From Rathayibacter rathayi (GTDB taxonomy: Bacteria > Actinomycetota > Actinomycetes > Actinomycetales > Microbacteriaceae), in assembly GCF_004011095.1 (NCBI RefSeq), contig NZ_CP028129.1, positions 1,674,001 through 1,738,000 of the forward strand: a stretch of 64,000 nt of DNA, in the 5' to 3' direction. A model generated the notes under the pieces. That model made no database searches. It had not been told where the DNA came from and saw nothing but the letters and a program-made list of their open reading frames with translations. This document shows positions 1-64,000 of this stretch, one piece after another. The translations under genes were made by a program, and so were the position numbers. Within the stretch, counting starts at the first letter, position 1, and every line of letters starts with the position of its first letter.

Positions 1-800
1 GTCTTGATCAGCGTGTCCGCGTTGTCGCTCGCCGACTTCATCGCCTTCTGGCGCGCCGCGTGCTCCGAAGCCGCCGATTGCAACATCGCGTTGAAGATGC
101 GGCTCTCGACGTACACGGGTAGGAGGCGGTCCAGGACCGTCTCGGGGTCGGGCTCGAACTCGTACAGCGGGTAGAGTTCGCTGTTCTGCTCCTCGACGCC
201 CTCGACGACTTCGAGCGGCAGGAGCCGGACGACGGTCGGCTGCTGGGTGACCATGCTGACGAAGCGGTTGTAGACGAGATGGATCTCGTCCACGCCGCCC
301 TCCTCGTCATCGAGGTTGTACGACTCGACGACCGCGTCCGCGATCTCCTTCGCCGTCTCGAACACGGGCTGGTCGGTGCCGCCCGTCCAGACGCGGACAC
401 TCGCCCGCTTCCGGAAAGAGAAGTACGCGTTCGCCTTGCGACCGACCAAGTAGAAGACGACCTCCTTGCCCTCGCTGCGCAGCAGCACGGCCAGCTCCTC
501 GGCCTCCTTGAGCACGCTCGAGGAGAATGCGCCGGCGAGGCCGCGATCGGAGGTGAAGATCACGATCGCGGCCGTGTCCAGCTTCTCGCGCTCGGTCGTC
601 AACGGGTGCTCGACGTTCGAGTAGGTCGCCACGGCGGACACCGCGCGCGTGATCGCGTTCGAGTACGGTGCAGCGGCAGCGACGCGGTTCTGCGCCTTCT
701 GGATGCGCGAGGCCGAGATCAGCTCCATCGCCCGAGTGATCTTTTTGGTCGTCTGGGCCGAGCGGATTTTCGACCGGTAGACCCGGAGTTGCGCTCCCAT
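1..800 (-). CDS. atpG: ATP synthase F1 gamma subunit (C-terminus outside window)
   Basis: Central rotor shaft of the F1 sector, coupling c-ring rotation to catalysis in the alpha/beta hexamer. The protein starts [14 protein letters not shown] and continues with the family's N-terminal helix ([13 protein letters not shown]). A good ribosome site (AGGAG) lies 5 nt before the ATG at 798-800. About 266 residues are visible; the family is usually near 300, so only the C-terminal end is missing. It is the last atp gene seen, 46 nt after atpA. atpD and atpC would be expected beyond the left edge. Confidence 0.95.
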
Positions 801-846
801 GTGTCTCCTGTTGTCCTCAAAGTGGCGAATCGTCGGGTGCCGCTGG

Positions 847-2484
847 TCAGCGACGGCCCTTGACGATCTTTTCCTGGCCGACCTCGTCGGCCGCGATGGC
901 CTGGTGCTCCTCGCGCCCGACCGAGGCGAGTGGCTTGCCCTCACCGGTCTGGAACTCGAGCTTGAAGCCGTCGACGGCACGGTTCAGCTCGGCGACGGTG
1001 TCGTCGGAGAGCACATTCGTGTCGCGGAGGGTGCTGAGGACCGCAGTGTTGCGGCCCAGGTAGTCCAGGAGCTCGCGCTCGAAGCGCAGCACGTCCGGCA
1101 CCGGCACCTCGTCCAGCTTGCCGTTCGTGCCCGCCCAGATCGAGACGACCTGTTCCTCGACGGGGTACGGCGAGTACTGCGGCTGCTTGAGCAACTCGGT
1201 AAGGCGGGCACCGCGGGCGAGCTGACGGCGCGACGCCGCATCGAGGTCGGAGGCGAACATCGCGAACGCCTCGAGCGAGCGATACTGCGCCAGCTCGAGC
1301 TTGAGCGTGCCGGAGACCTTCTTGATCGACTTGACCTGCGCGTCGCCGCCGACCCGCGAGACCGAGATGCCCACGTCGACCGCCGGACGCTGGTTGGCGT
1401 TGAAGAGGTCGGACTGGAGGAAGATCTGGCCGTCGGTGATCGAGATCACGTTGGTCGGGATGTATGCCGAGACGTCGTTCGCCTTGGTCTCGATGATCGG
1501 GAGACCCGTCATCGAGCCGGCACCGAGTTCGTCGGACAGCTTTGCGCAACGCTCCAGCAGGCGGGAGTGCAGGTAGAAGACGTCACCCGGGTACGCCTCG
1601 CGTCCCGGCGGACGGCGCAGCAGGAGCGACACGGCCCGGTAGGCCTCGGCCTGCTTCGAGAGGTCGTCGAAGATGATCAGGACGTGCTTGCCGCCGTACA
1701 TCCAGTGCTGGCCGATAGCCGAGCCAGTGTAGGGGGCGAGGTACTTGAAGCCGGCGGGGTCGGACGCGGGGGACGCGACGATCGTCGTGTACTCCATCGC
1801 TCCGGCGTCCTCGAGCGCGCCCTTCACCGAGGCGATGGTCGAGCCCTTCTGGCCGATCGCGACGTAGATGCAGCGCACCTGCTTGTTCGCGTCGCCCGAC
1901 TCCCAGTTGGCCTTCTGGTTGATGATCGTGTCGATCGCGATCGCTGTCTTACCCGTCTGGCGGTCACCGATGATGAGCTGGCGCTGGCCACGGCCGACCG
2001 GGATCATCGCGTCGATCGCTTTGATGCCGGTCTGCAGCGGCTCGTGGACCGACTTGCGCGACATCACGCCGGGGGCCTGAAGCTCGAGCGCGCGACGACC
2101 CTCGGAGGCGATATCGCCGAGGCCGTCGATCGGGTTGCCGAGAGGGTCGACGACGCGGCCGAGGTAGCCGTCGCCGACGGGGACGGAGAGGACCTCGCCG
2201 GTGCGGGTGACCTCCATACCCTCCTCGATGCCAGAGAATTCGCCGAGCACGACGACCCCGATCTCGTTCTCGTCGAGGTTCTGGGCCAGGCCCAGGACAC
2301 CGTTGGAGAAGCGGATGAGCTCGTTGGCCATGACGCCAGGGAGGCCCTCGACGTGGGCGATGCCGTCGGCCGCGTCGATGACGTAACCGACCTCGGTGGT
2401 GGAGGCCTTGCCCGGCTCGTACGACGAGACGAAGTCCTTCAGCGCGTCGCGGATCTCATCCGGGCTGATGGTGATATCTGCCAT
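847..2484 (-). CDS. atpA: ATP synthase F1 alpha subunit
   Basis: Non-catalytic nucleotide-binding subunit of F1, alternating with beta in the cytoplasmic hexamer. It has 545 residues, normal for the actinobacterial family. The Walker A loop GDRQTGKT is at residues 173-180, the beta-barrel N-terminal domain covers roughly 1-95, and the [15 protein letters not shown] run is family-typical. The start [11 protein letters not shown] is the usual actinobacterial alpha N-terminus. It lies 105 nt downstream of atpH, a gap that holds a small 6-bp hairpin, and 46 nt upstream of atpG. Confidence 0.98.
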
Positions 2485-2589
2485 GGGAATTCCTATTCGT
2501 TGGGTCCGTGCGAGCCGAAGAGGTCGTCGGGGCCTGACCTGGATGGTGCGGGGGTCGAGGGCGGTGCCCTCTCAGGATACGTGCGCCCG

Positions 2590-3384
2590 TCAGGACGCGA
2601 GCTGGAGCTTCAGGTCGGACAACCGTGCGGAGACGGTGCCGTCGATGACGTCGTCGCCGACCTGCAGGCGCATCCCACCCAGGAGGGAGGGGTCGACCAG
2701 CATGTTGACGGAGACGGGGCGGTCGTACTGCCGCGACAGTGCCGACCGGAGCCGGTCGATCTGGTGCGGCGCGAGCGGCGAAGCGACAGAGACCGTAGCG
2801 ATCGTGAAACCGCCCTGGTCGGCGACCACGCCTGCGGCGAAGCGGACGAGTTCCGGGATGCGGCGACCGCGCGGGTGCGCGACCAACTGTCGGAGGATCG
2901 CGAGTGTCTCGGCCGAGGCCTTGCCCTCGAGGAGGCGCTGCACGAGTGACACCTTCGAGTCGGCCGCGGCGAGCTTGCTGCCCAGGGCCAACTCCAGGCC
3001 GGCGTCGGACGAGACGACCGCACCGAACATCTGGAGCTCGCGCTCGATCGACACGCCCTCGGGCGCGGAGGAGGCGATCGCGCGGACCCCGACTTCCTCG
3101 ATCCCAGCGACGAGGTCGCTTGAGTTCGACCAGCGGTGCCCGACGATGACCGTCAGCAGCCGCTTCGCGTTGGCGTCGAACGGAGCGAACACGCGGGCCA
3201 CGAGGGCGCGCTTGCTCACTGCGTCGACGCTGGGGTCAGAGAGGGCCGAGCGCAACTGAGCCTGCGAGTCGATGACACGGGCCGCTTCGAAGAGCTGCTG
3301 AGCCGCCTCGAGCGACACCTGGCCGCCGAAGGCGGACAGCTCCGCCTTCGCGGCGACCAGAGCCTGTCGTGACGCGCTACCCAT
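2590..3384 (-). CDS. atpH: ATP synthase F1 delta subunit
   Basis: Peripheral-stalk subunit linking the b subunits to the top of F1. It has 264 residues, longer than the roughly 180 of E. coli delta but typical of actinobacteria. The C-terminal OSCP signature region includes SVNMLVDPSLLGGMRLQVGD at residues 232-251. The start touches the stop of atpF (shared base at 3384), consistent with translational coupling. Confidence 0.93.
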   Translation of the reverse strand: MGSASRQALVAAKAELSAFGGQVSLEAAQQLFEAARVIDSQAQLRSALSDPSVDAVSKRALVARVFAPFDANAKRLLTVIVGHRWSNSSDLVAGIEEVGVRAIASSAPEGVSIERELQMFGAVVSSDAGLELALGSKLAAADSKVSLVQRLLEGKASAETLAILRQLVAHPRGRRIPELVRFAAGVVADQGGFTIATVSVASPLAPHQIDRLRSALSRQYDRPVSVNMLVDPSLLGGMRLQVGDDVIDGTVSARLSDLKLQLAS

Positions 3385-3941
3385 CAGTTGTTCGCCTTCT
3401 CCGAGGCCTCGAGGTCGGCGAGGAAACGGTCCACGATCGCGGACGCCTTCGCGTCGTCGTTGAGGCTCTCGCCGATCACGCCGGAAGCGAGGTCGATGGC
3501 GAGCGTTCCGACTTCGGAGCGGAGCGAGACCACGGCGGCCTGACGGTCCGCCTCGATCTGGGCGTGTGCGTTGTGGAGGATGCGCTCGGCCTCGACCTGC
3601 GCCTGCTCCTTCTTCGCCGCCACGATCGCGTTGCCGTCGGCGTTCGCCTTCTCGCGGATCACTCCGGCCTCGGCACGAGCCTCGGCCAGCTGGGCGGTGT
3701 ACTTCTCGAGGGCAGCCTCGGCCTGTCGCTGGGCCTCGTCGGCCTTGGCAATGTTCCCCTCGATGGCGGCGGAGCGCGCGTCGAGCATCTTCTGCAGACG
3801 CGGCAGGACCAGTCTCCAGAAGAAGAACAGCAGGATGAAGAAGATCACCCCCGACCAGAAGAAGTCGTAGAACTCCGGGATCAGAATGACCGCGGGGACG
3901 TCACCTTCTTCCGCAGCGATGTTCACAGCGGTGCTGAACAC
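3384..3941 (-). CDS. atpF: ATP synthase F0 b subunit
   Basis: Membrane-anchored peripheral stalk. An N-terminal transmembrane segment (FFWSGVIFFILLFFFW) is followed by a long charged coiled coil rich in Ala, Glu, Gln and Lys. From the GTG at 3939-3941 the protein is 185 residues, near the family norm. The start is uncertain: this GTG is 2 nt after the atpE stop with no clear ribosome site, and a second in-frame GTG lies 15 nt downstream. Open frame continues far upstream, but that part overlaps atpE and atpB in another frame and is not coding. Confidence 0.9.
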   Translation of the reverse strand: MFSTAVNIAAEEGDVPAVILIPEFYDFFWSGVIFFILLFFFWRLVLPRLQKMLDARSAAIEGNIAKADEAQRQAEAALEKYTAQLAEARAEAGVIREKANADGNAIVAAKKEQAQVEAERILHNAHAQIEADRQAAVVSLRSEVGTLAIDLASGVIGESLNDDAKASAIVDRFLADLEASEKANN

Positions 3942-3943
3942 GA

Positions 3944-4192
<249 letters not shown>

Positions 4193-4267
4193 TCAGTGGG
4201 TGGTCATGGGAACAGGAACAAGCGGGTGGTGGTCGTGAGAACGGGCGGGAGCCCGTGAGTCGTGAGG

Positions 4268-5116
4268 TCAGTGCTCCTCGGCGACGGCCAACTGGATGTA
4301 GACCGCAGCGAGGAGGGTGAAGATGTAGGCCTGGAGCACGGCGACGAGGAGTTCGAAGAGCGTGAACGCACCGCCGAAGGCGAAAGTCACGACGCCGAAG
4401 AGCTTGAAACCCGGGTCGATCTGGGAGCTGAAGAGGAAGAACTGCGTGGCGGAGAAGCACAGCACCAGCAGGAGGTGGCCGACGATCATGTTCATCACGA
4501 GCCGCAGCGCGAGCGAGAGCGGACGAATGATGAACGTCTGCAACAGCTCGATCGGCGTGAGGATGACATAGATCAGAACCGGCGCTCCGGGCGGGAACAG
4601 CGCGTTCTTGAAGAAGCCCATCCCCCGGTCCTTGATCCCCGCGTAGATGAAGGTCACGTAGGCGACCAGACCCAGGAAGAGCGGCATGCCCACCACAGAG
4701 GTTCCCGCGATGTTGAGGAACGGGACGATCCCGGTCAGGTTCATCGACATGATCGCGAAGAAGATCGTCACGAGGATCGGGAGGAACCGACGCGCGTCCT
4801 TCTCGCCGAGGATGTCCTTCGCGATGGTGACGCGAACGAAGTCGAACGCGAGTTCGACGATGTTCTGGAAGCGGCCGGGAACGAGGCGCAGCTTGCGCGT
4901 CCCGAGCCAGAAGAACAGCATCAGTGCGATGACCGCGATGAAGCGGACCAGCATGACGCGGTTGATCTCGAAAGCGGTTCCCTCGAAGAGGAAACCGGGC
5001 GGGAAGAACTCGGAGATCGACGGGGTGTGGAAGTCACTCTCACCGGTCGAGGACGAGACCAACAGGGTCACAGCGTTAGCAAACAGCGCTAGCTCCTGGA
5101 ATTCGGGGCGTGGCAC
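4268..5116 (-). CDS. atpB: ATP synthase F0 a subunit
   Basis: Stator channel subunit that delivers protons to the c-ring. It has 282 residues with several transmembrane helices; the conserved arginine is in IRPLSLALRLVMNMIVGH, the family's fourth-helix signature. The GTG used here (5114-5116) gives residues before the first clear homology; an in-frame GTG at 5069-5071 is an alternative start. It is first in the atp operon proper, with a promoter-like box about 150 nt upstream. Confidence 0.95.
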   Translation of the reverse strand: MPRPEFQELALFANAVTLLVSSSTGESDFHTPSISEFFPPGFLFEGTAFEINRVMLVRFIAVIALMLFFWLGTRKLRLVPGRFQNIVELAFDFVRVTIAKDILGEKDARRFLPILVTIFFAIMSMNLTGIVPFLNIAGTSVVGMPLFLGLVAYVTFIYAGIKDRGMGFFKNALFPPGAPVLIYVILTPIELLQTFIIRPLSLALRLVMNMIVGHLLLVLCFSATQFFLFSSQIDPGFKLFGVVTFAFGGAFTLFELLVAVLQAYIFTLLAAVYIQLAVAEEH

Positions 5117-5264
5117 GTTGCAGCCGACCGAATCGAATCATTCGGACGCAACGCTCTCGCGACGACGAAAGGTGGGGTTTTCCGCTCGGACGGCGCTCGT
5201 ACTCGACGACCGCCATCAACAGTGAGACGATCTGAGGACACGTTCGCCTGCGGGATTCGTCCCT

Positions 5265-5273
5265 ACTGTAGCA
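5265..5273 (-). promoter_or_regulatory. extended -10 promoter element before atpB
   Basis: Read on the minus strand this is TGC followed by TACAGT, an extended -10 element. Transcription would start near 5258, leaving a leader of about 140 nt before atpB. The same TGC-TANNNT arrangement recurs at several other starts in the window. No convincing -35 box is seen. Confidence 0.45.
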
Positions 5274-5327
5274 ACAGAACGCAGCGAGAGCCGAATCGTG
5301 GTCCTCTCAGGGGCGTCCGGCGCATCC

Positions 5328-5771
5328 TCATCGGGCGATGTCGCTCACGTTCGGCAGGCGCGAGCGCGACACGACGAGCACGTCGATCACCAGCGAGCCG
5401 AGCACGGCGACGATGATCGTGACGAACATCGCGGTGCTGTCCAGCCAGGGCTGGCCGCGCAGCACCAGGGCCGCGATCACGAACAGGACGAACTTCGCGA
5501 GCCAGGTGCCCAGGACGACGGCGAAGAAGCCGCCGATGTCGAGCCGGTTGGCAACGAGGATGCTCGCGGCCGTGAGCAGGACCATCACTCCGCCGACGAT
5601 CGCGCCCAAGAGGGCACCGACCGCGCCCTCTCTTCCGGCGGCGATCCCGCCGACGACGGTACCGAGCACCGCGAGGGCGAGCACGAAGAGGCCGCCGACA
5701 ACGAGCGCGCGGCGCAGGACGGGGACTGACGCGGGCTGAGGGCGAGGGGTGGCCGGCGACGCTCCGGTCAT
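5328..5771 (-). CDS. AtpI-like small membrane protein
   Basis: 147 residues with four predicted transmembrane stretches (for example LFVLALAVLGTVVGGIAAG and VGALLGAIVGGVMVLLTAAS). Its position directly upstream of atpB matches the ATP synthase protein I / AtpI slot, where such proteins are thought to help c-ring assembly. Its ATG overlaps the stop of the WecA-like gene by 4 nt (ATGA), so it is translated with that gene, while the atp operon probably has its own promoter. Function rests on position and topology; sequence identity to AtpI is weak by eye. Confidence 0.7.
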   Translation of the reverse strand: MTGASPATPRPQPASVPVLRRALVVGGLFVLALAVLGTVVGGIAAGREGAVGALLGAIVGGVMVLLTAASILVANRLDIGGFFAVVLGTWLAKFVLFVIAALVLRGQPWLDSTAMFVTIIVAVLGSLVIDVLVVSRSRLPNVSDIAR

Positions 5772-7009
5772 GATGCTTCCTTCTGCGCCACGATCGGCGC
5801 TGTCGTATCTCGATCGGTCGGGAATCCGGCCGGCGGACGGAGCTGCTCCGTGGAGGACGCACGGTCGAGGGGGTCGAGGACGGGCGAGGCCTCAGCAGAC
5901 TGCGCAGCCGCCTCCCAGCGCTTGCGGCGGCTGAGCGGCGCGAGCGTGACGACGGTGCAGACCAGCAGCCCGACGCCGAGGAAGAGGAGCGGGACCCAGA
6001 GCACGTCGACCACGAACATCAACAGGCAGCTGATGGCGACGACGGCGGTCCAGCCGTAGAAGATCAGGACGGCGTGCAGGTGGGAGTGCCCCATGTCGAG
6101 CAGGCGGTGGTGGAGATGCTTCCTGTCGGCGCTGAACGGGGACTTGCCGGCGCGCAGGCGGCGGATCACGGCGAGACCGAAGTCCATCAGCGGCACCACG
6201 AGGATGGCGAACGGCAGGATGATCGGGATGAACGCGGGCAGCAGCTCCTTCGCCGCGAGCTGCGCGGGATCGATCTGCCCGGTGACCGCGATGGCGGAGG
6301 TGGCCATCAGCATCCCGACCAGGAGAGCGCCGCTGTCGCCCATGAACATCCGGGCGGGGCGCCAGTTGATCGGGAGGAATCCTGCGCACGCGCCGACCAG
6401 CACCACGGCGATCAGCGAGGCGAGGTTGAAGTAGTCGGTGGGCGAGGTCTGCTGCACCAGCAGGTAGCTGTAGAGGAAGAAGACGCCGTTGGCGATCAGA
6501 GCGACGCCGGCGACGAGGCCGTCGAGGCCGTCGATGAAGTTGAGGGCGTTGGTGACAAGGACGATCGCGAGCACCGTGATGATCAGCGACATCCACGGCG
6601 AACCGACCGTCAGCCCGCCGATCGGCAGCGACACGATCTGCACGCCCTTCCAGGCGATCAGGCCCGCAGCGATGAGCTGGCCGGCGAGCTTCGTCGTCCA
6701 GTCCAGGTCCCAGATGTCGTCGGCAACCCCGATGAGGACGATGAGCAAGCTCGCACCAAGAATGGCGAGGATCGGCTCGGGAGTGGCGAACACCAACCGG
6801 AAGTAGGGCAACTGCGAGGCGATGCCGAAGCCGACGAGGATCCCGAGGAACATCGCAATGCCGCCCAGGCGCGGCGTCGGCCGGGTGTGCATGTCGCGAA
6901 TGCGGATCTTCGGGTAAAGCCGATACTTCAGGCTCAGCCGCCAGATGACCCACGACAGCGCTCCGGTCACGAGCGCGACCGCGAGCGAGACGAGGGCGAA
7001 GGTGATCAC
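5768..7009 (-). CDS. wecA: undecaprenyl-phosphate GlcNAc-1-phosphate transferase-like (WecA/TagO, MraY superfamily)
   Basis: Polytopic membrane enzyme that transfers a sugar-1-phosphate to undecaprenyl phosphate and so starts a cell-wall glycan or surface polysaccharide. It has 413 residues. Family motifs in order: the adjacent aspartates in GVADDIWD (DD at 97-98), NFIDGLDGL (157-165), MGDSGAL (223-229) and the HLHH cluster (about 298-301). The charged C-terminal tail is outside the family core. It is 3 nt after tsaC and overlaps the AtpI-like gene by 4 nt. It is a plausible initiator for the polysaccharide genes that begin about 1 kb upstream, although this gene is a standard neighbour of atp genes in related genomes and may serve another wall glycan. 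Confidence 0.88.
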   Translation of the reverse strand: MITFALVSLAVALVTGALSWVIWRLSLKYRLYPKIRIRDMHTRPTPRLGGIAMFLGILVGFGIASQLPYFRLVFATPEPILAILGASLLIVLIGVADDIWDLDWTTKLAGQLIAAGLIAWKGVQIVSLPIGGLTVGSPWMSLIITVLAIVLVTNALNFIDGLDGLVAGVALIANGVFFLYSYLLVQQTSPTDYFNLASLIAVVLVGACAGFLPINWRPARMFMGDSGALLVGMLMATSAIAVTGQIDPAQLAAKELLPAFIPIILPFAILVVPLMDFGLAVIRRLRAGKSPFSADRKHLHHRLLDMGHSHLHAVLIFYGWTAVVAISCLLMFVVDVLWVPLLFLGVGLLVCTVVTLAPLSRRKRWEAAAQSAEASPVLDPLDRASSTEQLRPPAGFPTDRDTTAPIVAQKEAS

Positions 7010-7012
7010 CGG

Positions 7013-8026
7013 CTACTCACCCGCGGCGGGATCGGTGCGGGTGGGACCGGCGCCGGGAGACCCGGTGCGGGCTCCGTCGTCCGGCGTGGCGTCGTCCGGT
7101 GTGGCAGGGCCCGATGCCGCGTCGTCTGGCGCGTCGTCGCCCGGCGTGGCGCCGTCCGATACCGCGTCGTCCGATACCGCGTCGTCCGATACCGCCTCGT
7201 CCTCGAGCCGGGCGCCGGACGCCCAGGCAGGGCGGGCGGAGGGACCGCGATCGAACGCGTAGGGGTCGATCTCCACCGCGACCCGGTCGGTGTCGGCGGA
7301 CTCGGCCTCGATCGGCTCGGGCTCGGACTGCTGCACCTGCGAATCCGGGAAGAGATCGCCCACGACCTCACGGATCCGTTCCGCCGACACGACGCCCTGG
7401 CGCAGGATGCGCAGCGTGCCGCCCTCGAAGCTCAGGGCCGTCGCGTCGACGATGGTGGATGACTCGCTGGCTCCCTGAGGGCGACCGCTGTAGCGCGACC
7501 CGGCGGCACCGGCGTCGAGGTAGACGTCGACCGAGTCGCCGAGCTGATCGAACGCCTCCTGCGCCGTCGTGGCCGAGGGCTGACCTGTCCGGTTCGCCGA
7601 GGAGACCGCGAGCGGTCCGGTCTCCGCGAGAAGCTCGATGGTGACGGGATTGTCGGGCATCCGCAGTGCCACGGTGCCGCGCGTCTCCCCCAGATCCCAG
7701 ACCAGGGAGGGCTGCGCGTGCAGGACGATGGTGAGCCCGCCCGGCCAGAACTCGCGCGCGAGATCGCGCACCGCCTCCGGCACGTTCTCGGCGAGGGCGT
7801 CGAGCGCGGCCACGTCCCCGATCAGCACCGGCGGAGGCGACTGCCGCGTCCGCCCCTTCGCGTCGAGCAGACGCTGGACCGCGGCGGCGTCGAACGCGTT
7901 GGCCGCGACGCCGTAGACGGTGTCGGTGGGGATCACCACGAGTTCGCCGCGGCCGATGGCCGTCCGCGCGAGACGGGTGCCGGTCAGGAGGTCCGTGTCG
8001 ACGGAGCAGTCGTATATGCGTGCCAT
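7013..8026 (-). CDS. tsaC: L-threonylcarbamoyladenylate synthase (TsaC/Sua5 family) with acidic repeat tail
   Basis: Makes threonylcarbamoyl-AMP for the t6A37 modification of ANN-decoding tRNAs. The YrdC domain covers about residues 1-215, with IPTDTVYGVA and the AKGRTRQSPPPVLIGD loop. The last 120 residues are a low-complexity acidic extension with five-residue repeats (DDAVS three times, then ATPDD-like units), encoded by 15-bp tandem repeats at 7076-7105 and 7151-7195. This tail is not the Sua5 domain and is probably disordered. The start is supported by a -10-like box TATCAT 9 nt before the ATG. Confidence 0.9.
   Translation of the reverse strand: MARIYDCSVDTDLLTGTRLARTAIGRGELVVIPTDTVYGVAANAFDAAAVQRLLDAKGRTRQSPPPVLIGDVAALDALAENVPEAVRDLAREFWPGGLTIVLHAQPSLVWDLGETRGTVALRMPDNPVTIELLAETGPLAVSSANRTGQPSATTAQEAFDQLGDSVDVYLDAGAAGSRYSGRPQGASESSTIVDATALSFEGGTLRILRQGVVSAERIREVVGDLFPDSQVQQSEPEPIEAESADTDRVAVEIDPYAFDRGPSARPAWASGARLEDEAVSDDAVSDDAVSDGATPGDDAPDDAASGPATPDDATPDDGARTGSPGAGPTRTDPAAGE
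7076..7195 (+). repeat. 15-bp tandem repeats in the tsaC tail
   Basis: Two copies of a 15-bp unit at 7076-7105 (GTCGTCCGGCGTGGC type) and three at 7151-7195 (GTCGTCCGATACCGC type), separated by degenerate copies. The period equals five codons, so copy-number change would keep the tsaC frame. Confidence 0.85.
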
Positions 8027-8035
8027 AACGCGTCG

Positions 8036-8041
8036 ATGATA
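8036..8041 (-). promoter_or_regulatory. -10 box for tsaC
   Basis: Minus-strand TATCAT lies 9 nt before the tsaC ATG at 8026, giving an almost leaderless transcript. It suggests that the tsaC-wecA-atpI unit is transcribed independently of the polysaccharide operon ending at 8098. Confidence 0.45.
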
Positions 8042-8097
8042 CCGGCGCGCTCCGTGTCCCGACGGGTTGCGGCGCGGCGGTGCGCTCAGCGGCCGCG

Positions 8098-9627
8098 TCA
8101 GCGCGCCCCCGGCCGGCCGCGTACCGTCCCGGATCCGGCAGGAACACGGCCCGGAACGCGCGCAGGAGTGCGGCCCGGAACTCGCGGTGCGGCGCTGGCT
8201 GCGGGGATCCGCACCGCGGTCAGCTCCCCCGTCTCCGCCTCGGTCGCGGAGAGGAGCGCGACGGCGATCGCAAGCGTCGCGAGGGAGTGCTGGTCGCCGA
8301 ACCAGGTGGTGTTATCGGCCATTCCGTGCAGGAAGGTCCACAGGATCGCCACCGCTATCCCTCCCGCTGCCCACGCCTGCCCCTTCTCGACTCGGAGTAC
8401 CAGGCGCAGAGTCCGCCACGTCGCCGTCACGAGCAGGAGCAGAACAGGCACGGCGATGAGGAGTCCCCCGTTGGCCCAGGCGCCGATCAGCAGGTTGTGC
8501 GGCGGCCGCACCTCGCTGTGGGCCGTGAACTGGGAAGCCCGTAGGTGCCACAGATCCTCCCAGCCGCCGTAGCCGAGCCCCAGGAGCCAGTGCTCCGGAA
8601 AGGCGCTCGCCGCGAGCCGAAGGAAGTCGCCTCGTGCGCCGAGGGTGAGTAGACCGGCTTCCGCGAGCTGCGGGAAGAACTCGGCGACGCTGTAGACGGC
8701 GGCCGCACTCGCGGGGAGGGCGATCATCCAGGCCACCGGACCCAGGCTCCTGCCCTTCAGCCCGCGAACCGCGGCGACAGCGAGCGGCAGGACGATCGCG
8801 AGCACGATCGCCGTCTTCGAGAGGGTGAAGAGGGCGCCGGCCAACCCCGCCACGGCAGTCAGTCCGAGCACGCGCGGACCACCCTTGCGCCGAGCAGCGA
8901 AGGCGAGCATCGCGGTGGTCGCCATGTACATCGAGGCGATGTTGCCGTTGAGGAAGAAGCCGCCGGACTTCTCCTGAAGCACATTGTTGAAGGCAGTCGT
9001 GTAGATGTCGCGCACGTACACGTCGGAGTAGAGCACAGCGCCGGGCCAGTGCAGGTAGGCCGCCTCCTGGACCGGGTCGATCTGGAACAGGATGGTCAGG
9101 GCGACCTGGACGAGGAAGACGGGCGTCGCCCACGCGAGCGCGCGCCCGACGATCCGCCAGGCGCTCGATCCGAGCTGCCGGACGGCGAGGTAGGGGCTCA
9201 GGAACGAGAGAACCGAGACGGACTCGCGCAGGCCCACCGCAGCGGTCCGGGAATAGGTCAGGGCGAAGAGCGTCGCGACGAGGAGGAAGGCGACGAGAAC
9301 GACGACGCGATCGACGTGAGAGCCACGGAGCCGGATCAGGAGGTACGGCAGGAAGAGCAGGCTCCACGCGACCGGAGCGGTGAACGGGCCGAGCGTGTAC
9401 AGCTGGAGGACGCTCAGGGCCAGGAGCACGGCCAGGAACAGCAGGAGCGCTTTCTCGCGGCGCTGCTGAGCGGGATCGACCAGTTGCCGCGACGGTCTGG
9501 CTCGAGCCGAGGACCCGCGGCGCGGGGCCGGGGTTCCGGTCCGCCGAGTCGATGAGACGGCGGACGGGCGGCCGGCGGCGGTGTCGCGGACCGCGGTGGC
9601 GGTGAAGGAATCGGCGTGGCGACCCAT
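8098..9627 (-). CDS. O-antigen ligase/polymerase (Wzy-type) membrane protein
   Basis: 509 residues with about 10-12 transmembrane segments. The large periplasmic-side loop and the PPHNLLIGAWANGG run are typical of the Wzy/WaaL superfamily, where the His lies near the catalytic loop. The basic N-terminus (about 1-60) and the Pro/Arg-rich C-terminus are likely cytoplasmic. It is the last gene of the left arm, about 520 nt after the Wzx-GT fusion and beyond a strong hairpin, so it may have its own promoter. It probably polymerises or ligates the repeat unit; the substrate is unknown. Confidence 0.8.
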   Translation of the reverse strand: MGRHADSFTATAVRDTAAGRPSAVSSTRRTGTPAPRRGSSARARPSRQLVDPAQQRREKALLLFLAVLLALSVLQLYTLGPFTAPVAWSLLFLPYLLIRLRGSHVDRVVVLVAFLLVATLFALTYSRTAAVGLRESVSVLSFLSPYLAVRQLGSSAWRIVGRALAWATPVFLVQVALTILFQIDPVQEAAYLHWPGAVLYSDVYVRDIYTTAFNNVLQEKSGGFFLNGNIASMYMATTAMLAFAARRKGGPRVLGLTAVAGLAGALFTLSKTAIVLAIVLPLAVAAVRGLKGRSLGPVAWMIALPASAAAVYSVAEFFPQLAEAGLLTLGARGDFLRLAASAFPEHWLLGLGYGGWEDLWHLRASQFTAHSEVRPPHNLLIGAWANGGLLIAVPVLLLLVTATWRTLRLVLRVEKGQAWAAGGIAVAILWTFLHGMADNTTWFGDQHSLATLAIAVALLSATEAETGELTAVRIPAASAAPRVPGRTPARVPGRVPAGSGTVRGRPGAR

Positions 9628-10149
9628 CTCAGGCCCTCCCCGACGCCGTCGCGGACGAGCGGGCGCTCACGGCGGCGGCCCTCGGTGACGAACCGGCGGT
9701 CATTCCACGAAGGATCGTCACGATTGGCGCGAGATGTCGGTTGGTCCGAATTCTCGGCGTCGCTGAAGTGGTCGTCAGCGCAGGGCGGACCGGCGCCTGG
9801 ACGGGGGCTTGAGGGCGATCGAGCGCCCGAGGGGACGCTGGACACTCAGGGAAGGAGACCGAGGGGCGTAGCGGCGCAGGGGAACGGCTCGGAGACCGTC
9901 TGTGAGCGCCTCAGAGGGGCGGGAGCACGAGCCGTCGCGGTGGACGGACACGGAGATGAGGAAGGGTCGGGATGACATAGCGCGCCGACGTTACCTGCGG
10001 CGGACATATCCTCACCGTATGGCGCGGAATAAAGGTCCGCGCCATACGGACGGCCGATTGGGCCGACCCGGACGGGTCGGCCCGGACGGGTCGGAGCGCT
10101 CAGACCCTCGGAGCGCTCAGACTGCCGGAGCGCCAGACCCTCGGAGCGC
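9628..10149. other. 522-bp intergenic region with hairpin, tandem repeats and a possible small ORF
   Basis: Separates the Wzx-GT fusion from the downstream polymerase. It holds the 17-bp and 14-bp tandem repeats and the 14-bp hairpin listed separately. A minus-strand frame at 9775-9978 (67 residues, ATG at 9976-9978) follows a TAACGT box (9988-9993) by 9 nt and could be a near-leaderless leader ORF or simply untranslated leader; its residues match nothing I recognise. Confidence 0.4.
10015..10049 (-). terminator. 14-bp perfect hairpin after the Wzx-GT fusion gene
   Basis: Arms at 10015-10028 and 10036-10049 are perfect reverse complements (CCGTATGGCGCGGA) around a 7-nt loop, about 100 nt past the stop codon at 10150. 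No U-run follows, so this would be a GC-rich hairpin terminator or mRNA 3'-end stabiliser rather than a classical intrinsic terminator. Confidence 0.6.
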
Positions 10150-10170
10150 TCAAACCCTCGGAGCGCTCAG
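10066..10170. repeat. tandem repeats at the 3' end of the Wzx-GT gene
   Basis: Two 14-bp units (about 10066-10094) are followed by five units of about 15-18 bp with the core CGGAGCGCTCAGACCC (10091-10170). The last units run into the coding end of the fusion gene (residues LLSAPRV), so slippage here would change the protein's C-terminus. Confidence 0.75.
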
Positions 10171-12810
10171 CAGCTCGTCGGCCCGACGCGCGATGTCCGG
10201 CCAGCCGAATGCGGCTGCGCGACGGCGCGATGCCTCCGCGATCTCCTCCCGGCGGATCGGATCGCGCAGGTCCGCGAGCAGACGCGGGAGGGCCTGGATC
10301 ATCGCGGCCGCGACCTCCTCGCCGGTGCCGGGCGCAACGAGCACCGACCCGTCGATCACTCCATCGGGGGTACGCAAGATCTCGGGGATGCCTCCGCGCT
10401 CGACCGTCAGGACCGGGAGCCCCCGGGAGAGCGCCTCCACCACGACCATCCCGAACGGCTCGTCCCAGCGGCAGGGGTAGAGCAGCAGCGCCGAGGAGGC
10501 GAAGAGCTCCAGCAGGTCCTCATGGCGGAGAAAGGGCAGACGGCGCACCGTCCCGGGCAGGGCGGATACCGCCTCGTCGAGTGCTCGGACGTAAGCGGTC
10601 GGTGTCGCGTCGTCACCGAGGCCCGAGGCTCCCGCGATCACGAGGCGAAGCTCCTCCCGGCCGGCCGCGTTCAGCCTCTGCAGGATCTCGACCGCCTCGC
10701 GGGCGCCCTTCTCGGGAACCAGCCGCCCGGCGAAGACCGCCTCCGGAACGGGGCCGAGCGGGCGCGGCGCGCGATCGACCGCCGGTACGACGCCGTTGTG
10801 GAGGACTGCCGTCGCCCGCAATCCGTAGCGCTTGACCGCGCGCTCCCGGAGGAACTCGCTGCAAAAGATCCACTCGTCCACGGCGTCGAGGTAGGGACGG
10901 GCGGCGACGTGATCCGACGGGAGGTGGTCGAGGAGGTCGTTGTGCTGGTGCGCCACGATCCGCCCGCGGTAACCCAGGCGGCGCAGCCGCACGGCGTACC
11001 GGGGACGGTTGTGGATCCAGACCGTCGGGACGCGACGCAGCGACGGGGCGAGATGGAGCAGCCAGGGGCGCCCACCGAGGGACAGGCGGCGCAGCTGCGC
11101 GGCGGGATCGCTGTCGCGTCGACGGGCCAAGAGCAGGGCCACGCGCCGCTGTGCGGAGTAGACCCGTCGGTAGAGGAGGTGCCGCGGGACGTCGACGCCC
11201 GGCGTCGGCACCGACCACGGCGCGTGTACGACGATCCTCAGCTGCGACCGCGAGACCGTCTCGCGGACCCACGTCGCCACGGCTCCGCCGCTGCCGTCGA
11301 AGCGCTCCTCCGCCGCCAGTACCACGGCGACGTCGACCGGATTCGTGGAGCGGGGCCGGAACCGGGCGGGCAGCCGCGAGAGGACGAGGGAGCGCGCGTC
11401 GGCGAGATCCCGGCCAGGAGCCAGCAGCACGGTCGCCGCCAGGACCAGCCCGGCAAGCGCCAGCTCCACGGGGAACAGGCGGAGGAGGGAGCCCTCGGGG
11501 AGCAGCCGGAGCAGGAGGAGGACGGCAGCCATCGGCGCCGCGAGCAGCGGGCCCGCCACGCACGCACGCAGGAAGGCGCCGAGGCGCACTCCGAGGACGA
11601 CCCGCAGCACGCCATAGGTGACGAAGAAGCCGATGACACTCGAGACCAACAGACCGCCGATGAGGCCGTCGAGTCCGAACAGCACTCCCCCGCCGACGAT
11701 CAGGGGGATCGTGATCGCCGTCTTCGCGATGTTCACGACCAGGCCGAAGCGCACCCGGTCCATCGCCATCAGGATGAAGCCGACGGGGTTGCCGATCGCC
11801 CGCACCGCTCCCACCACGGTAAGGGCGCTGGTCATCCCGGCAATCCAGCCCCAGTCCGGCCCGTAGAACAGGCGCACGATGTCCTCGGAGCGCAGCGCCA
11901 CCAGAGTCAGGGGCGGAATGCTGGCCATGCTGAGCACGGCAGTGACGCTGAGGTAGTTCCGTGCTACACGGTCACGGTCGTGCTGGATGGAGGAGAAGAC
12001 CGGGAACATCACGCGCGTCACGATCGGGTTGACGCGCGCGGGCAGGTTCACCGCGAGGTTGTAGCCGAGCGTGTATCCGCCCAGCTGAGCCGGACCCAGC
12101 AGACGGCCGATCGCGAGCGAGCTGGCGTTCGAGCCGAGGTAGTTCACGATGCCGTCGAGGGTCTGGAAGACGCCGAAGGAGAGAAAACGCGCGGTCTCGC
12201 GAATCCGGAACCGCAGGCGCAGACGGAACCAGCGCCGAGCCTGCACCAGAGCGAGGGCTGAGCGCAGCGCCGCCGTCGCGACGAGCCCCCAGGCGTAAGA
12301 GAGGGCGCCGGTGCCCGAGAATGCGAGGAAAACCGTGACGACGAAGCCGCCCACGAGCGAGACCGTCTCGGACACAGCGACCGCTCTGAATCGGATGCCC
12401 TTCTCGAGTACCGCCCGCGGGACCTGCCCAGCGGCGCTGCCGACAAAGACGAGCGAGGCGACAGAGAGGACCGGCGCTGCCACTGCGGAGCCGAGCAGTG
12501 CGGCGATCGGCCCAGCGGTCAGGAACACGACGCCAGTGACCGCGAGGCCCACCGAGAGGTTGAGCCAGAACACGGAGGAGAGCTCGAAGCTGGTCGCGCG
12601 ACGGCGCTGGATGATCGCCTGCGCAACCCCCATGCCGAGGAAGATGTCGACGAAGGCGTTCAGCAGGCCGACGATCGCGATGATGCCCATTTCGGAGGCG
12701 TCCAGCAGACGCGCAAGCAACGCGAACTGCCCCAGCTGCACGACCAGGGCGACGGCGAACGAGATCGCAGTCCAGGTGGTGGCATCGACGGTCGTCCGGC
12801 GCAGGCTCAC
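10150..12810 (-). CDS. fused Wzx-type flippase and GT4 glycosyltransferase
   Basis: One uninterrupted frame of 886 residues from the GTG at 12808-12810, which overlaps the upstream stop by 4 nt (GTGA). Residues 1-465 form a MOP-superfamily lipopolysaccharide/polysaccharide exporter with about 12-14 transmembrane helices (for example NASSLAIGRLLGPAQLGGYT at 228-247). Residues 466-491 are a linker ending RPRSTNPVDV. Residues 492-886 are a GT4 glycosyltransferase with the nucleotide-sugar motif region AVFAGRLVPEKGAREAVEIL and the E(x7)E element FGMVVVEALSRGLPVL. No internal stop, frameshift or good ribosome site separates the two parts; the natural GT start (VDVAVV) begins with GTC, not a start codon. 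Wzx and GT are normally separate genes, so this is unusual. A sequencing error deleting a stop is possible but has no sign in the sequence. Confidence 0.88.
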   Translation of the reverse strand: MSLRRTTVDATTWTAISFAVALVVQLGQFALLARLLDASEMGIIAIVGLLNAFVDIFLGMGVAQAIIQRRRATSFELSSVFWLNLSVGLAVTGVVFLTAGPIAALLGSAVAAPVLSVASLVFVGSAAGQVPRAVLEKGIRFRAVAVSETVSLVGGFVVTVFLAFSGTGALSYAWGLVATAALRSALALVQARRWFRLRLRFRIRETARFLSFGVFQTLDGIVNYLGSNASSLAIGRLLGPAQLGGYTLGYNLAVNLPARVNPIVTRVMFPVFSSIQHDRDRVARNYLSVTAVLSMASIPPLTLVALRSEDIVRLFYGPDWGWIAGMTSALTVVGAVRAIGNPVGFILMAMDRVRFGLVVNIAKTAITIPLIVGGGVLFGLDGLIGGLLVSSVIGFFVTYGVLRVVLGVRLGAFLRACVAGPLLAAPMAAVLLLLRLLPEGSLLRLFPVELALAGLVLAATVLLAPGRDLADARSLVLSRLPARFRPRSTNPVDVAVVLAAEERFDGSGGAVATWVRETVSRSQLRIVVHAPWSVPTPGVDVPRHLLYRRVYSAQRRVALLLARRRDSDPAAQLRRLSLGGRPWLLHLAPSLRRVPTVWIHNRPRYAVRLRRLGYRGRIVAHQHNDLLDHLPSDHVAARPYLDAVDEWIFCSEFLRERAVKRYGLRATAVLHNGVVPAVDRAPRPLGPVPEAVFAGRLVPEKGAREAVEILQRLNAAGREELRLVIAGASGLGDDATPTAYVRALDEAVSALPGTVRRLPFLRHEDLLELFASSALLLYPCRWDEPFGMVVVEALSRGLPVLTVERGGIPEILRTPDGVIDGSVLVAPGTGEEVAAAMIQALPRLLADLRDPIRREEIAEASRRRAAAFGWPDIARRADELLSAPRV

Positions 12811-14261
12811 CGGACCCGCCCGGCGCCGGAGGACCGCGGAGTGAGCGGAGCATCCTCCTCCGCCGTCGAGGGGCGTCGCCTCCGCCAGACCTGCTCGGAG
12901 GTGGCCGGCGGGCCCGGCACCATCAGCACCGCGAGGACCGCGATCCAGGTCAGCCACGAGACTCCATCGAAGTCGTCGATCCGCAGGGGCATCTCGGCCA
13001 GCGAGCACGCGAGCAGCATCAGGACGAAGAGGTAGCTGACCATCGAGCGGTCGAAGTAGGTGAGCGAGCGCACCAGGACGCTGACGAGGAACACGACGAG
13101 GGCGGCGAGGAGGACGAGCCCGCCCCAGACCATCGTCGAGGCGAAGAGATTGTGCCCGTGCCACGGCGTGTGGCCGATCAGGCGGGGCAAGATTCCCTCC
13201 TTGGTGAAGGCGTTCGTGGAGAGCCCGAAGACCAGATGGTCGGGGATCACGCTCATCGACGACATCCAGATCGCGCCGCGGCTGGTGAGCGCCGAACGAT
13301 CGTGCACCACCATCGGGAGCAGCACCACGGCGGTGGCGGCCATCACGACGGCACCGACAGCGAGAACGCGACGGGTGCCCGAGTGACGCACCAGACGCAG
13401 GACGACCGCCACGAGGATCGTGATTCCCGCGGCGATCAACGAGGTTCGCGACGCGCTGAGCACCAGGTTCGCCACGACGATGGCGAGCCCCGAGTAGCGG
13501 GCCCTGCGTGTGCGCAACAGGAGGACGAAGGGCAGCCCCAGCGCCATCGTCATGCCGAGCACGTTCATCTGCGGGAAGATTCCGGCGAGCAGGCGCGTGC
13601 CGATCAGGGCCTTGGTCTCACCGGCGAGGAGGGCGTCCTCGCGCATCCAGCCCTGATCGGTGAGTCCGGTGAGCAGGCTGGCGAGACCGATGAGGACGAC
13701 GGCCACACCGAGAACGCGCAGGTCGTCCCAGCGCGGCGCGATCGACCAGAGCGCGATGACGAGCGCGAGGATCACCCAGTACTTCGGCGTCGGGTTGACG
13801 GCGCCGACGGCGATCGTGTTGGTCAGCTGTGCTGTCACGAGGTACACGCCCGCACCCACGAGACCGATCAGGTTGGCCCGCCTGCGCCGGAGGTTGAGGA
13901 AGACGATGACAGCAACGCCGAAGAGGAAGAGCGTCGGCGCCCACTGGTCAACCGCGGCGCCGAGGGAGCTCGGGTTCACCGCTCCGGTCGAGTAGCCGTC
14001 GGAGGCCGCGCGCCCCGCGACGAACAGGTCGACGATCTTTCCGCCCGAGGTCATCGTGAAGGCGAGGAACAGGACGACCGCGAAGTGGAGGCGGCGACGG
14101 CGGGTGTCGTGCGCGTCCCGCTCGGACGCGGACTCCTCCTCGGAGAAGGTCGGCCAGCCCGTGCGTGTGCTCGGGAATGGAGCCGTCGAATGGCTGCGGA
14201 CGGGGACGGCGGTCCTTTGACGGTGGTGGCGTTCGTCCACGGCGTGCTTGGCGAGGCTCAT
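12807..14261 (-). CDS. O-antigen polymerase-like (Wzy) membrane protein
   Basis: 484 residues with about 11 transmembrane segments and a family-typical outward loop (LIGHTPWHGHNLFASTMVWG). Hydrophilic N-terminus of about 60 residues. Likely joins undecaprenyl-linked repeat units. Its ATG overlaps the preceding GT stop by 4 nt and its stop overlaps the next start by 4 nt, so it sits in the middle of a translationally coupled operon. It pairs with the Wzx half of the next gene. Assigned on topology and context, as Wzy proteins share little sequence. Confidence 0.75.
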   Translation of the reverse strand: MSLAKHAVDERHHRQRTAVPVRSHSTAPFPSTRTGWPTFSEEESASERDAHDTRRRRLHFAVVLFLAFTMTSGGKIVDLFVAGRAASDGYSTGAVNPSSLGAAVDQWAPTLFLFGVAVIVFLNLRRRRANLIGLVGAGVYLVTAQLTNTIAVGAVNPTPKYWVILALVIALWSIAPRWDDLRVLGVAVVLIGLASLLTGLTDQGWMREDALLAGETKALIGTRLLAGIFPQMNVLGMTMALGLPFVLLLRTRRARYSGLAIVVANLVLSASRTSLIAAGITILVAVVLRLVRHSGTRRVLAVGAVVMAATAVVLLPMVVHDRSALTSRGAIWMSSMSVIPDHLVFGLSTNAFTKEGILPRLIGHTPWHGHNLFASTMVWGGLVLLAALVVFLVSVLVRSLTYFDRSMVSYLFVLMLLACSLAEMPLRIDDFDGVSWLTWIAVLAVLMVPGPPATSEQVWRRRRPSTAEEDAPLTPRSSGAGRVR

Positions 14262-15463
14262 TCTCGGTCTCCATTCGTCGTCACCGAGAGCCGGCGGGCT
14301 GCCCGGTCGTAGAGGTCTTCGAGGTCGCCGATGCGCTCGGCGAGATCGAAGGAGGCGAGCACGCGCTCGCGGCCCGCACGGCCCATCCGCACGGCCCGCT
14401 CCGGGTCCCTGAGCAAGGCCGCGAGTGACCGCGTGAGGGCGGGCACGTCGCCTTCCGCGACGAGCAGCCCGGTGACGCCGTCCTGCACCGCCTCCGGAAC
14501 GCCGCCGTGGCGATACGACACCACGGGTGCTCCGGCGAGCGCGGCCTCGAGGAAGACCATGCCGAATCCCTCCGCGTCGCCGTTCGCCGCGGTGAGCGAT
14601 GGGGCGCAGAAGACGGCCGCGCCGGAGAGGACCCGGGCGACCTCGGAGGGTGGCAGGGAACCGGCGAACGTCACCCCCAGGCGCAGGCGTGCCGCCTGCT
14701 CGACGAGGGTCGCTCGCAGGTGGCCGTCGCCGACGATGGTGAGAGGAACCTCGCGCAGCGGAGCGGGCAGGGCCGCCACCGCCGCGAGCAGATCGGCGAC
14801 GCCCTTCTTATCGGAGAGCCGACCGACGAAGACGATTCCCTCGCGGGCGGCGTCCGGGGCGGCCCCGTCGCCGGAGGTCGGGATCCCGATGTGGCTGACC
14901 ACAGTGCGCGCAGGATCGGCACCGAGGCGGACCAGCCCGTCGGCGATGAAGCGGGAGACGCCGATCAGGGTGTGCGCGGAGCGGAACACGGCGCGGGCCG
15001 CGCGCGCGCGCTGACGGCGAGCAAGCGGCCGGAGGAGGCGAGGAGCTCCGTTCACGAGGGGCCAGCTGGTGACGTCGTAGCCGTGACCCGTCACCACCAG
15101 CGGGAGGCCGCGGCGTCGCGCGTAGCGTGCGATGTAGGTGGCGTCGACGAGGAAATGCGCGTGAATCACCGCGGGCCGGTGCTCGGCGACGATCGCGTCG
15201 AGCCGCCGCGACACTCCGAACCAGCGCAGCAGGATCGCCCGGCGGCGGAGCGCGGTGATCGGGTCGTGCAGGACAAGGTCCGTGCTGTCGCGCAGGACGC
15301 CCGAGCCGGTGAGTTCAAGGCCGACGCCGAGGGCGCGCCAGCGCTGAAGACCGCGCATCTGATTGCGGACGAAGGTCTCCGAGTCCTGCAGCCAGGCGCG
15401 CTTCCAGACGAGGACCACGGGGCGCTCCGACGTCCGGTCGCGCTCGGACTCAACGGGAGGCAT
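14258..15463 (-). CDS. GT4 family glycosyltransferase
   Basis: 401 residues from the ATG at 15461-15463. N-terminal Rossmann domain with HAHFLVDATYIARYARRR and VVTGHGYDV; C-terminal domain with VFVGRLSDKKGVADLLAAV and the acidic element GFGMVFLEAALAGAPVVSYR. Retaining nucleotide-sugar transferase acting on the cytoplasmic face; donor and acceptor unknown. It overlaps the WecG/TagA gene by 14 nt and the Wzy gene by 4 nt. Confidence 0.85.
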   Translation of the reverse strand: MPPVESERDRTSERPVVLVWKRAWLQDSETFVRNQMRGLQRWRALGVGLELTGSGVLRDSTDLVLHDPITALRRRAILLRWFGVSRRLDAIVAEHRPAVIHAHFLVDATYIARYARRRGLPLVVTGHGYDVTSWPLVNGAPRLLRPLARRQRARAARAVFRSAHTLIGVSRFIADGLVRLGADPARTVVSHIGIPTSGDGAAPDAAREGIVFVGRLSDKKGVADLLAAVAALPAPLREVPLTIVGDGHLRATLVEQAARLRLGVTFAGSLPPSEVARVLSGAAVFCAPSLTAANGDAEGFGMVFLEAALAGAPVVSYRHGGVPEAVQDGVTGLLVAEGDVPALTRSLAALLRDPERAVRMGRAGRERVLASFDLAERIGDLEDLYDRAARRLSVTTNGDRE

Positions 15464-16226
15464 GACGCACCCGGTAGTGCAGCGCCGCGGCCACGCTCGG
15501 CAGCACCCGTACAGCGTCGCCGAGGTAGCGGCGCCAGAGACGGCCGGGCTCGCGGCTGAGCCGGTGCGCCCACTCGAGGCCGAGCCGCTGCACCAGCAGT
15601 GGCGCCCGCGGGATCTCGCCGGCGAGGAAGTCGATGGCGGCGCCGACGCCCAGGCACACCGCTCCGGTGCCGCCGACCTCGAGCAGACGCTCGCGCACCT
15701 CCTCCTGCTTCGGCGAGCCGAGGCAGAGCGCGACGATGCGGACCTCGTCCGCGCGCAGGGTCGCGGCCAGGCGCGCGAGGTAGGCGTCGTCGGCGAGATC
15801 GGCGGGCTCGGGAGCGACGACGACCGGCAGCTGGAGTCCGGGGAAGCGGTGCTGCAACTCGGCCGCGGCACGGTCGCCGATGCCCGGGCGTCCGCCGATC
15901 AGTGCTACCGGGGCGCCCTCGAGCGCCGCGCGCCGACAGACCTCGGTGAAGAGGTCGATCCCCGTGACGCGACTCGCGGAGCGGTGCCCGTACCAGCGGG
16001 CAAGCCAGACCAGGGGCGTTCCATCGAGCACCACCAGGGACGCGCGGCCGTAGTAGCGACGGAATGCACCCGAGTGCTTCCACCGAACGAAGTGATCCGT
16101 GTTCGGAGTGACGACGAGCTCGTCGCGGCCGCTCCGGGACAACTCGAGCACCGCATCCGCCGCCTCGTCGAGCGTGGTGATGCTGGCGGGCATGCGCTCG
16201 ATGCGGCCGGTGATGTAGGACGTCAT
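15450..16226 (-). CDS. WecG/TagA/CpsF family glycosyltransferase (left arm)
   Basis: 258 residues, normal for the family. Shows VLDGTPLVWLARWYG, RVTGIDLFTEVCRRA and CLGSPKQEEVRERLLEVGG, the conserved blocks of N-acetylmannosaminuronic/N-acetylmannosaminyl transferases that act on GlcNAc-PP-undecaprenol. With the WecA-like enzyme it would add the second sugar. A strong ribosome site (TGAGGAG) precedes the ATG at 16224-16226. A second member of the family lies in the right arm at 28882-29640. Confidence 0.88.
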   Translation of the reverse strand: MTSYITGRIERMPASITTLDEAADAVLELSRSGRDELVVTPNTDHFVRWKHSGAFRRYYGRASLVVLDGTPLVWLARWYGHRSASRVTGIDLFTEVCRRAALEGAPVALIGGRPGIGDRAAAELQHRFPGLQLPVVVAPEPADLADDAYLARLAATLRADEVRIVALCLGSPKQEEVRERLLEVGGTGAVCLGVGAAIDFLAGEIPRAPLLVQRLGLEWAHRLSREPGRLWRRYLGDAVRVLPSVAAALHYRVRHASR

Positions 16227-16263
16227 GCCGGGACTCCTCAAGAGTGGGGGCGGGCGGGGGTGG

Positions 16264-17139
16264 TCACCGCGCGGCGTGCGCGCGGAAGGAGGCGGCGAGG
16301 CCGGCCAGGTGGCGGCGCTCCGGTGGCCGCAGCGAGGCGGCGGCGTCGAGAAGGGCACCAAGCTGCACATGGAGGTCGGCGGGCGCCTGCCCCGGCGGGA
16401 AGCCCTCGCGGCGCCACGCGAACCAGCCGGGTGCGAAGCCGAGCTCGCGGCGCCCCAGGTCGGCGAACGCCTCGGCCACCAGAGTGCTATCGCTCTTCGA
16501 GCGGATCCACGCGGGATCAATCGTCGTCTGACCCGCATGTCGGAGGTAGAGGACGGTGGGCACGGTGTCGCGTAGCAGACGGTGCCCGGCGGTGATCGCA
16601 CGGAGGTAGAGGTCGAAGTCCTCCGCGGCGACCGCTCGGTAGCCGCCGAGCGCCCTGACGACGCTCGTGCGGCCCGTCATGGTCGGGTGCATCAGCGGAT
16701 TCTCGAGGAGCAGGGCGAGGGCGATCGCGCGGCTCGACAGGCGCGGGAGCAGCTGGGGCTTGAGCAGCGGGATCGGCGGCTTGCGGATGAGGACGGTCGA
16801 GAAGACGAGGTCAGTTCCGCGCGCCAGGAGCTGGCCCTGACGGCGAAAGCGCCACGGCAGAGCGCGGTCGTCGCCGTCCAGGATCGCCAGGTACGGCGTC
16901 TCGACCTGCTCGAGGAGGGCGTTGCGCGAGGCGGGGATCCCCTGCGGCGACGTGTCGTCGAGGATGCGAAGTCGACGATCAGCGATACGGCCGACGACCG
17001 CCGCGGTCGCGTCCTCACTCCCGTCGTCGCGGACGAGGACGCGGCCGGAGGCCGGCAGGGCGGCCAGGGCGCTGCGAACCGAGGCGCCGATGGTCCCCTC
17101 GGCGTTTCGGGCGGTGATGCAGACGGTCAAGCCGTTCAT
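16264..17139 (-). CDS. GT2 family glycosyltransferase
   Basis: 291 residues from the ATG at 17137-17139 with AGGAG upstream. GT-A fold signs: TVCITARNAEGTIGASVRS at the N-terminus, VRDDGSEDATAAVV, and the metal-binding DxD-like LAILDGDDRALPW. A later HPTMTGRTSVVRALGGYR block precedes AAEDFDLYLRA, which supplies the catalytic-base region of GT2 enzymes. Inverting transferase on an undecaprenyl-linked acceptor is expected. The start overlaps the upstream GT2 stop by 4 nt. Confidence 0.87.
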   Translation of the reverse strand: MNGLTVCITARNAEGTIGASVRSALAALPASGRVLVRDDGSEDATAAVVGRIADRRLRILDDTSPQGIPASRNALLEQVETPYLAILDGDDRALPWRFRRQGQLLARGTDLVFSTVLIRKPPIPLLKPQLLPRLSSRAIALALLLENPLMHPTMTGRTSVVRALGGYRAVAAEDFDLYLRAITAGHRLLRDTVPTVLYLRHAGQTTIDPAWIRSKSDSTLVAEAFADLGRRELGFAPGWFAWRREGFPPGQAPADLHVQLGALLDAAASLRPPERRHLAGLAASFRAHAAR

Positions 17140-18158
17140 CGGGTGCTCCTGCGGTTGGCGAGTCGGCGGTGGGTGTCGTGCACGGCATAGAGCACCCGGC
17201 TGAAGACGGTGAAAGCGGCCGGCAGGTGCTTCAGCACCAGCCCCAGGGCGAGCAGACGCGGTCTCTGGGCGGAACGGAACAGGTCGACATCCTGAAGCGC
17301 GGCGGACCCGAGCCGGACGCCCGAGTTCACCAGCGCGCGGTCGGCGTTCTGGCGGATCGGGGTGAGGGCGACGGGGACCGCGTAGAACCAGGTCGTGAAC
17401 CAGTCGGACAGCGGCCTCGGCACGTTCCCGAACGTCCGGGCGAGTGCTGCGCGCATCTCCTCCGCACAGACGAGGAGGTTGCCGAGGTCCGGATCGCGAC
17501 GGCGGGTGATCGAGGCGGCGGTGTAGACGTAGGAGTAGAGGATCTCTGGGACGAAGAGCACCCGCTCCGACGCCTGCACCGCCCGCAGCACGCCGATGAA
17601 GTCGGACTGGGAGCTCAGCCGCGGGAAGAGGTCCTGCTGCAGGACGCGGCGGCGGAAGAGCTTGTTCCACAGGAAGCCGTGCAGCTGCCCGGACGCCATC
17701 CGCTCCAGGGCTTGCTCGGACGAGATCAGCTCACGGCGGTCGAGGCCGTCGATCACCCGCCCGGAGGCGGACTGACGGGTCCGGTAGAGCGCCCGGCAGA
17801 CGACGATGTCGGCGGCCGTTCGCTCGGCCTCGGTGGCCAGGGTCCGCAGGATCGCCGGATCCCACTCGTCGTCGACGTCGACGAACCAGACGAACTCCGA
17901 GTCGGCCTCGGCGAGCGCTCGATTGCGAGCGGCCGCGACTCCGCCGTTCTGAGCGTTGCGGAGGACCTGTGCGTCCTCGCGCCCCGCGGCCCAGCTCTCG
18001 AGCACCTCCGCAGAGTCGTCGGAGGAGGCGTCATCCACGAGCAGGACACGCATGCCAGGCCCGAGGGTCGTGCCGAGCGCGGCAAGGAAGCCGTCGAGTT
18101 GGGAGATCGCGTTGTAGCAGGGCGCGATGACGGTCACCGAGTGCGTCGACGCGGTCAC
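17136..18158 (-). CDS. GT2 family glycosyltransferase
   Basis: 340 residues. N-terminal SVTVIAPCYNAISQLDGFL, LLVDDASSDDSAEVLE, GGVAAARNRALAEADSEFVW and the DxD-like FVDVDDEWDP are GT2 landmarks. The C-terminal third (WFTTWFYAVPVALTPIRQNA) is amphipathic and may contact the membrane. Couples by 4-nt overlaps to the GT4 gene upstream and the GT2 gene downstream. Confidence 0.86.
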   Translation of the reverse strand: MTASTHSVTVIAPCYNAISQLDGFLAALGTTLGPGMRVLLVDDASSDDSAEVLESWAAGREDAQVLRNAQNGGVAAARNRALAEADSEFVWFVDVDDEWDPAILRTLATEAERTAADIVVCRALYRTRQSASGRVIDGLDRRELISSEQALERMASGQLHGFLWNKLFRRRVLQQDLFPRLSSQSDFIGVLRAVQASERVLFVPEILYSYVYTAASITRRRDPDLGNLLVCAEEMRAALARTFGNVPRPLSDWFTTWFYAVPVALTPIRQNADRALVNSGVRLGSAALQDVDLFRSAQRPRLLALGLVLKHLPAAFTVFSRVLYAVHDTHRRLANRRSTR

Positions 18159-19222
18159 CGCCGGGCTCCGAGTCGACGGTAGGCAGCGAGGACGGGGCCG
18201 AAGACGGCGTCCGGAGACGCGACTGCGTCGACCCAGGCCTTCGCCCGATCCGCCTGCCTCAGCAGCTCGTCCGGATGGTCCAGCGCCGCGGCGATCGTCG
18301 CGGCGATCTCGTTCGCTCCCGCGTCCGCGGGCAGAAGCAGGCCTCTGCCCTCGGCGAGGAGCTCGCCCACCCCACCCACCTCGGTCGCCACCACAGGGCG
18401 GCGCCGGGCCATCGACTCGAGCATCACGAGGGGCGTCCCCTCCCAGCGCGATGTCGACAGGAGCAGATGCGCCGCGTCGAGCGCGCCGGTCACGTCGCCC
18501 GACGGCCCGGCGAACTCGACCACTCCGGCCGCCCGCGCGCGCTCGCGCAGCACCGGCAGCATCGGCCCGTCGCCCAGCCAGGTGGCCGCGACGGGGCGGA
18601 TCCGGGCCAGAGCCTCGATCGCCGCGAGGAAGCGCACCGGATCCTTCTGCTCCGCGAGCCGCCCGATTCCCACAACCCGCACGACCGGCTCGGCAAGCGC
18701 CGACTCCTGCGCGGGCTCGGCAGTCACGTTCGCCGGCGTATTGCCGGTGACCACCACGCGCGCCGGCGGGCGGCCGTAGCCGTCGACGACCATCCGCCCC
18801 ACGGAGGCGGAGACGGCGAACACCCGTCGCGAGCGGAACGAAAGCGCACGCCGGTCGATGGCGGGCAGCTCCGTGTGCGCGTGTTCGACGACGGGCACAC
18901 GCAGCGCGAAGCCGACGAGGAGCGCCAGCAGCGCTTCGCGGCGCTGATGGGCGTGCAGGACGTGCGGTCGGAAGCGCCGAACGGCCAGCGCGAGATCGCG
19001 CAGGTCGGCGCAGAAGCGCTGCTCGGGGGCGCGGACGACGAAGACCGCTGAGTCCCGGGCCGCAGGGCCGCTGAGTGGTCCTGGCCTGCCCCAGTAGGCG
19101 GTGGCGCAGCCGTGCTCCCTGCTCCAGGAGCCGAGCGAGAGGGCGACACGCTGAGCTCCCCCGTCCTCAAACGAGTCCAGGACGTGGAGGACCCGGAGCG
19201 ACGACGTGCGCCGAGCCCTCAT
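18155..19222 (-). CDS. GT4 family glycosyltransferase
   Basis: 355 residues. N-terminal RVLHVLDSFEDGGAQRVAL is the acceptor-side glycine-rich loop of GT4 enzymes; VLHAHQRREALLALLVG and VVEHAHTELPA follow; the C-terminal donor domain has VVGIGRLAEQKDPVRFL and STSRWEGTPLVMLESMARR. Likely adds one sugar of the repeat unit. Its start overlaps the NTase-PqqD stop by 4 nt. Confidence 0.86.
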   Translation of the reverse strand: MRARRTSSLRVLHVLDSFEDGGAQRVALSLGSWSREHGCATAYWGRPGPLSGPAARDSAVFVVRAPEQRFCADLRDLALAVRRFRPHVLHAHQRREALLALLVGFALRVPVVEHAHTELPAIDRRALSFRSRRVFAVSASVGRMVVDGYGRPPARVVVTGNTPANVTAEPAQESALAEPVVRVVGIGRLAEQKDPVRFLAAIEALARIRPVAATWLGDGPMLPVLRERARAAGVVEFAGPSGDVTGALDAAHLLLSTSRWEGTPLVMLESMARRRPVVATEVGGVGELLAEGRGLLLPADAGANEIAATIAAALDHPDELLRQADRAKAWVDAVASPDAVFGPVLAAYRRLGARR

Positions 19223-20586
19223 GTGCTCGCCCCGGCCGAGGCGGCGTCGGGGAAGAAGTCATCGAGCACGGCGAGGACGGCGTCGACATCGCGGCCCATC
19301 GTCTCCGGATCGACGCCGTAGCGCTCGGCGAGCTGCGCGACGACCTCGTCGCGCGCTCGTCGCTGCTGGATCACGGCCTCGAAGACGGTGTCTGCGCTGA
19401 GCGAGAGGACAACGGGCGGCGACGCCGGGCGGGAGAGGTCGAGCACGTAGGCCTGCTCGTCGGTGCGCTCCACGGCGAAACGCTCGCGCGGATGCGGTCC
19501 AGGAGCGGAGTCGTCGACCGGCGCGGGACTCGCGTCGGCGATGTTCGCACTCGCCTCGACGACGGCGGGAGTCTCGTCCGTCGGCGCCGCGGCCTCGGCG
19601 ACCTCCTCGGCCGGGGCGGCCGGAGCGGCCGGCGTCGGACCGACGTCGCCTCCCGACCTCGCCACCCGGATGAATCCGGACAGGGCGGAGGGCAGGCCGC
19701 GGACGGCGCGGACGCTCCGCTCCCACCGCAGGCGCAGGCGGCGGCGCGTCGTGGTCGTGCCGGGGTGGCTGGCCTCCAGATCGGCTCGGGTGGGGAAGGC
19801 GGCGCGCAGCAGCAGTGTCCCCTTGAGGTGCCAGGGGGCGGAGGCGATGGCATGCAGCCAGTTGAAGGTGTGCCGGTCGGAGCAGCGCCGGACGTCCCAG
19901 AGCGCCTGCGCGCGGCGGTGGCGCTCGTCGGCCGGGGCGGGCACACCCCAGGAGGTGAGCAGCTCGGCCATCGGCGTCTGCGCTCCGAGCTCCACGGCAG
20001 CGGCGCGGATCGCCTCCTTGTCCTTCTGCGGCAGGGCTGCGCCGTGAGCCTCCAGCGCGGCGAGAATCGTCGCCGAGGAGGCCGAGCGCGCGCTCCGCAG
20101 CTGGTGCAACGCGTGCAGGACCAGATGGTGGGCGGCGTCCGGAATGAGGAGGACCTCGTCGCTGAGCGGCAGCTTCTTGTGGGAGGCCCAGAGCCGCTCG
20201 AAGACGACCCGGTCCGCCTCGAAGGCACCGGGGAAGGAACGGTGCACATCGACGTCGCACGGCCAGGAGGGGTGCACGAGCGTGATCGAGTGGTCGACGA
20301 AGAGCGTCCAGCTCAGGGCCTCGGCGCGCCGGTTCCAGCCCATATCCGCGAGCAGGGTGATGGCATCGTCGAAGCGATCGGGGTCGACCCACAGGTCGAC
20401 ATCGGCCGACGTCATGGGCGCGCGGATGCCCTGTCGGTGCAGCCCCTCGCCCTTCACGACCAGGCTGCGGATGCCGTAATCGTCCAGGGTGTACTGCACG
20501 AGCACGGCCGCTAGCCGCAGCGCGACAGCGCTGGGAAGTGCGGCGACGACGAAGGTCTCGGGAGTCGAGGTCGGATCAGGCGACAC
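19219..20586 (-). CDS. nucleotidyltransferase-like (NTP_transf_5) protein with C-terminal PqqD-like domain
   Basis: 455 residues from the GTG at 20584-20586 (GGAGG 9 nt upstream). Residues about 20-250 resemble the uncharacterised nucleotidyltransferase family PF14907, with LVVKGEGLHRQG, TSADVDLWVDPDRFDDAI and CDVDVHRSFPG supplying the acidic metal-binding pattern. Residues about 310-375 are low-complexity Ala/Pro/Glu. Residues about 375-455 look like a PqqD winged helix (LAERYGVDPETMGRDVDAVL). PqqD domains are peptide-recognition elements in RiPP pathways, and PF14907 and PqqD proteins are neighbours in some exopolysaccharide/exosortase loci. The role in this operon is not known. Confidence 0.72.
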   Translation of the reverse strand: MSPDPTSTPETFVVAALPSAVALRLAAVLVQYTLDDYGIRSLVVKGEGLHRQGIRAPMTSADVDLWVDPDRFDDAITLLADMGWNRRAEALSWTLFVDHSITLVHPSWPCDVDVHRSFPGAFEADRVVFERLWASHKKLPLSDEVLLIPDAAHHLVLHALHQLRSARSASSATILAALEAHGAALPQKDKEAIRAAAVELGAQTPMAELLTSWGVPAPADERHRRAQALWDVRRCSDRHTFNWLHAIASAPWHLKGTLLLRAAFPTRADLEASHPGTTTTRRRLRLRWERSVRAVRGLPSALSGFIRVARSGGDVGPTPAAPAAPAEEVAEAAAPTDETPAVVEASANIADASPAPVDDSAPGPHPRERFAVERTDEQAYVLDLSRPASPPVVLSLSADTVFEAVIQQRRARDEVVAQLAERYGVDPETMGRDVDAVLAVLDDFFPDAASAGAST

Positions 20587-21571
20587 GAGCGCATCCCTCC
20601 GCCAGGTCGAGGAGTTCCCCGGCCGCGACCGACCACGGCCGCTCCCGAGCGAGCTCGAGAGCACCCTGCGAGAGCGCGGACCAGTCGCGTCGTAGGCGCA
20701 GCAGTGCGTCCTCGTAGTCACGGCGCCGGCCGTCCTCGGGGACGACCACGCCCGCACCCGCCGCGCACAGACCCGCGAGGACGCTCGACTCCGTCGTGAG
20801 CACGGGCAGGCCGCTCGCTAGCGCTTGGAGCCCTGCGGCCGCACCGCTGGTCGAGCGGGCCAGGTGCGCGAACGCGTGCGAGCCCCTCAGCACCTCCGCG
20901 ACACCCGCACGGTTCTGCTCACCGACGCAGCGCACTCCGGGAGCCAGGTCGTCGGCGAGTCCGGAGCCGTCGTCGACGACGCTCACATACTCCGTGCCGT
21001 CGAGCCGGGCGAGGAGGTCGAGTCGATCGGCGCCGTGATCGCGGCTGGAGCCTCCGACCGCGGTGAAGCGGACCGGTCCCTCCGGCGCGGGTGGCGTCCG
21101 GAAGGACGCGCTCGGCAGGCCCGGCAGCACCACGACCGGGGTGCCCGACAGCCGCGAGGCGAGCAGGTCGGACGGAGCGACGACGACCGCGCCGCGACGC
21201 TCCTCGTCGTAGCGAGCAGCGAGCAGGAGTGGGAGACCGGGCGCGGGAGCGGAGTCGGCCAGGAGCACCGTCGTGGGGGCGAGCCCGAGCAGCTCCAGGG
21301 CCGTCCCCGGGAGAGCGACGACGAGGTCGGGCCGCTCGGGGGCGAGCAGCTTTCGGGCGCGGCGCGTAAAGACCGCGAGCCCAACGGGCCCGATGCCGAT
21401 CCGCCCGGCCGGCTCGACCAGGTGGCCGAGGAGGCTGGCGCGCAGCTCGGCTCCGCTGAATCCCTCAGGGTCGGCGGTCACGACGATCACCCGGTGGCCC
21501 TCGCGGCGCCAGGCGCGTTCAAGCTCAGCCGCATGCCAGGAGTCGAGGGCGACGATCCCGATGGTCAACAC
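20576..21571 (-). CDS. glycosyltransferase-like protein, first gene of the left arm
   Basis: 331 residues. Two Rossmann-like halves: TIGIVALDSWHAAELERAWR at the N-terminus and a C-terminal half with VRFTAVGGSSRDHGADRLDL, AHLARSTSGAAAGLQALASG and LPVLTTESSVL, the donor-site layout of GT4/GT-B enzymes though divergent. Starts at a GTG with GAGAGGAA upstream. It overlaps the next gene by 11 nt. Probably a GT-B glycosyltransferase; weaker than the other GT calls. Confidence 0.65.
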   Translation of the reverse strand: MLTIGIVALDSWHAAELERAWRREGHRVIVVTADPEGFSGAELRASLLGHLVEPAGRIGIGPVGLAVFTRRARKLLAPERPDLVVALPGTALELLGLAPTTVLLADSAPAPGLPLLLAARYDEERRGAVVVAPSDLLASRLSGTPVVVLPGLPSASFRTPPAPEGPVRFTAVGGSSRDHGADRLDLLARLDGTEYVSVVDDGSGLADDLAPGVRCVGEQNRAGVAEVLRGSHAFAHLARSTSGAAAGLQALASGLPVLTTESSVLAGLCAAGAGVVVPEDGRRRDYEDALLRLRRDWSALSQGALELARERPWSVAAGELLDLAEGCARVA

Positions 21572-21884
21572 GAACGGTTCCTCTCCGTCAGGGTGCCCCG
21601 GCGCGAGCCGGGAAGGGTCGGCAGGGGCGCGGCGTCTCGACGGTCGATGACCTCGTGCACAGGGCGGTACCTCTTTCCGTCCCGGCAGGCGGAGCCACGG
21701 ACGTCGGAGAAGGTATCCCGAGGCTCGGCCATGCCCGAGCTAGCGGCGCGAAACAGAGCCGGCGGCGTCGTGCGGACCGACCCCCCTGGCTACCTCCCGA
21801 CGAGGGCCGCGCGATGTGCGTCAGTCCCCGCCATAAGCGCCAAAACCGCCGCTGTGCCGCGCGCGAGCGCCGCAGCCCGGCGGA
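21572..21884. other. divergent intergenic region between the two arms
   Basis: Separates the minus-strand and plus-strand polysaccharide operons. The ribosome site for the gene at 21571 lies at its left end. I see no convincing -10/-35 pair for the leftward operon, no rRNA or tRNA and no long repeat. Short frames here look like noise. Confidence 0.5.
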
Positions 21885-21890
21885 TAGAGT
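21885..21890 (+). promoter_or_regulatory. -10 box for the rmlA1 leader ORF
   Basis: TAGAGT ends 7 nt before the GTG at 21898, the spacing expected when transcription starts on the first base of the start codon (leaderless mRNA). No -35 element is evident. Confidence 0.5.
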
Positions 21891-21897
21891 CGGCTCC

Positions 21898-22034
21898 GTG
21901 ATCCTCGCCTCGCAGACCCTCGCGCACGCCCCGGCGGCCCGTCAGACCTCGGCTCCCTGCGCTGAATTGGTCGGCGCTGAACTGGTCCGTGCCGAACTGC
22001 TCCGTGCCGAACTGCTCCGTGCCGGGCGGCTCCG

Positions 22035-22038
<4 letters not shown>
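21898..22038 (+). CDS. leader ORF (46 residues) coupled to rmlA copy 1
   Basis: Begins at GTG 7 nt after a TAGAGT -10 box without a Shine-Dalgarno, and its TGA overlaps the rmlA1 start (ATGA at 22035-22038). The second half is a five-residue repeat ([25 protein letters not shown]) encoded by 15-bp tandem repeats at 21961-22034. It could be a regulatory leader peptide whose translation feeds ribosomes into rmlA, which itself has only a poor ribosome site. Not recognised as a known family; evidence is positional. Confidence 0.5.
21961..22034 (+). repeat. 15-bp tandem repeat directly before rmlA1
   Basis: Five units: 21961-21975, 21976-21990, 21991-22005, 22006-22020 and 22021-22034; units three and four are identical (GCCGAACTGCTCCGT). 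The array ends at the base before the rmlA1 ATG and stays in frame with the leader ORF. Confidence 0.85.
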
Positions 22039-23998
<1,960 letters not shown>

Positions 23999-24136
23999 GG
24001 AAAAGAGGAGCGAAGGGGCCCGATCGACCGTCGATGATTCATTCTCCTTCTCCAGCTACCCTCTCCGGGGGACGCTTTAGAGCCCGAAACAGGGTCTGAC
24101 GGGGCCTCCCGCGACATCGGCGAAACGTGACCTTGC
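23999..24136. other. spacer between the two rmlAB cassettes
   Basis: Together with leader 2 this is the only sequence between the identical cassettes and is not repeated upstream of copy 1. A small palindrome (ATCGAC-C-GTCGAT) follows rmlB1. No clear terminator is visible. A promoter lies at its right end. Confidence 0.5.
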
Positions 24137-24142
24137 TACGGT
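24134..24142 (+). promoter_or_regulatory. extended -10 promoter for the rmlA2 leader ORF
   Basis: TGC followed by TACGGT; the box ends 7 nt before the GTG at 24150, again the leaderless spacing. It would give rmlA2-rmlB2 and the downstream genes a promoter independent of copy 1. Confidence 0.5.
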
Positions 24143-24149
24143 TACGCCC

Positions 24150-24250
24150 GTGCTTATCTCCTCTCCTCCGGCGGCCACCGCCGGCGGGACTTGTTCCGCT
24201 CAGCAACCGCTCCGCGCCTTCGCCGCTCCTGCGTCAAGAGGGCTTCATCT

Positions 24251-24254
<4 letters not shown>
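24150..24254 (+). CDS. leader ORF (34 residues) coupled to rmlA copy 2
   Basis: Runs from GTG 24150 to TGA 24252-24254; the stop overlaps the rmlA2 GTG (24251-24253) by 4 nt. Sequence begins [18 protein letters not shown] and has no similarity to the leader before rmlA1. It contains a 7-bp hairpin (24168-24184). AAGAGGG near its end could serve as ribosome site for rmlA2. As with leader 1, the evidence is the leaderless spacing plus the exact overlap. Confidence 0.45.
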
Positions 24255-26217
<1,963 letters not shown>

Positions 26218-26247
26218 GCGGTTCGTTCCCGAGCGCGGCCGGTGCGC

Positions 26248-26266
26248 GGCGCCGGGGACCGGCGCC
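26248..26266 (+). terminator. GC-rich hairpin between rmlB2 and the polymerase gene
   Basis: Perfect 8-bp stem (GGCGCCGG / CCGGCGCC) with a GGA loop, 31 nt after rmlB2. No U-run. Could attenuate read-through into the polymerase genes. Confidence 0.4.
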
Positions 26267-26338
26267 CTCGGCCGGGACGTCCTCCCTCCGGCGCCGAGAC
26301 CGGCGCGCCGCCGGACTCCCGGGAACGGGGCGCGCCGC

Positions 26339-27712
26339 ATGATGATCGTCGCCGCCGCCCTCGCGCTGCTGTTCCTCGTCGTCACCTTCCCGCGGCGGGC
26401 CGTCGGCCTCCGCGGCTACGCCGTCGGCCTCTCGATCTTCGTCCTCGGCATCGGGGCGAGCACCTCGGCGCCGGAGGCCATCCGCTACGCCTCAACGGGT
26501 ATCGCGGCGGTCTTCCTGATCCTGGCCTGGGCGTTCAGCGAGCGGACGCGGCCGAGGAAGCGCAGCCGGCTCGTGCTGCTCGCCTGGTTCGTCTGGACGA
26601 CCGGGGTGAGCCTCCTGATCTCCTCGAGCCCCCCGGCGGCCGTCCTCGCTCTCATCGTGGTGCCGCTGCTGCTGTTCCCCGTCGTGTCCCGCCTCGGCGA
26701 GCAGGATCTCGTACCGCTGCTGCGCTGGACGGCGCTCACCGTCCTCGTGCAGGTCGCCGTCGGCATCGCCGAACTCACCGTCCTGGCCGAGCCGATCTGG
26801 GGCTACCGCAACCTCACCACGGCGGGTCTTCCCGTGATCCGGTACAACCCGTTCCTCCCCGGCCTGATCCGGATCCAGGGCACGACCGGCCACCCGATCA
26901 TCTTCTCGCTCATCGTGATGTTCAGCTTCTTCCTGATCCTCGCCCTCGGGTCGAAGCTCTCGCGGACGGTCCGGCTGCTCTCGCTCGGCACGGCGATCGT
27001 CGGCCTCCTCCTCTCGGGGACGCGCAGTGCGTTCGTCGCAGCGGCCGTCGGGTTCGTCGTCTACCTCTTCTTCGCTCCCACCACCGGGACGCGGGTGAAG
27101 AACGTCCTGATCATCATCGGGGCGGGAGTCGCGATCTTCCTCGGCGACTTCGGGCTCTCCACCGTCGCGACACAGGCGGCCACATCGGACTCCTTCGGCC
27201 ACCGCCTCGAAGGATGGGCGAACGCGGATCAGCTCCTGCACCGCGGCTCTCCCACCGGAGCAATCGGCAGCGGCTTCTTCTCCGAGCTGAGCATCTTCGC
27301 GCAGGGCCTGCTGCAGCGGGACGGCTTCCTGGTGATCGACAACCACTTCATCTGGACGCTCGCGATCAGCGGTGGCATCGGACTGGCCCTCATGGTGCTG
27401 GCGATGGGGGGCGCGTGGGTCGACTCCGACCGTCTCGGCCGGGCCCAGGTCGCCGTACTGCTCGCGATGGCCTTCTCCTTCGACCTGATGACCTGGGGGG
27501 TCTCGGTGAGCATCTTCGTGATCTCGCTGACGCTGCCGCCGGACCTGATCGCGCTCGCCCGTTCGGCCCCGTCCCGCGAAGCGGAACCGCCCCCCGACCT
27601 GGCGGGGCGCGCTGAGGCCTCAGCGCGGAGGGGACCGCACCTACATGAGGACCCTCCCCCATCCCGCGCGGTGACAGCGCGCCATTCCCGGACCAGGCCA
27701 GACCTGACCTGA
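26339..27712 (+). CDS. O-antigen polymerase-like (Wzy) membrane protein
   Basis: 457 residues with about 11 transmembrane segments and a loop with TTGHPIIFSLIVMFSFFLIL and SGTRSAFVAAAVGF, the Wzy/WaaL superfamily pattern. The C-terminal 60 residues are hydrophilic and end in a stretch encoded by a 5-bp tandem repeat that also contains the stop codon. Third polymerase of the island and the likely partner of the Wzx at 30504. Confidence 0.75.
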   Translation: MMIVAAALALLFLVVTFPRRAVGLRGYAVGLSIFVLGIGASTSAPEAIRYASTGIAAVFLILAWAFSERTRPRKRSRLVLLAWFVWTTGVSLLISSSPPAAVLALIVVPLLLFPVVSRLGEQDLVPLLRWTALTVLVQVAVGIAELTVLAEPIWGYRNLTTAGLPVIRYNPFLPGLIRIQGTTGHPIIFSLIVMFSFFLILALGSKLSRTVRLLSLGTAIVGLLLSGTRSAFVAAAVGFVVYLFFAPTTGTRVKNVLIIIGAGVAIFLGDFGLSTVATQAATSDSFGHRLEGWANADQLLHRGSPTGAIGSGFFSELSIFAQGLLQRDGFLVIDNHFIWTLAISGGIGLALMVLAMGGAWVDSDRLGRAQVAVLLAMAFSFDLMTWGVSVSIFVISLTLPPDLIALARSAPSREAEPPPDLAGRAEASARRGPHLHEDPPPSRAVTARHSRTRPDLT

Positions 27713-27745
27713 CCAGACCAGACCAGACCAGGCCTGACCAAACCA
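27691..27745 (+). repeat. pentanucleotide tandem repeat across the polymerase stop codon
   Basis: Eleven units of 5 bp, mostly GACCA or GACCT, with four identical GACCA units at 27711-27730. The wzy stop codon (27710-27712) lies inside the array, and the next gene starts 17 nt after it. Because 5 is not a multiple of 3, each gain or loss upstream of the stop changes the C-terminal frame. Confidence 0.85.
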
Positions 27746-27761
27746 GCCGATCGGAGCTCAC

Positions 27762-28889
27762 ATGCCTGAGATCATCGACACCGAGACCTTCGTTATCGGC
27801 GATTCGACGAAGACGAACTCTCTCGGACGCGCGCTGAGCATGGCGCTCACCGCGGCCGAGCTCGGACCCGTGCGGGTCCTCGCTTTTGAGGACGGGGAAC
27901 TCTGGGCCGGAGCCGGCCAGTTCCCGGCAGACGTCGTCCCGTTCGGGCGGAGGGATCTGTCGCGCATCGAGCGCGACGTCCGCGCGGCAGCATCGGAGCG
28001 GAGGACCATCGTCTGGTTCTCGAAGGGCACGGACCCCCTGCCACGTCTGGCCCGGCGCCTCTCCCGCATCCCGAACACCGTCGTGGTCGCGGACTTCGAC
28101 GACGACGACGTCTCGATCATGGAGGCCTTTCGGTCCGAGTCCCTCCTCAACCGCGCAAAGGCGAATCCGCTCCGCCGGAAGGCTCCGTCCCGGCTGCGCC
28201 GGAGCCAGGCCAGGATCGCGCGCGACGCCGACCTCGTCACCTTCTCGAGCGCAGGACTTCGCGGGGTGTACGCGGAGCGCTTCGAGCTCGGCGACGCGTC
28301 CGCCGTCATCCCCCACACCCGAGTGTCGATGCCGCGCGACCGGCCGCGCGCGCCCTCGGCGGACGGCCGTCTGACCCTGGGCTTCATCGGAACCGTCCGC
28401 AGCTACAAGGGCGCAGACACGCTGAACGCCCTGCTGCGAGCGGACACGGATGTCGGCATCGTCACCTTCGCCCAGTCGTGGACGCCGCCCTCCGACGTGG
28501 CGGCGCAGTGGACCATGCGCCCTCCCACGACACCGCTGTCCGAGATCTACGCGGACGTGGACGTGCTCGTGCTCCCCATGGACATCCGCAGCCCGGCAGC
28601 GCTCTACCAGCTCCCCGCAAAGCTCGTGGACGCGGCCGTGTTCGGCACTCCCGTCGCAGCGACTCCGACGCCGCCGATCGAGGAGTTCGCGGCCGGCGCC
28701 TTCCTGCCCGTCACCGACTGGTCCGATCCCGTCGGCGTCCTCGCGGCGATCAGAGCAGCCGACAAGGAACAGCTGGGAGCAGCACTCCAGGCGAGGTTCA
28801 CCACCCTTCTCTCCCCCGAAGCAACAGCCGACACTCTCGACACCGCGCTCAAGAAGGCACTGATCAGAAAGAGCACCCACCGTGCATGA
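27762..28889 (+). CDS. GT-B type glycosyltransferase
   Basis: 375 residues; ATG with GGAG 6 nt upstream. The C-terminal half has LTLGFIGTVRSYKGADTLNAL and VDVLVLPMDIRSPAALYQLP, then PAKLVDAAVFGTPVAATPTP, the donor-site layout of GT4-like enzymes. The N-terminal half (VIGDSTKTNSLGRALSMALT) is divergent. Substrate unknown. Its stop overlaps the start of the WecG/TagA gene by 8 nt. Confidence 0.75.
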   Translation: MPEIIDTETFVIGDSTKTNSLGRALSMALTAAELGPVRVLAFEDGELWAGAGQFPADVVPFGRRDLSRIERDVRAAASERRTIVWFSKGTDPLPRLARRLSRIPNTVVVADFDDDDVSIMEAFRSESLLNRAKANPLRRKAPSRLRRSQARIARDADLVTFSSAGLRGVYAERFELGDASAVIPHTRVSMPRDRPRAPSADGRLTLGFIGTVRSYKGADTLNALLRADTDVGIVTFAQSWTPPSDVAAQWTMRPPTTPLSEIYADVDVLVLPMDIRSPAALYQLPAKLVDAAVFGTPVAATPTPPIEEFAAGAFLPVTDWSDPVGVLAAIRAADKEQLGAALQARFTTLLSPEATADTLDTALKKALIRKSTHRA

Positions 28890-29640
28890 ACGACCGGCAG
28901 CCGTCCAGGTCCCCCTTCTCTCCGTGAAGGTCACTCCGATGACCGCCGCGGGAGTCGCCGACCTCGTGTCGAGCGAGCCCTCCGAGCCGACGCTAATCCT
29001 CAATCACAATCTGCACAGCAGCTACCTCCACCTCAAGCACGCCTGGTTCCGCAAGTTCTACGAGCGGAGCGACATCGCGGTGATCGACGGGTGGCCTGTC
29101 CTGGCCCTGGCCTCCCTGAAGCGCCGGGTGAGGACCGAGGAGCGCATCGGGTCGACCGATTGGATCCACGCGCTCTGGTCCGACAAGCGCTCGCCCGGCC
29201 GCCGGGTCTTCATCCTCGGCGGCACCGAGGAGATCAACGCCGCGGCCGTCAGCGCCTGGAGCAGGGCGCGAGCCGTCGACGACGTCGCCGGAGGATCCGG
29301 GTATTTCGCTCGGGAGGACGAGCAGTCGGTGGTCGACGCGATGCGCAGCCACGCGCCGACCCTCATCATCGTCGGCCTCGGGATGCCGAAACAGGAGCTG
29401 TTCCTGGAGGAGCACTGGGATGACCTCCCCGACGCGTACATCGCCACCGTGGGCGGCGCCGTCGACTACATCGCGGGCGCCGTCGAGCTGAGCCCGCGCT
29501 GGCTCGGCTCGGTCGGCCTGGAGTGGGTGTGGAGGTTCCTCCACGATCCGCGGCGCCTCTGCACCCGGTACTTCGTGGAGCCGTTCGCGCTCGCCGGGCT
29601 GATCCTCCGCAACACGCTCCGCGGGGCGGGGACTCGATGA
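28882..29640 (+). CDS. WecG/TagA/CpsF family glycosyltransferase (right arm)
   Basis: 252 residues from GTG 28882. Blocks VIDGWPVLALASLK, RIGSTDWIHALW, VFILGGTEEINAAAV, IVGLGMPKQELFLEEHW and VGGAVDYIAGAVELSPRWLG are those of the family, but the RVTG.D motif of the left-arm paralogue is replaced by RIGSTD, so the acceptor or donor may differ. It overlaps both neighbours. Confidence 0.86.
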   Translation: MHERPAAVQVPLLSVKVTPMTAAGVADLVSSEPSEPTLILNHNLHSSYLHLKHAWFRKFYERSDIAVIDGWPVLALASLKRRVRTEERIGSTDWIHALWSDKRSPGRRVFILGGTEEINAAAVSAWSRARAVDDVAGGSGYFAREDEQSVVDAMRSHAPTLIIVGLGMPKQELFLEEHWDDLPDAYIATVGGAVDYIAGAVELSPRWLGSVGLEWVWRFLHDPRRLCTRYFVEPFALAGLILRNTLRGAGTR

Positions 29641-30503
29641 GCATCACCACGCGCGACGTGACCACCGTCGTCCCGACCCTCGGTAGGCCGGCGCTCTCCC
29701 GCGCTCTGGAGTCGGTGCGCGGGCAGACCGGCGCCGGAGGCCGGACGATCGTCGTCCTCGACAACCCCTCCCGCGAGGACCAGGTGAGGAGTCTGCTCGA
29801 GGACGAGGTCCTCCTAGTGACGGCGGGCAGGACGGGAGGGGCGAACGCGCGCAGCACCGGAGCCCGAGCGGCCGAGACCTCGCACATCGCGTTCCTGGAC
29901 GACGACGACTGGTGGGAGCCGGAGAAGCTGGCCCGCCAGGTGGAGGCGCTCTCCGAGTCCTCGGCCGACCTCTGCTATACCGCCACCTACTTCCACGAGT
30001 CGGGCGACGGCGTGCGCCGGCTGCCGACGCGGGAGCTCGCGGCGGGACAGTCCGTCGCGTCCTACCTCGTCGCGCGTCCGGGCCTCAAGCACGGCTCGGG
30101 GTACATCCAGACGAGCTCCCTGCTCGCGAGCAGGCGCCTCGTGGACGAGCACCCGTGGGATCCCTCGATGAAGAAGCACCAGGACTGGGACCTCGTCGCA
30201 CGGTGGGCTGCGGCCGACGCGCGGATGACCTTCGTCCCGCTCCCTCTCGTGCACGTCCAGCAGGGATCCGCCGCCTCGATCTCGAAGACGGCGGACTGGC
30301 GTGCGAGCGCCGCGTGGCTCGCCCGCCACGGCGACGCCCTCGACTCCCGCGCCTACGCAGACTTCGTCGCCACGCAGATGCTGCGGGGCGCGCTCAGCGC
30401 TCGCGATCCGCGCGGAGTCCTCGCTTCGGTCGCGGAGCTGTCGCGCCGCCGGCCCCACGTCGCCGCGATGATCGTGGGCCTCCACGGTCTCGTGGAGAAG
30501 TAG
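29637..30503 (+). CDS. GT2 family glycosyltransferase
   Basis: 288 residues from the ATG at 29637, inside the ATGA overlap with the WecG/TagA stop. GT-A marks: VTTVVPTLGRPALSRALESV, TGGANARSTGARAAE and the metal-binding FLDDDDWWEPEKLARQVEAL; KKHQDWDLVARWA supplies the usual acidic base region. Its stop is directly followed by the Wzx ATG at 30504. Confidence 0.87.
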   Translation: MSITTRDVTTVVPTLGRPALSRALESVRGQTGAGGRTIVVLDNPSREDQVRSLLEDEVLLVTAGRTGGANARSTGARAAETSHIAFLDDDDWWEPEKLARQVEALSESSADLCYTATYFHESGDGVRRLPTRELAAGQSVASYLVARPGLKHGSGYIQTSSLLASRRLVDEHPWDPSMKKHQDWDLVARWAAADARMTFVPLPLVHVQQGSAASISKTADWRASAAWLARHGDALDSRAYADFVATQMLRGALSARDPRGVLASVAELSRRRPHVAAMIVGLHGLVEK

Positions 30504-31742
30504 ATGCGGGGAGCCACTCCGACCGGCCCGCGGCACTCGAAGCCGATCCTCCGCCTGCTCGGTTTCGTCCTGATCCCGCTGATCAGCGCCCTGAGCCCGC
30601 TGATCGTCATCCCTTCCATCACCAGCGCCTTCGGGGCGACGGCGTGGGCGTCCGTCGCCGTCGCCCAGTCCATCGGGTCCGCCGCCGCGGTCGTCGTCGA
30701 ACTCGGCTGGGGCCTGAACGGCCCCCAGCGGATCGCCCGCATGGGTCGGCGGGCTCGATCGCAGACCTACGCTCTTGCGACGGCGACGAAGGTCCTGGTC
30801 TTCCTGCCGCTGGCCGTCCCCGTGGTGATCGTCACCGGCCTGCTCGCGCCGGTGGATCCGGTCGCGGCCTCGTGGATCGCCGTCGCGACCGCGCTGAGCA
30901 CGCTGTCGCCGGCCTGGTTCTTCATCGGCGCAGGCCAGCCGCGGAACATCCTGCTCCTCGATGCCCTGCCCAGGCTGGCCGCGAACGGGCTGACCGTGCT
31001 CCTGATCAGTGCCGCGGGAGCTCCGCTCGCGGTCTACCCGCTGCTGCTCGCCGTCGGCACGATCGCGCCTCCGGTCCTCGGCTGGTTCGCCGCAGGGAGC
31101 CGCCTGGGATTCCTGCGCTCACTGGGCCGGCGCCGGGTCCTCCGCGCCGTCCGCGCGCAGAACGTCGCCCTCCAGGGACGACTGGCCAGCGCGGCCTACA
31201 TCGCCCTGCCGGTGGCGATCGTCGGGGCGGCCTCGCCGGGAGCGCTCGTCGTCTTCTCCGCCGCAGAACGGCTCCAGCGCTTGGTGCTGGCGCTGCTCGC
31301 CGCCTTCCCCAACGCGCTGCAGGCATGGGTCGGGGCGCCCGGATCCGACGCCGACCGCTCCCGCCGCATCGCCCGCGCCGTGGGCGCCAACGCCGTCCTC
31401 GGAATCGTCGCCGGAACGGGTTTCGCCTTTCTCGGAGGCTTCGCGTCGCAGATCCTGTTCAGCGGCGAGATCACCCTCCCGCTTCCGATCACCGCTCTCT
31501 GCGGAGGTGTCATCGCCGTCACCTGCATCTCGCGCGCGACGGGCGGACTCGGCCTCGTCGCTCTCCGACGCCTGAGGGCGCTGCGCGATAGCGCCCTCGT
31601 CGGAGCGGCGACGGGACCGGTGCTCATCTGGCTGCTGTCCCGGACCTTCGGCGCGCCCGGGGGCCTCGCGGCCGAGGTCGTCACCGAGCTCGCCGTCCTC
31701 ATCGTCCAGATCGTCTTCCTACTCCGTGCGCGGAAGCGCTGA
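30504..31742 (+). CDS. Wzx-type polysaccharide flippase
   Basis: 412 residues with about 12 transmembrane helices, polysaccharide-biosynthesis (PST/MOP) family: the N-terminal LISALSPLIVIPSITSAFG helix pair and AAERLQRLVLALLAAFPNAL are typical. It would move undecaprenyl-PP-linked repeat units to the outer face. A free-standing flippase, unlike the fused one in the left arm. Starts directly after the GT2 stop. Confidence 0.83.
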   Translation: MRGATPTGPRHSKPILRLLGFVLIPLISALSPLIVIPSITSAFGATAWASVAVAQSIGSAAAVVVELGWGLNGPQRIARMGRRARSQTYALATATKVLVFLPLAVPVVIVTGLLAPVDPVAASWIAVATALSTLSPAWFFIGAGQPRNILLLDALPRLAANGLTVLLISAAGAPLAVYPLLLAVGTIAPPVLGWFAAGSRLGFLRSLGRRRVLRAVRAQNVALQGRLASAAYIALPVAIVGAASPGALVVFSAAERLQRLVLALLAAFPNALQAWVGAPGSDADRSRRIARAVGANAVLGIVAGTGFAFLGGFASQILFSGEITLPLPITALCGGVIAVTCISRATGGLGLVALRRLRALRDSALVGAATGPVLIWLLSRTFGAPGGLAAEVVTELAVLIVQIVFLLRARKR

Positions 31743-31753
31743 GCGCTCGCCTC

Positions 31754-31777
31754 GAGGAGGACGGCCCGGACCTCCTC
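31754..31777 (+). terminator. hairpin after the right-arm flippase gene
   Basis: 7-bp stem GAGGAGG / CCTCCTC with a 10-nt GC-rich loop, 12 nt past the stop, followed by CTACCCTTTCG. May end the biosynthetic transcript before the lyase gene, which has its own strong ribosome site. Confidence 0.45.
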
Positions 31778-31891
31778 CTACCCTTTCGAGGGTCACCGAC
31801 CTCGAGGCTTCGTCACTCCCACCCGATCGCTCCTAGCCGTAGATACCGTCGCAAGCGCACCGCATCGGCAATTCCAGGAGGACGCGCCATC

Positions 31892-34800
31892 ATGCTCGAC
31901 GCCACTGAAGCGACTCCCCTGCACCACCGCTCCCGCCGACGGCCGTTCCGGCCCTCCTCCTCGCGCGGGCGGGTACTCCGTCTGAGCAAGGCGCTCGCGG
32001 TGTCCTCGGTCATCACTCTGCTGGCCGCCCTCGGCACAGTGTCACCGGCCGGCAGCGCAGCCGCGGTCGGCACCGGTCCCACGGCCGCCGACGTCACGAC
32101 GGCGCACCCGAGGCTCGAGCTCGACCAGCAGGCGGTCGTCGATCTGAGAGCATCCGTCTCGTCCGATCCCGCCGTCACCGCCGTCTGGAACCGCGTCCGC
32201 GGGGAAGCCGACCGGATGCTCACCGAGCCGGTCCTGAAGCGGAGCTCTCCGGACGGCGTCCGCATCCTGGAGACGTCGCAGACCCTCGTCCAGCGAGCGC
32301 GGACTCTGGGCATCAGCTACCTGGTGACGAGGTCCTCCGCCTACGCGGACCGGCTCTGGCTCGATCTCGACGCAGCGTCGAAGTTCGCCGACTGGAATCC
32401 GGACCACTTCCTCGACACCGCGGAGATGACGCAGGGGATGGCCATCGGCTACGACTGGCTCTACGCCCGCTGGACCCCTTCCCAGCGGAGCACTCTGAGC
32501 TCCGCCATCCAGCGGCTCGGCCTCCAGCCGTCGGTGCCCGTCTACTCCGCGCCGGCGAACACCTCGGGCCCCTACAAGTACGGCGGGAACTGGGCCGTCG
32601 TCACCAACAACTGGAACATCGTGGCGAACGGAGGGATGATCGCCGGCGCGGTCGCGACGGCGCAGGACAACCCGGGCCTCTCCGATCGGATCCTCGGGTA
32701 CGCGACCCCCAGTCTCCGGCGCGGCCTCGCGCAGTTCGGGCCCGACGGCGGGTACGCCGAGGGGGCGACGTACTGGGAGTACGCGACGCGGTACCTCGCC
32801 TCGGCGCTGAGCACCCTCGACGTCGCGACCGGGACGGACTGGGGCCTCGCGGCCTCGCCCGGCGTCAGTTCGACGGGCTACTTCCCCGTGCAGATGCTCG
32901 GGGCATCGAAGACGATGTACGACTTCGGCGACAGCGACTCGACGCAGCTCAACCCGCCGTCGCAGCTGTACCTGGCGAAGAAGTTCGACAACGCCGACTT
33001 CCTCTCGGTGGACGGCAAGCAGACCGGCAGCGACGCGCAGCGGCTCATCTGGTACCGGGCGGCCACGACCGCCTCACCCGGCCCTGGAGCGTCGAGGGAC
33101 TCTTTCTCCACCGCCGCCGGCATGAGCACGATGCGGTCGTCCTGGGATGCGGACGGCACCTCCGTCGCCTTCCGATCGGCCAGCAGCCCCACGAGCGGGC
33201 ACCAGCACCAGGACTCCGGCTCCTTCATCCTCGACGCCCTGGGCCAGAGGTGGTCCTCCGACCTCGGACGCGACGACTACAGCCTCGCCGGCTACTTCGA
33301 GGGCGAGTCGAGGTGGACCTACTACCGCAACCGGCAGGAGGCGCACAGCACCCTCCTCGTCGACCCCTTCCGGAGCTCGACCGCCTACGCGACCAGGCAG
33401 TCGAAGATGATCCGCTCGGACGCCAACGCCTCCTCGTCGCTGGCGGTCAGCGACCTGTCCGCCCTGCTCCCGAGCGGCACCACCTGGCAGCGGGGCGTGA
33501 AGCTCTTCGACGGACGCGACCAGTTCCTCGTGCAGGACGAGGTCAAGCGGTCCGGTCCCGTCCAGGCGCTCTGGTCCATGAACACCGAGGCCCTGATCGA
33601 CGTCTCGGACGACGGCCGCAGCGCCTCCCTCTACCGCGACGGCCGACGGATGCTCGCCCGCATCGTCACCGACGACTCTTTCCGGTTCTCCGTCATGGAC
33701 GCCGCTCCCCTGGCCACCTCGCCGCGACCGGCCGGTCAAAGCTCGAACCTCGCCGACAGGAAGCTGACCATCACGGCCTCGGGGACCGACAGCGTCCGGA
33801 TCGCCGTGCAGTTCTCCCCGCTCCGCGGCGATGCCCCCGTGGCAACAGCCGTGCCCGTGGCCGACCTGTCGGCGTGGTCGCTGGATCCGGTCGGTACGAG
33901 CCGAGCCACCGGCGTGACGGTCGGCGGCACCCCTCTCCCGTCCTTCGCCGGCGACGACCTCGCCTACACCGCCGCGGTCGACCCGACCGGCCCGCTGCCC
34001 GTGGTCGCCGCGCGGGCACCGGCCGGAGCGGTCGTCAGCTCGACCGCCCCCGCCGCCGTTCCCGGGTGGGCCTCGACGACCGTCACAGAGCCCGGCAGAA
34101 CTCCGACCACCTACCGCGTCCTCCTCACTCCGGGCCCGATCCGGATCCAGAGCGCGGTCGCCTCCCGGACGACGGCAGGGTCACCGGAGGTGACGTTCGA
34201 CGGGGCAGAGGGAGCGTACTGGTCCACATGGGGCGACAACTCGATCACCTGGCAGCTCGCCCGCGCCACAACGGTCGAACGCCTGGACCTCTTTTGGGTC
34301 GCCAACTCTAGTCGAGTGTCGACGTTCGATCTCCTCAGCTCCCCCGACGGCCGGACGTGGACCGCCCGGACTTCCGGGTCCTACCTCGGGACGGGCGGAT
34401 GGGCCTCCGTCGCTGCGGCGATGCCCTCCGACACCCGGTTCGTCCGCCTAGTCGGTCACGGGGACGGCACGAAGGACGTCTGGACGGCGCTGCGAGAGGT
34501 CAGGATCTACAGCTTCACCGAGGACGTGCGCGTACCCGTCCCGGACAGCGGCCTTTCGTTCGCGACGGCGGCGCTCTCCACGGCCGAGGTGCAGGCGGGC
34601 GCATCGGCCGCGGCCTCGGCGACCGGTACCGGGCCGGACGGACGGGCACTCCCCGCGTCCTCGGTGCGCCTCACCTGGGGCTCCTCCGATCCCGCCGTGG
34701 CCTCCGTCGACCGGTCGGGCTCGGTCACCGGGCGCGCCGCAGGGACCGCGATGATCGGCGTGCTCGTGGAGTCGGGCGGGGTCGTCCGCTCGGCGAGCGT

Positions 34801-35350
34801 CCCGGTGACGGTCGTGGACAGGACGAAGGTCCGCCTTTTCCCAACCGCCGACTCCTACGTCCAGGGCGGAGGATCAGCCGGCACCAACTACGGCTCCATC
34901 ACCGGAATGCTCGTCAAGACCAGCGCCTCCACCAGCACCGACCAGAGCTACACCCGCATCGGCTACCTCCACTTCAACCTCAGCGCCCTCCAGGGCCGCA
35001 CCGTCACCGGAGCCACCCTCACCACCACCGCCGCCATCACCGACAACGGATCCCCCGTCCTCCTCGACTTCCACGACACCCCCACCACCTGGACCGAAAA
35101 GGGACTCACCTTCACCAACCGCCCCACGCTCGGCCCCATCCTCGGCAGCACCCTCGTCGACACCACCAAGACCACCCGCACCACCGACCTCACCGACGCC
35201 CTCGCCACCAAAGCCGCAACCGCCACCCCCACCCTCTCCCTCGGCATCGACCAGTCCCACCTCCCCGCGGGAACAGCAGGCAGCGTCGTCCGCATCGAAA
35301 CCCGCGAATCCACCACCACCCCCTACCTCGACATCACCTTCGGCGACTGA
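31892..35350 (+). CDS. secreted multidomain polysaccharide lyase (heparinase II/III-like)
   Basis: 1,152 residues; AGGAGG lies 10 nt before the ATG. A basic N-terminus and hydrophobic core (about 33-57) form a long signal peptide. Residues about 65-690 resemble heparinase II/III-type alginate/heparin lyases: NWAVVTNNWNIVANGGMIAG and the later SGHQHQDSGSFILDALGQ. Then come a cadherin-like domain (about 690-740), an F5/8 type C discoidin-like domain (about 750-870), a BIG2-like domain (about 890-970) and a C-terminal DNRLRE/CBM96-like domain (about 980-1152). The last domain switches to very C-rich codons at about 34840. It probably cleaves the polymer made by this locus for release or turnover; the substrate is not known. 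Confidence 0.8.
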   Translation: MLDATEATPLHHRSRRRPFRPSSSRGRVLRLSKALAVSSVITLLAALGTVSPAGSAAAVGTGPTAADVTTAHPRLELDQQAVVDLRASVSSDPAVTAVWNRVRGEADRMLTEPVLKRSSPDGVRILETSQTLVQRARTLGISYLVTRSSAYADRLWLDLDAASKFADWNPDHFLDTAEMTQGMAIGYDWLYARWTPSQRSTLSSAIQRLGLQPSVPVYSAPANTSGPYKYGGNWAVVTNNWNIVANGGMIAGAVATAQDNPGLSDRILGYATPSLRRGLAQFGPDGGYAEGATYWEYATRYLASALSTLDVATGTDWGLAASPGVSSTGYFPVQMLGASKTMYDFGDSDSTQLNPPSQLYLAKKFDNADFLSVDGKQTGSDAQRLIWYRAATTASPGPGASRDSFSTAAGMSTMRSSWDADGTSVAFRSASSPTSGHQHQDSGSFILDALGQRWSSDLGRDDYSLAGYFEGESRWTYYRNRQEAHSTLLVDPFRSSTAYATRQSKMIRSDANASSSLAVSDLSALLPSGTTWQRGVKLFDGRDQFLVQDEVKRSGPVQALWSMNTEALIDVSDDGRSASLYRDGRRMLARIVTDDSFRFSVMDAAPLATSPRPAGQSSNLADRKLTITASGTDSVRIAVQFSPLRGDAPVATAVPVADLSAWSLDPVGTSRATGVTVGGTPLPSFAGDDLAYTAAVDPTGPLPVVAARAPAGAVVSSTAPAAVPGWASTTVTEPGRTPTTYRVLLTPGPIRIQSAVASRTTAGSPEVTFDGAEGAYWSTWGDNSITWQLARATTVERLDLFWVANSSRVSTFDLLSSPDGRTWTARTSGSYLGTGGWASVAAAMPSDTRFVRLVGHGDGTKDVWTALREVRIYSFTEDVRVPVPDSGLSFATAALSTAEVQAGASAAASATGTGPDGRALPASSVRLTWGSSDPAVASVDRSGSVTGRAAGTAMIGVLVESGGVVRSASVPVTVVDRTKVRLFPTADSYVQGGGSAGTNYGSITGMLVKTSASTSTDQSYTRIGYLHFNLSALQGRTVTGATLTTTAAITDNGSPVLLDFHDTPTTWTEKGLTFTNRPTLGPILGSTLVDTTKTTRTTDLTDALATKAATATPTLSLGIDQSHLPAGTAGSVVRIETRESTTTPYLDITFGD

Positions 35351-35392
35351 GATCGGACGGATGGGGCGGCTGGGCCGGAGCCCCGCGACCCG

Positions 35393-36253
35393 TCAGCGCA
35401 CCGCCACCGTCGTGCGGTCGCGGCCGGTGAGGTCGCGCTGCGTGGTCGCTCCGCGCCAGCCGTCGGCGGTGAGCAGGGCACGGATCTCGGCGCCCTGCAG
35501 CTCGCCGTGCTCCATGACCAGCACTCCCCCGGGCCGGAGCAGGCGGAGGGCGGTCGCCGAGAGCGAGCGGACCACGTCCAGGCCGTCCTCACCGCCGTAG
35601 AGCGCCGCGGGCGGATCGAACAGGCGCACCTCCGGCTCGCGCGGGACGGCGGCGGCCGGGATGTAGGGCGGATTGGAGACGACCACCGCGACGGTGCCGT
35701 CGAGCTCAGGCAGCGCACGCGCGAGGTCGTCGAAGACGATGCGTGCGTTCTGAAGACCAAGGCGGTCGCGATTTCCCCGCGCCCAGATCACCGCTTCGGG
35801 TGAGTTCTCGACTCCGATCACCGCGGCATGCGGCACTTCGTGCGCGAGTGCCAGGGCAAGCGCCCCACTGCCGGTGCCCAGATCGACCGCGACGGGTGCC
35901 GGATCGGCGACGGCCCGGAGCGCGTCGATGGCGAGCTGCGCGACGCCCTCGGTCTCGGGGCGCGGCACGAATACCCCGGGTCCAACAGCGAGTTCGAGCG
36001 TGCGGAACGGCGCGACTCCGGTGATATGTTGCAGCGGCTCGCGCGCGGCCCGGCGCTCGACGGCCTCGTCGAAGGCATTCCGCACCTCCTCCTCCACCGT
36101 GAGGCCGGCAATGAGGCGGGCCTGCAGCTCGCCGCGCCTGAGCCCGAGCAGGTGCCCGAGGAGCAGCTCCGCATCAACGTCCGGAGACGGTAAGCGAGCA
36201 GCCCTCAGCCGGCGGACAGCCTCGGCGAGTACGGCGCTAGCGTCGCCGCTCAC
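35393..36253 (-). CDS. prmC: peptide chain release factor N5-glutamine methyltransferase
   Basis: Methylates the GGQ glutamine of release factors. 286 residues with [20 protein letters not shown] (SAM motif I) and the catalytic [11 protein letters not shown]. The N-terminal helical domain contacts the release factor. Overlaps prfA by 4 nt (36250-36253), the usual pairing with its substrate gene. It is convergent with the lyase gene, 42 nt away. In related genomes tsaC normally follows directly; here it lies 27 kb away. Confidence 0.95.
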
Positions 36254-37332
36254 GGCTCGTCGGAGCCGATGTCGGCGAGGCGCGCCTCTTCGTCGGCCTG
36301 GATAGCGCTCTCGACGACCGGGTCGAGCGCCCCGTTCATCACACCGTCGAGGTTGTACGCCTTGTAGCCGGTGCGATGATCAGCGATCCGGTTCTCGGGA
36401 AAGTTGTAGGTGCGAATCCGCTCGGAGCGGTCCATCGTGCGGATCTGCGTCTTGCGTGCGTCCGAGGCGGCCGCCGCGATCTCCTCCTGCTGGCGCGCCA
36501 GGATGCGGGCGCGGAGCACCCTCATGCCGGCCTCGCGGTTCTGCAGCTGGCTCTTCTCGTTCTGCATCGAGACGACAATGCCGGTCGGTAGGTGCGTGAT
36601 CCGCACTGCCGAGTCGGTGGTGTTGACCGACTGTCCACCGGGTCCGGAGGAGCGATAAACGTCGATCTTGAGGTCGTTCTGGTTGATCGCGACCTCCTCG
36701 GGCGCGTCCACCTCGGGGAACACCAGCACGCCGGTGGTCGACGTGTGGATACGGCCCTGCGACTCCGTCACGGGGACGCGCTGCACGCGGTGCACGCCAC
36801 CCTCGTACTTCAGGTGCGCCCAGACACCCTGGGACGGATCGGTGGCAGTGCTCTTGATCGCGACCTGCACGTTTTTGTAGCCGCCGAGGTCGGACTCGTC
36901 GCGGTCGAGGATCTCGGTCTTCCAACCCTTCGCCTCGGCGTAGTGGAGGTACATCCGGAGCAGGTCAGCGGCGAACAATGCACTCTCGGCTCCACCCTCG
37001 CCGCCCTTGATCTCCATAATCACGTCACGGCCGTCGTCGGGGTCGCGCGGAATAAGCAGGCGTCGCAGCTTCTCCTGCGCCACCCGTAGCGACTCCTCCA
37101 GCTCGGGGACCTCCTCGGCGAATGCTGCGTCCTCGCGGGCCAGCTCTCGTGCGGCGTCCAGGTCGTCGCCGGCTTGGATCCATGCCGAGTGCGCCGACTT
37201 TATCTGGCTCAGCTCGGCATACCGACGATTCACCTTCTTCGCGCGCGCGGCATCGGCGTGCAGAGCCGGATCGGAGAGTTGCGCCTGCAGATCCTCGTGC
37301 TCGGCGAAGAGGACGCTGACGGATTCGAACAT
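36250..37332 (-). CDS. prfA: peptide chain release factor 1
   Basis: Recognises UAA and UAG and triggers peptide release. 360 residues. GGQ motif in [18 protein letters not shown], and the codon-recognition tripeptide PVT (PxT type) in [15 protein letters not shown] identify RF1 rather than RF2. ATG at 37332 is preceded by AGGA. It is separated from rho by an intrinsic terminator, so it probably depends on read-through or its own promoter. Confidence 0.97.
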
Positions 37333-37385
37333 GGGGTCCTGGCTTCCGGGTGTGGTTCGGGGTGGGGCTCGTCGCCTCGGGACGC

Positions 37386-37431
37386 GAAAACGTCCGCGGC
37401 CGCCTCTGGTGACAGGGGCGACCGCGGACGT
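37386..37431 (-). terminator. intrinsic terminator after rho
   Basis: 15-bp stem from 37390-37404 and 37417-37431 (one G-U pair in the minus-strand RNA), 12-nt loop, followed by TTTT on the minus strand. It lies 8 nt beyond the rho stop and 54 nt before prfA. Confidence 0.85.
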
Positions 37432-37438
37432 CGGGGCG

Positions 37439-39736
37439 CTAGTGGTGGCCGTTGCCGTGGCCGGCGGTAGCCGGGCCGACCGCTGACTTCGAGACCTGCA
37501 TCAGGAACTCGACGTTCGAGGAGGTCTCCTTCAGACGCGACAGGATGATCTCGAGCGCCTGCTGCTGGTCGAGCCCGGCGAGGGCGCGGCGCAGCTTCCA
37601 GGTGATCTTGACCTCGTCGGCGCTGAGCAGCATCTCCTCGCGGCGAGTGCCGGACGCGTTCACATCGACGGCGGGGAAGATCCGCTTGTCGGCGAGGTGA
37701 CGCGAGAGGCGGAGTTCCATGTTACCGGTGCCCTTGAACTCCTCGAAGATCACCTCGTCCATCTTCGACCCGGTCTCGATGAGCGCCGTCGCGAGGATGG
37801 TGAGCGAGCCGCCGTTCTCGATGTTGCGCGCCGCTCCGAAGAACTTCTTCGGCGGGTACAGCGCCGAGGCGTCCACGCCGCCCGAGAGCACGCGGCCCGA
37901 GGCCGGCGCGGTCACGTTGTAGGCGCGGCCGAGGCGGGTGATGGAGTCGAGCAGCACGACGACGTCGTGGCCCAGCTCGACCAGGCGCTTGGCGCGCTCG
38001 ATCGCGAGTTCGGCGACGGTGGTGTGGTCCTCGGCCGGGCGATCGAAGGTGGAGGCGACGACCTCGCCGCGCACGGTGCGCTGCATGTCGGTGACCTCCT
38101 CCGGACGCTCGTCGACCAGGACGACCATGAGGTGCACCTCGGGGTTGTTCTGCACGATCGCGTTGGCGATCTGCTGCAGGACGATGGTCTTGCCGGCCTT
38201 GGGCGGTGCGACGATCAGGCCGCGCTGCCCCTTGCCGATCGGGGCGACCAGGTCGATGATCCGCTGGGTCAGCTTGCCCGGCTCCGTCTCGAGGCGCAGG
38301 CGCTCGGTCGGATAGAGCGGGGTGAGCTTGTGGAACTCGATGCGCGCGGCGGCCTCCTCGACGGTCTGACCGTTGATCGAGTCGACCTTGACGATCGCGT
38401 TGTACTTCTGGCGTCCGCCGCCCTCGCCCTCGCGGGGCTGGCGGATGGCGCCGACGACCGCGTCGCCCTTGCGCAGGTTGTACTTCTTGACCTGGCCGAG
38501 CGAGACGTAGACATCGCTGACCCCGGGCAGGTAGCCCGTGGTGCGCACGAAGGCGTAGTTATCGAGGACGTCGAGAATTCCGGCGACCGGGATGAGGACG
38601 TCGTCCTCGCCGATCTCGGGCTCGATGTCGTCTCCGACCGCGCCGCCACGACGCTTGCGATCGCGGTAGCGGCTGCGGCGGCCGTCCTCGCCCTCGGCCT
38701 GCTGGCCGGAGCCGTTCTGCTGCTGCGGAACCTGCTGGCCCTCGGCCTGTGCGGCGCGCGAGCCCTGGCCGTTCTGCGGCTGAGACGGCGCCGCAGAGCT
38801 TTGCTGCGCATCGTTCTGGCGATCCTCCCCGCGGTTGCGGTTGCGGTTGCGGCGGTTGCGGCCGCGGCCGGTGCCCTGCTGGTCGCCGTTCTGCTGCTGG
38901 TCGCCACCCTGCTGCTCCTGCTGGTCGCCGGAGTCGGAGGAGTCGGCGTCGTTCTCGGCGGAAGCCTGCTCGCTCTGCTCGACGCTGCCGCCGCGGCTAC
39001 GACGGCGTCCGCGGCGCTCGCGCTGGCCACCCTCGCGGGAGGAGCCGTCCGACTCCGGCCCATTGGGCAGCTCGATGTCGAGCACGGACTTCGCGGCCTG
39101 CTCAGCGTCGCGGTCCTGCTCGATGACGGGGAGGTCCGGGATCAGCGACTCGACGCCGGTCCCGCCGGGGACGTTGACATGCTCGCCCGCGGCGATCGTG
39201 CCGCTGGAGGCGCGCCGCGAGCTGCGGCGGCGGGGGGTGCGCTCGGCGGGCTCGGCGACCTGCTCGGCGACGGCGGGGAGCTCGAGCTCGACCGGAGCCG
39301 AGCCGGCGGCGGTCGCGGCCGGCTCGTCCACGGTGGGCGCGGCCTGCTCGAGCACATCGGCCGTGTCGGCCTCCGTGCTCTCGACGAGCGTCGGCAGCTC
39401 CGCCGGCGCCTCGGGCTCGGGAGCGGACTGCTCGGCCACATCGGCCGGCTCTGCCTCAACGCCCGTGGCGTCGACATCCGGAGCAACCGCTGCGACCTCC
39501 GGGGCGAGCGCGGCATCACCCGGGGCGACTGCATCGGCGATCACCTCGGCGGCGGGCGCGTCCTTCGCGGCGGCGGCACGGAGGTCCGAGATCGCCTGGA
39601 CGAGTTCGCCCTTGCGGAGCTTGGAGGCACCGCCGAGGCCGAGGCGGGTCGCGAGAGCCTGAAGCTCGGCGACCCGCAGGGCCGAGAGGTCGGCGGTGAG
39701 ATCCACGGTGGAGCCGTGGGTATTGACGTCTGTCAC
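37439..39736 (-). CDS. rho: transcription termination factor Rho with long disordered insertion
   Basis: Hexameric RNA helicase that ends transcription. 765 residues against 419 in E. coli. The Rho N domain begins near [20 protein letters not shown] (about 18-37). Residues about 55-375 are low-complexity: first Ala/Glu/Pro-rich, then Arg/Gly/Gln/Asn-rich with [11 protein letters not shown]. The RNA-binding fold follows at about 380-500, Walker A APPKAGKT at 510-517, and the C-terminus ends HGNGHH. Such insertions are usual in actinobacterial Rho and are thought to add RNA binding. Long leader upstream; intrinsic terminator downstream. Confidence 0.97.
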
Positions 39737-39800
39737 TGGAGAGGGTTCCTTCCCCCCGGGAACGAGTGCTCACCGGGAGAGCTCATCGACCGTGCGGTGC

Positions 39801-39826
39801 CATCGCGTGTTCTGATCCACGCGATG
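39801..39826 (-). promoter_or_regulatory. hairpin in the long rho leader
   Basis: 9-bp perfect stem (CATCGCGTG / CACGCGATG) with an 8-nt loop inside the roughly 255-nt leader between the candidate promoter at 40.0 kb and the rho start. In enteric bacteria rho is autoregulated by termination in its leader; whether this leader does the same is inference. Confidence 0.35.
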
Positions 39827-39982
39827 CTCTCGGCCACCGAGGCCGACTGCCGAAGAGTGCGCAGAGAGGGCCCGGAGACCAGGCGCCGATCTGCACGAAA
39901 AGCAGGGGCGCCCTTCACAGGATGTGATGGCCGTGGTTGTCGGGACGATCCGTCGGACAGATTCCGCTCGTTACGCGGTTCC

Positions 39983-40939
39983 TCAGGATGCGGTCCCCAC
40001 TGTAGCACCCTTGAAGTCGACGGCCAGCATGTGCGCGCGCCACGGCGTGGGGGCCTGCTTCTCCACCAGATTCGCGGCGGCGAGGCGCTGCGCGGGGTCG
40101 CTGCACAACACCAGGACGCTCGGTCCGGCGCCCGAGACGACGGCCGCATAGCCGTGCGAACGTAAGAGCGCGATCAGGGCGGACGTTTCGGGCATCGCTG
40201 CCGCACGGTAGTTCTGGTGCAGCTTGTCCTCGGTCGCCGCGAACAGCAGCTCAGGGCTCTGGATGAGGGCCGCGATCAGGAGCGAGGAGCGCGAGACGTT
40301 GAACACCGCGTCCTCGTGAGGCACGCTCTGCGGCTGGAGCGAGCGGGCGAGCCGCGTCGACATGGTGTGCTCGGGCACGAAGACGACCGGGGACACTCCG
40401 CGGTGCACCATCAGCTTCTTCGAGCGCGGGCGCAGCGGCGAGTCATCGGCGCCGGACGGGTGCGGCTCCACCCAGGCGATGGTGAGCCCGCCGAAGAGCG
40501 CGGGCGCCACGTTGTCGGGGTGCCCCTCCATCTCGGTGGCGATGCGGAGCAAGTCGTCCGAGTCGAGCTCGACGATGCCCTCGAGCAGCCCCTTCGCTGC
40601 CATGATCCCCGAGACGATCGCCGCCCCGGACGAGCCCATCCCGCGGCCGTGCGGGATGATGTTGCGCGCGATCACCTCGATGCCGGGCATCTCCTGCCGC
40701 TGGTCGGCAAAGGTGTAGGCGATCGCCTGCACGACGAGGTTCGTCTCGTCGGTCGCGACCTCGCCCTCGCCGACCCCGTGCACGGCGACCCGCGCGCCTG
40801 TCGCCGCCACGGCCGTCACGTCGAGTTCGTCGTAGAACGAGAGGGCCAGGCCGAGCGTGTCAAAGCCGGGCCCCAGGTTCGCCGAGGTAGCGGGGACCTT
40901 GACGTGGACGGTGCGGCCGACAGGAACGGCCGAGGTCAT
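39983..40939 (-). CDS. thrB: homoserine kinase
   Basis: Phosphorylates homoserine in threonine synthesis. 318 residues, GHMP kinase family: the ATP loop is [20 protein letters not shown], the N-terminal [18 protein letters not shown] is the family signature, and a C-terminal [14 protein letters not shown] motif is present. The ATG overlaps the thrC stop by 4 nt. Open frame continues upstream but is not coding there. Confidence 0.96.
39999..40007 (-). promoter_or_regulatory. extended -10 promoter for rho inside the thrB 3' end
   Basis: Minus-strand TGC-TACAGT overlaps the last codons of thrB. Start near 39992 would give a leader of about 255 nt. The same nonamer precedes atpB. Confidence 0.4.
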
Positions 40940-42012
40940 GCGCCGGCCAACCCCAGCACCTCCGCGATCGCGGCGGTGTCGACCGGGACGACGGTCGGCG
41001 TGATGTCCGCGCCGTCGGCCGTGCGCAGCGCCCACTGCGGGTCCTTGAGGCCGTGACCGGTAACCGTGAGGACGACGGTCGCGTCCTTGGGGATCGCTCC
41101 GGCCTCGGCGCGCTCGAGGAGCCCCGCGACGCTGATCGCCGACGCCGGTTCGACGAAGACGCCGACCTCGCCAGCGAGAATGCGGTAGGCCTCCAGGATC
41201 TTCTCGTCACTGATCGCACCGAAGTAGCCATCGCTGACGGTGCGCGCGTTCAGGGCGAGTTCCCACGAGGCCGGGTTGCCGATCCGGATCGCGCTGGCGA
41301 TCGTCTCGGGGTGGCGGACCGGGGCACCGTGCACGATCGGAGCAGAGCCCTCGGCCTGGAAGCCGAACATGCGCGGGAGGCGCGTGGACTCGCCGCGCTC
41401 CAGCTCCTCCGAGTAGCCGCGGAAGTAGGCGGTGTAGTTGCCCGCATTGCCCACCGGGACGATGTGGAAGTCCGGCGCGTCGCCCAGGACCTCGACGACC
41501 TCGAAGGCCGCGGTCTTCTGCCCGGCGATGCGGTCAGGGTTGACCGAGTTCACCAGGTGGACCGGATAGTTCTTGGCGAGATCGCGGGCAATGTCGAGGC
41601 AGTCATCGAAGTTGCCCTGCACCTGCAGCAGCTGAGCGTTGTGCGCGATGGCCTGGCTGAGCTTGCCGAGGGCTATCTTGCCCTCGGGGACCAGGACGGC
41701 AGCGGTGATGCCGGCGTGCGTCGCGTAGGCGGCGGCCGAGGCCGAGGTGTTGCCGGTCGAGGCGCAGATGACGGCCTTCGCGCCGTGCTCGACAGCCTTC
41801 GAGATCGCCATCGTCATGCCGCGGTCCTTGAAGGATCCCGTCGGGTTCATGCCCTCGTACTTGACCCACACCTTCGCGCCCGTGCGTGCTGAGAGGGCCG
41901 CGGCGGGGATGAGCGGCGTGCCGCCCTCGCCGAGAGTGATGACCGGGGTCGCCTCGGTGACATCGAGGCGGTCCGCGTACTCGTGCAGGACTCCGCGCCA
42001 CTGCTTGGCCAT
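40936..42012 (-). CDS. thrC: threonine synthase
   Basis: PLP enzyme converting O-phosphohomoserine to threonine. 358 residues from the ATG at 42010-42012, chosen over an in-frame TTG at 42027 because GGAG lies 8 nt before the ATG. PLP lysine K62 is in [12 protein letters not shown]; the phosphate loop [13 protein letters not shown] follows. The short form without the large N-terminal domain of the enterobacterial enzyme is typical of actinobacteria. Confidence 0.96.
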
Positions 42013-42013
42013 C

Positions 42014-43357
42014 TCAGGCTCCTTCAACTCGTAGGACGGACGTCACGGCGCCGACGAAACCATGCGAATGGAGAGCGGTGACGGTGGCCGCCAGATCGGA
42101 TTCCGCCGCGGCGTGCGTGCCGATGACCAGGGTAGCGGTCGGGTCGCGCCGCTCTGCACCGACCCGCGCCACCGACGGGTCGACTTCCGGCGGGGTCTGC
42201 ACCAGCGTCTCAACCGAGACGCCGTGCTCGGCGAAGACGCCGGCAATCTGCGCGAGCACGCCGGGGCGGTCGAGCACCTCGAGGGTCACCTGGTAGCGAG
42301 TCGTGACGTGGCCGATCGGCAGAACGGCAAGGCCGGAGCTCGCACTGGTGACCAGGCCCGGACCACCGACGACGTGGCGGCGGGCGGCTGAGACGACGTC
42401 CCCGAGCACGGCGGAGGCCGTCTCGATCCCGCCGGCGCCGGCGCCGTAAAACATCAGGTCACCCGCCGCCTCCGCCTCGACGAACACGGCATTGTTGGCG
42501 CCGTGGACGGCAGCGAGCGGGTGGGAGCGGTGCACCAGCGCGGGATACACGCGAGCCGACACGCCCTCCTCCCCCGTCTTCGCATCGGTCAGGCGCTCGC
42601 AGATTGCGAGCAACTTGATCACGTAGCCGGAGTCGCGGGCCTGGTCGACCTGTGCCTTGGTGATGCCGGTGATGCCCTCGCGGTGCACCAGTGTCACCGG
42701 GACGTCGGTGTGGAACGCCAGGCGAGCGAGGATCGCGGCCTTCTGGGCCGCGTCGTAGCCCTCGATGTCGGCGGTCGGATCGGCCTCCGCATAGCCGAGC
42801 TGCGTCGCGCGGGCCAGCGCGTCCTCGAGGCTGGAGCGCTCGGTGTCCATTCGGTCGAGGATGTAGTTGGTCGTGCCGTTGACGATGCCGAGGATCCGGT
42901 GCACCCGGTCGCCGGCGAGGCTGTCGCGCAGCGGCCGGATGATCGGGATCGCCCCGGCGACGGCCGCCTCGTAGTTCAGCTGCGCGCCCACCTGGTCGGC
43001 CGCCTCGAACAGCTCGTTGCCGTGCGCGGCGAGCAGAGCCTTGTTGGCCGTGATCACATCCGCACCGGAGGAGATCGCGGTGAGGATGTGGCTGCGTGCA
43101 GGCTCCAGACCGCCGATCAGCTCGACGACGATGTCCGCGCCGAGGATGAGCGACTCGGCGTCGATCGTGAGCAGGTGCGGCGGGATGTGGGCAGTGCGGG
43201 GCGCGTCCACGTCCCGCACGGCGACGCCCACGAGCTCCAGCGGCGCCCCCACTCGCTGAGCGAGTTCGTCGCCGTGATCGAGCAGGAGGCGCGCCACCTG
43301 GGCACCGACGGACCCGGCGCCCAGCAGGGCGACGCGGAGGCTGCGGTACTCGATCAT
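42014..43357 (-). CDS. hom: homoserine dehydrogenase
   Basis: Reduces aspartate semialdehyde to homoserine. 447 residues. NAD(P) loop [18 protein letters not shown], catalytic region [12 protein letters not shown] and [17 protein letters not shown], and a C-terminal ACT domain ([20 protein letters not shown]) that typically gives threonine feedback inhibition. ATG at 43355-43357 overlaps the lysA stop by 4 nt. The frame stays open upstream across lysA but is a shadow there. Confidence 0.97.
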
Positions 43358-44787
43358 CGCGAGGTGGCCTTTCGTTCGATGCCGGTATCGCGGCGGAGGA
43401 GGTCCTCCTCGGTCTCGCCGCGCACGAGGACGCGCGAGCGCCCGTCCCGGACGGCAACCACCGGGGGGCGCCCGAGGTAGTTGTAGTTGCTCGCGAGCGA
43501 CCAGCAGTACGCGCCGGTCGCGGCGACAGCCAACAGATCGCCCGACTGAACGTCCGCTGGCAGGAAATCGTCGTGGACCACGATGTCGCCCGCCTCGCAG
43601 TGCTTTCCGGCCACACGCACGAGGGCGGGCTCGGCGGCGGAGGAGCGGCCGGCGATCCGCGCCGTGTAGTCCGCCCCATAGAGGGCCGGACGCGCGTTGT
43701 CGCTCATGCCACCGTCGATGCTGACGTAGCGGCGGACAGCGGTCGCTCCTTCGGTGCCAACCACCACGTCCTTCACCGTGCCGACCTCGTAGAGCGTGAG
43801 CCCGGCGGGCCCGATCAGCGCCCTGCCCGGCTCGATCGCGAAGTGCGGCACCGGGATCCCGCGCGCCGCACACTGCTCGGCGACCGCGTCGGCGACGGCG
43901 GCCGCGATCTGGGCGATCGGAGTGGGATCGTCCGCGCTGGTGTAGGCGATGCCGAAGCCTCCACCGAGGTTGAGTTCGGGCACCGGTCCGTCGGTGAGCA
44001 GGGATGCGTGCACGTCGAGCAGGCGCGACGCCGACTCGACGAATCCGTCCGAGCCGAAGATCTGGGAGCCGATGTGGCAGTGCAGGCCGAGGAACCGCAG
44101 CGACGGAAAGGAGCGGATGCGCGCGACGACGTCCGGGCAGTCGGCGAGCGCGAGACCGAACTTCTGGTCCTCGTGGGCGGTGGCGAGGAACTCGTGGGTG
44201 TGCGCGTGCACTCCACTGTTCACGCGCAGACGCACCGCCTGCACCCGGCCGTGCCGTTCGGCCGCCGCCGCGACACGTTCGATCTCGATCAGGCTGTCCA
44301 GGACGATCGTCCCCGCGCCCGCCTCGACGGCCCGGTCGATCTCGGCGAGCGACTTGTTGTTGCCGTGCAGGCCGAAGCGCTCCGGCTCGATGCCCGCGGC
44401 CAGGGCAACGGCCAGCTCGCCGCCGCTGGAGAGGTCGAGGTTCAACCCCTCGTCGCGCATCCAACGGGCGACCTCCGTCGAGAGGAAGGCCTTGCTCGCG
44501 TAGTAGACGGTGACGCCGGTGCCGATGCGCGCGAACTCGCGCGAGAAGACCTCGCGCATCTCGACCGCTCGACGCCGGGCGTCGGCCTCGTCGATCACAT
44601 AGAGAGGAGTGCCGTGCTCGCGCACCAAGTCGGCGACCGGCACTCCGGCGACGCGCAGGGCGCCGCTGGGATCGCGCACGGTGTTGTCCGACCAGACACC
44701 CTCCACGAGCGCGTCGGCGTCGTCGGGAGTCTGCAGCCAGTCGGGAGCGAGCGGATGCCGGGGGGCGCGGGAGTCGACAGTGTCCAC
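43354..44787 (-). CDS. lysA: diaminopimelate decarboxylase
   Basis: Final step of lysine synthesis. 477 residues. PLP lysine K99 in YYASKAFLS, glycine-rich LNLGGGFGIAY, and SIDGGMSDNARPALYG near the active site are family marks. GTG start with TGAGG upstream. First gene of lysA-hom-thrC-thrB; a TAGGAT box at 44906-44911 (minus) could be its -10. Confidence 0.96.
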   Translation of the reverse strand: MDTVDSRAPRHPLAPDWLQTPDDADALVEGVWSDNTVRDPSGALRVAGVPVADLVREHGTPLYVIDEADARRRAVEMREVFSREFARIGTGVTVYYASKAFLSTEVARWMRDEGLNLDLSSGGELAVALAAGIEPERFGLHGNNKSLAEIDRAVEAGAGTIVLDSLIEIERVAAAAERHGRVQAVRLRVNSGVHAHTHEFLATAHEDQKFGLALADCPDVVARIRSFPSLRFLGLHCHIGSQIFGSDGFVESASRLLDVHASLLTDGPVPELNLGGGFGIAYTSADDPTPIAQIAAAVADAVAEQCAARGIPVPHFAIEPGRALIGPAGLTLYEVGTVKDVVVGTEGATAVRRYVSIDGGMSDNARPALYGADYTARIAGRSSAAEPALVRVAGKHCEAGDIVVHDDFLPADVQSGDLLAVAATGAYCWSLASNYNYLGRPPVVAVRDGRSRVLVRGETEEDLLRRDTGIERKATSR

Positions 44788-44990
44788 GGGTGAGACCTCA
44801 CAAGAGAGAGTGGGAGCGTCACTGCGTGGCGAGCGGGTCCGGATTGACCCCTGAAGCCAGCGATGTCAGTGTTTGGCCTGCGGGAGACGCCGGCACAGGG
44901 CTCCGATCCTACCGGTCGCCGCCGGGAGCCCTGCGCGGGCTCAGGGGCGGGTGGGTTACTCCCGCTCCTGCTCCTGCGGGTCGCTGCGGC
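44788..44990. other. intergenic region before lysA
   Basis: Contains the candidate lysA -10 (minus TAGGAT at 44906-44911) and a GC-rich imperfect inverted repeat around 44915-44945. No gene is visible. Confidence 0.4.
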
Positions 44991-45764
44991 TCACGAGCAG
45001 GTGCCCGGCTCCTGCTCAGCCGGGTCGCTGAGGAACGTCGGGGAGAGCGCGAAGCTCGCGTTCAGCGATTCCTCCGCGACCTCGACCCCGGTGAGCGTCA
45101 GCCCGCGCGGCACCGAATCCGCGATGCAGAGCGGAGTCGGAGCGAGCAGGTCGCCCGAGACGGCGCCGAAGCGGTCGCGGAAGTCGGTGACCGAGAAGGT
45201 CGCACCCGCCGCCGAGATCTCGGCCGGAGTCAGCTGGATCGCGCCGTCCACGGCGGCCAGCTGCATGCCGACGCCCGCGCCGAGCGTCACTCCGAGTACG
45301 TCCACCGAGGCGCTCACGCGCATGAGTGGAGGATCGAGGGTCACCTCGTCGACCGGCACGGTGCTGCGCTCGGTGACCAGCTGCGCGACGGACGCCGCGT
45401 CGATGGCGACCATCGTGCTGCCGGAGTCAATGGCGCCCGCTGCGCTGACCGGCACGCCGATCAGGGTCGCGGCGACATCGCCGTCGAGCTCGCCGAACAC
45501 GACATCGGAGCTGCGCAGATCCAGCCGGTCCAGCCGCCCCGCGATCAGCTGCGGGAGCACAGCCCAACCGGCCACCTCGACGTCCACGGTCCGGTCGGCG
45601 GGCAGCGCCAGCGCCTCACGCAGGCTGGCAGCCGCGCGATCGGCGATGGCCCGTCGGGCGATCCAGTCGCCGGCCACCGCCGCGACCACGAGCAGCACCA
45701 GCGTCACGACGACCACCAGGGCCGCGCGTCGCCCTCGCCTGCGCCGGGGCGCCACCGCGCTCAC
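44991..45764 (-). CDS. LmeA-like (DUF2993) membrane-anchored lipid-binding protein
   Basis: 257 residues. One N-terminal transmembrane anchor (about 15-36, [20 protein letters not shown]) follows a basic RRRRGRR stretch, then a periplasmic domain with repeated beta segments and the [20 protein letters not shown] pattern of DUF2993/LmeA. LmeA of mycobacteria is linked to mannan and lipid maturation; a similar wall-lipid role here is inference. GTG start overlaps the argS stop by 4 nt. Confidence 0.75.
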
Positions 45765-47419
45765 ATCCGGTCCGGAGCACCGACGCCCAGGAGCGAGAGC
45801 CCGGTGCGAAGCACCTGCCCGGTCGCCTCATTCAGACGCAGCCGGGTCGAGTGGACCGCTTCGACCGGATCCTCACCCTGCGGCACGACGCGGCAAGTGT
45901 CGTACCAGCGGTGGTAGAGGCCGGCGATCTCCTCGAGGTAGCGCGCGACGCGGTGCGGCTCGCGCAGCTCGGCCGCATGCGCCACGATCCGCGGGAACTC
46001 CTGCAAACCGCCCAGCAGCGCCGACTCGGTCGAGTGCACCAGCGTCTCGGGAGCGAACGGCTCGGCGGGCACCCCCGATCCCGCGGCCTTCGCGGCGACC
46101 TGGCGGGTACGCGCGTGCGCGTACTGCACGTAATAGACGGGGTTGTCGTTGCTGCGCTTGGTCAGCAGGTCGAGGTCGATATCGAGGGTCGAGTCGGCGG
46201 AGGAGCGCACCAGCGAGTAGCGCGCGGCGTCGACGCCGACGGCCTCCGTCAGGTCCTCCATCGTCACGACGGTCCCGGCGCGCTTGGACATGCGGACCGC
46301 CTGGCCGTCGCGGATCAGGTTGACCAGCTGGCCAATCAGGATCTCGAGGTTCACGCCCGGAGTGTCGCCGAACGCGGCGCACATCGCCATCATCCGGCCG
46401 ATGTAGCCGTGGTGGTCCGCGCCGAGCATGATGATCGCCCGGTCGAAGCCGCGCTCGCGCTTATCGAGGTAGTAGGCGAGGTCACCCGCGATGTAGGCCG
46501 CCTCGCCGTCGCTCTTGATGATGACGCGGTCGCGATCGTCGCCGAAGGACGTGGTGCGCAGCCACGTCGCTCCGTCCGCCTCGAAGATGTGGCCGAGCTC
46601 ACGCAGGCGCTGGATCGCGCGGTCGACGGCGCGAGACATGTGCAGCGAGTTCTCGTGGAAGTAGACGTCGAAGTCGACGCCGAACTCGTGCAGGCTCTGC
46701 TTGATCTCGCCGAACATCAACTCGACGCCGATCGAACGGAAGGTCTCGGCCAGCTCCTCCTCGGGCAGGACCGAGAGGTCGCCCGGGTAGGCGGCGACCA
46801 CGCGCTCGGCGATGTCTGCGATGTACGCGCCGCCGTAGCCGTCCTCGGGGGTCGGCTCGCCCCGGTGCGCCGCGAGCAGGCTCCGGGTGAAGCGGTCGAT
46901 CTGCGCGCCGTGGTCGTTGAAGTAGTACTCCCGCGTCACCTCGGCGCCCTGCGCGAGAAGCATCCGGGCCAGGCTGTCGCCGACGGCCGCCCAGCGCGTG
47001 CCGCCGATGTGGATCGGTCCGGTGGGGTTCGCCGAGACGAACTCGAGATTCATCCGCACCCCGGAGTAGGCGGTGCCGGTGCCGTACGCCTCGCCCGCCT
47101 CGACGATCACACCCGCGAGCGCCCCCGCCGCCGCCGCCTCGAGCCGCACGTTGAGGAAGCCGGGCCCGGCGACCTCGACCGTCGCCACACCATCGACAGC
47201 GCCCAGGCCCTCCGCCAGCTCTGCCGCCAGCTCGCGCGGGTTCGCGCCGACCCGCTTCGCGAGCTTCATCGCGATGTTGGATGCCCAGTCGCCGTGCTCG
47301 CGGTTCTTCGGCCGCTCCAGCACCACGTCCGACAGCTCGACGCCCGCGCCGCCCCCTCGTCGCTGCACGGCGTCGAGGACGAGGGCGTGCAGAGAGGAGG
47401 CGAGCTGTTCAGGAGTCAC
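45761..47419 (-). CDS. argS: arginyl-tRNA synthetase
   Basis: 552 residues. Class I motifs: [20 protein letters not shown] (HIGH type) and [16 protein letters not shown] (KMSKS type); a C-terminal DALR anticodon domain. The GTG start at 47417-47419 has no ribosome site but follows a TAGAAT -10 box by 8 nt, so it is probably translated from a leaderless mRNA. A tRNA-Arg gene lies 1.5 kb away. Confidence 0.97.
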
Positions 47420-47427
47420 GGGGTCCG

Positions 47428-47433
47428 ATTCTA
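47428..47433 (-). promoter_or_regulatory. leaderless -10 box for argS
   Basis: Minus-strand TAGAAT, 8 nt before the argS GTG. Confidence 0.6.
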
Positions 47434-47495
47434 CCGGCCGTCGCGCCCACGCCGTCCGTCTCCTGGCACCGCGCGGCCGCTCGGCCGGGAGCCGT

Positions 47496-47504
47496 TGCTA
47501 GGGT
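47496..47504 (+). promoter_or_regulatory. extended -10, leaderless, for the lipoprotein gene
   Basis: TGC-TAGGGT, with 7 nt to the ATG at 47512. Divergent from the argS promoter. Confidence 0.55.
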
Positions 47505-47511
47505 GCCACGC

Positions 47512-48039
47512 ATGCGCCGTCCCAGCCCCCTCCTCCTCGTCGCGCTCGTCGCGATGGCCCTCGCCGGGTGCTCCCCCGCCGCCGACCCGGAGCCGAGCGC
47601 GAGCGGCTCCGTGAGCGGTACTCCGATCCCGCTCTCGTGCGAGCAGCTGGTGCCGGTCTCGGCGCTGAGCGGGCTCTGGAGTGGCTTCTCGCCGACGGAC
47701 GACGTCGAGCCGACCCCGGTCTCGCGCGAGATCGCGCAGTATAACGGCCTGGTCTGCGGCTGGTCCGATGACTCGGGGGCGCAGCTGCAGCTCGCCGTCG
47801 CACACCTCGACCCCGACGTGATCGAGGCGCTCAAGAACGAGTTCTTCACCACGAGCAAGGCGGTCCCCACTTACGGCGAGCCATCGCAGGTCGAGGGCTA
47901 CTACCAGGTGACAGAGGGGCGCGGAGTCGCGGACGCCTTCGTCGGCGAGTACTGGATCGAGTCCTCCAGCGCCTCCTTCATCGAGCCCGGCGACCCCGAG
48001 CCGCTCGTCCGGTCGGCGCTCGGAGCGCTCGCCGGCTGA
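47512..48039 (+). CDS. small lipoprotein of unknown function
   Basis: 175 residues. Signal peptide with lipobox LAGC (lipidated Cys20). The mature part has two further cysteines (in LSCEQLVPV and LVCGWSDDSG) that could form a disulphide, and a Ser/Ala-rich linker after the lipobox. The domain resembles small actinobacterial surface lipoproteins by layout only. Probably leaderless. Confidence 0.8.
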   Translation: MRRPSPLLLVALVAMALAGCSPAADPEPSASGSVSGTPIPLSCEQLVPVSALSGLWSGFSPTDDVEPTPVSREIAQYNGLVCGWSDDSGAQLQLAVAHLDPDVIEALKNEFFTTSKAVPTYGEPSQVEGYYQVTEGRGVADAFVGEYWIESSSASFIEPGDPEPLVRSALGALAG

Positions 48040-48084
48040 GCCCGCGGTCGGGCGGCAGTGGACAGCCGACGCTGCGCCCGCGCG

Positions 48085-48879
48085 TCAGCCCAGTCGAACC
48101 GGCGACCTGTGGTCGTCGACGACCGCGGCGTCGCAGTCGGCTTCGACGTCCCTGCCCGTCAGGCTCAGGTCGGTCAGGTAACTGCTGAGAAACGCCGTGT
48201 CGGCCGTGTCCCGACCCGACGAGATGCGGAGCATCGACCCGCGCGGAGCCAGCCGCGTCGCGTCCACGACATGCCAGGCGCCGCCGACCCAGGCCTCCGT
48301 CACCGCGTGGAAGTCGCGCGGTTCTAGGCCCGGCGCGAAGACCGCAGTGACCCGAGCGGGGATGTCAAGGGCACGGAGGAGTCCCGCGACCGTATGCGCG
48401 AAGTCGCGGCAGACGCCCTGCCCGCTCTCGATGACCTGCGCCGCTCCCCCGGTGCCGACTGTCGAGCCGTACACGTAGGAGAGGTGCCCGTGCACCCACT
48501 CCTCGACCGCCGTCAGCGCCTCGAAGCCGCGAGCCCGGCCGAACTCGCGGCGGGCGATCCCGCCGAGCACGTCCGCTTCCGCGTACCGGCTCGGCCGCAG
48601 GTACTCGACAAGCTCGAGTTCACTCGGCTCGTCCGGGGCCCCGTGGCCGACAACCCGCGCCCGGTACTCGACCCGCAGCTCCCCCCGGATGCCGGCGACG
48701 CGGTGCACCCGCGCCCCGTGTCGCCCCGGGAACGTCCGTACGGGGACCGGCTCGCCGTCGAGGTGGACGGTGAAGGAGTCCTCGAAGGAGTCGCCCGTTG
48801 GCGTCGCCGCCACCAGAAAGATCAGGTCGGTCGGACCGTTCAGACACAGATCCAGCGAGGCGGAGACAGTGCGCAGCAT
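48085..48879 (-). CDS. transglutaminase-like cysteine protease family protein
   Basis: 264 residues. Transglutaminase-like core with the catalytic triad Cys157 (SGQGVCRDFAH), His191 (PRDFHAVTEAW) and Asp206 (WHVVDATRLAPRG). An N-terminal beta-rich domain (1-115) precedes it. No signal peptide, so it is probably cytoplasmic. Peptidase, amidase or transglutaminase activity cannot be told apart from sequence. Confidence 0.85.
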   Translation of the reverse strand: MLRTVSASLDLCLNGPTDLIFLVAATPTGDSFEDSFTVHLDGEPVPVRTFPGRHGARVHRVAGIRGELRVEYRARVVGHGAPDEPSELELVEYLRPSRYAEADVLGGIARREFGRARGFEALTAVEEWVHGHLSYVYGSTVGTGGAAQVIESGQGVCRDFAHTVAGLLRALDIPARVTAVFAPGLEPRDFHAVTEAWVGGAWHVVDATRLAPRGSMLRISSGRDTADTAFLSSYLTDLSLTGRDVEADCDAAVVDDHRSPVRLG

Positions 48880-48937
48880 GACTCCATCGTGGCACGCAGC
48901 AGGCGCGCTCCCCGCGTCCGGGCCCGCTCCGCCCGGG

Positions 48938-48946
48938 TGCTAATGT
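48938..48946 (+). promoter_or_regulatory. extended -10 promoter of tRNA-Arg
   Basis: TGC-TAATGT ends 15 nt before the mature tRNA 5' end. Confidence 0.55.
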
Positions 48947-48961
48947 GGTCAGGCACTCCTG

Positions 48962-49033
48962 GCCCCCATAGCTCAGGGGATAGAGCACTGCCCTCCGGAG
49001 GCAGGGGCGTAGGTTCGAATCCTACTGGGGGCA
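48962..49033 (+). tRNA. tRNA-Arg (anticodon CCG)
   Basis: 72-nt cloverleaf: acceptor GCCCCCA paired with TGGGGGC plus discriminator A, anticodon stem CTGCC/GGCAG with loop CTCCGGA (anticodon CCG at 48995-48997, reads CGG), T arm GTAGG-TTCGAAT-CCTAC. CCA is not encoded. Its 3' end is the likely integration target for the accessory region to the right. Confidence 0.97.
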
Positions 49034-49042
49034 CGTCCTCGA

Positions 49043-49082
49043 AAGGCCCGGAATGACGCGGATCGCGTCGGTTCTGGGCCTT
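49043..49082 (+). terminator. terminator hairpin after tRNA-Arg
   Basis: Outer 11-bp stem AAGGCCCGGAA / TTCTGGGCCTT (one G-U), then a 6-bp inner stem GACGCG/CGCGTC with a GAT loop; CATCGTTTC follows. Strong terminator 9 nt past the tRNA. Confidence 0.75.
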
Positions 49083-49097
49083 CATCGTTTCTCGGCT

Positions 49098-49134
49098 TTA
49101 CCCACATCTAGGCTTTATCCACACTTTGCCCACA
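49098..49134 (+). repeat. three 9-mers of the TTnnCCACA type
   Basis: TTACCCACA (49098-49106), TTATCCACA (49115-49123) and TTGCCCACA (49126-49134). They match the DnaA-box consensus (the middle one perfectly) but are equally like the arm-type sites of tyrosine integrases, which lie next to tRNA attachment sites. Confidence 0.6.
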
Positions 49135-49224
49135 ATCGTGCGAGCGATTGCATCATCAAGAGCGGCTCCTGCAGCGCCGCGACCGCAAGTAGACCGGCGC
49201 GAGCGCCGCTAGCGTGATCCATGC

Positions 49225-49416
49225 ATGAGATCTTCTGCACCTTCCCGGGCGGCCCGACTCCCGGGCGTCGCGACGTCGAGGCGGGCCACCAGTGGCCGGC
49301 TCCCCGACAAGCTCCCGAAGTACGACGGCGACTACGAGCTGCAGCCCTCCGCCCCCACCTTCCAGGGCGGCGAGTACCACTACCAACGCGCCGAGTACGT
49401 CTGGCGCGCACGCTGA
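49225..49416 (+). CDS. short ORF of unknown function, possible gene remnant
   Basis: 63 residues. The last half (SGRLPDKLPKYDGDYELQPS and onward to RAEYVWRAR) reads like real protein; the first half does not. No ribosome site. It may be the end of a longer gene whose start was lost when the element decayed. Confidence 0.3.
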   Translation: MRSSAPSRAARLPGVATSRRATSGRLPDKLPKYDGDYELQPSAPTFQGGEYHYQRAEYVWRAR

Positions 49417-49463
49417 CTTAGCGTTGCTCGCGCGGGGGCCACTCGCGACGGAGAGAGGAGACG

Positions 49464-49910
49464 ATGATCGACGACAGCTAGGACCTCGAGCCCGCAGCAG
49501 CCGAGAAGGACGTGCACGTCGGCTCCGAAGACCTCTTCGGCGTCATCGGTCTCGATCGGGATCGCTGGTCGATTCTGGCGATCGATCTCAACGGAGGGAC
49601 GTCCTCGACTCGCGGGAGGGACGAGGTGACCGTCGATGCCCTCGACCGCGTGAAGCACGGAAGCGTGAAGCACGGAAGCGTGAAGCGCGGAATTGTGAAG
49701 CACGGAATCTCTTCGCATGACGCGCTGTTGCGCCTCGCTGCTGAGCGAGAGGGGGTGCTCCCTGTCACGAACTTCCTTGTGCACGGAGTCGCCGTCGACC
49801 GCATCGTCTCGAAGGTGTTCAAGCGCTACCAGATGAGGTTGCTCAGCCGCAGTGCGGCCGGGAACACACTGCACGTCGAGGCGCGCGACGACCTCCTGCT
49901 CAACGACTGA
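49464..49910 (+). pseudogene. unknown gene with an in-frame amber codon at codon 6
   Basis: A strong ribosome site (GAGAGGAG) precedes ATG 49464. The frame reads MIDDS, then TAG (49479-49481), then DLEPAAAEKDVHVGSEDL and on to LLLND at 49910. A GTG at 49512 could restart translation to give 132 residues. The middle holds a five-residue repeat (VKHGS, VKHGS, VKRGI, VKHGI) encoded by 15-bp tandem repeats. The rest (FKRYQMRLLSRSAAGN) is basic and not recognised. The single stop is best read as a recent nonsense mutation or translational control. Confidence 0.5.
49650..49709 (+). repeat. 15-bp tandem repeat, four units
   Basis: Units at 49650, 49665, 49680 and 49695; the first two are identical (GTGAAGCACGGAAGC). 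In frame with the interrupted gene. Confidence 0.9.
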
Positions 49911-50274
49911 CCAGCGTCCTCGCGAACGCATCCGATCGACGTACCCAGGCGGCCTCAACGGCGTCCAGGTCGTCCTCGACGAGGTCAGCGTAGACGTCGA
50001 GGGTGACGGCCGCGGAGGCACGCCCGAGCAGGTGCTGAACTGCCGTCGCGTTGGCGCCGGCGCTGATCGCGAGGGACACCGCTGTGTGCGCTGTGTGTCT
50101 CAGCTCGTGAGGCATGGGACCCGGTCGGCCGATCGACTGCGCAGGCGCGTCGAGCCATCGGCGGCGGAACCCGCCGCTCCGCAGCACTTCTCCCAGGCGC
50201 TCCCGGTTGTTCAGCGTCCGCCGACGCGAGAAATCAGCGCGTGCCGTCGGGGGCGTCTCTTGACTCTCCGTCAT
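49900..50274 (-). pseudogene. tyrosine recombinase (integrase) C-terminal remnant
   Basis: The visible part contains MPHELRHTAHTAVSLAIS (HxLR box), AVQHLLGRASAAVTLDVY (His/Arg box and catalytic Tyr) and YADLVEDDLDAVEAA, a full C-terminal half of an actinobacterial phage-type integrase. Upstream only GEVLRSGGFRRRWLDAPA is recognisable; the N-terminal and arm-binding domains are missing. Too short to act alone. It marks the region as a decayed element inserted at tRNA-Arg. Confidence 0.75.
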
Positions 50275-50462
50275 TGACGTACCGAGAGCTACCTCTCGCC
50301 CAGGTAGAGAACTGAGGTCTGGTACACGACACCGACAGCGCGAGCAACGATGAGGGGCCCGACCCACGGAGCGTTCGTAGGAGCGGCAGGAAACCGGCGT
50401 CGGCCGAGCGAGATGAAGAAGGCCCTCGGCAGGCCGATGCCGACCGAGGCGTCGTTGAACGA

Positions 50463-50846
50463 GTGTTCGAGGCGGAACTCGAAGAAGAGTCTGAACTCTC
50501 TGGCACGGTAGGGGCAATCGCGCGGAGTGAGTCGTTCCGCGAACCGTTGCCGCCGGTCTCGATGACCGAGGCCTACGAGCGGGTCGTGCCGGGTAGCGCG
50601 TCGAAAGTTATCAACGCTTTCGTCGCGAACGAACACGCACGCGCTGGCGCTCTCACTCGTCTCACTCGGACTGAATCCGTCGGCGTCATTGTCGGAACGA
50701 TCGGGTCGCAGGTCCTCATGATCGGTGGCCTGGGTACTGGCGTCGCCCTCATCCTGAGCGGCTACTCGGCTATGTCGTTGTGGGGCTTCCTCCCCGCCGC
50801 TATAAGTGCGACAGCTCTCGTCGTCTCAGCGATCAGGGGAAACTAG
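50463..50846 (+). CDS. DUF2335-like membrane protein
   Basis: 127 residues from GTG 50463. LPPVSMTEAYERVVPGSASK followed by two transmembrane segments (GVIVGTIGSQVLMIGGLGTG and LWGFLPAAISATALVVSAIR) match DUF2335 proteins of phages and mobile elements. The open frame extends upstream to 50316 with family-like GVVERVFEAELEEE but without any ATG, GTG or TTG before 50463, so the true start may have been lost. Confidence 0.6.
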   Translation: MFEAELEEESELSGTVGAIARSESFREPLPPVSMTEAYERVVPGSASKVINAFVANEHARAGALTRLTRTESVGVIVGTIGSQVLMIGGLGTGVALILSGYSAMSLWGFLPAAISATALVVSAIRGN

Positions 50847-51040
50847 GCCGACTGACGTGCTGGCGAGTCGACCGCACGATGAGCTGGTGATCCACTACGA
50901 CCCGCATCATCCCGCGCCCCGCTGAAGAAAGCGACCTCTTCGTCCGAGGCCTGCACGATCGCGACGAGAAGGCGCCGAAATCCGACCGCTACCTCGTAGC
51001 CGTTCACGGCCGAGTCAAGATCTCTCCGCGCACAGCACGC

Positions 51041-51067
51041 AGGCCCACGATCACTGATCACGGGCCT
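51041..51067 (-). terminator. duplicated terminator hairpin (left copy)
   Basis: In minus-strand RNA a 12-bp stem with two G-U pairs and an AGU loop. Identical to 54210-54236. Confidence 0.5.
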
Positions 51068-51103
51068 TGGGAAAACCCTTCGCCGGCACTCGGCCGGCCG
51101 CTC

Positions 51104-51289
51104 TCACTCGTAAAGGTGGAAGGTGCCTGCGCAGGCCGCCGAGCAGAATCCGTCGGAGCGGCGGACCGGCGCAGCTCCACACGCCTCGCAGCGACGGCGT
51201 CCAAACATCCGCGACATCAGGCTCCGGGGGGGGGGGGGCCGACGCCACCACCGAAACCGGAGTATCCACCCGCACAGGCGATCCCGTGG
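51104..51289 (-). pseudogene. truncated, frameshifted copy of the small Cys-rich gene
   Basis: Corresponds to the last two thirds of the intact gene at 54273-54497. The first codons are missing beyond the repeat border, and the G13 run shifts the frame just before the segment that encodes the cysteine cluster. Confidence 0.75.
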
Positions 51290-51365
51290 TTAGCCTTCGT
51301 CTTTGTCGCGGGCCGGCCTGATCAGGATTCGTGACTGTCCGACCTGGCCGCGCCGGCGACCGCCC

Positions 51366-52304
51366 TTACCCGCCGTAGGGTCCGAGAAACCTGTCTCCGT
51401 TGAGATGAATCATGTGCGTCGGGTCACTGGCGCACCAGGCCTCGGTCTCCCAAGCGAGGTCGACGAAGAATCTCCGCATCGTCGCCCGGTCCGGGAAACA
51501 GCTCACGTATACGAGTCCCGCCGTACTGCCCGCAAAGAGCGTCGCCAGTTCGCCGTAACGCTTTGCGTCGACAGGTCCGTGGGATGATGCGGCCTCGATG
51601 AGGAACAGCCAGTTCTTGGCCTGCTGGTAAACGACGAGATCAGGAAGCTTTCCATGAGTATCCAGTACGACGCCGAGTAGTTCAAGCTTTTCGTCGTCGA
51701 AGTGCAGCAGCTTCGAGTCGGCATCGCCGATGTAAAGAATCTCTCCGCCAGGGATGAAGTAAGCGCAGAAGTCGTCGATCATCGCCTTGATGAGCCCGTT
51801 TTGGCCACCCGCTTTCAGGGTGATTTCAAAGCCATCGGGAAGAATGATCGGGATGCGTGCGAGCTCGCGTGCTGCGGCGTACTTGGCGGCGAGCCCCGGA
51901 GCCTCCACAAGGTAATCCGTGACCTCTCGGTCGAATGCGGGAGTGCCGTAAAGTCGTATGACGGCAAGAGCTTCATCTGCGAGCCGGTAGTTGTTCAGCG
52001 ACGAATTTGTGGCTCTCGAAGGATCATCGTCGTTGTGCACGCAGAAACCGCACTCGATGAACTGATGCATCACGAACCGGCGGATTTGCTCGCGCGTGTT
52101 CTCTGCGATGGGGTGTTCCAAGCGCACACGCATCCAATCGAGCATCGCTCGGATGCCCATGCGTCTGTTCGTCGCGACTGCCCACGAGGTCCCAGCATCC
52201 TGGCTTGCAAGTGCGAGGAGTGTGCGCCCGGCGGCTTCGTTCGAGCGGGCAGCGTCGAATCCGAATGCGGTCAGTATTGCGCGCGCTTCGGCCAACGTGC
52301 TCAT
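51366..52304 (-). CDS. type II restriction endonuclease, BsuBI/PstI family
   Basis: 312 residues. The C-terminal domain carries LYIGDADSKLLHFDDEKLEL, TLDTHGKLPDLVVY-like VLDTHGKLPDLVVYQQ (PD at 221-222), NWLFLIEAASSHGPVDAKRY and the closing THMIHLNGDRFLGPYGG, the conserved blocks of the family (PstI and BsuBI cut CTGCAG). The N-terminal domain (1-175) is the DNA-recognition part. It overlaps the methyltransferase stop by 4 nt, so the methylase is made first. Less GC-rich than its surroundings, consistent with transfer. Cognate site is inferred from the family only. Confidence 0.92.
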   Translation of the reverse strand: MSTLAEARAILTAFGFDAARSNEAAGRTLLALASQDAGTSWAVATNRRMGIRAMLDWMRVRLEHPIAENTREQIRRFVMHQFIECGFCVHNDDDPSRATNSSLNNYRLADEALAVIRLYGTPAFDREVTDYLVEAPGLAAKYAAARELARIPIILPDGFEITLKAGGQNGLIKAMIDDFCAYFIPGGEILYIGDADSKLLHFDDEKLELLGVVLDTHGKLPDLVVYQQAKNWLFLIEAASSHGPVDAKRYGELATLFAGSTAGLVYVSCFPDRATMRRFFVDLAWETEAWCASDPTHMIHLNGDRFLGPYGG

Positions 52305-53731
52305 GCTGCAACGGTCTCTCGTATGACGATTCGCTCGACAGCCACGTCTGTCGCCTCGGTGGACGCTGCTAAAGCGTGGATTTGGGAAAGCGTCGGAAAC
52401 TTCATCTGACGTAGATCGCCCGCATTAACCTGGGTGTGGCCAGAGAATACTCGGAAGTAGCGATCAACCTGCGAAGAGTTCAGCCACTTCGCGATCCCGA
52501 GAGCGATATCAAACTCTATCCCGTGCTTGTGATCATGCACATAGTTTATCTTGTTGTCGAACGCAGGGGCTTCCTCACCAGTCCATACGGAGGCGACCAG
52601 CCGGCGTTTCTCCTCCTTGGCAGAGAACCGCTTGACGAGCACGTAGTTACCCGCTGGAACGAGCAGCTTCGCCGCAGTCGCAGCGTCGGCAGTGAACCAC
52701 TGGGGTTTCCTCGCGCTGGGCTGCGGATGGATAATTTCAGTCCCTCGCAAGTTAGCCGGATAGACCATGGGCACACTATGCGACATCCTCTCAGCTGTGA
52801 GAAGGTCACGTGATCGGAAGTCAACCACCCGGCCAGTCGATACCGAGAGACCGAGGTCACTGAGAGTGCAGACTGCACGGTGCATCCAAGCCACCGCATC
52901 GGCGTCCGTCTGCGTCGCCGGGACATGAATAAAATCGTTGGTGACAACCTCACGATACGGCACGCTTCGTTGACTCGCCTCCCCCCGGTGGTCCTGCGAG
53001 GTGTGAACGATAATCTCCTCGGGGTGGGCCCCGAGAGTCGCTGTGACGACGATCGCCTCTTGAAGGACTCCAGTGTCGCCGAAAACCTTACTTCTTGATT
53101 CGAACGTGTGTATTGCGTCGATGCCGGCCCGCTGCACGAAGTCATGCCGGAACGCCCTGTAGTACGACCCATTCATCCACGAGCGCGGAGTGATCGAGGT
53201 CTGCTGGCCACCGTCGTCGAGTAATCGAAGACCGAGAGCGAGGAACGCAGCGTAGACATTGGGCACGTCGATGCCGGCACCGCGGAGTACCGAGTGCGTC
53301 GTCGAGCCCGATTGCAGCTTCCGGTACGGAGGGTTTTGGATCACCAGATCGAATCGCTCTGGCGTAGACAGAGCCCAAGCAACGAAGTCGTCATTGATCA
53401 ACTCGGTATCCGCCCCTGCTCGCTGGCAGTCGGCGAGCGTGTCGGCGAGAGCTGGATGCAATGTTGCATCTATTTCTAAGGCGGTGACAGCGAGTCGGAC
53501 CTCGGGAGCCGCACGTCGCACACGCTCAACGATCGCGGCCGTCAGCATGCCGGTACCTGCGCCGGGGTCGAGGATCCGTAACGTCCCTCGCTCCCGGATT
53601 CGAGGAAGGGACGCGATAATCTGGGCGGCGAGCACCGGGGTGAAGAACTGCCCCATCACAGCCTGACCGCTGTGATCGAGAGTCGCGAGCGATGCACGGC
53701 GGCGATCCTCGGCGCGAGCGAGAAGTTCCAT
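52301..53731 (-). CDS. adenine-specific DNA methyltransferase of the BsuBI/PstI-type system
   Basis: 476 residues. N6-adenine methylase with GQFFTPVLAAQ (motif X, about 27-37), DPGAGTGML (motif I, 55-63) and catalytic NPPY (133-136). The C-terminal half holds the target-recognition domain. Pairs with the downstream endonuclease through an ATGA overlap. The ATG follows a TACCCT box by 6 nt without a ribosome site, so the transcript may be leaderless. No controller (C) protein is seen. Confidence 0.92.
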   Translation of the reverse strand: MELLARAEDRRRASLATLDHSGQAVMGQFFTPVLAAQIIASLPRIRERGTLRILDPGAGTGMLTAAIVERVRRAAPEVRLAVTALEIDATLHPALADTLADCQRAGADTELINDDFVAWALSTPERFDLVIQNPPYRKLQSGSTTHSVLRGAGIDVPNVYAAFLALGLRLLDDGGQQTSITPRSWMNGSYYRAFRHDFVQRAGIDAIHTFESRSKVFGDTGVLQEAIVVTATLGAHPEEIIVHTSQDHRGEASQRSVPYREVVTNDFIHVPATQTDADAVAWMHRAVCTLSDLGLSVSTGRVVDFRSRDLLTAERMSHSVPMVYPANLRGTEIIHPQPSARKPQWFTADAATAAKLLVPAGNYVLVKRFSAKEEKRRLVASVWTGEEAPAFDNKINYVHDHKHGIEFDIALGIAKWLNSSQVDRYFRVFSGHTQVNAGDLRQMKFPTLSQIHALAASTEATDVAVERIVIRETVAA

Positions 53732-53737
53732 ACGTCG

Positions 53738-53743
53738 AGGGTA
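53738..53743 (-). promoter_or_regulatory. leaderless -10 box for the methyltransferase gene
   Basis: Minus-strand TACCCT, 6 nt before the ATG at 53731. Confidence 0.45.
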
Positions 53744-54191
53744 CCGGCGCCAGCATGCCCGCGACCTGCGCCTGAACGCCGCTCGAGCTGCCGACTCGCG
53801 TCATCGTGACACTCAAGCAGCGCTCTTCCACGATGACGCTCTACCCCACCTTTCTCGATTCCCTCCCGGCGACGGACGGTGGACGGCAGTCGGTCCGCCC
53901 GTGGGCTCGCCACGGAGACGGAATTCGTCCGTCGCGTCGGAGATCTCGCTGGCCGATCACGATCGTCTGCGGATGCACGGCGAAAGCTGATGGACGGCGC
54001 CTCATACGGCAGATGCGCTTGCCACGGTCGGGCCTGACCGAATTCCCCGCCAAAGGAAGTGCAAACGGCGAGAAGTTGACGCGGCGGAGAACCGCCGGCG
54101 CGGACGCAATCCGGCCCGCCAGCCCGAGAAGAAGGGGAGCGCGGCACTCGGTCAGGCTGAATCAGACTAGAGGCCCACCTTCGTATGACGA
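53744..54191. other. 448-bp stretch without a recognisable gene
   Basis: Lies between the R-M genes and the right repeat. Open frames exist on both strands but have Arg/Ser/Pro-rich compositions typical of non-coding high-GC DNA, and none has a ribosome site plus a recognisable domain. It moved or arrived with the R-M genes if the repeats are an insertion scar. Confidence 0.5.
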
Positions 54192-54451
54192 TCTCCGCGC
54201 ACAGCACGCAGGCCCACGATCACTGATCACGGGCCTTGGGAAAACCCTTCGCCGGCACTCGGCCGGCCGCTCTCACTCGTAAAGGTGGAAGGTGCCTGCG
54301 CAGGCCGCCGAGCAGAATCCGTCGGCGCGGCGGACCGGGGCAGCTCCACACGCCTCGCAGCGACGGCGTCCAAACATCCGCGACATCAGGCTCCGGGGGG
54401 CCGACGCCACCACCGAAACCGGAGTATCCACCCGCACGGGCGATCCCGTGG
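54192..54451 (+). repeat. 260-bp direct repeat right of the R-M system
   Basis: Partner of 51023-51289, same orientation, 3.17 kb apart. Contains the intact small gene's 3' part and its terminator. Confidence 0.95.
54210..54236 (-). terminator. terminator hairpin of the small Cys-rich gene
   Basis: 12-bp stem with two G-U pairs in minus-strand RNA, AGU loop, 36 nt after the stop at 54273. Confidence 0.55.
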
Positions 54452-54497
54452 CCGGGTCGAGCTGGATCTCAGCGGTGCCGAGGGTGGGGCGAACCAT
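54273..54497 (-). CDS. small zinc-ribbon-like protein
   Basis: 74 residues beginning MVRPTLGTAEIQLDPATGSP. The C-terminal RRRCEACGAAPVRRADGFCS then AACAGTFHLYE has two CxxC/CxxxC pairs, a likely zinc-binding ribbon. A strong ribosome site (GGAAGGAAG) and a TACAGT -10 box (54533-54538) lie upstream, and a hairpin terminator follows, so it looks like a complete single-gene unit. Function unknown. Its broken copy lies at 51104-51289. Confidence 0.65.
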   Translation of the reverse strand: MVRPTLGTAEIQLDPATGSPVRVDTPVSVVASAPRSLMSRMFGRRRCEACGAAPVRRADGFCSAACAGTFHLYE

Positions 54498-54532
54498 CCG
54501 TCTTCCTTCCGATCGGTCAACCGTCTTCGCGC

Positions 54533-54538
54533 ACTGTA
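54533..54538 (-). promoter_or_regulatory. -10 box for the small Cys-rich gene
   Basis: Minus-strand TACAGT about 35 nt before the ATG at 54497. Confidence 0.4.
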
Positions 54539-54708
54539 GTACGGCTCTCTGAAAACTCCCGCAGGGCTTGAGGATGCCCCCGGGTCGGTAGCTGAATCCG
54601 ACGCCTGTCGGTCAGGTTGTGACGATGCGTCGCCGGCCAACGACGGCACATGTCCCGCGAGAACGCCTCAAGGGGTGGAGAGCGAACCGCCGTCATGCAA
54701 CGAAGGGG

Positions 54709-54885
54709 TCAGTACACGTCCCGCGAGTCGACCGCCACCACAGGTGCCTGCACGGGCGGCAGAGCCGAGTGTGAAGCGCTGCGGCCGGTACGGAACGGGA
54801 GCAGGATCAGCATGACGGGGAGAAGGACGATCCACAGGAGGACCGACAGCGCAAAGCGCGACCAAATGGAGAAGGTGGTGAGCAT
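54709..54885 (-). CDS. small single-pass membrane protein
   Basis: 58 residues beginning MLTTFSIWSRFALSVLLW, with one transmembrane helix (about 11-31, ALSVLLWIVLLPVMLILLPF) and a short hydrophilic tail ending VAVDSRDVY. AAGG lies about 11 nt before the ATG, and a TAGCGT box (54907-54912, minus) could be its -10. Not recognised. The clean hydrophobic helix in only this frame is the main evidence for coding. Confidence 0.5.
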   Translation of the reverse strand: MLTTFSIWSRFALSVLLWIVLLPVMLILLPFRTGRSASHSALPPVQAPVVAVDSRDVY

Positions 54886-55106
54886 TTTTTGTGCCGCCTT
54901 CGGGTGACGCTAGGGGGTGAACTTCGCGAACAATATCATCGGCCCTCCGCGGGCAGAGGAGTAGAACTGCGCCAGTGATTGCGCCACCTCCGCTGCCATC
55001 GCGGGCCGTATACGTCCTTCTTCGTAGCCCGGCACCGATCGGAGGGCTCCGCTCTGGCTGGTTGGATACAGGGACGGCACAGCGCATCTTCCCAAGAGCC
55101 GGGTCG

Positions 55107-55112
55107 TAGGGT
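55107..55112 (+). promoter_or_regulatory. leaderless -10 box for the response regulator
   Basis: TAGGGT, 6 nt before GTG 55119; no Shine-Dalgarno is present. Confidence 0.55.
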
Positions 55113-55118
55113 AAGCAT

Positions 55119-55793
55119 GTGAATATCCTTCTCGTCGAAGATGATCCAGCCATGGGCGACGCCCTCGTGGGCGGCCTCGAAGACGCCGGCTACGACTCCG
55201 TGCTGACCACGAACGGCATCGACGCGCTTGTCGCGTTCAGCAACGCCGAGTTCTCGGCCGCCATCGTGGACGTCATGCTGCCGGCGATGTCCGGCTTCGA
55301 GATCTGTCGGCGGATCCGCGAGCTCGGTCGGCCGACGCCGATCATGCTCCTGACCGCGCGCGACGCCATCGAGGACCGCGTGTTCGGGCTCGACGCCGGT
55401 GCGGACGACTACCTCACCAAGCCGTTCGCCTTCACCGAGCTCAACGCCCGCCTCCGCGCCCTGCTGCGTCGCAGCCCCTCACTGATGTCCACGTCGATCG
55501 ATGTCGGCCGGATCACGGTGGACGGCTCGAGCATCCGGCGGACGGCCGACGGCTCGCGCATCCACGTCAGCCCCAAGGAACTCGAGCTCCTCAAGCTGCT
55601 GATCACCCCCGTCGGCTCCGTGGTAACCCGCCAGCGGATCCTCTCAGAGATCTGGGGCGGCGGCGAGATCGTCGACAACAACATCGTCGACCAGTACGTC
55701 AGCTACCTGCGCAAGAAGCTGCCGACCGAGGACACGGGCGTCAGCATCGTGACCGTCCGCGGCAAGGGCTACTTCCTCCGCCCGGTCGAGTAG
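55119..55793 (+). CDS. OmpR/PhoB-family response regulator
   Basis: 224 residues. Receiver domain with acidic pocket (VEDD at 6-9), phosphoacceptor Asp51 in AAIVDVMLPAMSG, and Lys101 in YLTKPFAF; C-terminal winged helix (about 125-224) with VSPKELELLKLLI and IVTVRGKGYFLRP. DNA-binding activator or repressor controlled by the kinase encoded 12 nt downstream. Targets unknown. Confidence 0.95.
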   Translation: MNILLVEDDPAMGDALVGGLEDAGYDSVLTTNGIDALVAFSNAEFSAAIVDVMLPAMSGFEICRRIRELGRPTPIMLLTARDAIEDRVFGLDAGADDYLTKPFAFTELNARLRALLRRSPSLMSTSIDVGRITVDGSSIRRTADGSRIHVSPKELELLKLLITPVGSVVTRQRILSEIWGGGEIVDNNIVDQYVSYLRKKLPTEDTGVSIVTVRGKGYFLRPVE

Positions 55794-55805
55794 GCCGGGC
55801 CGCGG

Positions 55806-57206
55806 ATGGCCACTGCACGCCGCCGGGTCGGCGCGCTCTCGATCCGCGCGAGGATCACCATCGGAACCGTTGCCCTCGCGACCGCCCTGTTCGCCCTCTC
55901 GGCGATGCTCTTCTACCAGGTGGTCACCGGCATCGTCGACCGCAGCGAGCGGACGATCCTGATGTCGATCGAGGACGAGGTACGCCGCGACATCTCCGCG
56001 GGCAACGTGCCCCGCACCCAGGGCTCGTCGATCGGGCAGCTGTTCCTCGCCCTCGCGCCGGACGGCGTTGTCAGCACCTCGACCATGCCCTCGCACCTCA
56101 GCGACGACGTCCTGACCGCCCTCGCCGCCGAACCGGCGGACACCTCGCCCCGGTATTCCCAGGTGAGCACTGCGTGTGGCAACTACCTGGTCCGGTTCAC
56201 CGCGATCACCACGGATCAGGGCGTCTGGCAGGTCGCCTCTGCGCGCGACCAGGCGGCTTCGCAGCTGGTACTCGACGATTTCGCGCACGTCCTCGTCTAT
56301 GCCGCGATCTTCCTCGTGGTTACCTTCGGTCTCGCCTCGTGGATCCTGACCGGAGCAGCACTCGCGCCGGTACGCCGGATGCGGGCGCGCGCGGATCAGA
56401 TCGCGGCCGCGCCCGGCCACGGCGATCAGCTCCCCGTCGTGGGCTCGCGCGACGAGATCGACGAACTCGCGGTGACGCTGAACGCGTTCCTGACCAAGCA
56501 GACCGCCTCGCTGGCCCGCGAGAAGCAGATGGTGTCGGATGCGAGCCATGAGCTGCGCACGCCGCTCGCCGCGCTCTCGGCGCAGCTCGAGATCGCGCAC
56601 CACCGGGTCGAGGACCCCGCCGCCGTGGACCGGGTCATCCTCGATGCGCAGAAGAGCGTCGACCGCCTCGTGCGGCTCGCCTCCGCCCTGCTCGACATCT
56701 CACGTATCGAGAGCCGCACTGTCCGGCCGACAGCCCCCTTCGACGAGCTCGTCGACGAGCTCGTCGGTGCGGTCGACCGCACCCGCCTGCTCGCCTCGGA
56801 GTCGGGGGTCGAGATCGACTACGAGATCGACGAGCGCGAGCCGGCCCGCCTCTACGCAGTGGCGGCTCAGGACTTCGGGCGCGTGATCGACAACCTGGTC
56901 AGGAACGCGATCCAGGCGATGAACGGTGGCGGCATGATCGTCGCGTCCCTCTCGCAGAAAGACGGGCGCCTGCTGCTGAGCGTGTCGGACGACGGACCCG
57001 GGATGCCCGACGCCTTCATCCCCGTCGCCTTCGACCGCTTTTCCCGGCCGGACGACTCCCGGGCGCTGGCCTCGGGCGGCAGCGGACTCGGGCTCGCCCT
57101 CGTCCACACGACGGTGCTCTCGGCCGGCGGGACGGTCGCGCTCGTCAACCGCTCCCCCCGCGGTCTCGCCGTCGACATCGTCCTTCCGCCCGTCGGCTCC
57201 GCCTGA
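55806..57206 (+). CDS. sensor histidine kinase
   Basis: 466 residues. Transmembrane helices at about 18-42 and 163-184 bracket an extracellular domain of about 120 residues; then HAMP, HisKA with phospho-acceptor His248 in SDASHELRTPLAAL, and HATPase_c with the N box DNLVRNAIQAM (362-372), SDDGPGMPD and GGSGLGLALVHT. Pairs with the preceding regulator. The stimulus cannot be inferred. Confidence 0.95.
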   Translation: MATARRRVGALSIRARITIGTVALATALFALSAMLFYQVVTGIVDRSERTILMSIEDEVRRDISAGNVPRTQGSSIGQLFLALAPDGVVSTSTMPSHLSDDVLTALAAEPADTSPRYSQVSTACGNYLVRFTAITTDQGVWQVASARDQAASQLVLDDFAHVLVYAAIFLVVTFGLASWILTGAALAPVRRMRARADQIAAAPGHGDQLPVVGSRDEIDELAVTLNAFLTKQTASLAREKQMVSDASHELRTPLAALSAQLEIAHHRVEDPAAVDRVILDAQKSVDRLVRLASALLDISRIESRTVRPTAPFDELVDELVGAVDRTRLLASESGVEIDYEIDEREPARLYAVAAQDFGRVIDNLVRNAIQAMNGGGMIVASLSQKDGRLLLSVSDDGPGMPDAFIPVAFDRFSRPDDSRALASGGSGLGLALVHTTVLSAGGTVALVNRSPRGLAVDIVLPPVGSA

Positions 57207-57213
57207 GCCTCCC

Positions 57214-57236
57214 CCGGGAGCGACGAACGCTCCCGG
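57214..57236. terminator. bidirectional terminator hairpin
   Basis: 9-bp perfect stem CCGGGAGCG / CGCTCCCGG with an ACGAA loop between two convergent genes. Confidence 0.55.
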
Positions 57237-57263
57237 CGGACCGGGGGCGTTCGTGGAGGATCG

Positions 57264-57851
57264 TCAGCGCGGGTCGTCCTCGGGACGGACGGGTTGCGGC
57301 TGCGGGTCGCCGGCCGCAGCGGGAGGCGGTGCCCAGGCCGCCTGCGGCGTCTGGACCGAGCCAGCGCTCCCGTCGAGCAGGTTGCGCGCGCGATTGACGA
57401 CCTCGGGGTCCACGAGTACGGAGTAACTGGTTGCGATCACCTGCATGGTCGAGGTGAAGTCGCGACGGCGGCGGTTGACGGCGTAGGACGCGAGCCCGAA
57501 GAGCATGCCAAAGCCCGCGCCGAGGAGCACGGCCGCGAACAGGAACGAGAACTCTGTGGTCGGCGAGAAGATGATGAGCAGGAGGCCCAGGAACACCCCC
57601 AGCCACGCGCCGGAGGCCGCGCCGGCGAGGGCCACACGCCCCCAGGTCAGTTTGCCCGTCACCCGCTCGACGCTCTTGAGTTCGTTACCGATGATGGCTA
57701 GCTGTCGAACCGGGAAGTCGGCACGGGCGAGGACATCCACCGCGGCCTGCGCCTCCTGGTAGGTGTCGAAGGTGGCGAGGATCTCCCCGCGCGGGATGGT
57801 GGGAAAGGCCGGCCCTCGGCCGGTGAACGGCGTCTGCTGAGTCACCTCCAT
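57264..57851 (-). CDS. general stress protein 17M-like (YflT domain) membrane protein
   Basis: 195 residues from the ATG at 57849-57851. The N-terminal YflT-type fold (GEILATFDTYQEAQAAVDVL, FPVRQLAIIGNELKSVERVT) is followed by two transmembrane helices with a short turn (VALAGAASGAWLGVFLGLLL, FLFAAVLLGAGFGMLFGLA), a beta-rich tail and a Pro-rich C-terminus. Often stress-related in Gram-positives; exact role unknown. Some uncertainty about the start: GGAGG lies inside the first codons. Confidence 0.8.
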   Translation of the reverse strand: MEVTQQTPFTGRGPAFPTIPRGEILATFDTYQEAQAAVDVLARADFPVRQLAIIGNELKSVERVTGKLTWGRVALAGAASGAWLGVFLGLLLIIFSPTTEFSFLFAAVLLGAGFGMLFGLASYAVNRRRRDFTSTMQVIATSYSVLVDPEVVNRARNLLDGSAGSVQTPQAAWAPPPAAAGDPQPQPVRPEDDPR

Positions 57852-57947
57852 AGACTCGCACAGCGGACTTGGAGGTTTCTGAGCGGATCGGGGGAACCGC
57901 CCGATGCCGAGCCGGGAACCCTCGGCGTCTGTCCGGGCGCGCGGGTC

Positions 57948-57953
57948 TAGGTT
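57948..57953 (+). promoter_or_regulatory. leaderless -10 box for the MgtE_N/CBS gene
   Basis: TAGGTT, 7 nt before GTG 57961. Confidence 0.6.
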
Positions 57954-57960
57954 TGTAGCC

Positions 57961-59304
57961 GTGAGTTCCGCCAGAGTCTTCGTCGCGCGCTTGGCCGGAT
58001 GCAGTGTCTTCGACCCCGTCGGCGATCGCGTTGGCAAGGTCCGCGACGTGCTCCTGGTCTACCGGCAGAACGACGCCCCGCGGGTGGTCGGCCTGGTGGT
58101 CGAGATCCCGGGCCGCCGACGAGTCTTCGTGTCGATCGGGCGAGTCACCAGCATCGGCAGCGGCCAGATCATCACCACCGGGCTCATCAATGTGCGGCGC
58201 TTCGAGCAGCGCGGCGGAGAGGTCCGCGTCATCGCCGAGCTCCTCGGCCGCCGGGTGAGCTTCATCGACGGCTCCGGCGACGCGACCGTCGAGGACGTCG
58301 CAATCGAGGAGGCCGCCCCCGGCGAATGGGAGCTCGCGCAGCTCTTCGTTCGACGCCCCAAGACCAGCCCCTCCCCTTTCGCCAAGGGTGCGACGGCGTT
58401 CGCCGGCTGGCATGAGGTCCGCGAGAGCGTCTCGACCGAGGCGCAGTCCGCCGAGCAGTACGTCGCCAGCCTTTCCGAGCTCAAGCCCGCCGACCTCGCC
58501 AGCACGCTCCTCGACCTTCCGCAGCAGCGGATGCTCGAGGTGGCCGGTGAACTCTCGGACGACCGTCTCGCTGACGTCCTCGAGGAGATGCCCGAGAGCG
58601 AGCAGGTCGAGATCCTCGGCCGACTCGACGACGACCGCGCCGCCGACGTGCTGGATCAGATGCAACCCGATGACGCGGCCGACCTGATCGCGCAGCTCTC
58701 GGAGGAACGCGGCGAGGCGCTGCTCGGGCTGATGGAACCGGAAGAAGCGGACGACGTCCGCATGCTCCTCACCTACGCCCCAGAGTCCGCCGGCGGGCTG
58801 ATGACCACGGAGCCGATCATTGTCTCCTCGGAGGCGACGGTCGCCGAGGGCCTCGCCCTCATCCGGCGGCACGAACTCGCGCCCGCGCTCGGCGCCGCTG
58901 TCTGCGTCACCCTGCCGCCCTACGAGCCCCCGACCGGGCGCTTCCTCGGGATGGTGCACTTCCAGCGGATGCTCCGCTACCCGCCGCACGAGCGCCTCGG
59001 TACCCTGCTCGATGCGAGCATGGACCCGATCACGCCCGAGACCTCAGCCGCCGAGGTCGCCCGCATCCTGGCGAGTTACAACCTCGTCTCTGTGCCTGTC
59101 GTGGACGCCTCGCACCGCCTCGTCGGTGTGGTGACCATCGACGATGTCCTCGACCACCTGCTCCCCGACGACTGGCGCAGCCACGGAGACGACGACGAAC
59201 CGAGGACGTCGGTGAGCACCGCGACGCAGGGCGTCCCACTCGTGCCGCCGGCACCTGTGACAACAGGCAGGGCACGACGAGGACGGAGGGGTGCGCGTGG
59301 CTAG
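57961..59304 (+). CDS. MgtE N-terminal/CBS-domain protein with PRC-barrel region
   Basis: 447 residues. N-terminal PRC-barrel-like repeats (FDPVGDRVGKVRDVLLVY, VSFIDGSGDATVEDVAIE), then an MgtE_N superhelix (ELSDDRLADVLEEMPESEQV, RLDDDRAADVLDQMQPDDAA) and a CBS pair (about 295-415). It lacks the MgtE transmembrane channel, so it is not a magnesium transporter by itself but may sense Mg2+ or nucleotides. It overlaps the DUF1003 gene by 14 nt; the pair and mrp are commonly clustered in actinobacteria. The GTG start is preferred because of the leaderless box. Confidence 0.85.
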   Translation: MSSARVFVARLAGCSVFDPVGDRVGKVRDVLLVYRQNDAPRVVGLVVEIPGRRRVFVSIGRVTSIGSGQIITTGLINVRRFEQRGGEVRVIAELLGRRVSFIDGSGDATVEDVAIEEAAPGEWELAQLFVRRPKTSPSPFAKGATAFAGWHEVRESVSTEAQSAEQYVASLSELKPADLASTLLDLPQQRMLEVAGELSDDRLADVLEEMPESEQVEILGRLDDDRAADVLDQMQPDDAADLIAQLSEERGEALLGLMEPEEADDVRMLLTYAPESAGGLMTTEPIIVSSEATVAEGLALIRRHELAPALGAAVCVTLPPYEPPTGRFLGMVHFQRMLRYPPHERLGTLLDASMDPITPETSAAEVARILASYNLVSVPVVDASHRLVGVVTIDDVLDHLLPDDWRSHGDDDEPRTSVSTATQGVPLVPPAPVTTGRARRGRRGARG

Positions 59305-59821
59305 GGACAGCAAACAGGACCGCCGGCTCGACGCCCCGAAGGGATTGCGCACCCGCGTGCTCTCGCGGCGCAACCGCCCGAGCAGCGACCGGTTCGGCCG
59401 TCTGACCGAGTCGTTCGCCCGCGGCATGGGAACACCCTGGTTCCTGGTCGGAATGACGATCTTCTGCGTCTTCTGGCTGATGTTCAACACCTACGGGCCC
59501 GAAGACTCGCGCTTTGACTCCCAGGCGCTGGGCTTCACGGTGCTGACGCTGATCCTCTCGCTCCAGGCCTCATACGCCGCGCCCCTGCTACTGCTCGCGC
59601 AGAACCGGCAGGACGACCGCGACCGGGTGCAGATCGAGCAGGACCGCCAGCGCGCTGAGCGCAATCTCGCCGACACCGAGTACCTGGCGCGCGAGGTTGT
59701 CGCCCTCCGCCTCGCTATCCGCGACATGGCGAGTAAGGACTTCATCCGCTCAGAGCTGCGGGGCCTGCTCGAGGAGCTCGAGAAGGACCGAGCGCAGGCT
59801 CCCGAACGGCGCGATGCCTGA
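59291..59821 (+). CDS. DUF1003 membrane protein
   Basis: 176 residues. Two transmembrane helices (TPWFLVGMTIFCVFWLMFN and FTVLTLILSLQASYAAPLL) separated by a short loop and followed by a charged coiled-coil tail (NRQDDRDRVQIEQDRQRAER), the DUF1003 layout. Starts GTG 59291 (or GTG 59297) inside the upstream gene. Likely acts with the MgtE_N/CBS protein; mechanism unknown. Confidence 0.88.
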   Translation: MRVARDSKQDRRLDAPKGLRTRVLSRRNRPSSDRFGRLTESFARGMGTPWFLVGMTIFCVFWLMFNTYGPEDSRFDSQALGFTVLTLILSLQASYAAPLLLLAQNRQDDRDRVQIEQDRQRAERNLADTEYLAREVVALRLAIRDMASKDFIRSELRGLLEELEKDRAQAPERRDA

Positions 59822-60959
59822 CGCCGCCACGCTCGACGCGGCGGTGCGGGCGGCGCTGGCCCGCGTCCTCGATCCGGAGATCCGCAAGCCGATCACCGAG
59901 CTCGACATGGTCGAGTCGGTCCAGGCGTCCGCCGACGGCGCTGTCCGCGTCGCGATCCGGCTGACCATCGTCGGCTGCCCGGCCGCCTCGGCGATCGAGC
60001 GCGATGCGCGCGAGGCTACGGCGTCGGTGCCCGGCGTCACGGGAGTGGAGGTCGCGGTCGGAGTCATGACGCCGGCCCAGCGCACGGCGCTCACCGAGCG
60101 TCTGCAGGGCGGGCGGCGGAGCATGCCCTTCGGTCCGGAGTCGCTCACCCGCGTCTACGCGGTCACCAGCGGCAAGGGCGGCGTCGGCAAGTCGACCGTC
60201 ACCGCGAATCTCGCGGTCGCCCTGGCTCGGCGCGGACTCGCGGTCGGCCTGGTCGACGCCGACGTGCACGGCTTCTCGATCCCGGGCCTGCTCGGACTCG
60301 TGCGAGACGGACGCATCGCGGGTCCGACCCGCGTCGGCGAGCTGATGCTGCCTCCGGTAGCACACGGCGTGAAGGTCATCTCGATCGGGATGTTCCTCGA
60401 CGGCGATATCCGCGGCGCGGCGGTCTCCTGGCGCGGGCCGATGCTGCACCGCACGATCTCGCAGTTCCTGACCGACGTCTACTTCGGCGACCTCGACGTG
60501 CTGCTGCTCGATCTGCCCCCCGGTACCGGCGACGTGGCGATCTCGATCGGGCAGCTGCTCCCCCATGCGGAAGTGCTGATCGTAACCACGCCGCAACCCG
60601 CGGCTGCCGATGTGGCTGAGCGCAGCGGGGCGCTGGCCCGGCAGTCGGGTCAGCGCATCATCGGCGTCGTCGAGAACATGTCCGGACTCCCTCAGCCCGA
60701 CGGCTCGGTGCTGGAAATCTTCGGCAGCGGTGGCGGGGCCGAGGTGGCTCGCAGGCTCTCCGCCGCGGGGGATGCGGTGCCGTTGTTCGCGTCTCTGCCG
60801 ATCAGTGTGTCCCTGCGGACCGGAGGCGACGAGGGCGTACCGGTCGTGGTCGGCGACCCCGAGGATCCGGCGGCGCGGGCGATTGATGCCCTGGCGACGA
60901 CCCTCGCGTCACGGCCGCGAGGGCTGGCCGGGCGCCGACTACCGCTCGCCGCCGGCTGA
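59814..60959 (+). CDS. mrp: Mrp/ApbC family Fe-S cluster carrier ATPase
   Basis: 381 residues from the ATG at 59814. N-terminal MIP18/DUF59 domain (about 5-80, VLDPEIRKPITELDMVES) and a P-loop ATPase with TSGKGGVGKSTVTANLAVAL, DADVHGFSIPGLLG and LLDLPPGTGDVAISIG. Family members carry or assemble Fe-S clusters. It overlaps DUF1003 by 8 nt. The CxxC of some homologues is not seen at the C-terminus. Confidence 0.93.
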   Translation: MPDAATLDAAVRAALARVLDPEIRKPITELDMVESVQASADGAVRVAIRLTIVGCPAASAIERDAREATASVPGVTGVEVAVGVMTPAQRTALTERLQGGRRSMPFGPESLTRVYAVTSGKGGVGKSTVTANLAVALARRGLAVGLVDADVHGFSIPGLLGLVRDGRIAGPTRVGELMLPPVAHGVKVISIGMFLDGDIRGAAVSWRGPMLHRTISQFLTDVYFGDLDVLLLDLPPGTGDVAISIGQLLPHAEVLIVTTPQPAAADVAERSGALARQSGQRIIGVVENMSGLPQPDGSVLEIFGSGGGAEVARRLSAAGDAVPLFASLPISVSLRTGGDEGVPVVVGDPEDPAARAIDALATTLASRPRGLAGRRLPLAAG

Positions 60960-60990
60960 CGCCTCCGGCCCGCTCCCGCAGGAGCAGGGC

Positions 60991-61407
60991 TCAGGTGGCC
61001 TCGGAGTCGATGGGTGGTGGCGCGACGCTCGAGAGCGTGCCTGATCCGACGGAGCGCTGCATGGTCGTGTAGTAGCTGTCCTGCGCGGATCCGGTGCCGC
61101 CGGGTACCACCGGAGCGGCGACGGCGGACGGCGGCTTCACGGTGGGGACCGGGTCGTCGTCGAGTAGGGCGTCGCGGATGATGCGGCGGGGGTCGTACTG
61201 GCGCGGGTCGAGCTTCTTCCAGTCGACCTCGTCGAACTCGTCGCCCATCTCGTCTTTGACGCGCTCCCGGGCTTGAGTGGCGAATCCGCGCACCTTCCGC
61301 ACGAGCTGCCCGAGCTGGGCGGCGTAGTGCGGGAGGCGATCGGGACCCAGCACGAAGACAGCGATGACCCCGATGATGAGGAGCTTGTCGAACGTCAGAC
61401 CGAACAC
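60991..61407 (-). CDS. tatB: Sec-independent translocase subunit TatB
   Basis: 138 residues from the GTG at 61405-61407. N-terminal transmembrane helix LTFDKLLIIGVIAVFVLGPD, hinge LP, amphipathic helix (AAQLGQLVRKVRGFATQARE), then an acidic and Pro-rich tail: the TatB form rather than TatA. Start chosen because a TAGTGT box lies 7 nt upstream (leaderless), while the frame further upstream is basic and unlike TatB. Confidence 0.9.
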   Translation of the reverse strand: MFGLTFDKLLIIGVIAVFVLGPDRLPHYAAQLGQLVRKVRGFATQARERVKDEMGDEFDEVDWKKLDPRQYDPRRIIRDALLDDDPVPTVKPPSAVAAPVVPGGTGSAQDSYYTTMQRSVGSGTLSSVAPPPIDSEAT

Positions 61408-61414
61408 GAGGACA

Positions 61415-61420
61415 ACACTA
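61415..61420 (-). promoter_or_regulatory. leaderless -10 box for tatB
   Basis: Minus-strand TAGTGT, 7 nt before the GTG at 61407. Confidence 0.6.
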
Positions 61421-61458
61421 ACCCGCCGCGCCTCCCTCGCGGAGCCCGCGCGCCACCG

Positions 61459-61464
61459 TAGCCT
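61459..61464 (+). promoter_or_regulatory. -10 box for the O-methyltransferase gene
   Basis: TAGCCT about 50 nt before GTG 61516, which has its own AGAGGAG ribosome site. Confidence 0.35.
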
Positions 61465-61515
61465 GACGATGCCCGGGCGCAATCCGCGCGGTGCACCGAT
61501 CAGAGGAGCCCACCC

Positions 61516-62148
61516 GTGTCCGATAAGGATGCCAACTGGAAGTACGCCGAGGACGCGATCCTCGAGTCGGAAGGCATCGCCTCGGCTCGTCGGCTCTCGG
61601 TCGAGCTGGGCATCGACGCCGTCTCCCCCTCAATCGGCGCGCAGGCCGCGCTCATCGCCGCGGCCGCGCGCGCCGCATCCATCATCGAGATCGGCACCGG
61701 CACCGGAGTCAGCGGGCTGTGGCTGCTCGACGGCGCACCCGAGGCGATGCTCACCTCCATCGACTCGGAGGCGGTACACCAGCAGCATGCGCGCGCACAG
61801 TTCCACGAGGCCGGCATCTCCCCCAACCGGCTCCGGCTGATCCCGGGCCGCGCTCTCGAGGTGCTCCCGCGGATGAACGAGAACTCCTACGACATCGTCT
61901 TCGTCGACGGCGACCCGCTGCAGGTCATCGAGAACGTCGAGCACGCCCTGCGGCTCGTCCGCCCGGGCGGAACCGTGCTGGTGCCACACGCGCTCTGGCG
62001 CGGTCGAGTAGCCAACCCCGCGCAGCGCGACGAGATCGCGACCGCGTTCCGCACACTGGTGGCCGAGGTGTGTGCATCCCCCGCGGTCGTCAGCGTGCTC
62101 TCCCCGATCGGTGACGGCCTGCTCCAGGCCAACAAGCGCCGCGCCTGA
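61516..62148 (+). CDS. O-methyltransferase (class I SAM-dependent, COMT-like)
   Basis: 210 residues. SAM-binding IIEIGTGTGVSGLWLL (motif I), LTSIDSEAVHQQHARAQF and DIVFVDGDPLQVIENVEHAL (catecholic O-methyltransferase-type metal site), PGGTVLVPHALWRGRV. Found next to tatB and sigma-factor genes in many actinobacteria; substrate unknown. Confidence 0.9.
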   Translation: MSDKDANWKYAEDAILESEGIASARRLSVELGIDAVSPSIGAQAALIAAAARAASIIEIGTGTGVSGLWLLDGAPEAMLTSIDSEAVHQQHARAQFHEAGISPNRLRLIPGRALEVLPRMNENSYDIVFVDGDPLQVIENVEHALRLVRPGGTVLVPHALWRGRVANPAQRDEIATAFRTLVAEVCASPAVVSVLSPIGDGLLQANKRRA

Positions 62149-62173
62149 GGGGCGATCACCCTCGGGAACGAGG

Positions 62174-62206
62174 GAACGCCCGTCGCACGGTGTGCGGCGG
62201 GCGTTC
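62174..62206. terminator. bidirectional hairpin terminator
   Basis: 15-bp stem (GAACGCCCGTCGCAC / GTGCGGCGGGCGTTC, one G-U) with a GGT loop between convergent genes. Confidence 0.7.
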
Positions 62207-62219
62207 TCGACGGTGCGGA

Positions 62220-62393
62220 TCAGGCGGGAGAGACCACCGACGCGAGCGCGTCGTGCAGCTCTTGTGCCTCTGCATCGTTGACCGAGACGACGAGGCGTCC
62301 GCCTCCTTCTAGCGGAACACGCACGACGATGAGTCGCCCCTCCTTAACAGCCTCCATCGGTCCGTCTCCGGTCCTCGGCTTCATGGCCGCCAT
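62220..62393 (-). CDS. DUF3117 small protein
   Basis: 57 residues: MAAMKPRTGDGPMEAVKEG at the start and VRVPLEGGGRLVVSVN in the middle are the family signature of this small, nearly universal actinobacterial protein of unknown function. GGGGAA lies 8 nt before the ATG. A GATAAT -10 box is at 62423-62428 (minus). Confidence 0.93.
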   Translation of the reverse strand: MAAMKPRTGDGPMEAVKEGRLIVVRVPLEGGGRLVVSVNDAEAQELHDALASVVSPA

Positions 62394-62422
62394 AGAGTTC
62401 CCCTTTCGTGACGTATCGCCCT

Positions 62423-62428
62423 ATTATC
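62423..62428 (-). promoter_or_regulatory. -10 box for the DUF3117 gene
   Basis: Minus-strand GATAAT, about 30 nt before the start codon. Confidence 0.45.
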
Positions 62429-62480
62429 GTGCATTCGCGAGGTCGCGATGAACCGTGACCGCGCCGAAGTGTTGCGGCGA

Positions 62481-63692
62481 TCACGGCGGGGTCCAGTCGG
62501 AGCGGGTCACCGCCCAGCAGATCGAGATCCAAAGGATCTGCCCGCCGATCCCGATCAGGACCAGCGCGACGCGGAAGACCGGTGAGCGTGGGACGGCGAG
62601 CGCCCCGGCGAGCGGGAACATCGGACCGAGTAGCCGGAACGTGCTCGACTGCGGGAAGAAGAATGCGACCAGGTACAGGCCGTAGCCGGCGACCCAGGCC
62701 CGGCTGAACAGATCGAGCTTGCGCGTCCAGGGGGCCGCGAGTATCCCGAGGAAGGTCGCCAGGAGGAGCACGACCAGAGCGATGCCGATTCCCGGAGCGC
62801 TGAACCACCACGAGCCCCACCAGGCGCCGCCCTGGAACCACGGAGTCAGCGGGAGCAGCTCCTGGTAGCCGATGTAGGCGGAGCGCCAGGCCAACTCGGT
62901 GTCGGTGTAGGCCGTCATCGACCCCGTCACCGCCCAGGCGATCGCGGGCCAGAGGAAGCCGACCACGAGACCCCAGGCGGTCAGGCCCACGGCGGGCAGC
63001 CACTCCGACCGCGGGAAAGGCTCGGAGCGACGCCGGGCGAAGCGGAAGACGACGTACAGGCCCAGCGCCGCGGCGAAAGCGAGTCCGCTCGGCCGGGTCA
63101 GACTCAGCAGCAGCACGACCGGCACGACCGCCAACCAGCGACGGCGCACCAGGAGCAGAAGCACGACGGCCGTCAGCAGCATCCCCAGTGACTCCGCGTA
63201 AGCGAGCTGCAGAAGCGGCGAGGTCGGCGCCACGCAGAACAGCAGCACCGCCATGAGCGACTGCGACTCGCCGAGGGAGTGGCGGAACAGGCGGTAGAGG
63301 ACGAGGCAGGCGCCGGCCCCGCAGAGCACTGAAACGGTGACGGCCGCCGGAGCCCAAGGGAGGCTGGTGACGGACATCACCACCTTCACCACACCCGGAT
63401 ACAGCGGCATGAAGGCCCAGGCGTTCTCCCGGACATGGCCGGTCTGGGCGATCGGCAGGGACGTCGGATAGCCGCCTGCCGCGATGACCTCGTACCAGCG
63501 CCCGTCCCACAGCGAGGCGAACGCGGAGTAGGAGGGCGAGGGTCCGGTCCACGGGTTGGCGAGCTGCTCCGCCGCGAACCACAGCAGGATCACCGTCGTG
63601 ACCACTCGGGTCAGGACGTACACCGCGAGCACCCGGACCCACCAGGGGATCAGGCGCAGGCGAACCGGCTCGGGTGCAGTGATCGTGGTCAT
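62481..63692 (-). CDS. PIG-V-like membrane mannosyltransferase (GT-C)
   Basis: 403 residues from the ATG at 63690-63692, with about 10 transmembrane helices. After the first helix comes the outward loop with SLWDGRWYEVIAAGGYP and then ENAWAFMPLYPGVVKVVMSV, as in PIG-V/GPI-mannosyltransferase-like proteins; the Asp in the loop is the likely catalytic base. It should transfer a sugar from a polyprenyl-phosphate donor on the outer face. ATG overlaps the dapE stop by 4 nt. Confidence 0.8.
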   Translation of the reverse strand: MTTITAPEPVRLRLIPWWVRVLAVYVLTRVVTTVILLWFAAEQLANPWTGPSPSYSAFASLWDGRWYEVIAAGGYPTSLPIAQTGHVRENAWAFMPLYPGVVKVVMSVTSLPWAPAAVTVSVLCGAGACLVLYRLFRHSLGESQSLMAVLLFCVAPTSPLLQLAYAESLGMLLTAVVLLLLVRRRWLAVVPVVLLLSLTRPSGLAFAAALGLYVVFRFARRRSEPFPRSEWLPAVGLTAWGLVVGFLWPAIAWAVTGSMTAYTDTELAWRSAYIGYQELLPLTPWFQGGAWWGSWWFSAPGIGIALVVLLLATFLGILAAPWTRKLDLFSRAWVAGYGLYLVAFFFPQSSTFRLLGPMFPLAGALAVPRSPVFRVALVLIGIGGQILWISICWAVTRSDWTPP

Positions 63693-64000
63693 GCGGTCGC
63701 GGTGAGCCAGCGGCGCAGAGCCTCGGCGCACTCCGTGATCTCGTGCACCGCCACGCGCTCGTCGTCCGCGTGGGCCCGGAGCGGATCGCCCGGCCCGTAG
63801 TTCACGGCGGGGATCCCCATCCCCCAGAAGCGGGCGACGTCGGTCCAGCCGTACTTCGGTCTCGCCGGCGCGTCGACGGCCGCGAGGAAGTCTTGAGCAA
63901 GGGGCGCGTCCAGGCCCGGCCGGGCACCCTCGGCCAGATCGTCCACCGTCACCTCGAAGCCCTCGAACAGCTCCCGCAGGTGCGTGAGTGCCTCCTCGCC
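63689..64000 (-). CDS. dapE: succinyl-diaminopimelate desuccinylase, C-terminal part
   Basis: Last 103 residues of an M20-family peptidase; the N-terminus lies beyond the right edge. The visible KYGWTDVARFWGMGIPAVNY and GPGDPLRAHADDERVAVHEI contain the C-terminal metal ligand His, as in actinobacterial DapE of the lysine/diaminopimelate pathway. Followed by the mannosyltransferase-like gene with a 4-nt overlap. Confidence 0.9.
   Translation of the reverse strand, partial: GEEALTHLRELFEGFEVTVDDLAEGARPGLDAPLAQDFLAAVDAPARPKYGWTDVARFWGMGIPAVNYGPGDPLRAHADDERVAVHEITECAEALRRWLTATA

Follow-up and report, generated by a model that had tools for sequence, protein, structure and literature searches.

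Research on polysaccharide export has, to our knowledge, yet to settle whether the enzymes that build lipid-linked sugar units pass them straight to a flippase. Mycobacterial MviN, a MurJ-type flippase, carries a C-terminal pseudokinase, and tuaC, the gene of a stand-alone GT4 exopolysaccharide transferase, comes after the flippase gene tuaB in its operon. The transporter PelG is a MOP protein. It works with the glycosyltransferase (GT) PelF in one inner-membrane complex, as described in part of PMC9894940. The protein analysed here, encoded by Rathayibacter rathayi, pairs a GT with a transporter as PelF-PelG does, but PelF and PelG are separate proteins of a synthase-type pathway, whereas the fusion is one chain without a match to PelF. 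With MviN it shares a MOP flippase followed by an additional C-terminal domain; the extra domain of MviN is regulatory and its flippase family is different, whereas the extra domain here is a sugar transferase. Its flippase half is like the WzxC and TuaB flippases and passes the cut-off of the PRK10459 model, yet the WzxC and TuaB models stop at 492 and 469 positions, where the R. rathayi protein continues into a whole GT. This GT has a Glycos_transf_1 domain and GT4-type motifs in common with EpsE and TuaC, but is tethered to a flippase, unlike these stand-alone exopolysaccharide transferases.

The gene lies in a stretch of 64,000 nucleotides of contig NZ_CP028129.1 (hereafter the window), and all positions refer to this stretch unless another locus is named (Table 1). 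It reads from a GTG at 12810 to the stop codon at 10152-10150 and contains no internal stops. The original prediction of one 886-residue frame, composed of a flippase (residues 1-465) and a GT (492-886) joined by a 26-residue linker, was borne out by the frame itself, by Pfam and by alignment with relatives. The window has a GC content of 69%, at which long open frames are cheap, so that the bare 886-codon frame is weak evidence; an ORF of 579 amino acids runs antisense to the fused gene. The fusion is more than chance because the same single frame is conserved in Rathayibacter tanaceti and in five further fused homologues, with internal stops in none of the seven genes. A real and inherited fusion is well supported by these sequence comparisons.

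Table 1. Positions of the fused gene, its parts and neighbouring sugar-transfer and polymerase-like genes in the window.
Feature	Position	Strand	Details
Fused flippase-glycosyltransferase gene	10150..12810	-	886 codons + stop, GTG start
WzxC-like MOP (PST) flippase domain, aa 1-465	11416..12810	-	Pfam, NCBIfam, hydropathy
Linker, aa 466-491, 26 codons	11338..11415	-	Alignment; dN/dS 0.22 vs R. tanaceti
GT4-like glycosyltransferase domain, aa 492-886	10153..11337	-	Pfam PF00534/PF13692, invariant columns
Second Wzy-like gene, downstream of fused gene	8098..9627	-	Wzy_C 26.9 bits, below cut-off 31.7
Wzy_C/O-antigen-ligase-like gene	12807..14261	-	32.7 bits vs cut-off 31.7; stop overlaps fused-gene start by 4 nt
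GT4 glycosyltransferase, upstream of Wzy gene	14258..15418	-	4-nt overlap with Wzy gene
WecG/TagA-type sugar-transfer gene	15450-16226	-	
GT2	16264-17139	-	
GT2	17136-18158	-	
GT4	18155-19222	-	

The flippase half is matched by Polysacc_synt_3 (PF13440) at residues 31-320 (216.6 bits, cut-off 23) and by PF01943 (119.6 bits, cut-off 28.2). The NCBIfam model NF007773/PRK10459, 'MOP flippase family protein', which we take to stand for WzxC, is matched with 333 bits and thus above its cut-off of 273, while the match to the TuaB model lies below cut-off (236.5 versus 580 bits). Genes annotated as wzxC are approximately 35% identical to the window protein across residues 1-364. Residues 1-463 contain 12 hydropathy peaks, and 12 transmembrane helices are given as typical of Wzx in a section of PMC6436433. 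A thirteenth peak falls in the GT core and was discounted, and the 95-residue stretch from 192 to 286 may, judging by hydropathy, conceal an amphipathic pair. Lysines and arginines in loops number 28 on the side of the N-terminus versus 5 on the opposite side (the C-terminal part is left out of this sum), a pattern compatible with both ends of the flippase being inside. Based on the even number of peaks and this charge bias, the C-terminus and the GT domain attached to it are predicted to be cytosolic. Nucleotide-sugar donors reside in the cytosol. We regard this half of the protein as a putative flippase of undecaprenyl-PP-linked units.

In the GT half, Glycos_transf_1 matches residues 689-841 with 74 bits (cut-off 26.4), and the second GT match of the PF00534/PF13692 pair has 69.5 bits (cut-off 27); alignment with relatives extends the domain to approximately residues 492-886. 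The alignment (A1) comprised five rows, i.e., the window protein, R. tanaceti and three distant relatives, in all of which GGAVA-W near the start of the GT and GRL--EKG are invariant. EPFGMV followed by an acidic residue is present as well, with E-x7-E in the window protein and R. tanaceti and E-x7-D in the three distant relatives. GR...EKG and E-x7-E/D are presumably the donor-site residues of GT4 enzymes, and catalytic activity of the domain is plausible. Neither Glyco_transf_4 nor Glyco_trans_4_4, the models of the GT4 N-terminal domain, matched the window protein in Pfam at E 0.01; residues 492-688 are nonetheless conserved among the fused proteins of A1. The GT domain stays under every NCBIfam GT cut-off, including those of EpsE (43.1 bits, cut-off 400) and TuaC (20.5 bits, cut-off 550), and falls into no GT4 subfamily of known sugar among these models, so that these models assign it to no step in the assembly of the unit. 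A sequence search of solved structures matched 44 distinct sequences, all in the GT half (best E 1.4e-10, residues 667-813), and none in the flippase half; the two halves are matched by separate Pfam and NCBIfam models only.

The sugar-transfer genes between 15450 and 19222 are on the same strand as the fused gene, forming a minus-strand run, and a Wzy-like polymerase gene near the flippase, the mark of a Wzx/Wzy-type cluster, is present in the window. Wzy_C was also detected near the fusion in loci L146 (36.0 bits) and L147 (34.5 bits), and a Wzy_C-like gene under the cut-off (24.4 bits) is encoded near the fusion on the other strand in L036. The region 11461-12699 of L035 gave no Wzy match.

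Seven fused proteins were identified in six genomes from two groups of Microbacteriaceae, Rathayibacter and Microbacterium. A contig of R. tanaceti encodes the same single frame with 82% identity across residues 2-883. The five other homologues are approximately 37-40% identical to the window protein and comprise two copies in 'Microbacteriaceae bacterium' VKM Ac-2855 (40% and 38%) and one each in Microbacterium testaceum DE0422 and in genomes G886 and G798 of the same genus. Within Rathayibacter, 3 of 15 genomes encode a fused protein. Samples of increasing taxonomic breadth yielded it in 2 of 398 genomes of the family (E 1e-40; the R. rathayi genome and VKM Ac-2855, with a flippase-only match in one more), in 1 of 394 genomes of the class (E 1e-45; R. 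rathayi itself) and, using a profile (E 1e-45), only in R. rathayi among 396 genomes of the phylum, 12 of which matched, the other 11 with a flippase alone. In the genus of M. testaceum, 22 of 295 genomes matched (E 1e-40), namely three fused, one split pair and 18 flippase-only. Another split pair, that of Micromonospora thermarum, was the one match both in the genus (1/121) and in the family (1/180) of this species. Scanning a collection of 84,980 species with six exact peptide patterns, from which 80 of 163 relatives were kept, revealed adjacent halves at four of the 80 kept loci (three fused, one split). These genome searches covered samples, with the best few candidates per genome scored at strict E-values; the counts of fused proteins are thus lower bounds. 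No fused relatives outside the two Microbacteriaceae groups were seen in the samples searched. Among plasmids, 254 records matched, none with a single place covering 80% of the query, and none of 45 stretches of viral contigs that matched a pattern encodes a relative. Pfam detected a second domain in none of seven long open frames with other flippases. Several candidate fusions were rejected: the long GT frames of L049 and L107 match GT families only, and at two of the 80 kept loci the weak matches to both halves lie 5 kb apart (L040) and on opposite strands (L047). The expectation that no common family has this architecture agrees with these homologue searches. No earlier report of a flippase-GT fusion was found among the best-ranked papers of the full-text literature, from which subscription journals are mostly absent, and this absence is weak evidence. 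The join looks rare, and its carriers include some soil and plant bacteria.

Two relatives encode the homologous flippase and the homologous GT as adjacent genes, but these overlap in different frames, whereas the window gene encodes a single protein. In M. thermarum (L038), the flippase gene occupies 8001-9497 and the GT starts with an ATG at 9463, an overlap of 35 nt. In G874 (L127/L148), the flippase gene extends to 2955 and the GTG start of the GT lies at 2942, an overlap of 14 nt as read by eye. The GT frame is offset from the flippase frame in the same direction in both pairs, and both adjoin a Wzy_C gene (64.1 bits in L038, 50.7 bits in L148). A phylogenetic tree of 34 flippase rows placed the seven fused proteins in one clade (100/98), so that one change of state suffices, with the split pairs beside it (joining fork 85/79) and all of these nested among flippases that lack a fused GT. 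On the flippase data, four other ways of grouping fused and split members were rejected (p-AU 0.0084, 0.0141, 0.0059 and 0.0056), a test weakened by the groupings having been chosen after the tree was seen. GT-only trees are poorly resolved and do not decide on a single fused clade: neither holding the seven fused proteins together (p-AU 0.197) nor two other groupings (0.175 and 0.204) could be rejected. The joined flippase and GT data recovered the fused clade with 94/96, which is not a starred branch. Two relatives do show a stop and an independent GT start, an arrangement that the original prediction named as refuting it, but in the flippase tree both are outside the fused clade, and they consist of overlapping open genes; the pairs look ancestral and not like sequencing errors. 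A single fusion of a translationally coupled, overlapping flippase-GT gene pair is the most likely origin judging from the flippase tree and the gene arrangements. On the most parsimonious course of events, a lone WzxC-like flippase would first have become associated with a homologous GT as an overlapping, coupled gene pair, followed by one fusion that was thereafter kept and by spread or duplication of the fused gene.

We slightly favour the reading that the protein is bifunctional, adding a late sugar to the lipid-linked repeat unit and then handing the unit to its own flippase. As an explanation it draws on the architecture, the selection on the junction, the descent of the flippase half and the split relatives, all of them read from sequence, and it presumes the topology, the activity, the order of steps and the channelling. 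Within an exopolysaccharide cluster of the Wzx/Wzy type, the undecaprenyl-PP-linked unit would receive one of its late sugars, perhaps the final one, from the GT domain beside the cytosolic mouth of the flippase. Completed units would then pass on without delay, and neither incomplete nor unflipped units would pile up on the cytosolic leaflet. According to the 'Structure-Specific Triggering' model, as set out in a section of PMC6436433, elements of the finished unit, terminal sugars in the cases studied, trigger flipping by Wzx, and a build-up of units or intermediates at the cytosolic face is described as bringing growth to a stop (an extract of PMC4863624). Tethering a late-acting transferase to the flippase would serve both ends. 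Against coupling counts the argument, made from overexpression in a passage of PMC6436433, that flipping by Wzx does not require a complex, though the same source leaves it possible that Wzx behaves differently within a complex. A more tentative extension, which we consider rather less probable, is that the flippase is self-gating: the fused GT would place the flip-triggering sugar, and completion and export would be one coupled event in a single protein. If so, unfinished units would be kept from escaping and the lipid carrier from building up on the cytosolic leaflet. The interpretation that accompanied the original prediction as a whole is partly supported. That such a fusion exists in nature, is inherited and has split counterparts is evolutionary evidence for this GT and this flippase acting together. 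The fusion offers a natural case for testing the physical coupling of sugar assembly and export, and points to one transferase of the cluster as a late-step candidate.

Among the alternatives, a neutral fusion fares best, although we judge it unlikely. Here, coupled overlapping genes would have lost their boundary by chance, the two domains would function unchanged, the GT could act at any step, and the tether would bring only 1:1 stoichiometry and a membrane location. The ancestral-looking state, an overlapping pair, and the sufficiency of one fusion event are both in line with it, as is a short linker that is less conserved between the window and R. tanaceti than the flippase (77% versus 87% identity) and equal to the GT (77%). 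Chance loss is less easily reconciled with persistence of the fusion among members that are just ~37-40% identical and with zero split pairs inside the fused clade. Moreover, the two VKM Ac-2855 copies cluster in the flippase tree with the Microbacterium rows rather than with the window protein, which suggests that the fused gene was passed on or duplicated as an intact unit.

The bifunctional reading also presupposes that the GT acts as part of the fused chain. Alternatively, the GT may also or only be made separately from the fused frame, by internal initiation or by proteolysis of the linker, which we consider improbable. The claim that internal starts with a ribosome site nearby are lacking is correct for the window gene, whose junction contains no ATG, GTG or TTG with a Shine-Dalgarno (SD)-like match. 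In four of the seven fused genes, by contrast, an SD-like match of 4-5 nt precedes a start codon located 22-26 codons ahead of the GT motif: AAGGA (spacing 7) in VKM Ac-2855 copy 1, GGTGA (4) in M. testaceum, GTGAT (6) in G886 and GAGG (11) in R. tanaceti. A separate GT product may therefore occur in some members. No SD-like match was present at the junction of G798, nor at 22-26 codons before the GT motif in VKM Ac-2855 copy 2. Of 22 in-frame junction starts, 7 follow a match of at least 4 nt, compared with 74 of 381 starts elsewhere in the seven fused genes; for matches of at least 5 nt the figures are 3 of 22 and 19 of 381. The junction excess is small and based on few cases, and 4-nt matches are common throughout these genes. 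In addition, comparison with R. tanaceti shows the linker to be under selection as protein. The pairwise alignment of the window gene and R. tanaceti has no gaps over the window's 886 codons, substitutions are mainly at third codon positions, linker included, and dN/dS is 0.13 for the flippase, 0.22 for the linker and 0.20 for the GT. Among the four relatives in A1, three have a 6-column gap in the linker.

Even less probable is that the GT4 and the MOP transporter polymerise and export jointly, like PelF with PelG, and do not flip unit by unit. The pairing of the two protein types is the same, but the window protein does not match the PelF model (NF038011) at E 0.01, and the split GT of M. 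thermarum matches it weakly (18.2 bits, cut-off 100). The flippase half is WzxC-like without a match to the PelG family, and Wzy-like genes adjoin. An artefact of sequencing or assembly at the junction, to which the stop and separate start in two relatives could point, is practically excluded by a linker that is free of indels and frame changes relative to R. tanaceti with a dN/dS of 0.22, and by the same single frame in separately assembled genomes of two groups.

The second copy in VKM Ac-2855 (L149) differs in its surroundings from the fused gene of the window. None of the three neighbours scanned is Wzy-like, and the neighbours include a DNA polymerase III delta-type protein and a hydrolase, which suggests that this copy may sit outside a polysaccharide cluster.

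Among the seven fused flippase-glycosyltransferase (GT) genes compared at the junction, copy 1 of 'Microbacteriaceae bacterium' VKM Ac-2855 has a GTG 26 codons ahead of the GT motif, preceded by AAGGA at a spacing of 7, and three further genes have weaker SD-like matches 22–26 codons ahead of that motif. As background over the seven genes, SD-like matches of at least 4 nt stand ahead of 7 of 22 in-frame junction starts and 74 of 381 elsewhere, and those of at least 5 nt ahead of 3 of 22 and 19 of 381, a slight excess from a small number of cases.

The single open frames on the Rothia and Mucilaginibacter contigs look like GT-GT fusions: the former has a GT4 N-terminal-type stretch (73–171) followed by a complete GT4 (382–689), and the latter two Glycos_transf_1 stretches. 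The closest non-actinobacterial GT relative among the 80 kept of 163 relatives is a lone GT from a Calothrix metagenome assembly, which matches the GT profile at 1.6e-48 and forms a long branch in the GT tree.

The region 8098–31742 of the window seems to hold a pair of polysaccharide clusters arranged back to back, over which three Wzy_C-like genes (at 8098, 12807, and 26339) and two WecG/TagA-type genes (at 15450 and 28966) are distributed. NTP_transf_5, found in one protein of the sugar cluster, is an uncharacterised nucleotidyltransferase domain; the PqqD-type match of this protein was weak in a further family-model comparison. The DNRLRE domain of the 1152-aa protein scored 56.9 bits against a cut-off of 34, and its heparin-lyase-like match was weak (25.8 bits against a cut-off of 600). 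An rmlA-rmlB-like pair is present as a tandem duplication (22036–26201), with 100% identity over the 1950 nt compared, and represents either a very recent event or an artefact of assembly.

Features of the window and of contigs from relatives (L numbers)
Feature	Location	Strand	Remark
VKM Ac-2855 copy 1 fused gene	L036 8004-10667
Single open frame, 722 aa	L049 6342-8507		Rothia contig
Single open frame, 689 aa	L107 2366-4432		Mucilaginibacter contig
Lone GT	L039 7974-9113		Calothrix metagenome assembly
First polysaccharide cluster	window 8.1-21.6 kb	minus
Second polysaccharide cluster	window 22.0-30 kb or more	plus
NTP_transf_5 protein with C-terminal PqqD domain	window 19219-20505		within sugar cluster
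rmlA-rmlB-like copies	window 22036-23985 and 24252-26201		2216 nt apart
1152-aa protein with C-terminal DNRLRE domain	window 31892-35350		directly beyond second polysaccharide cluster
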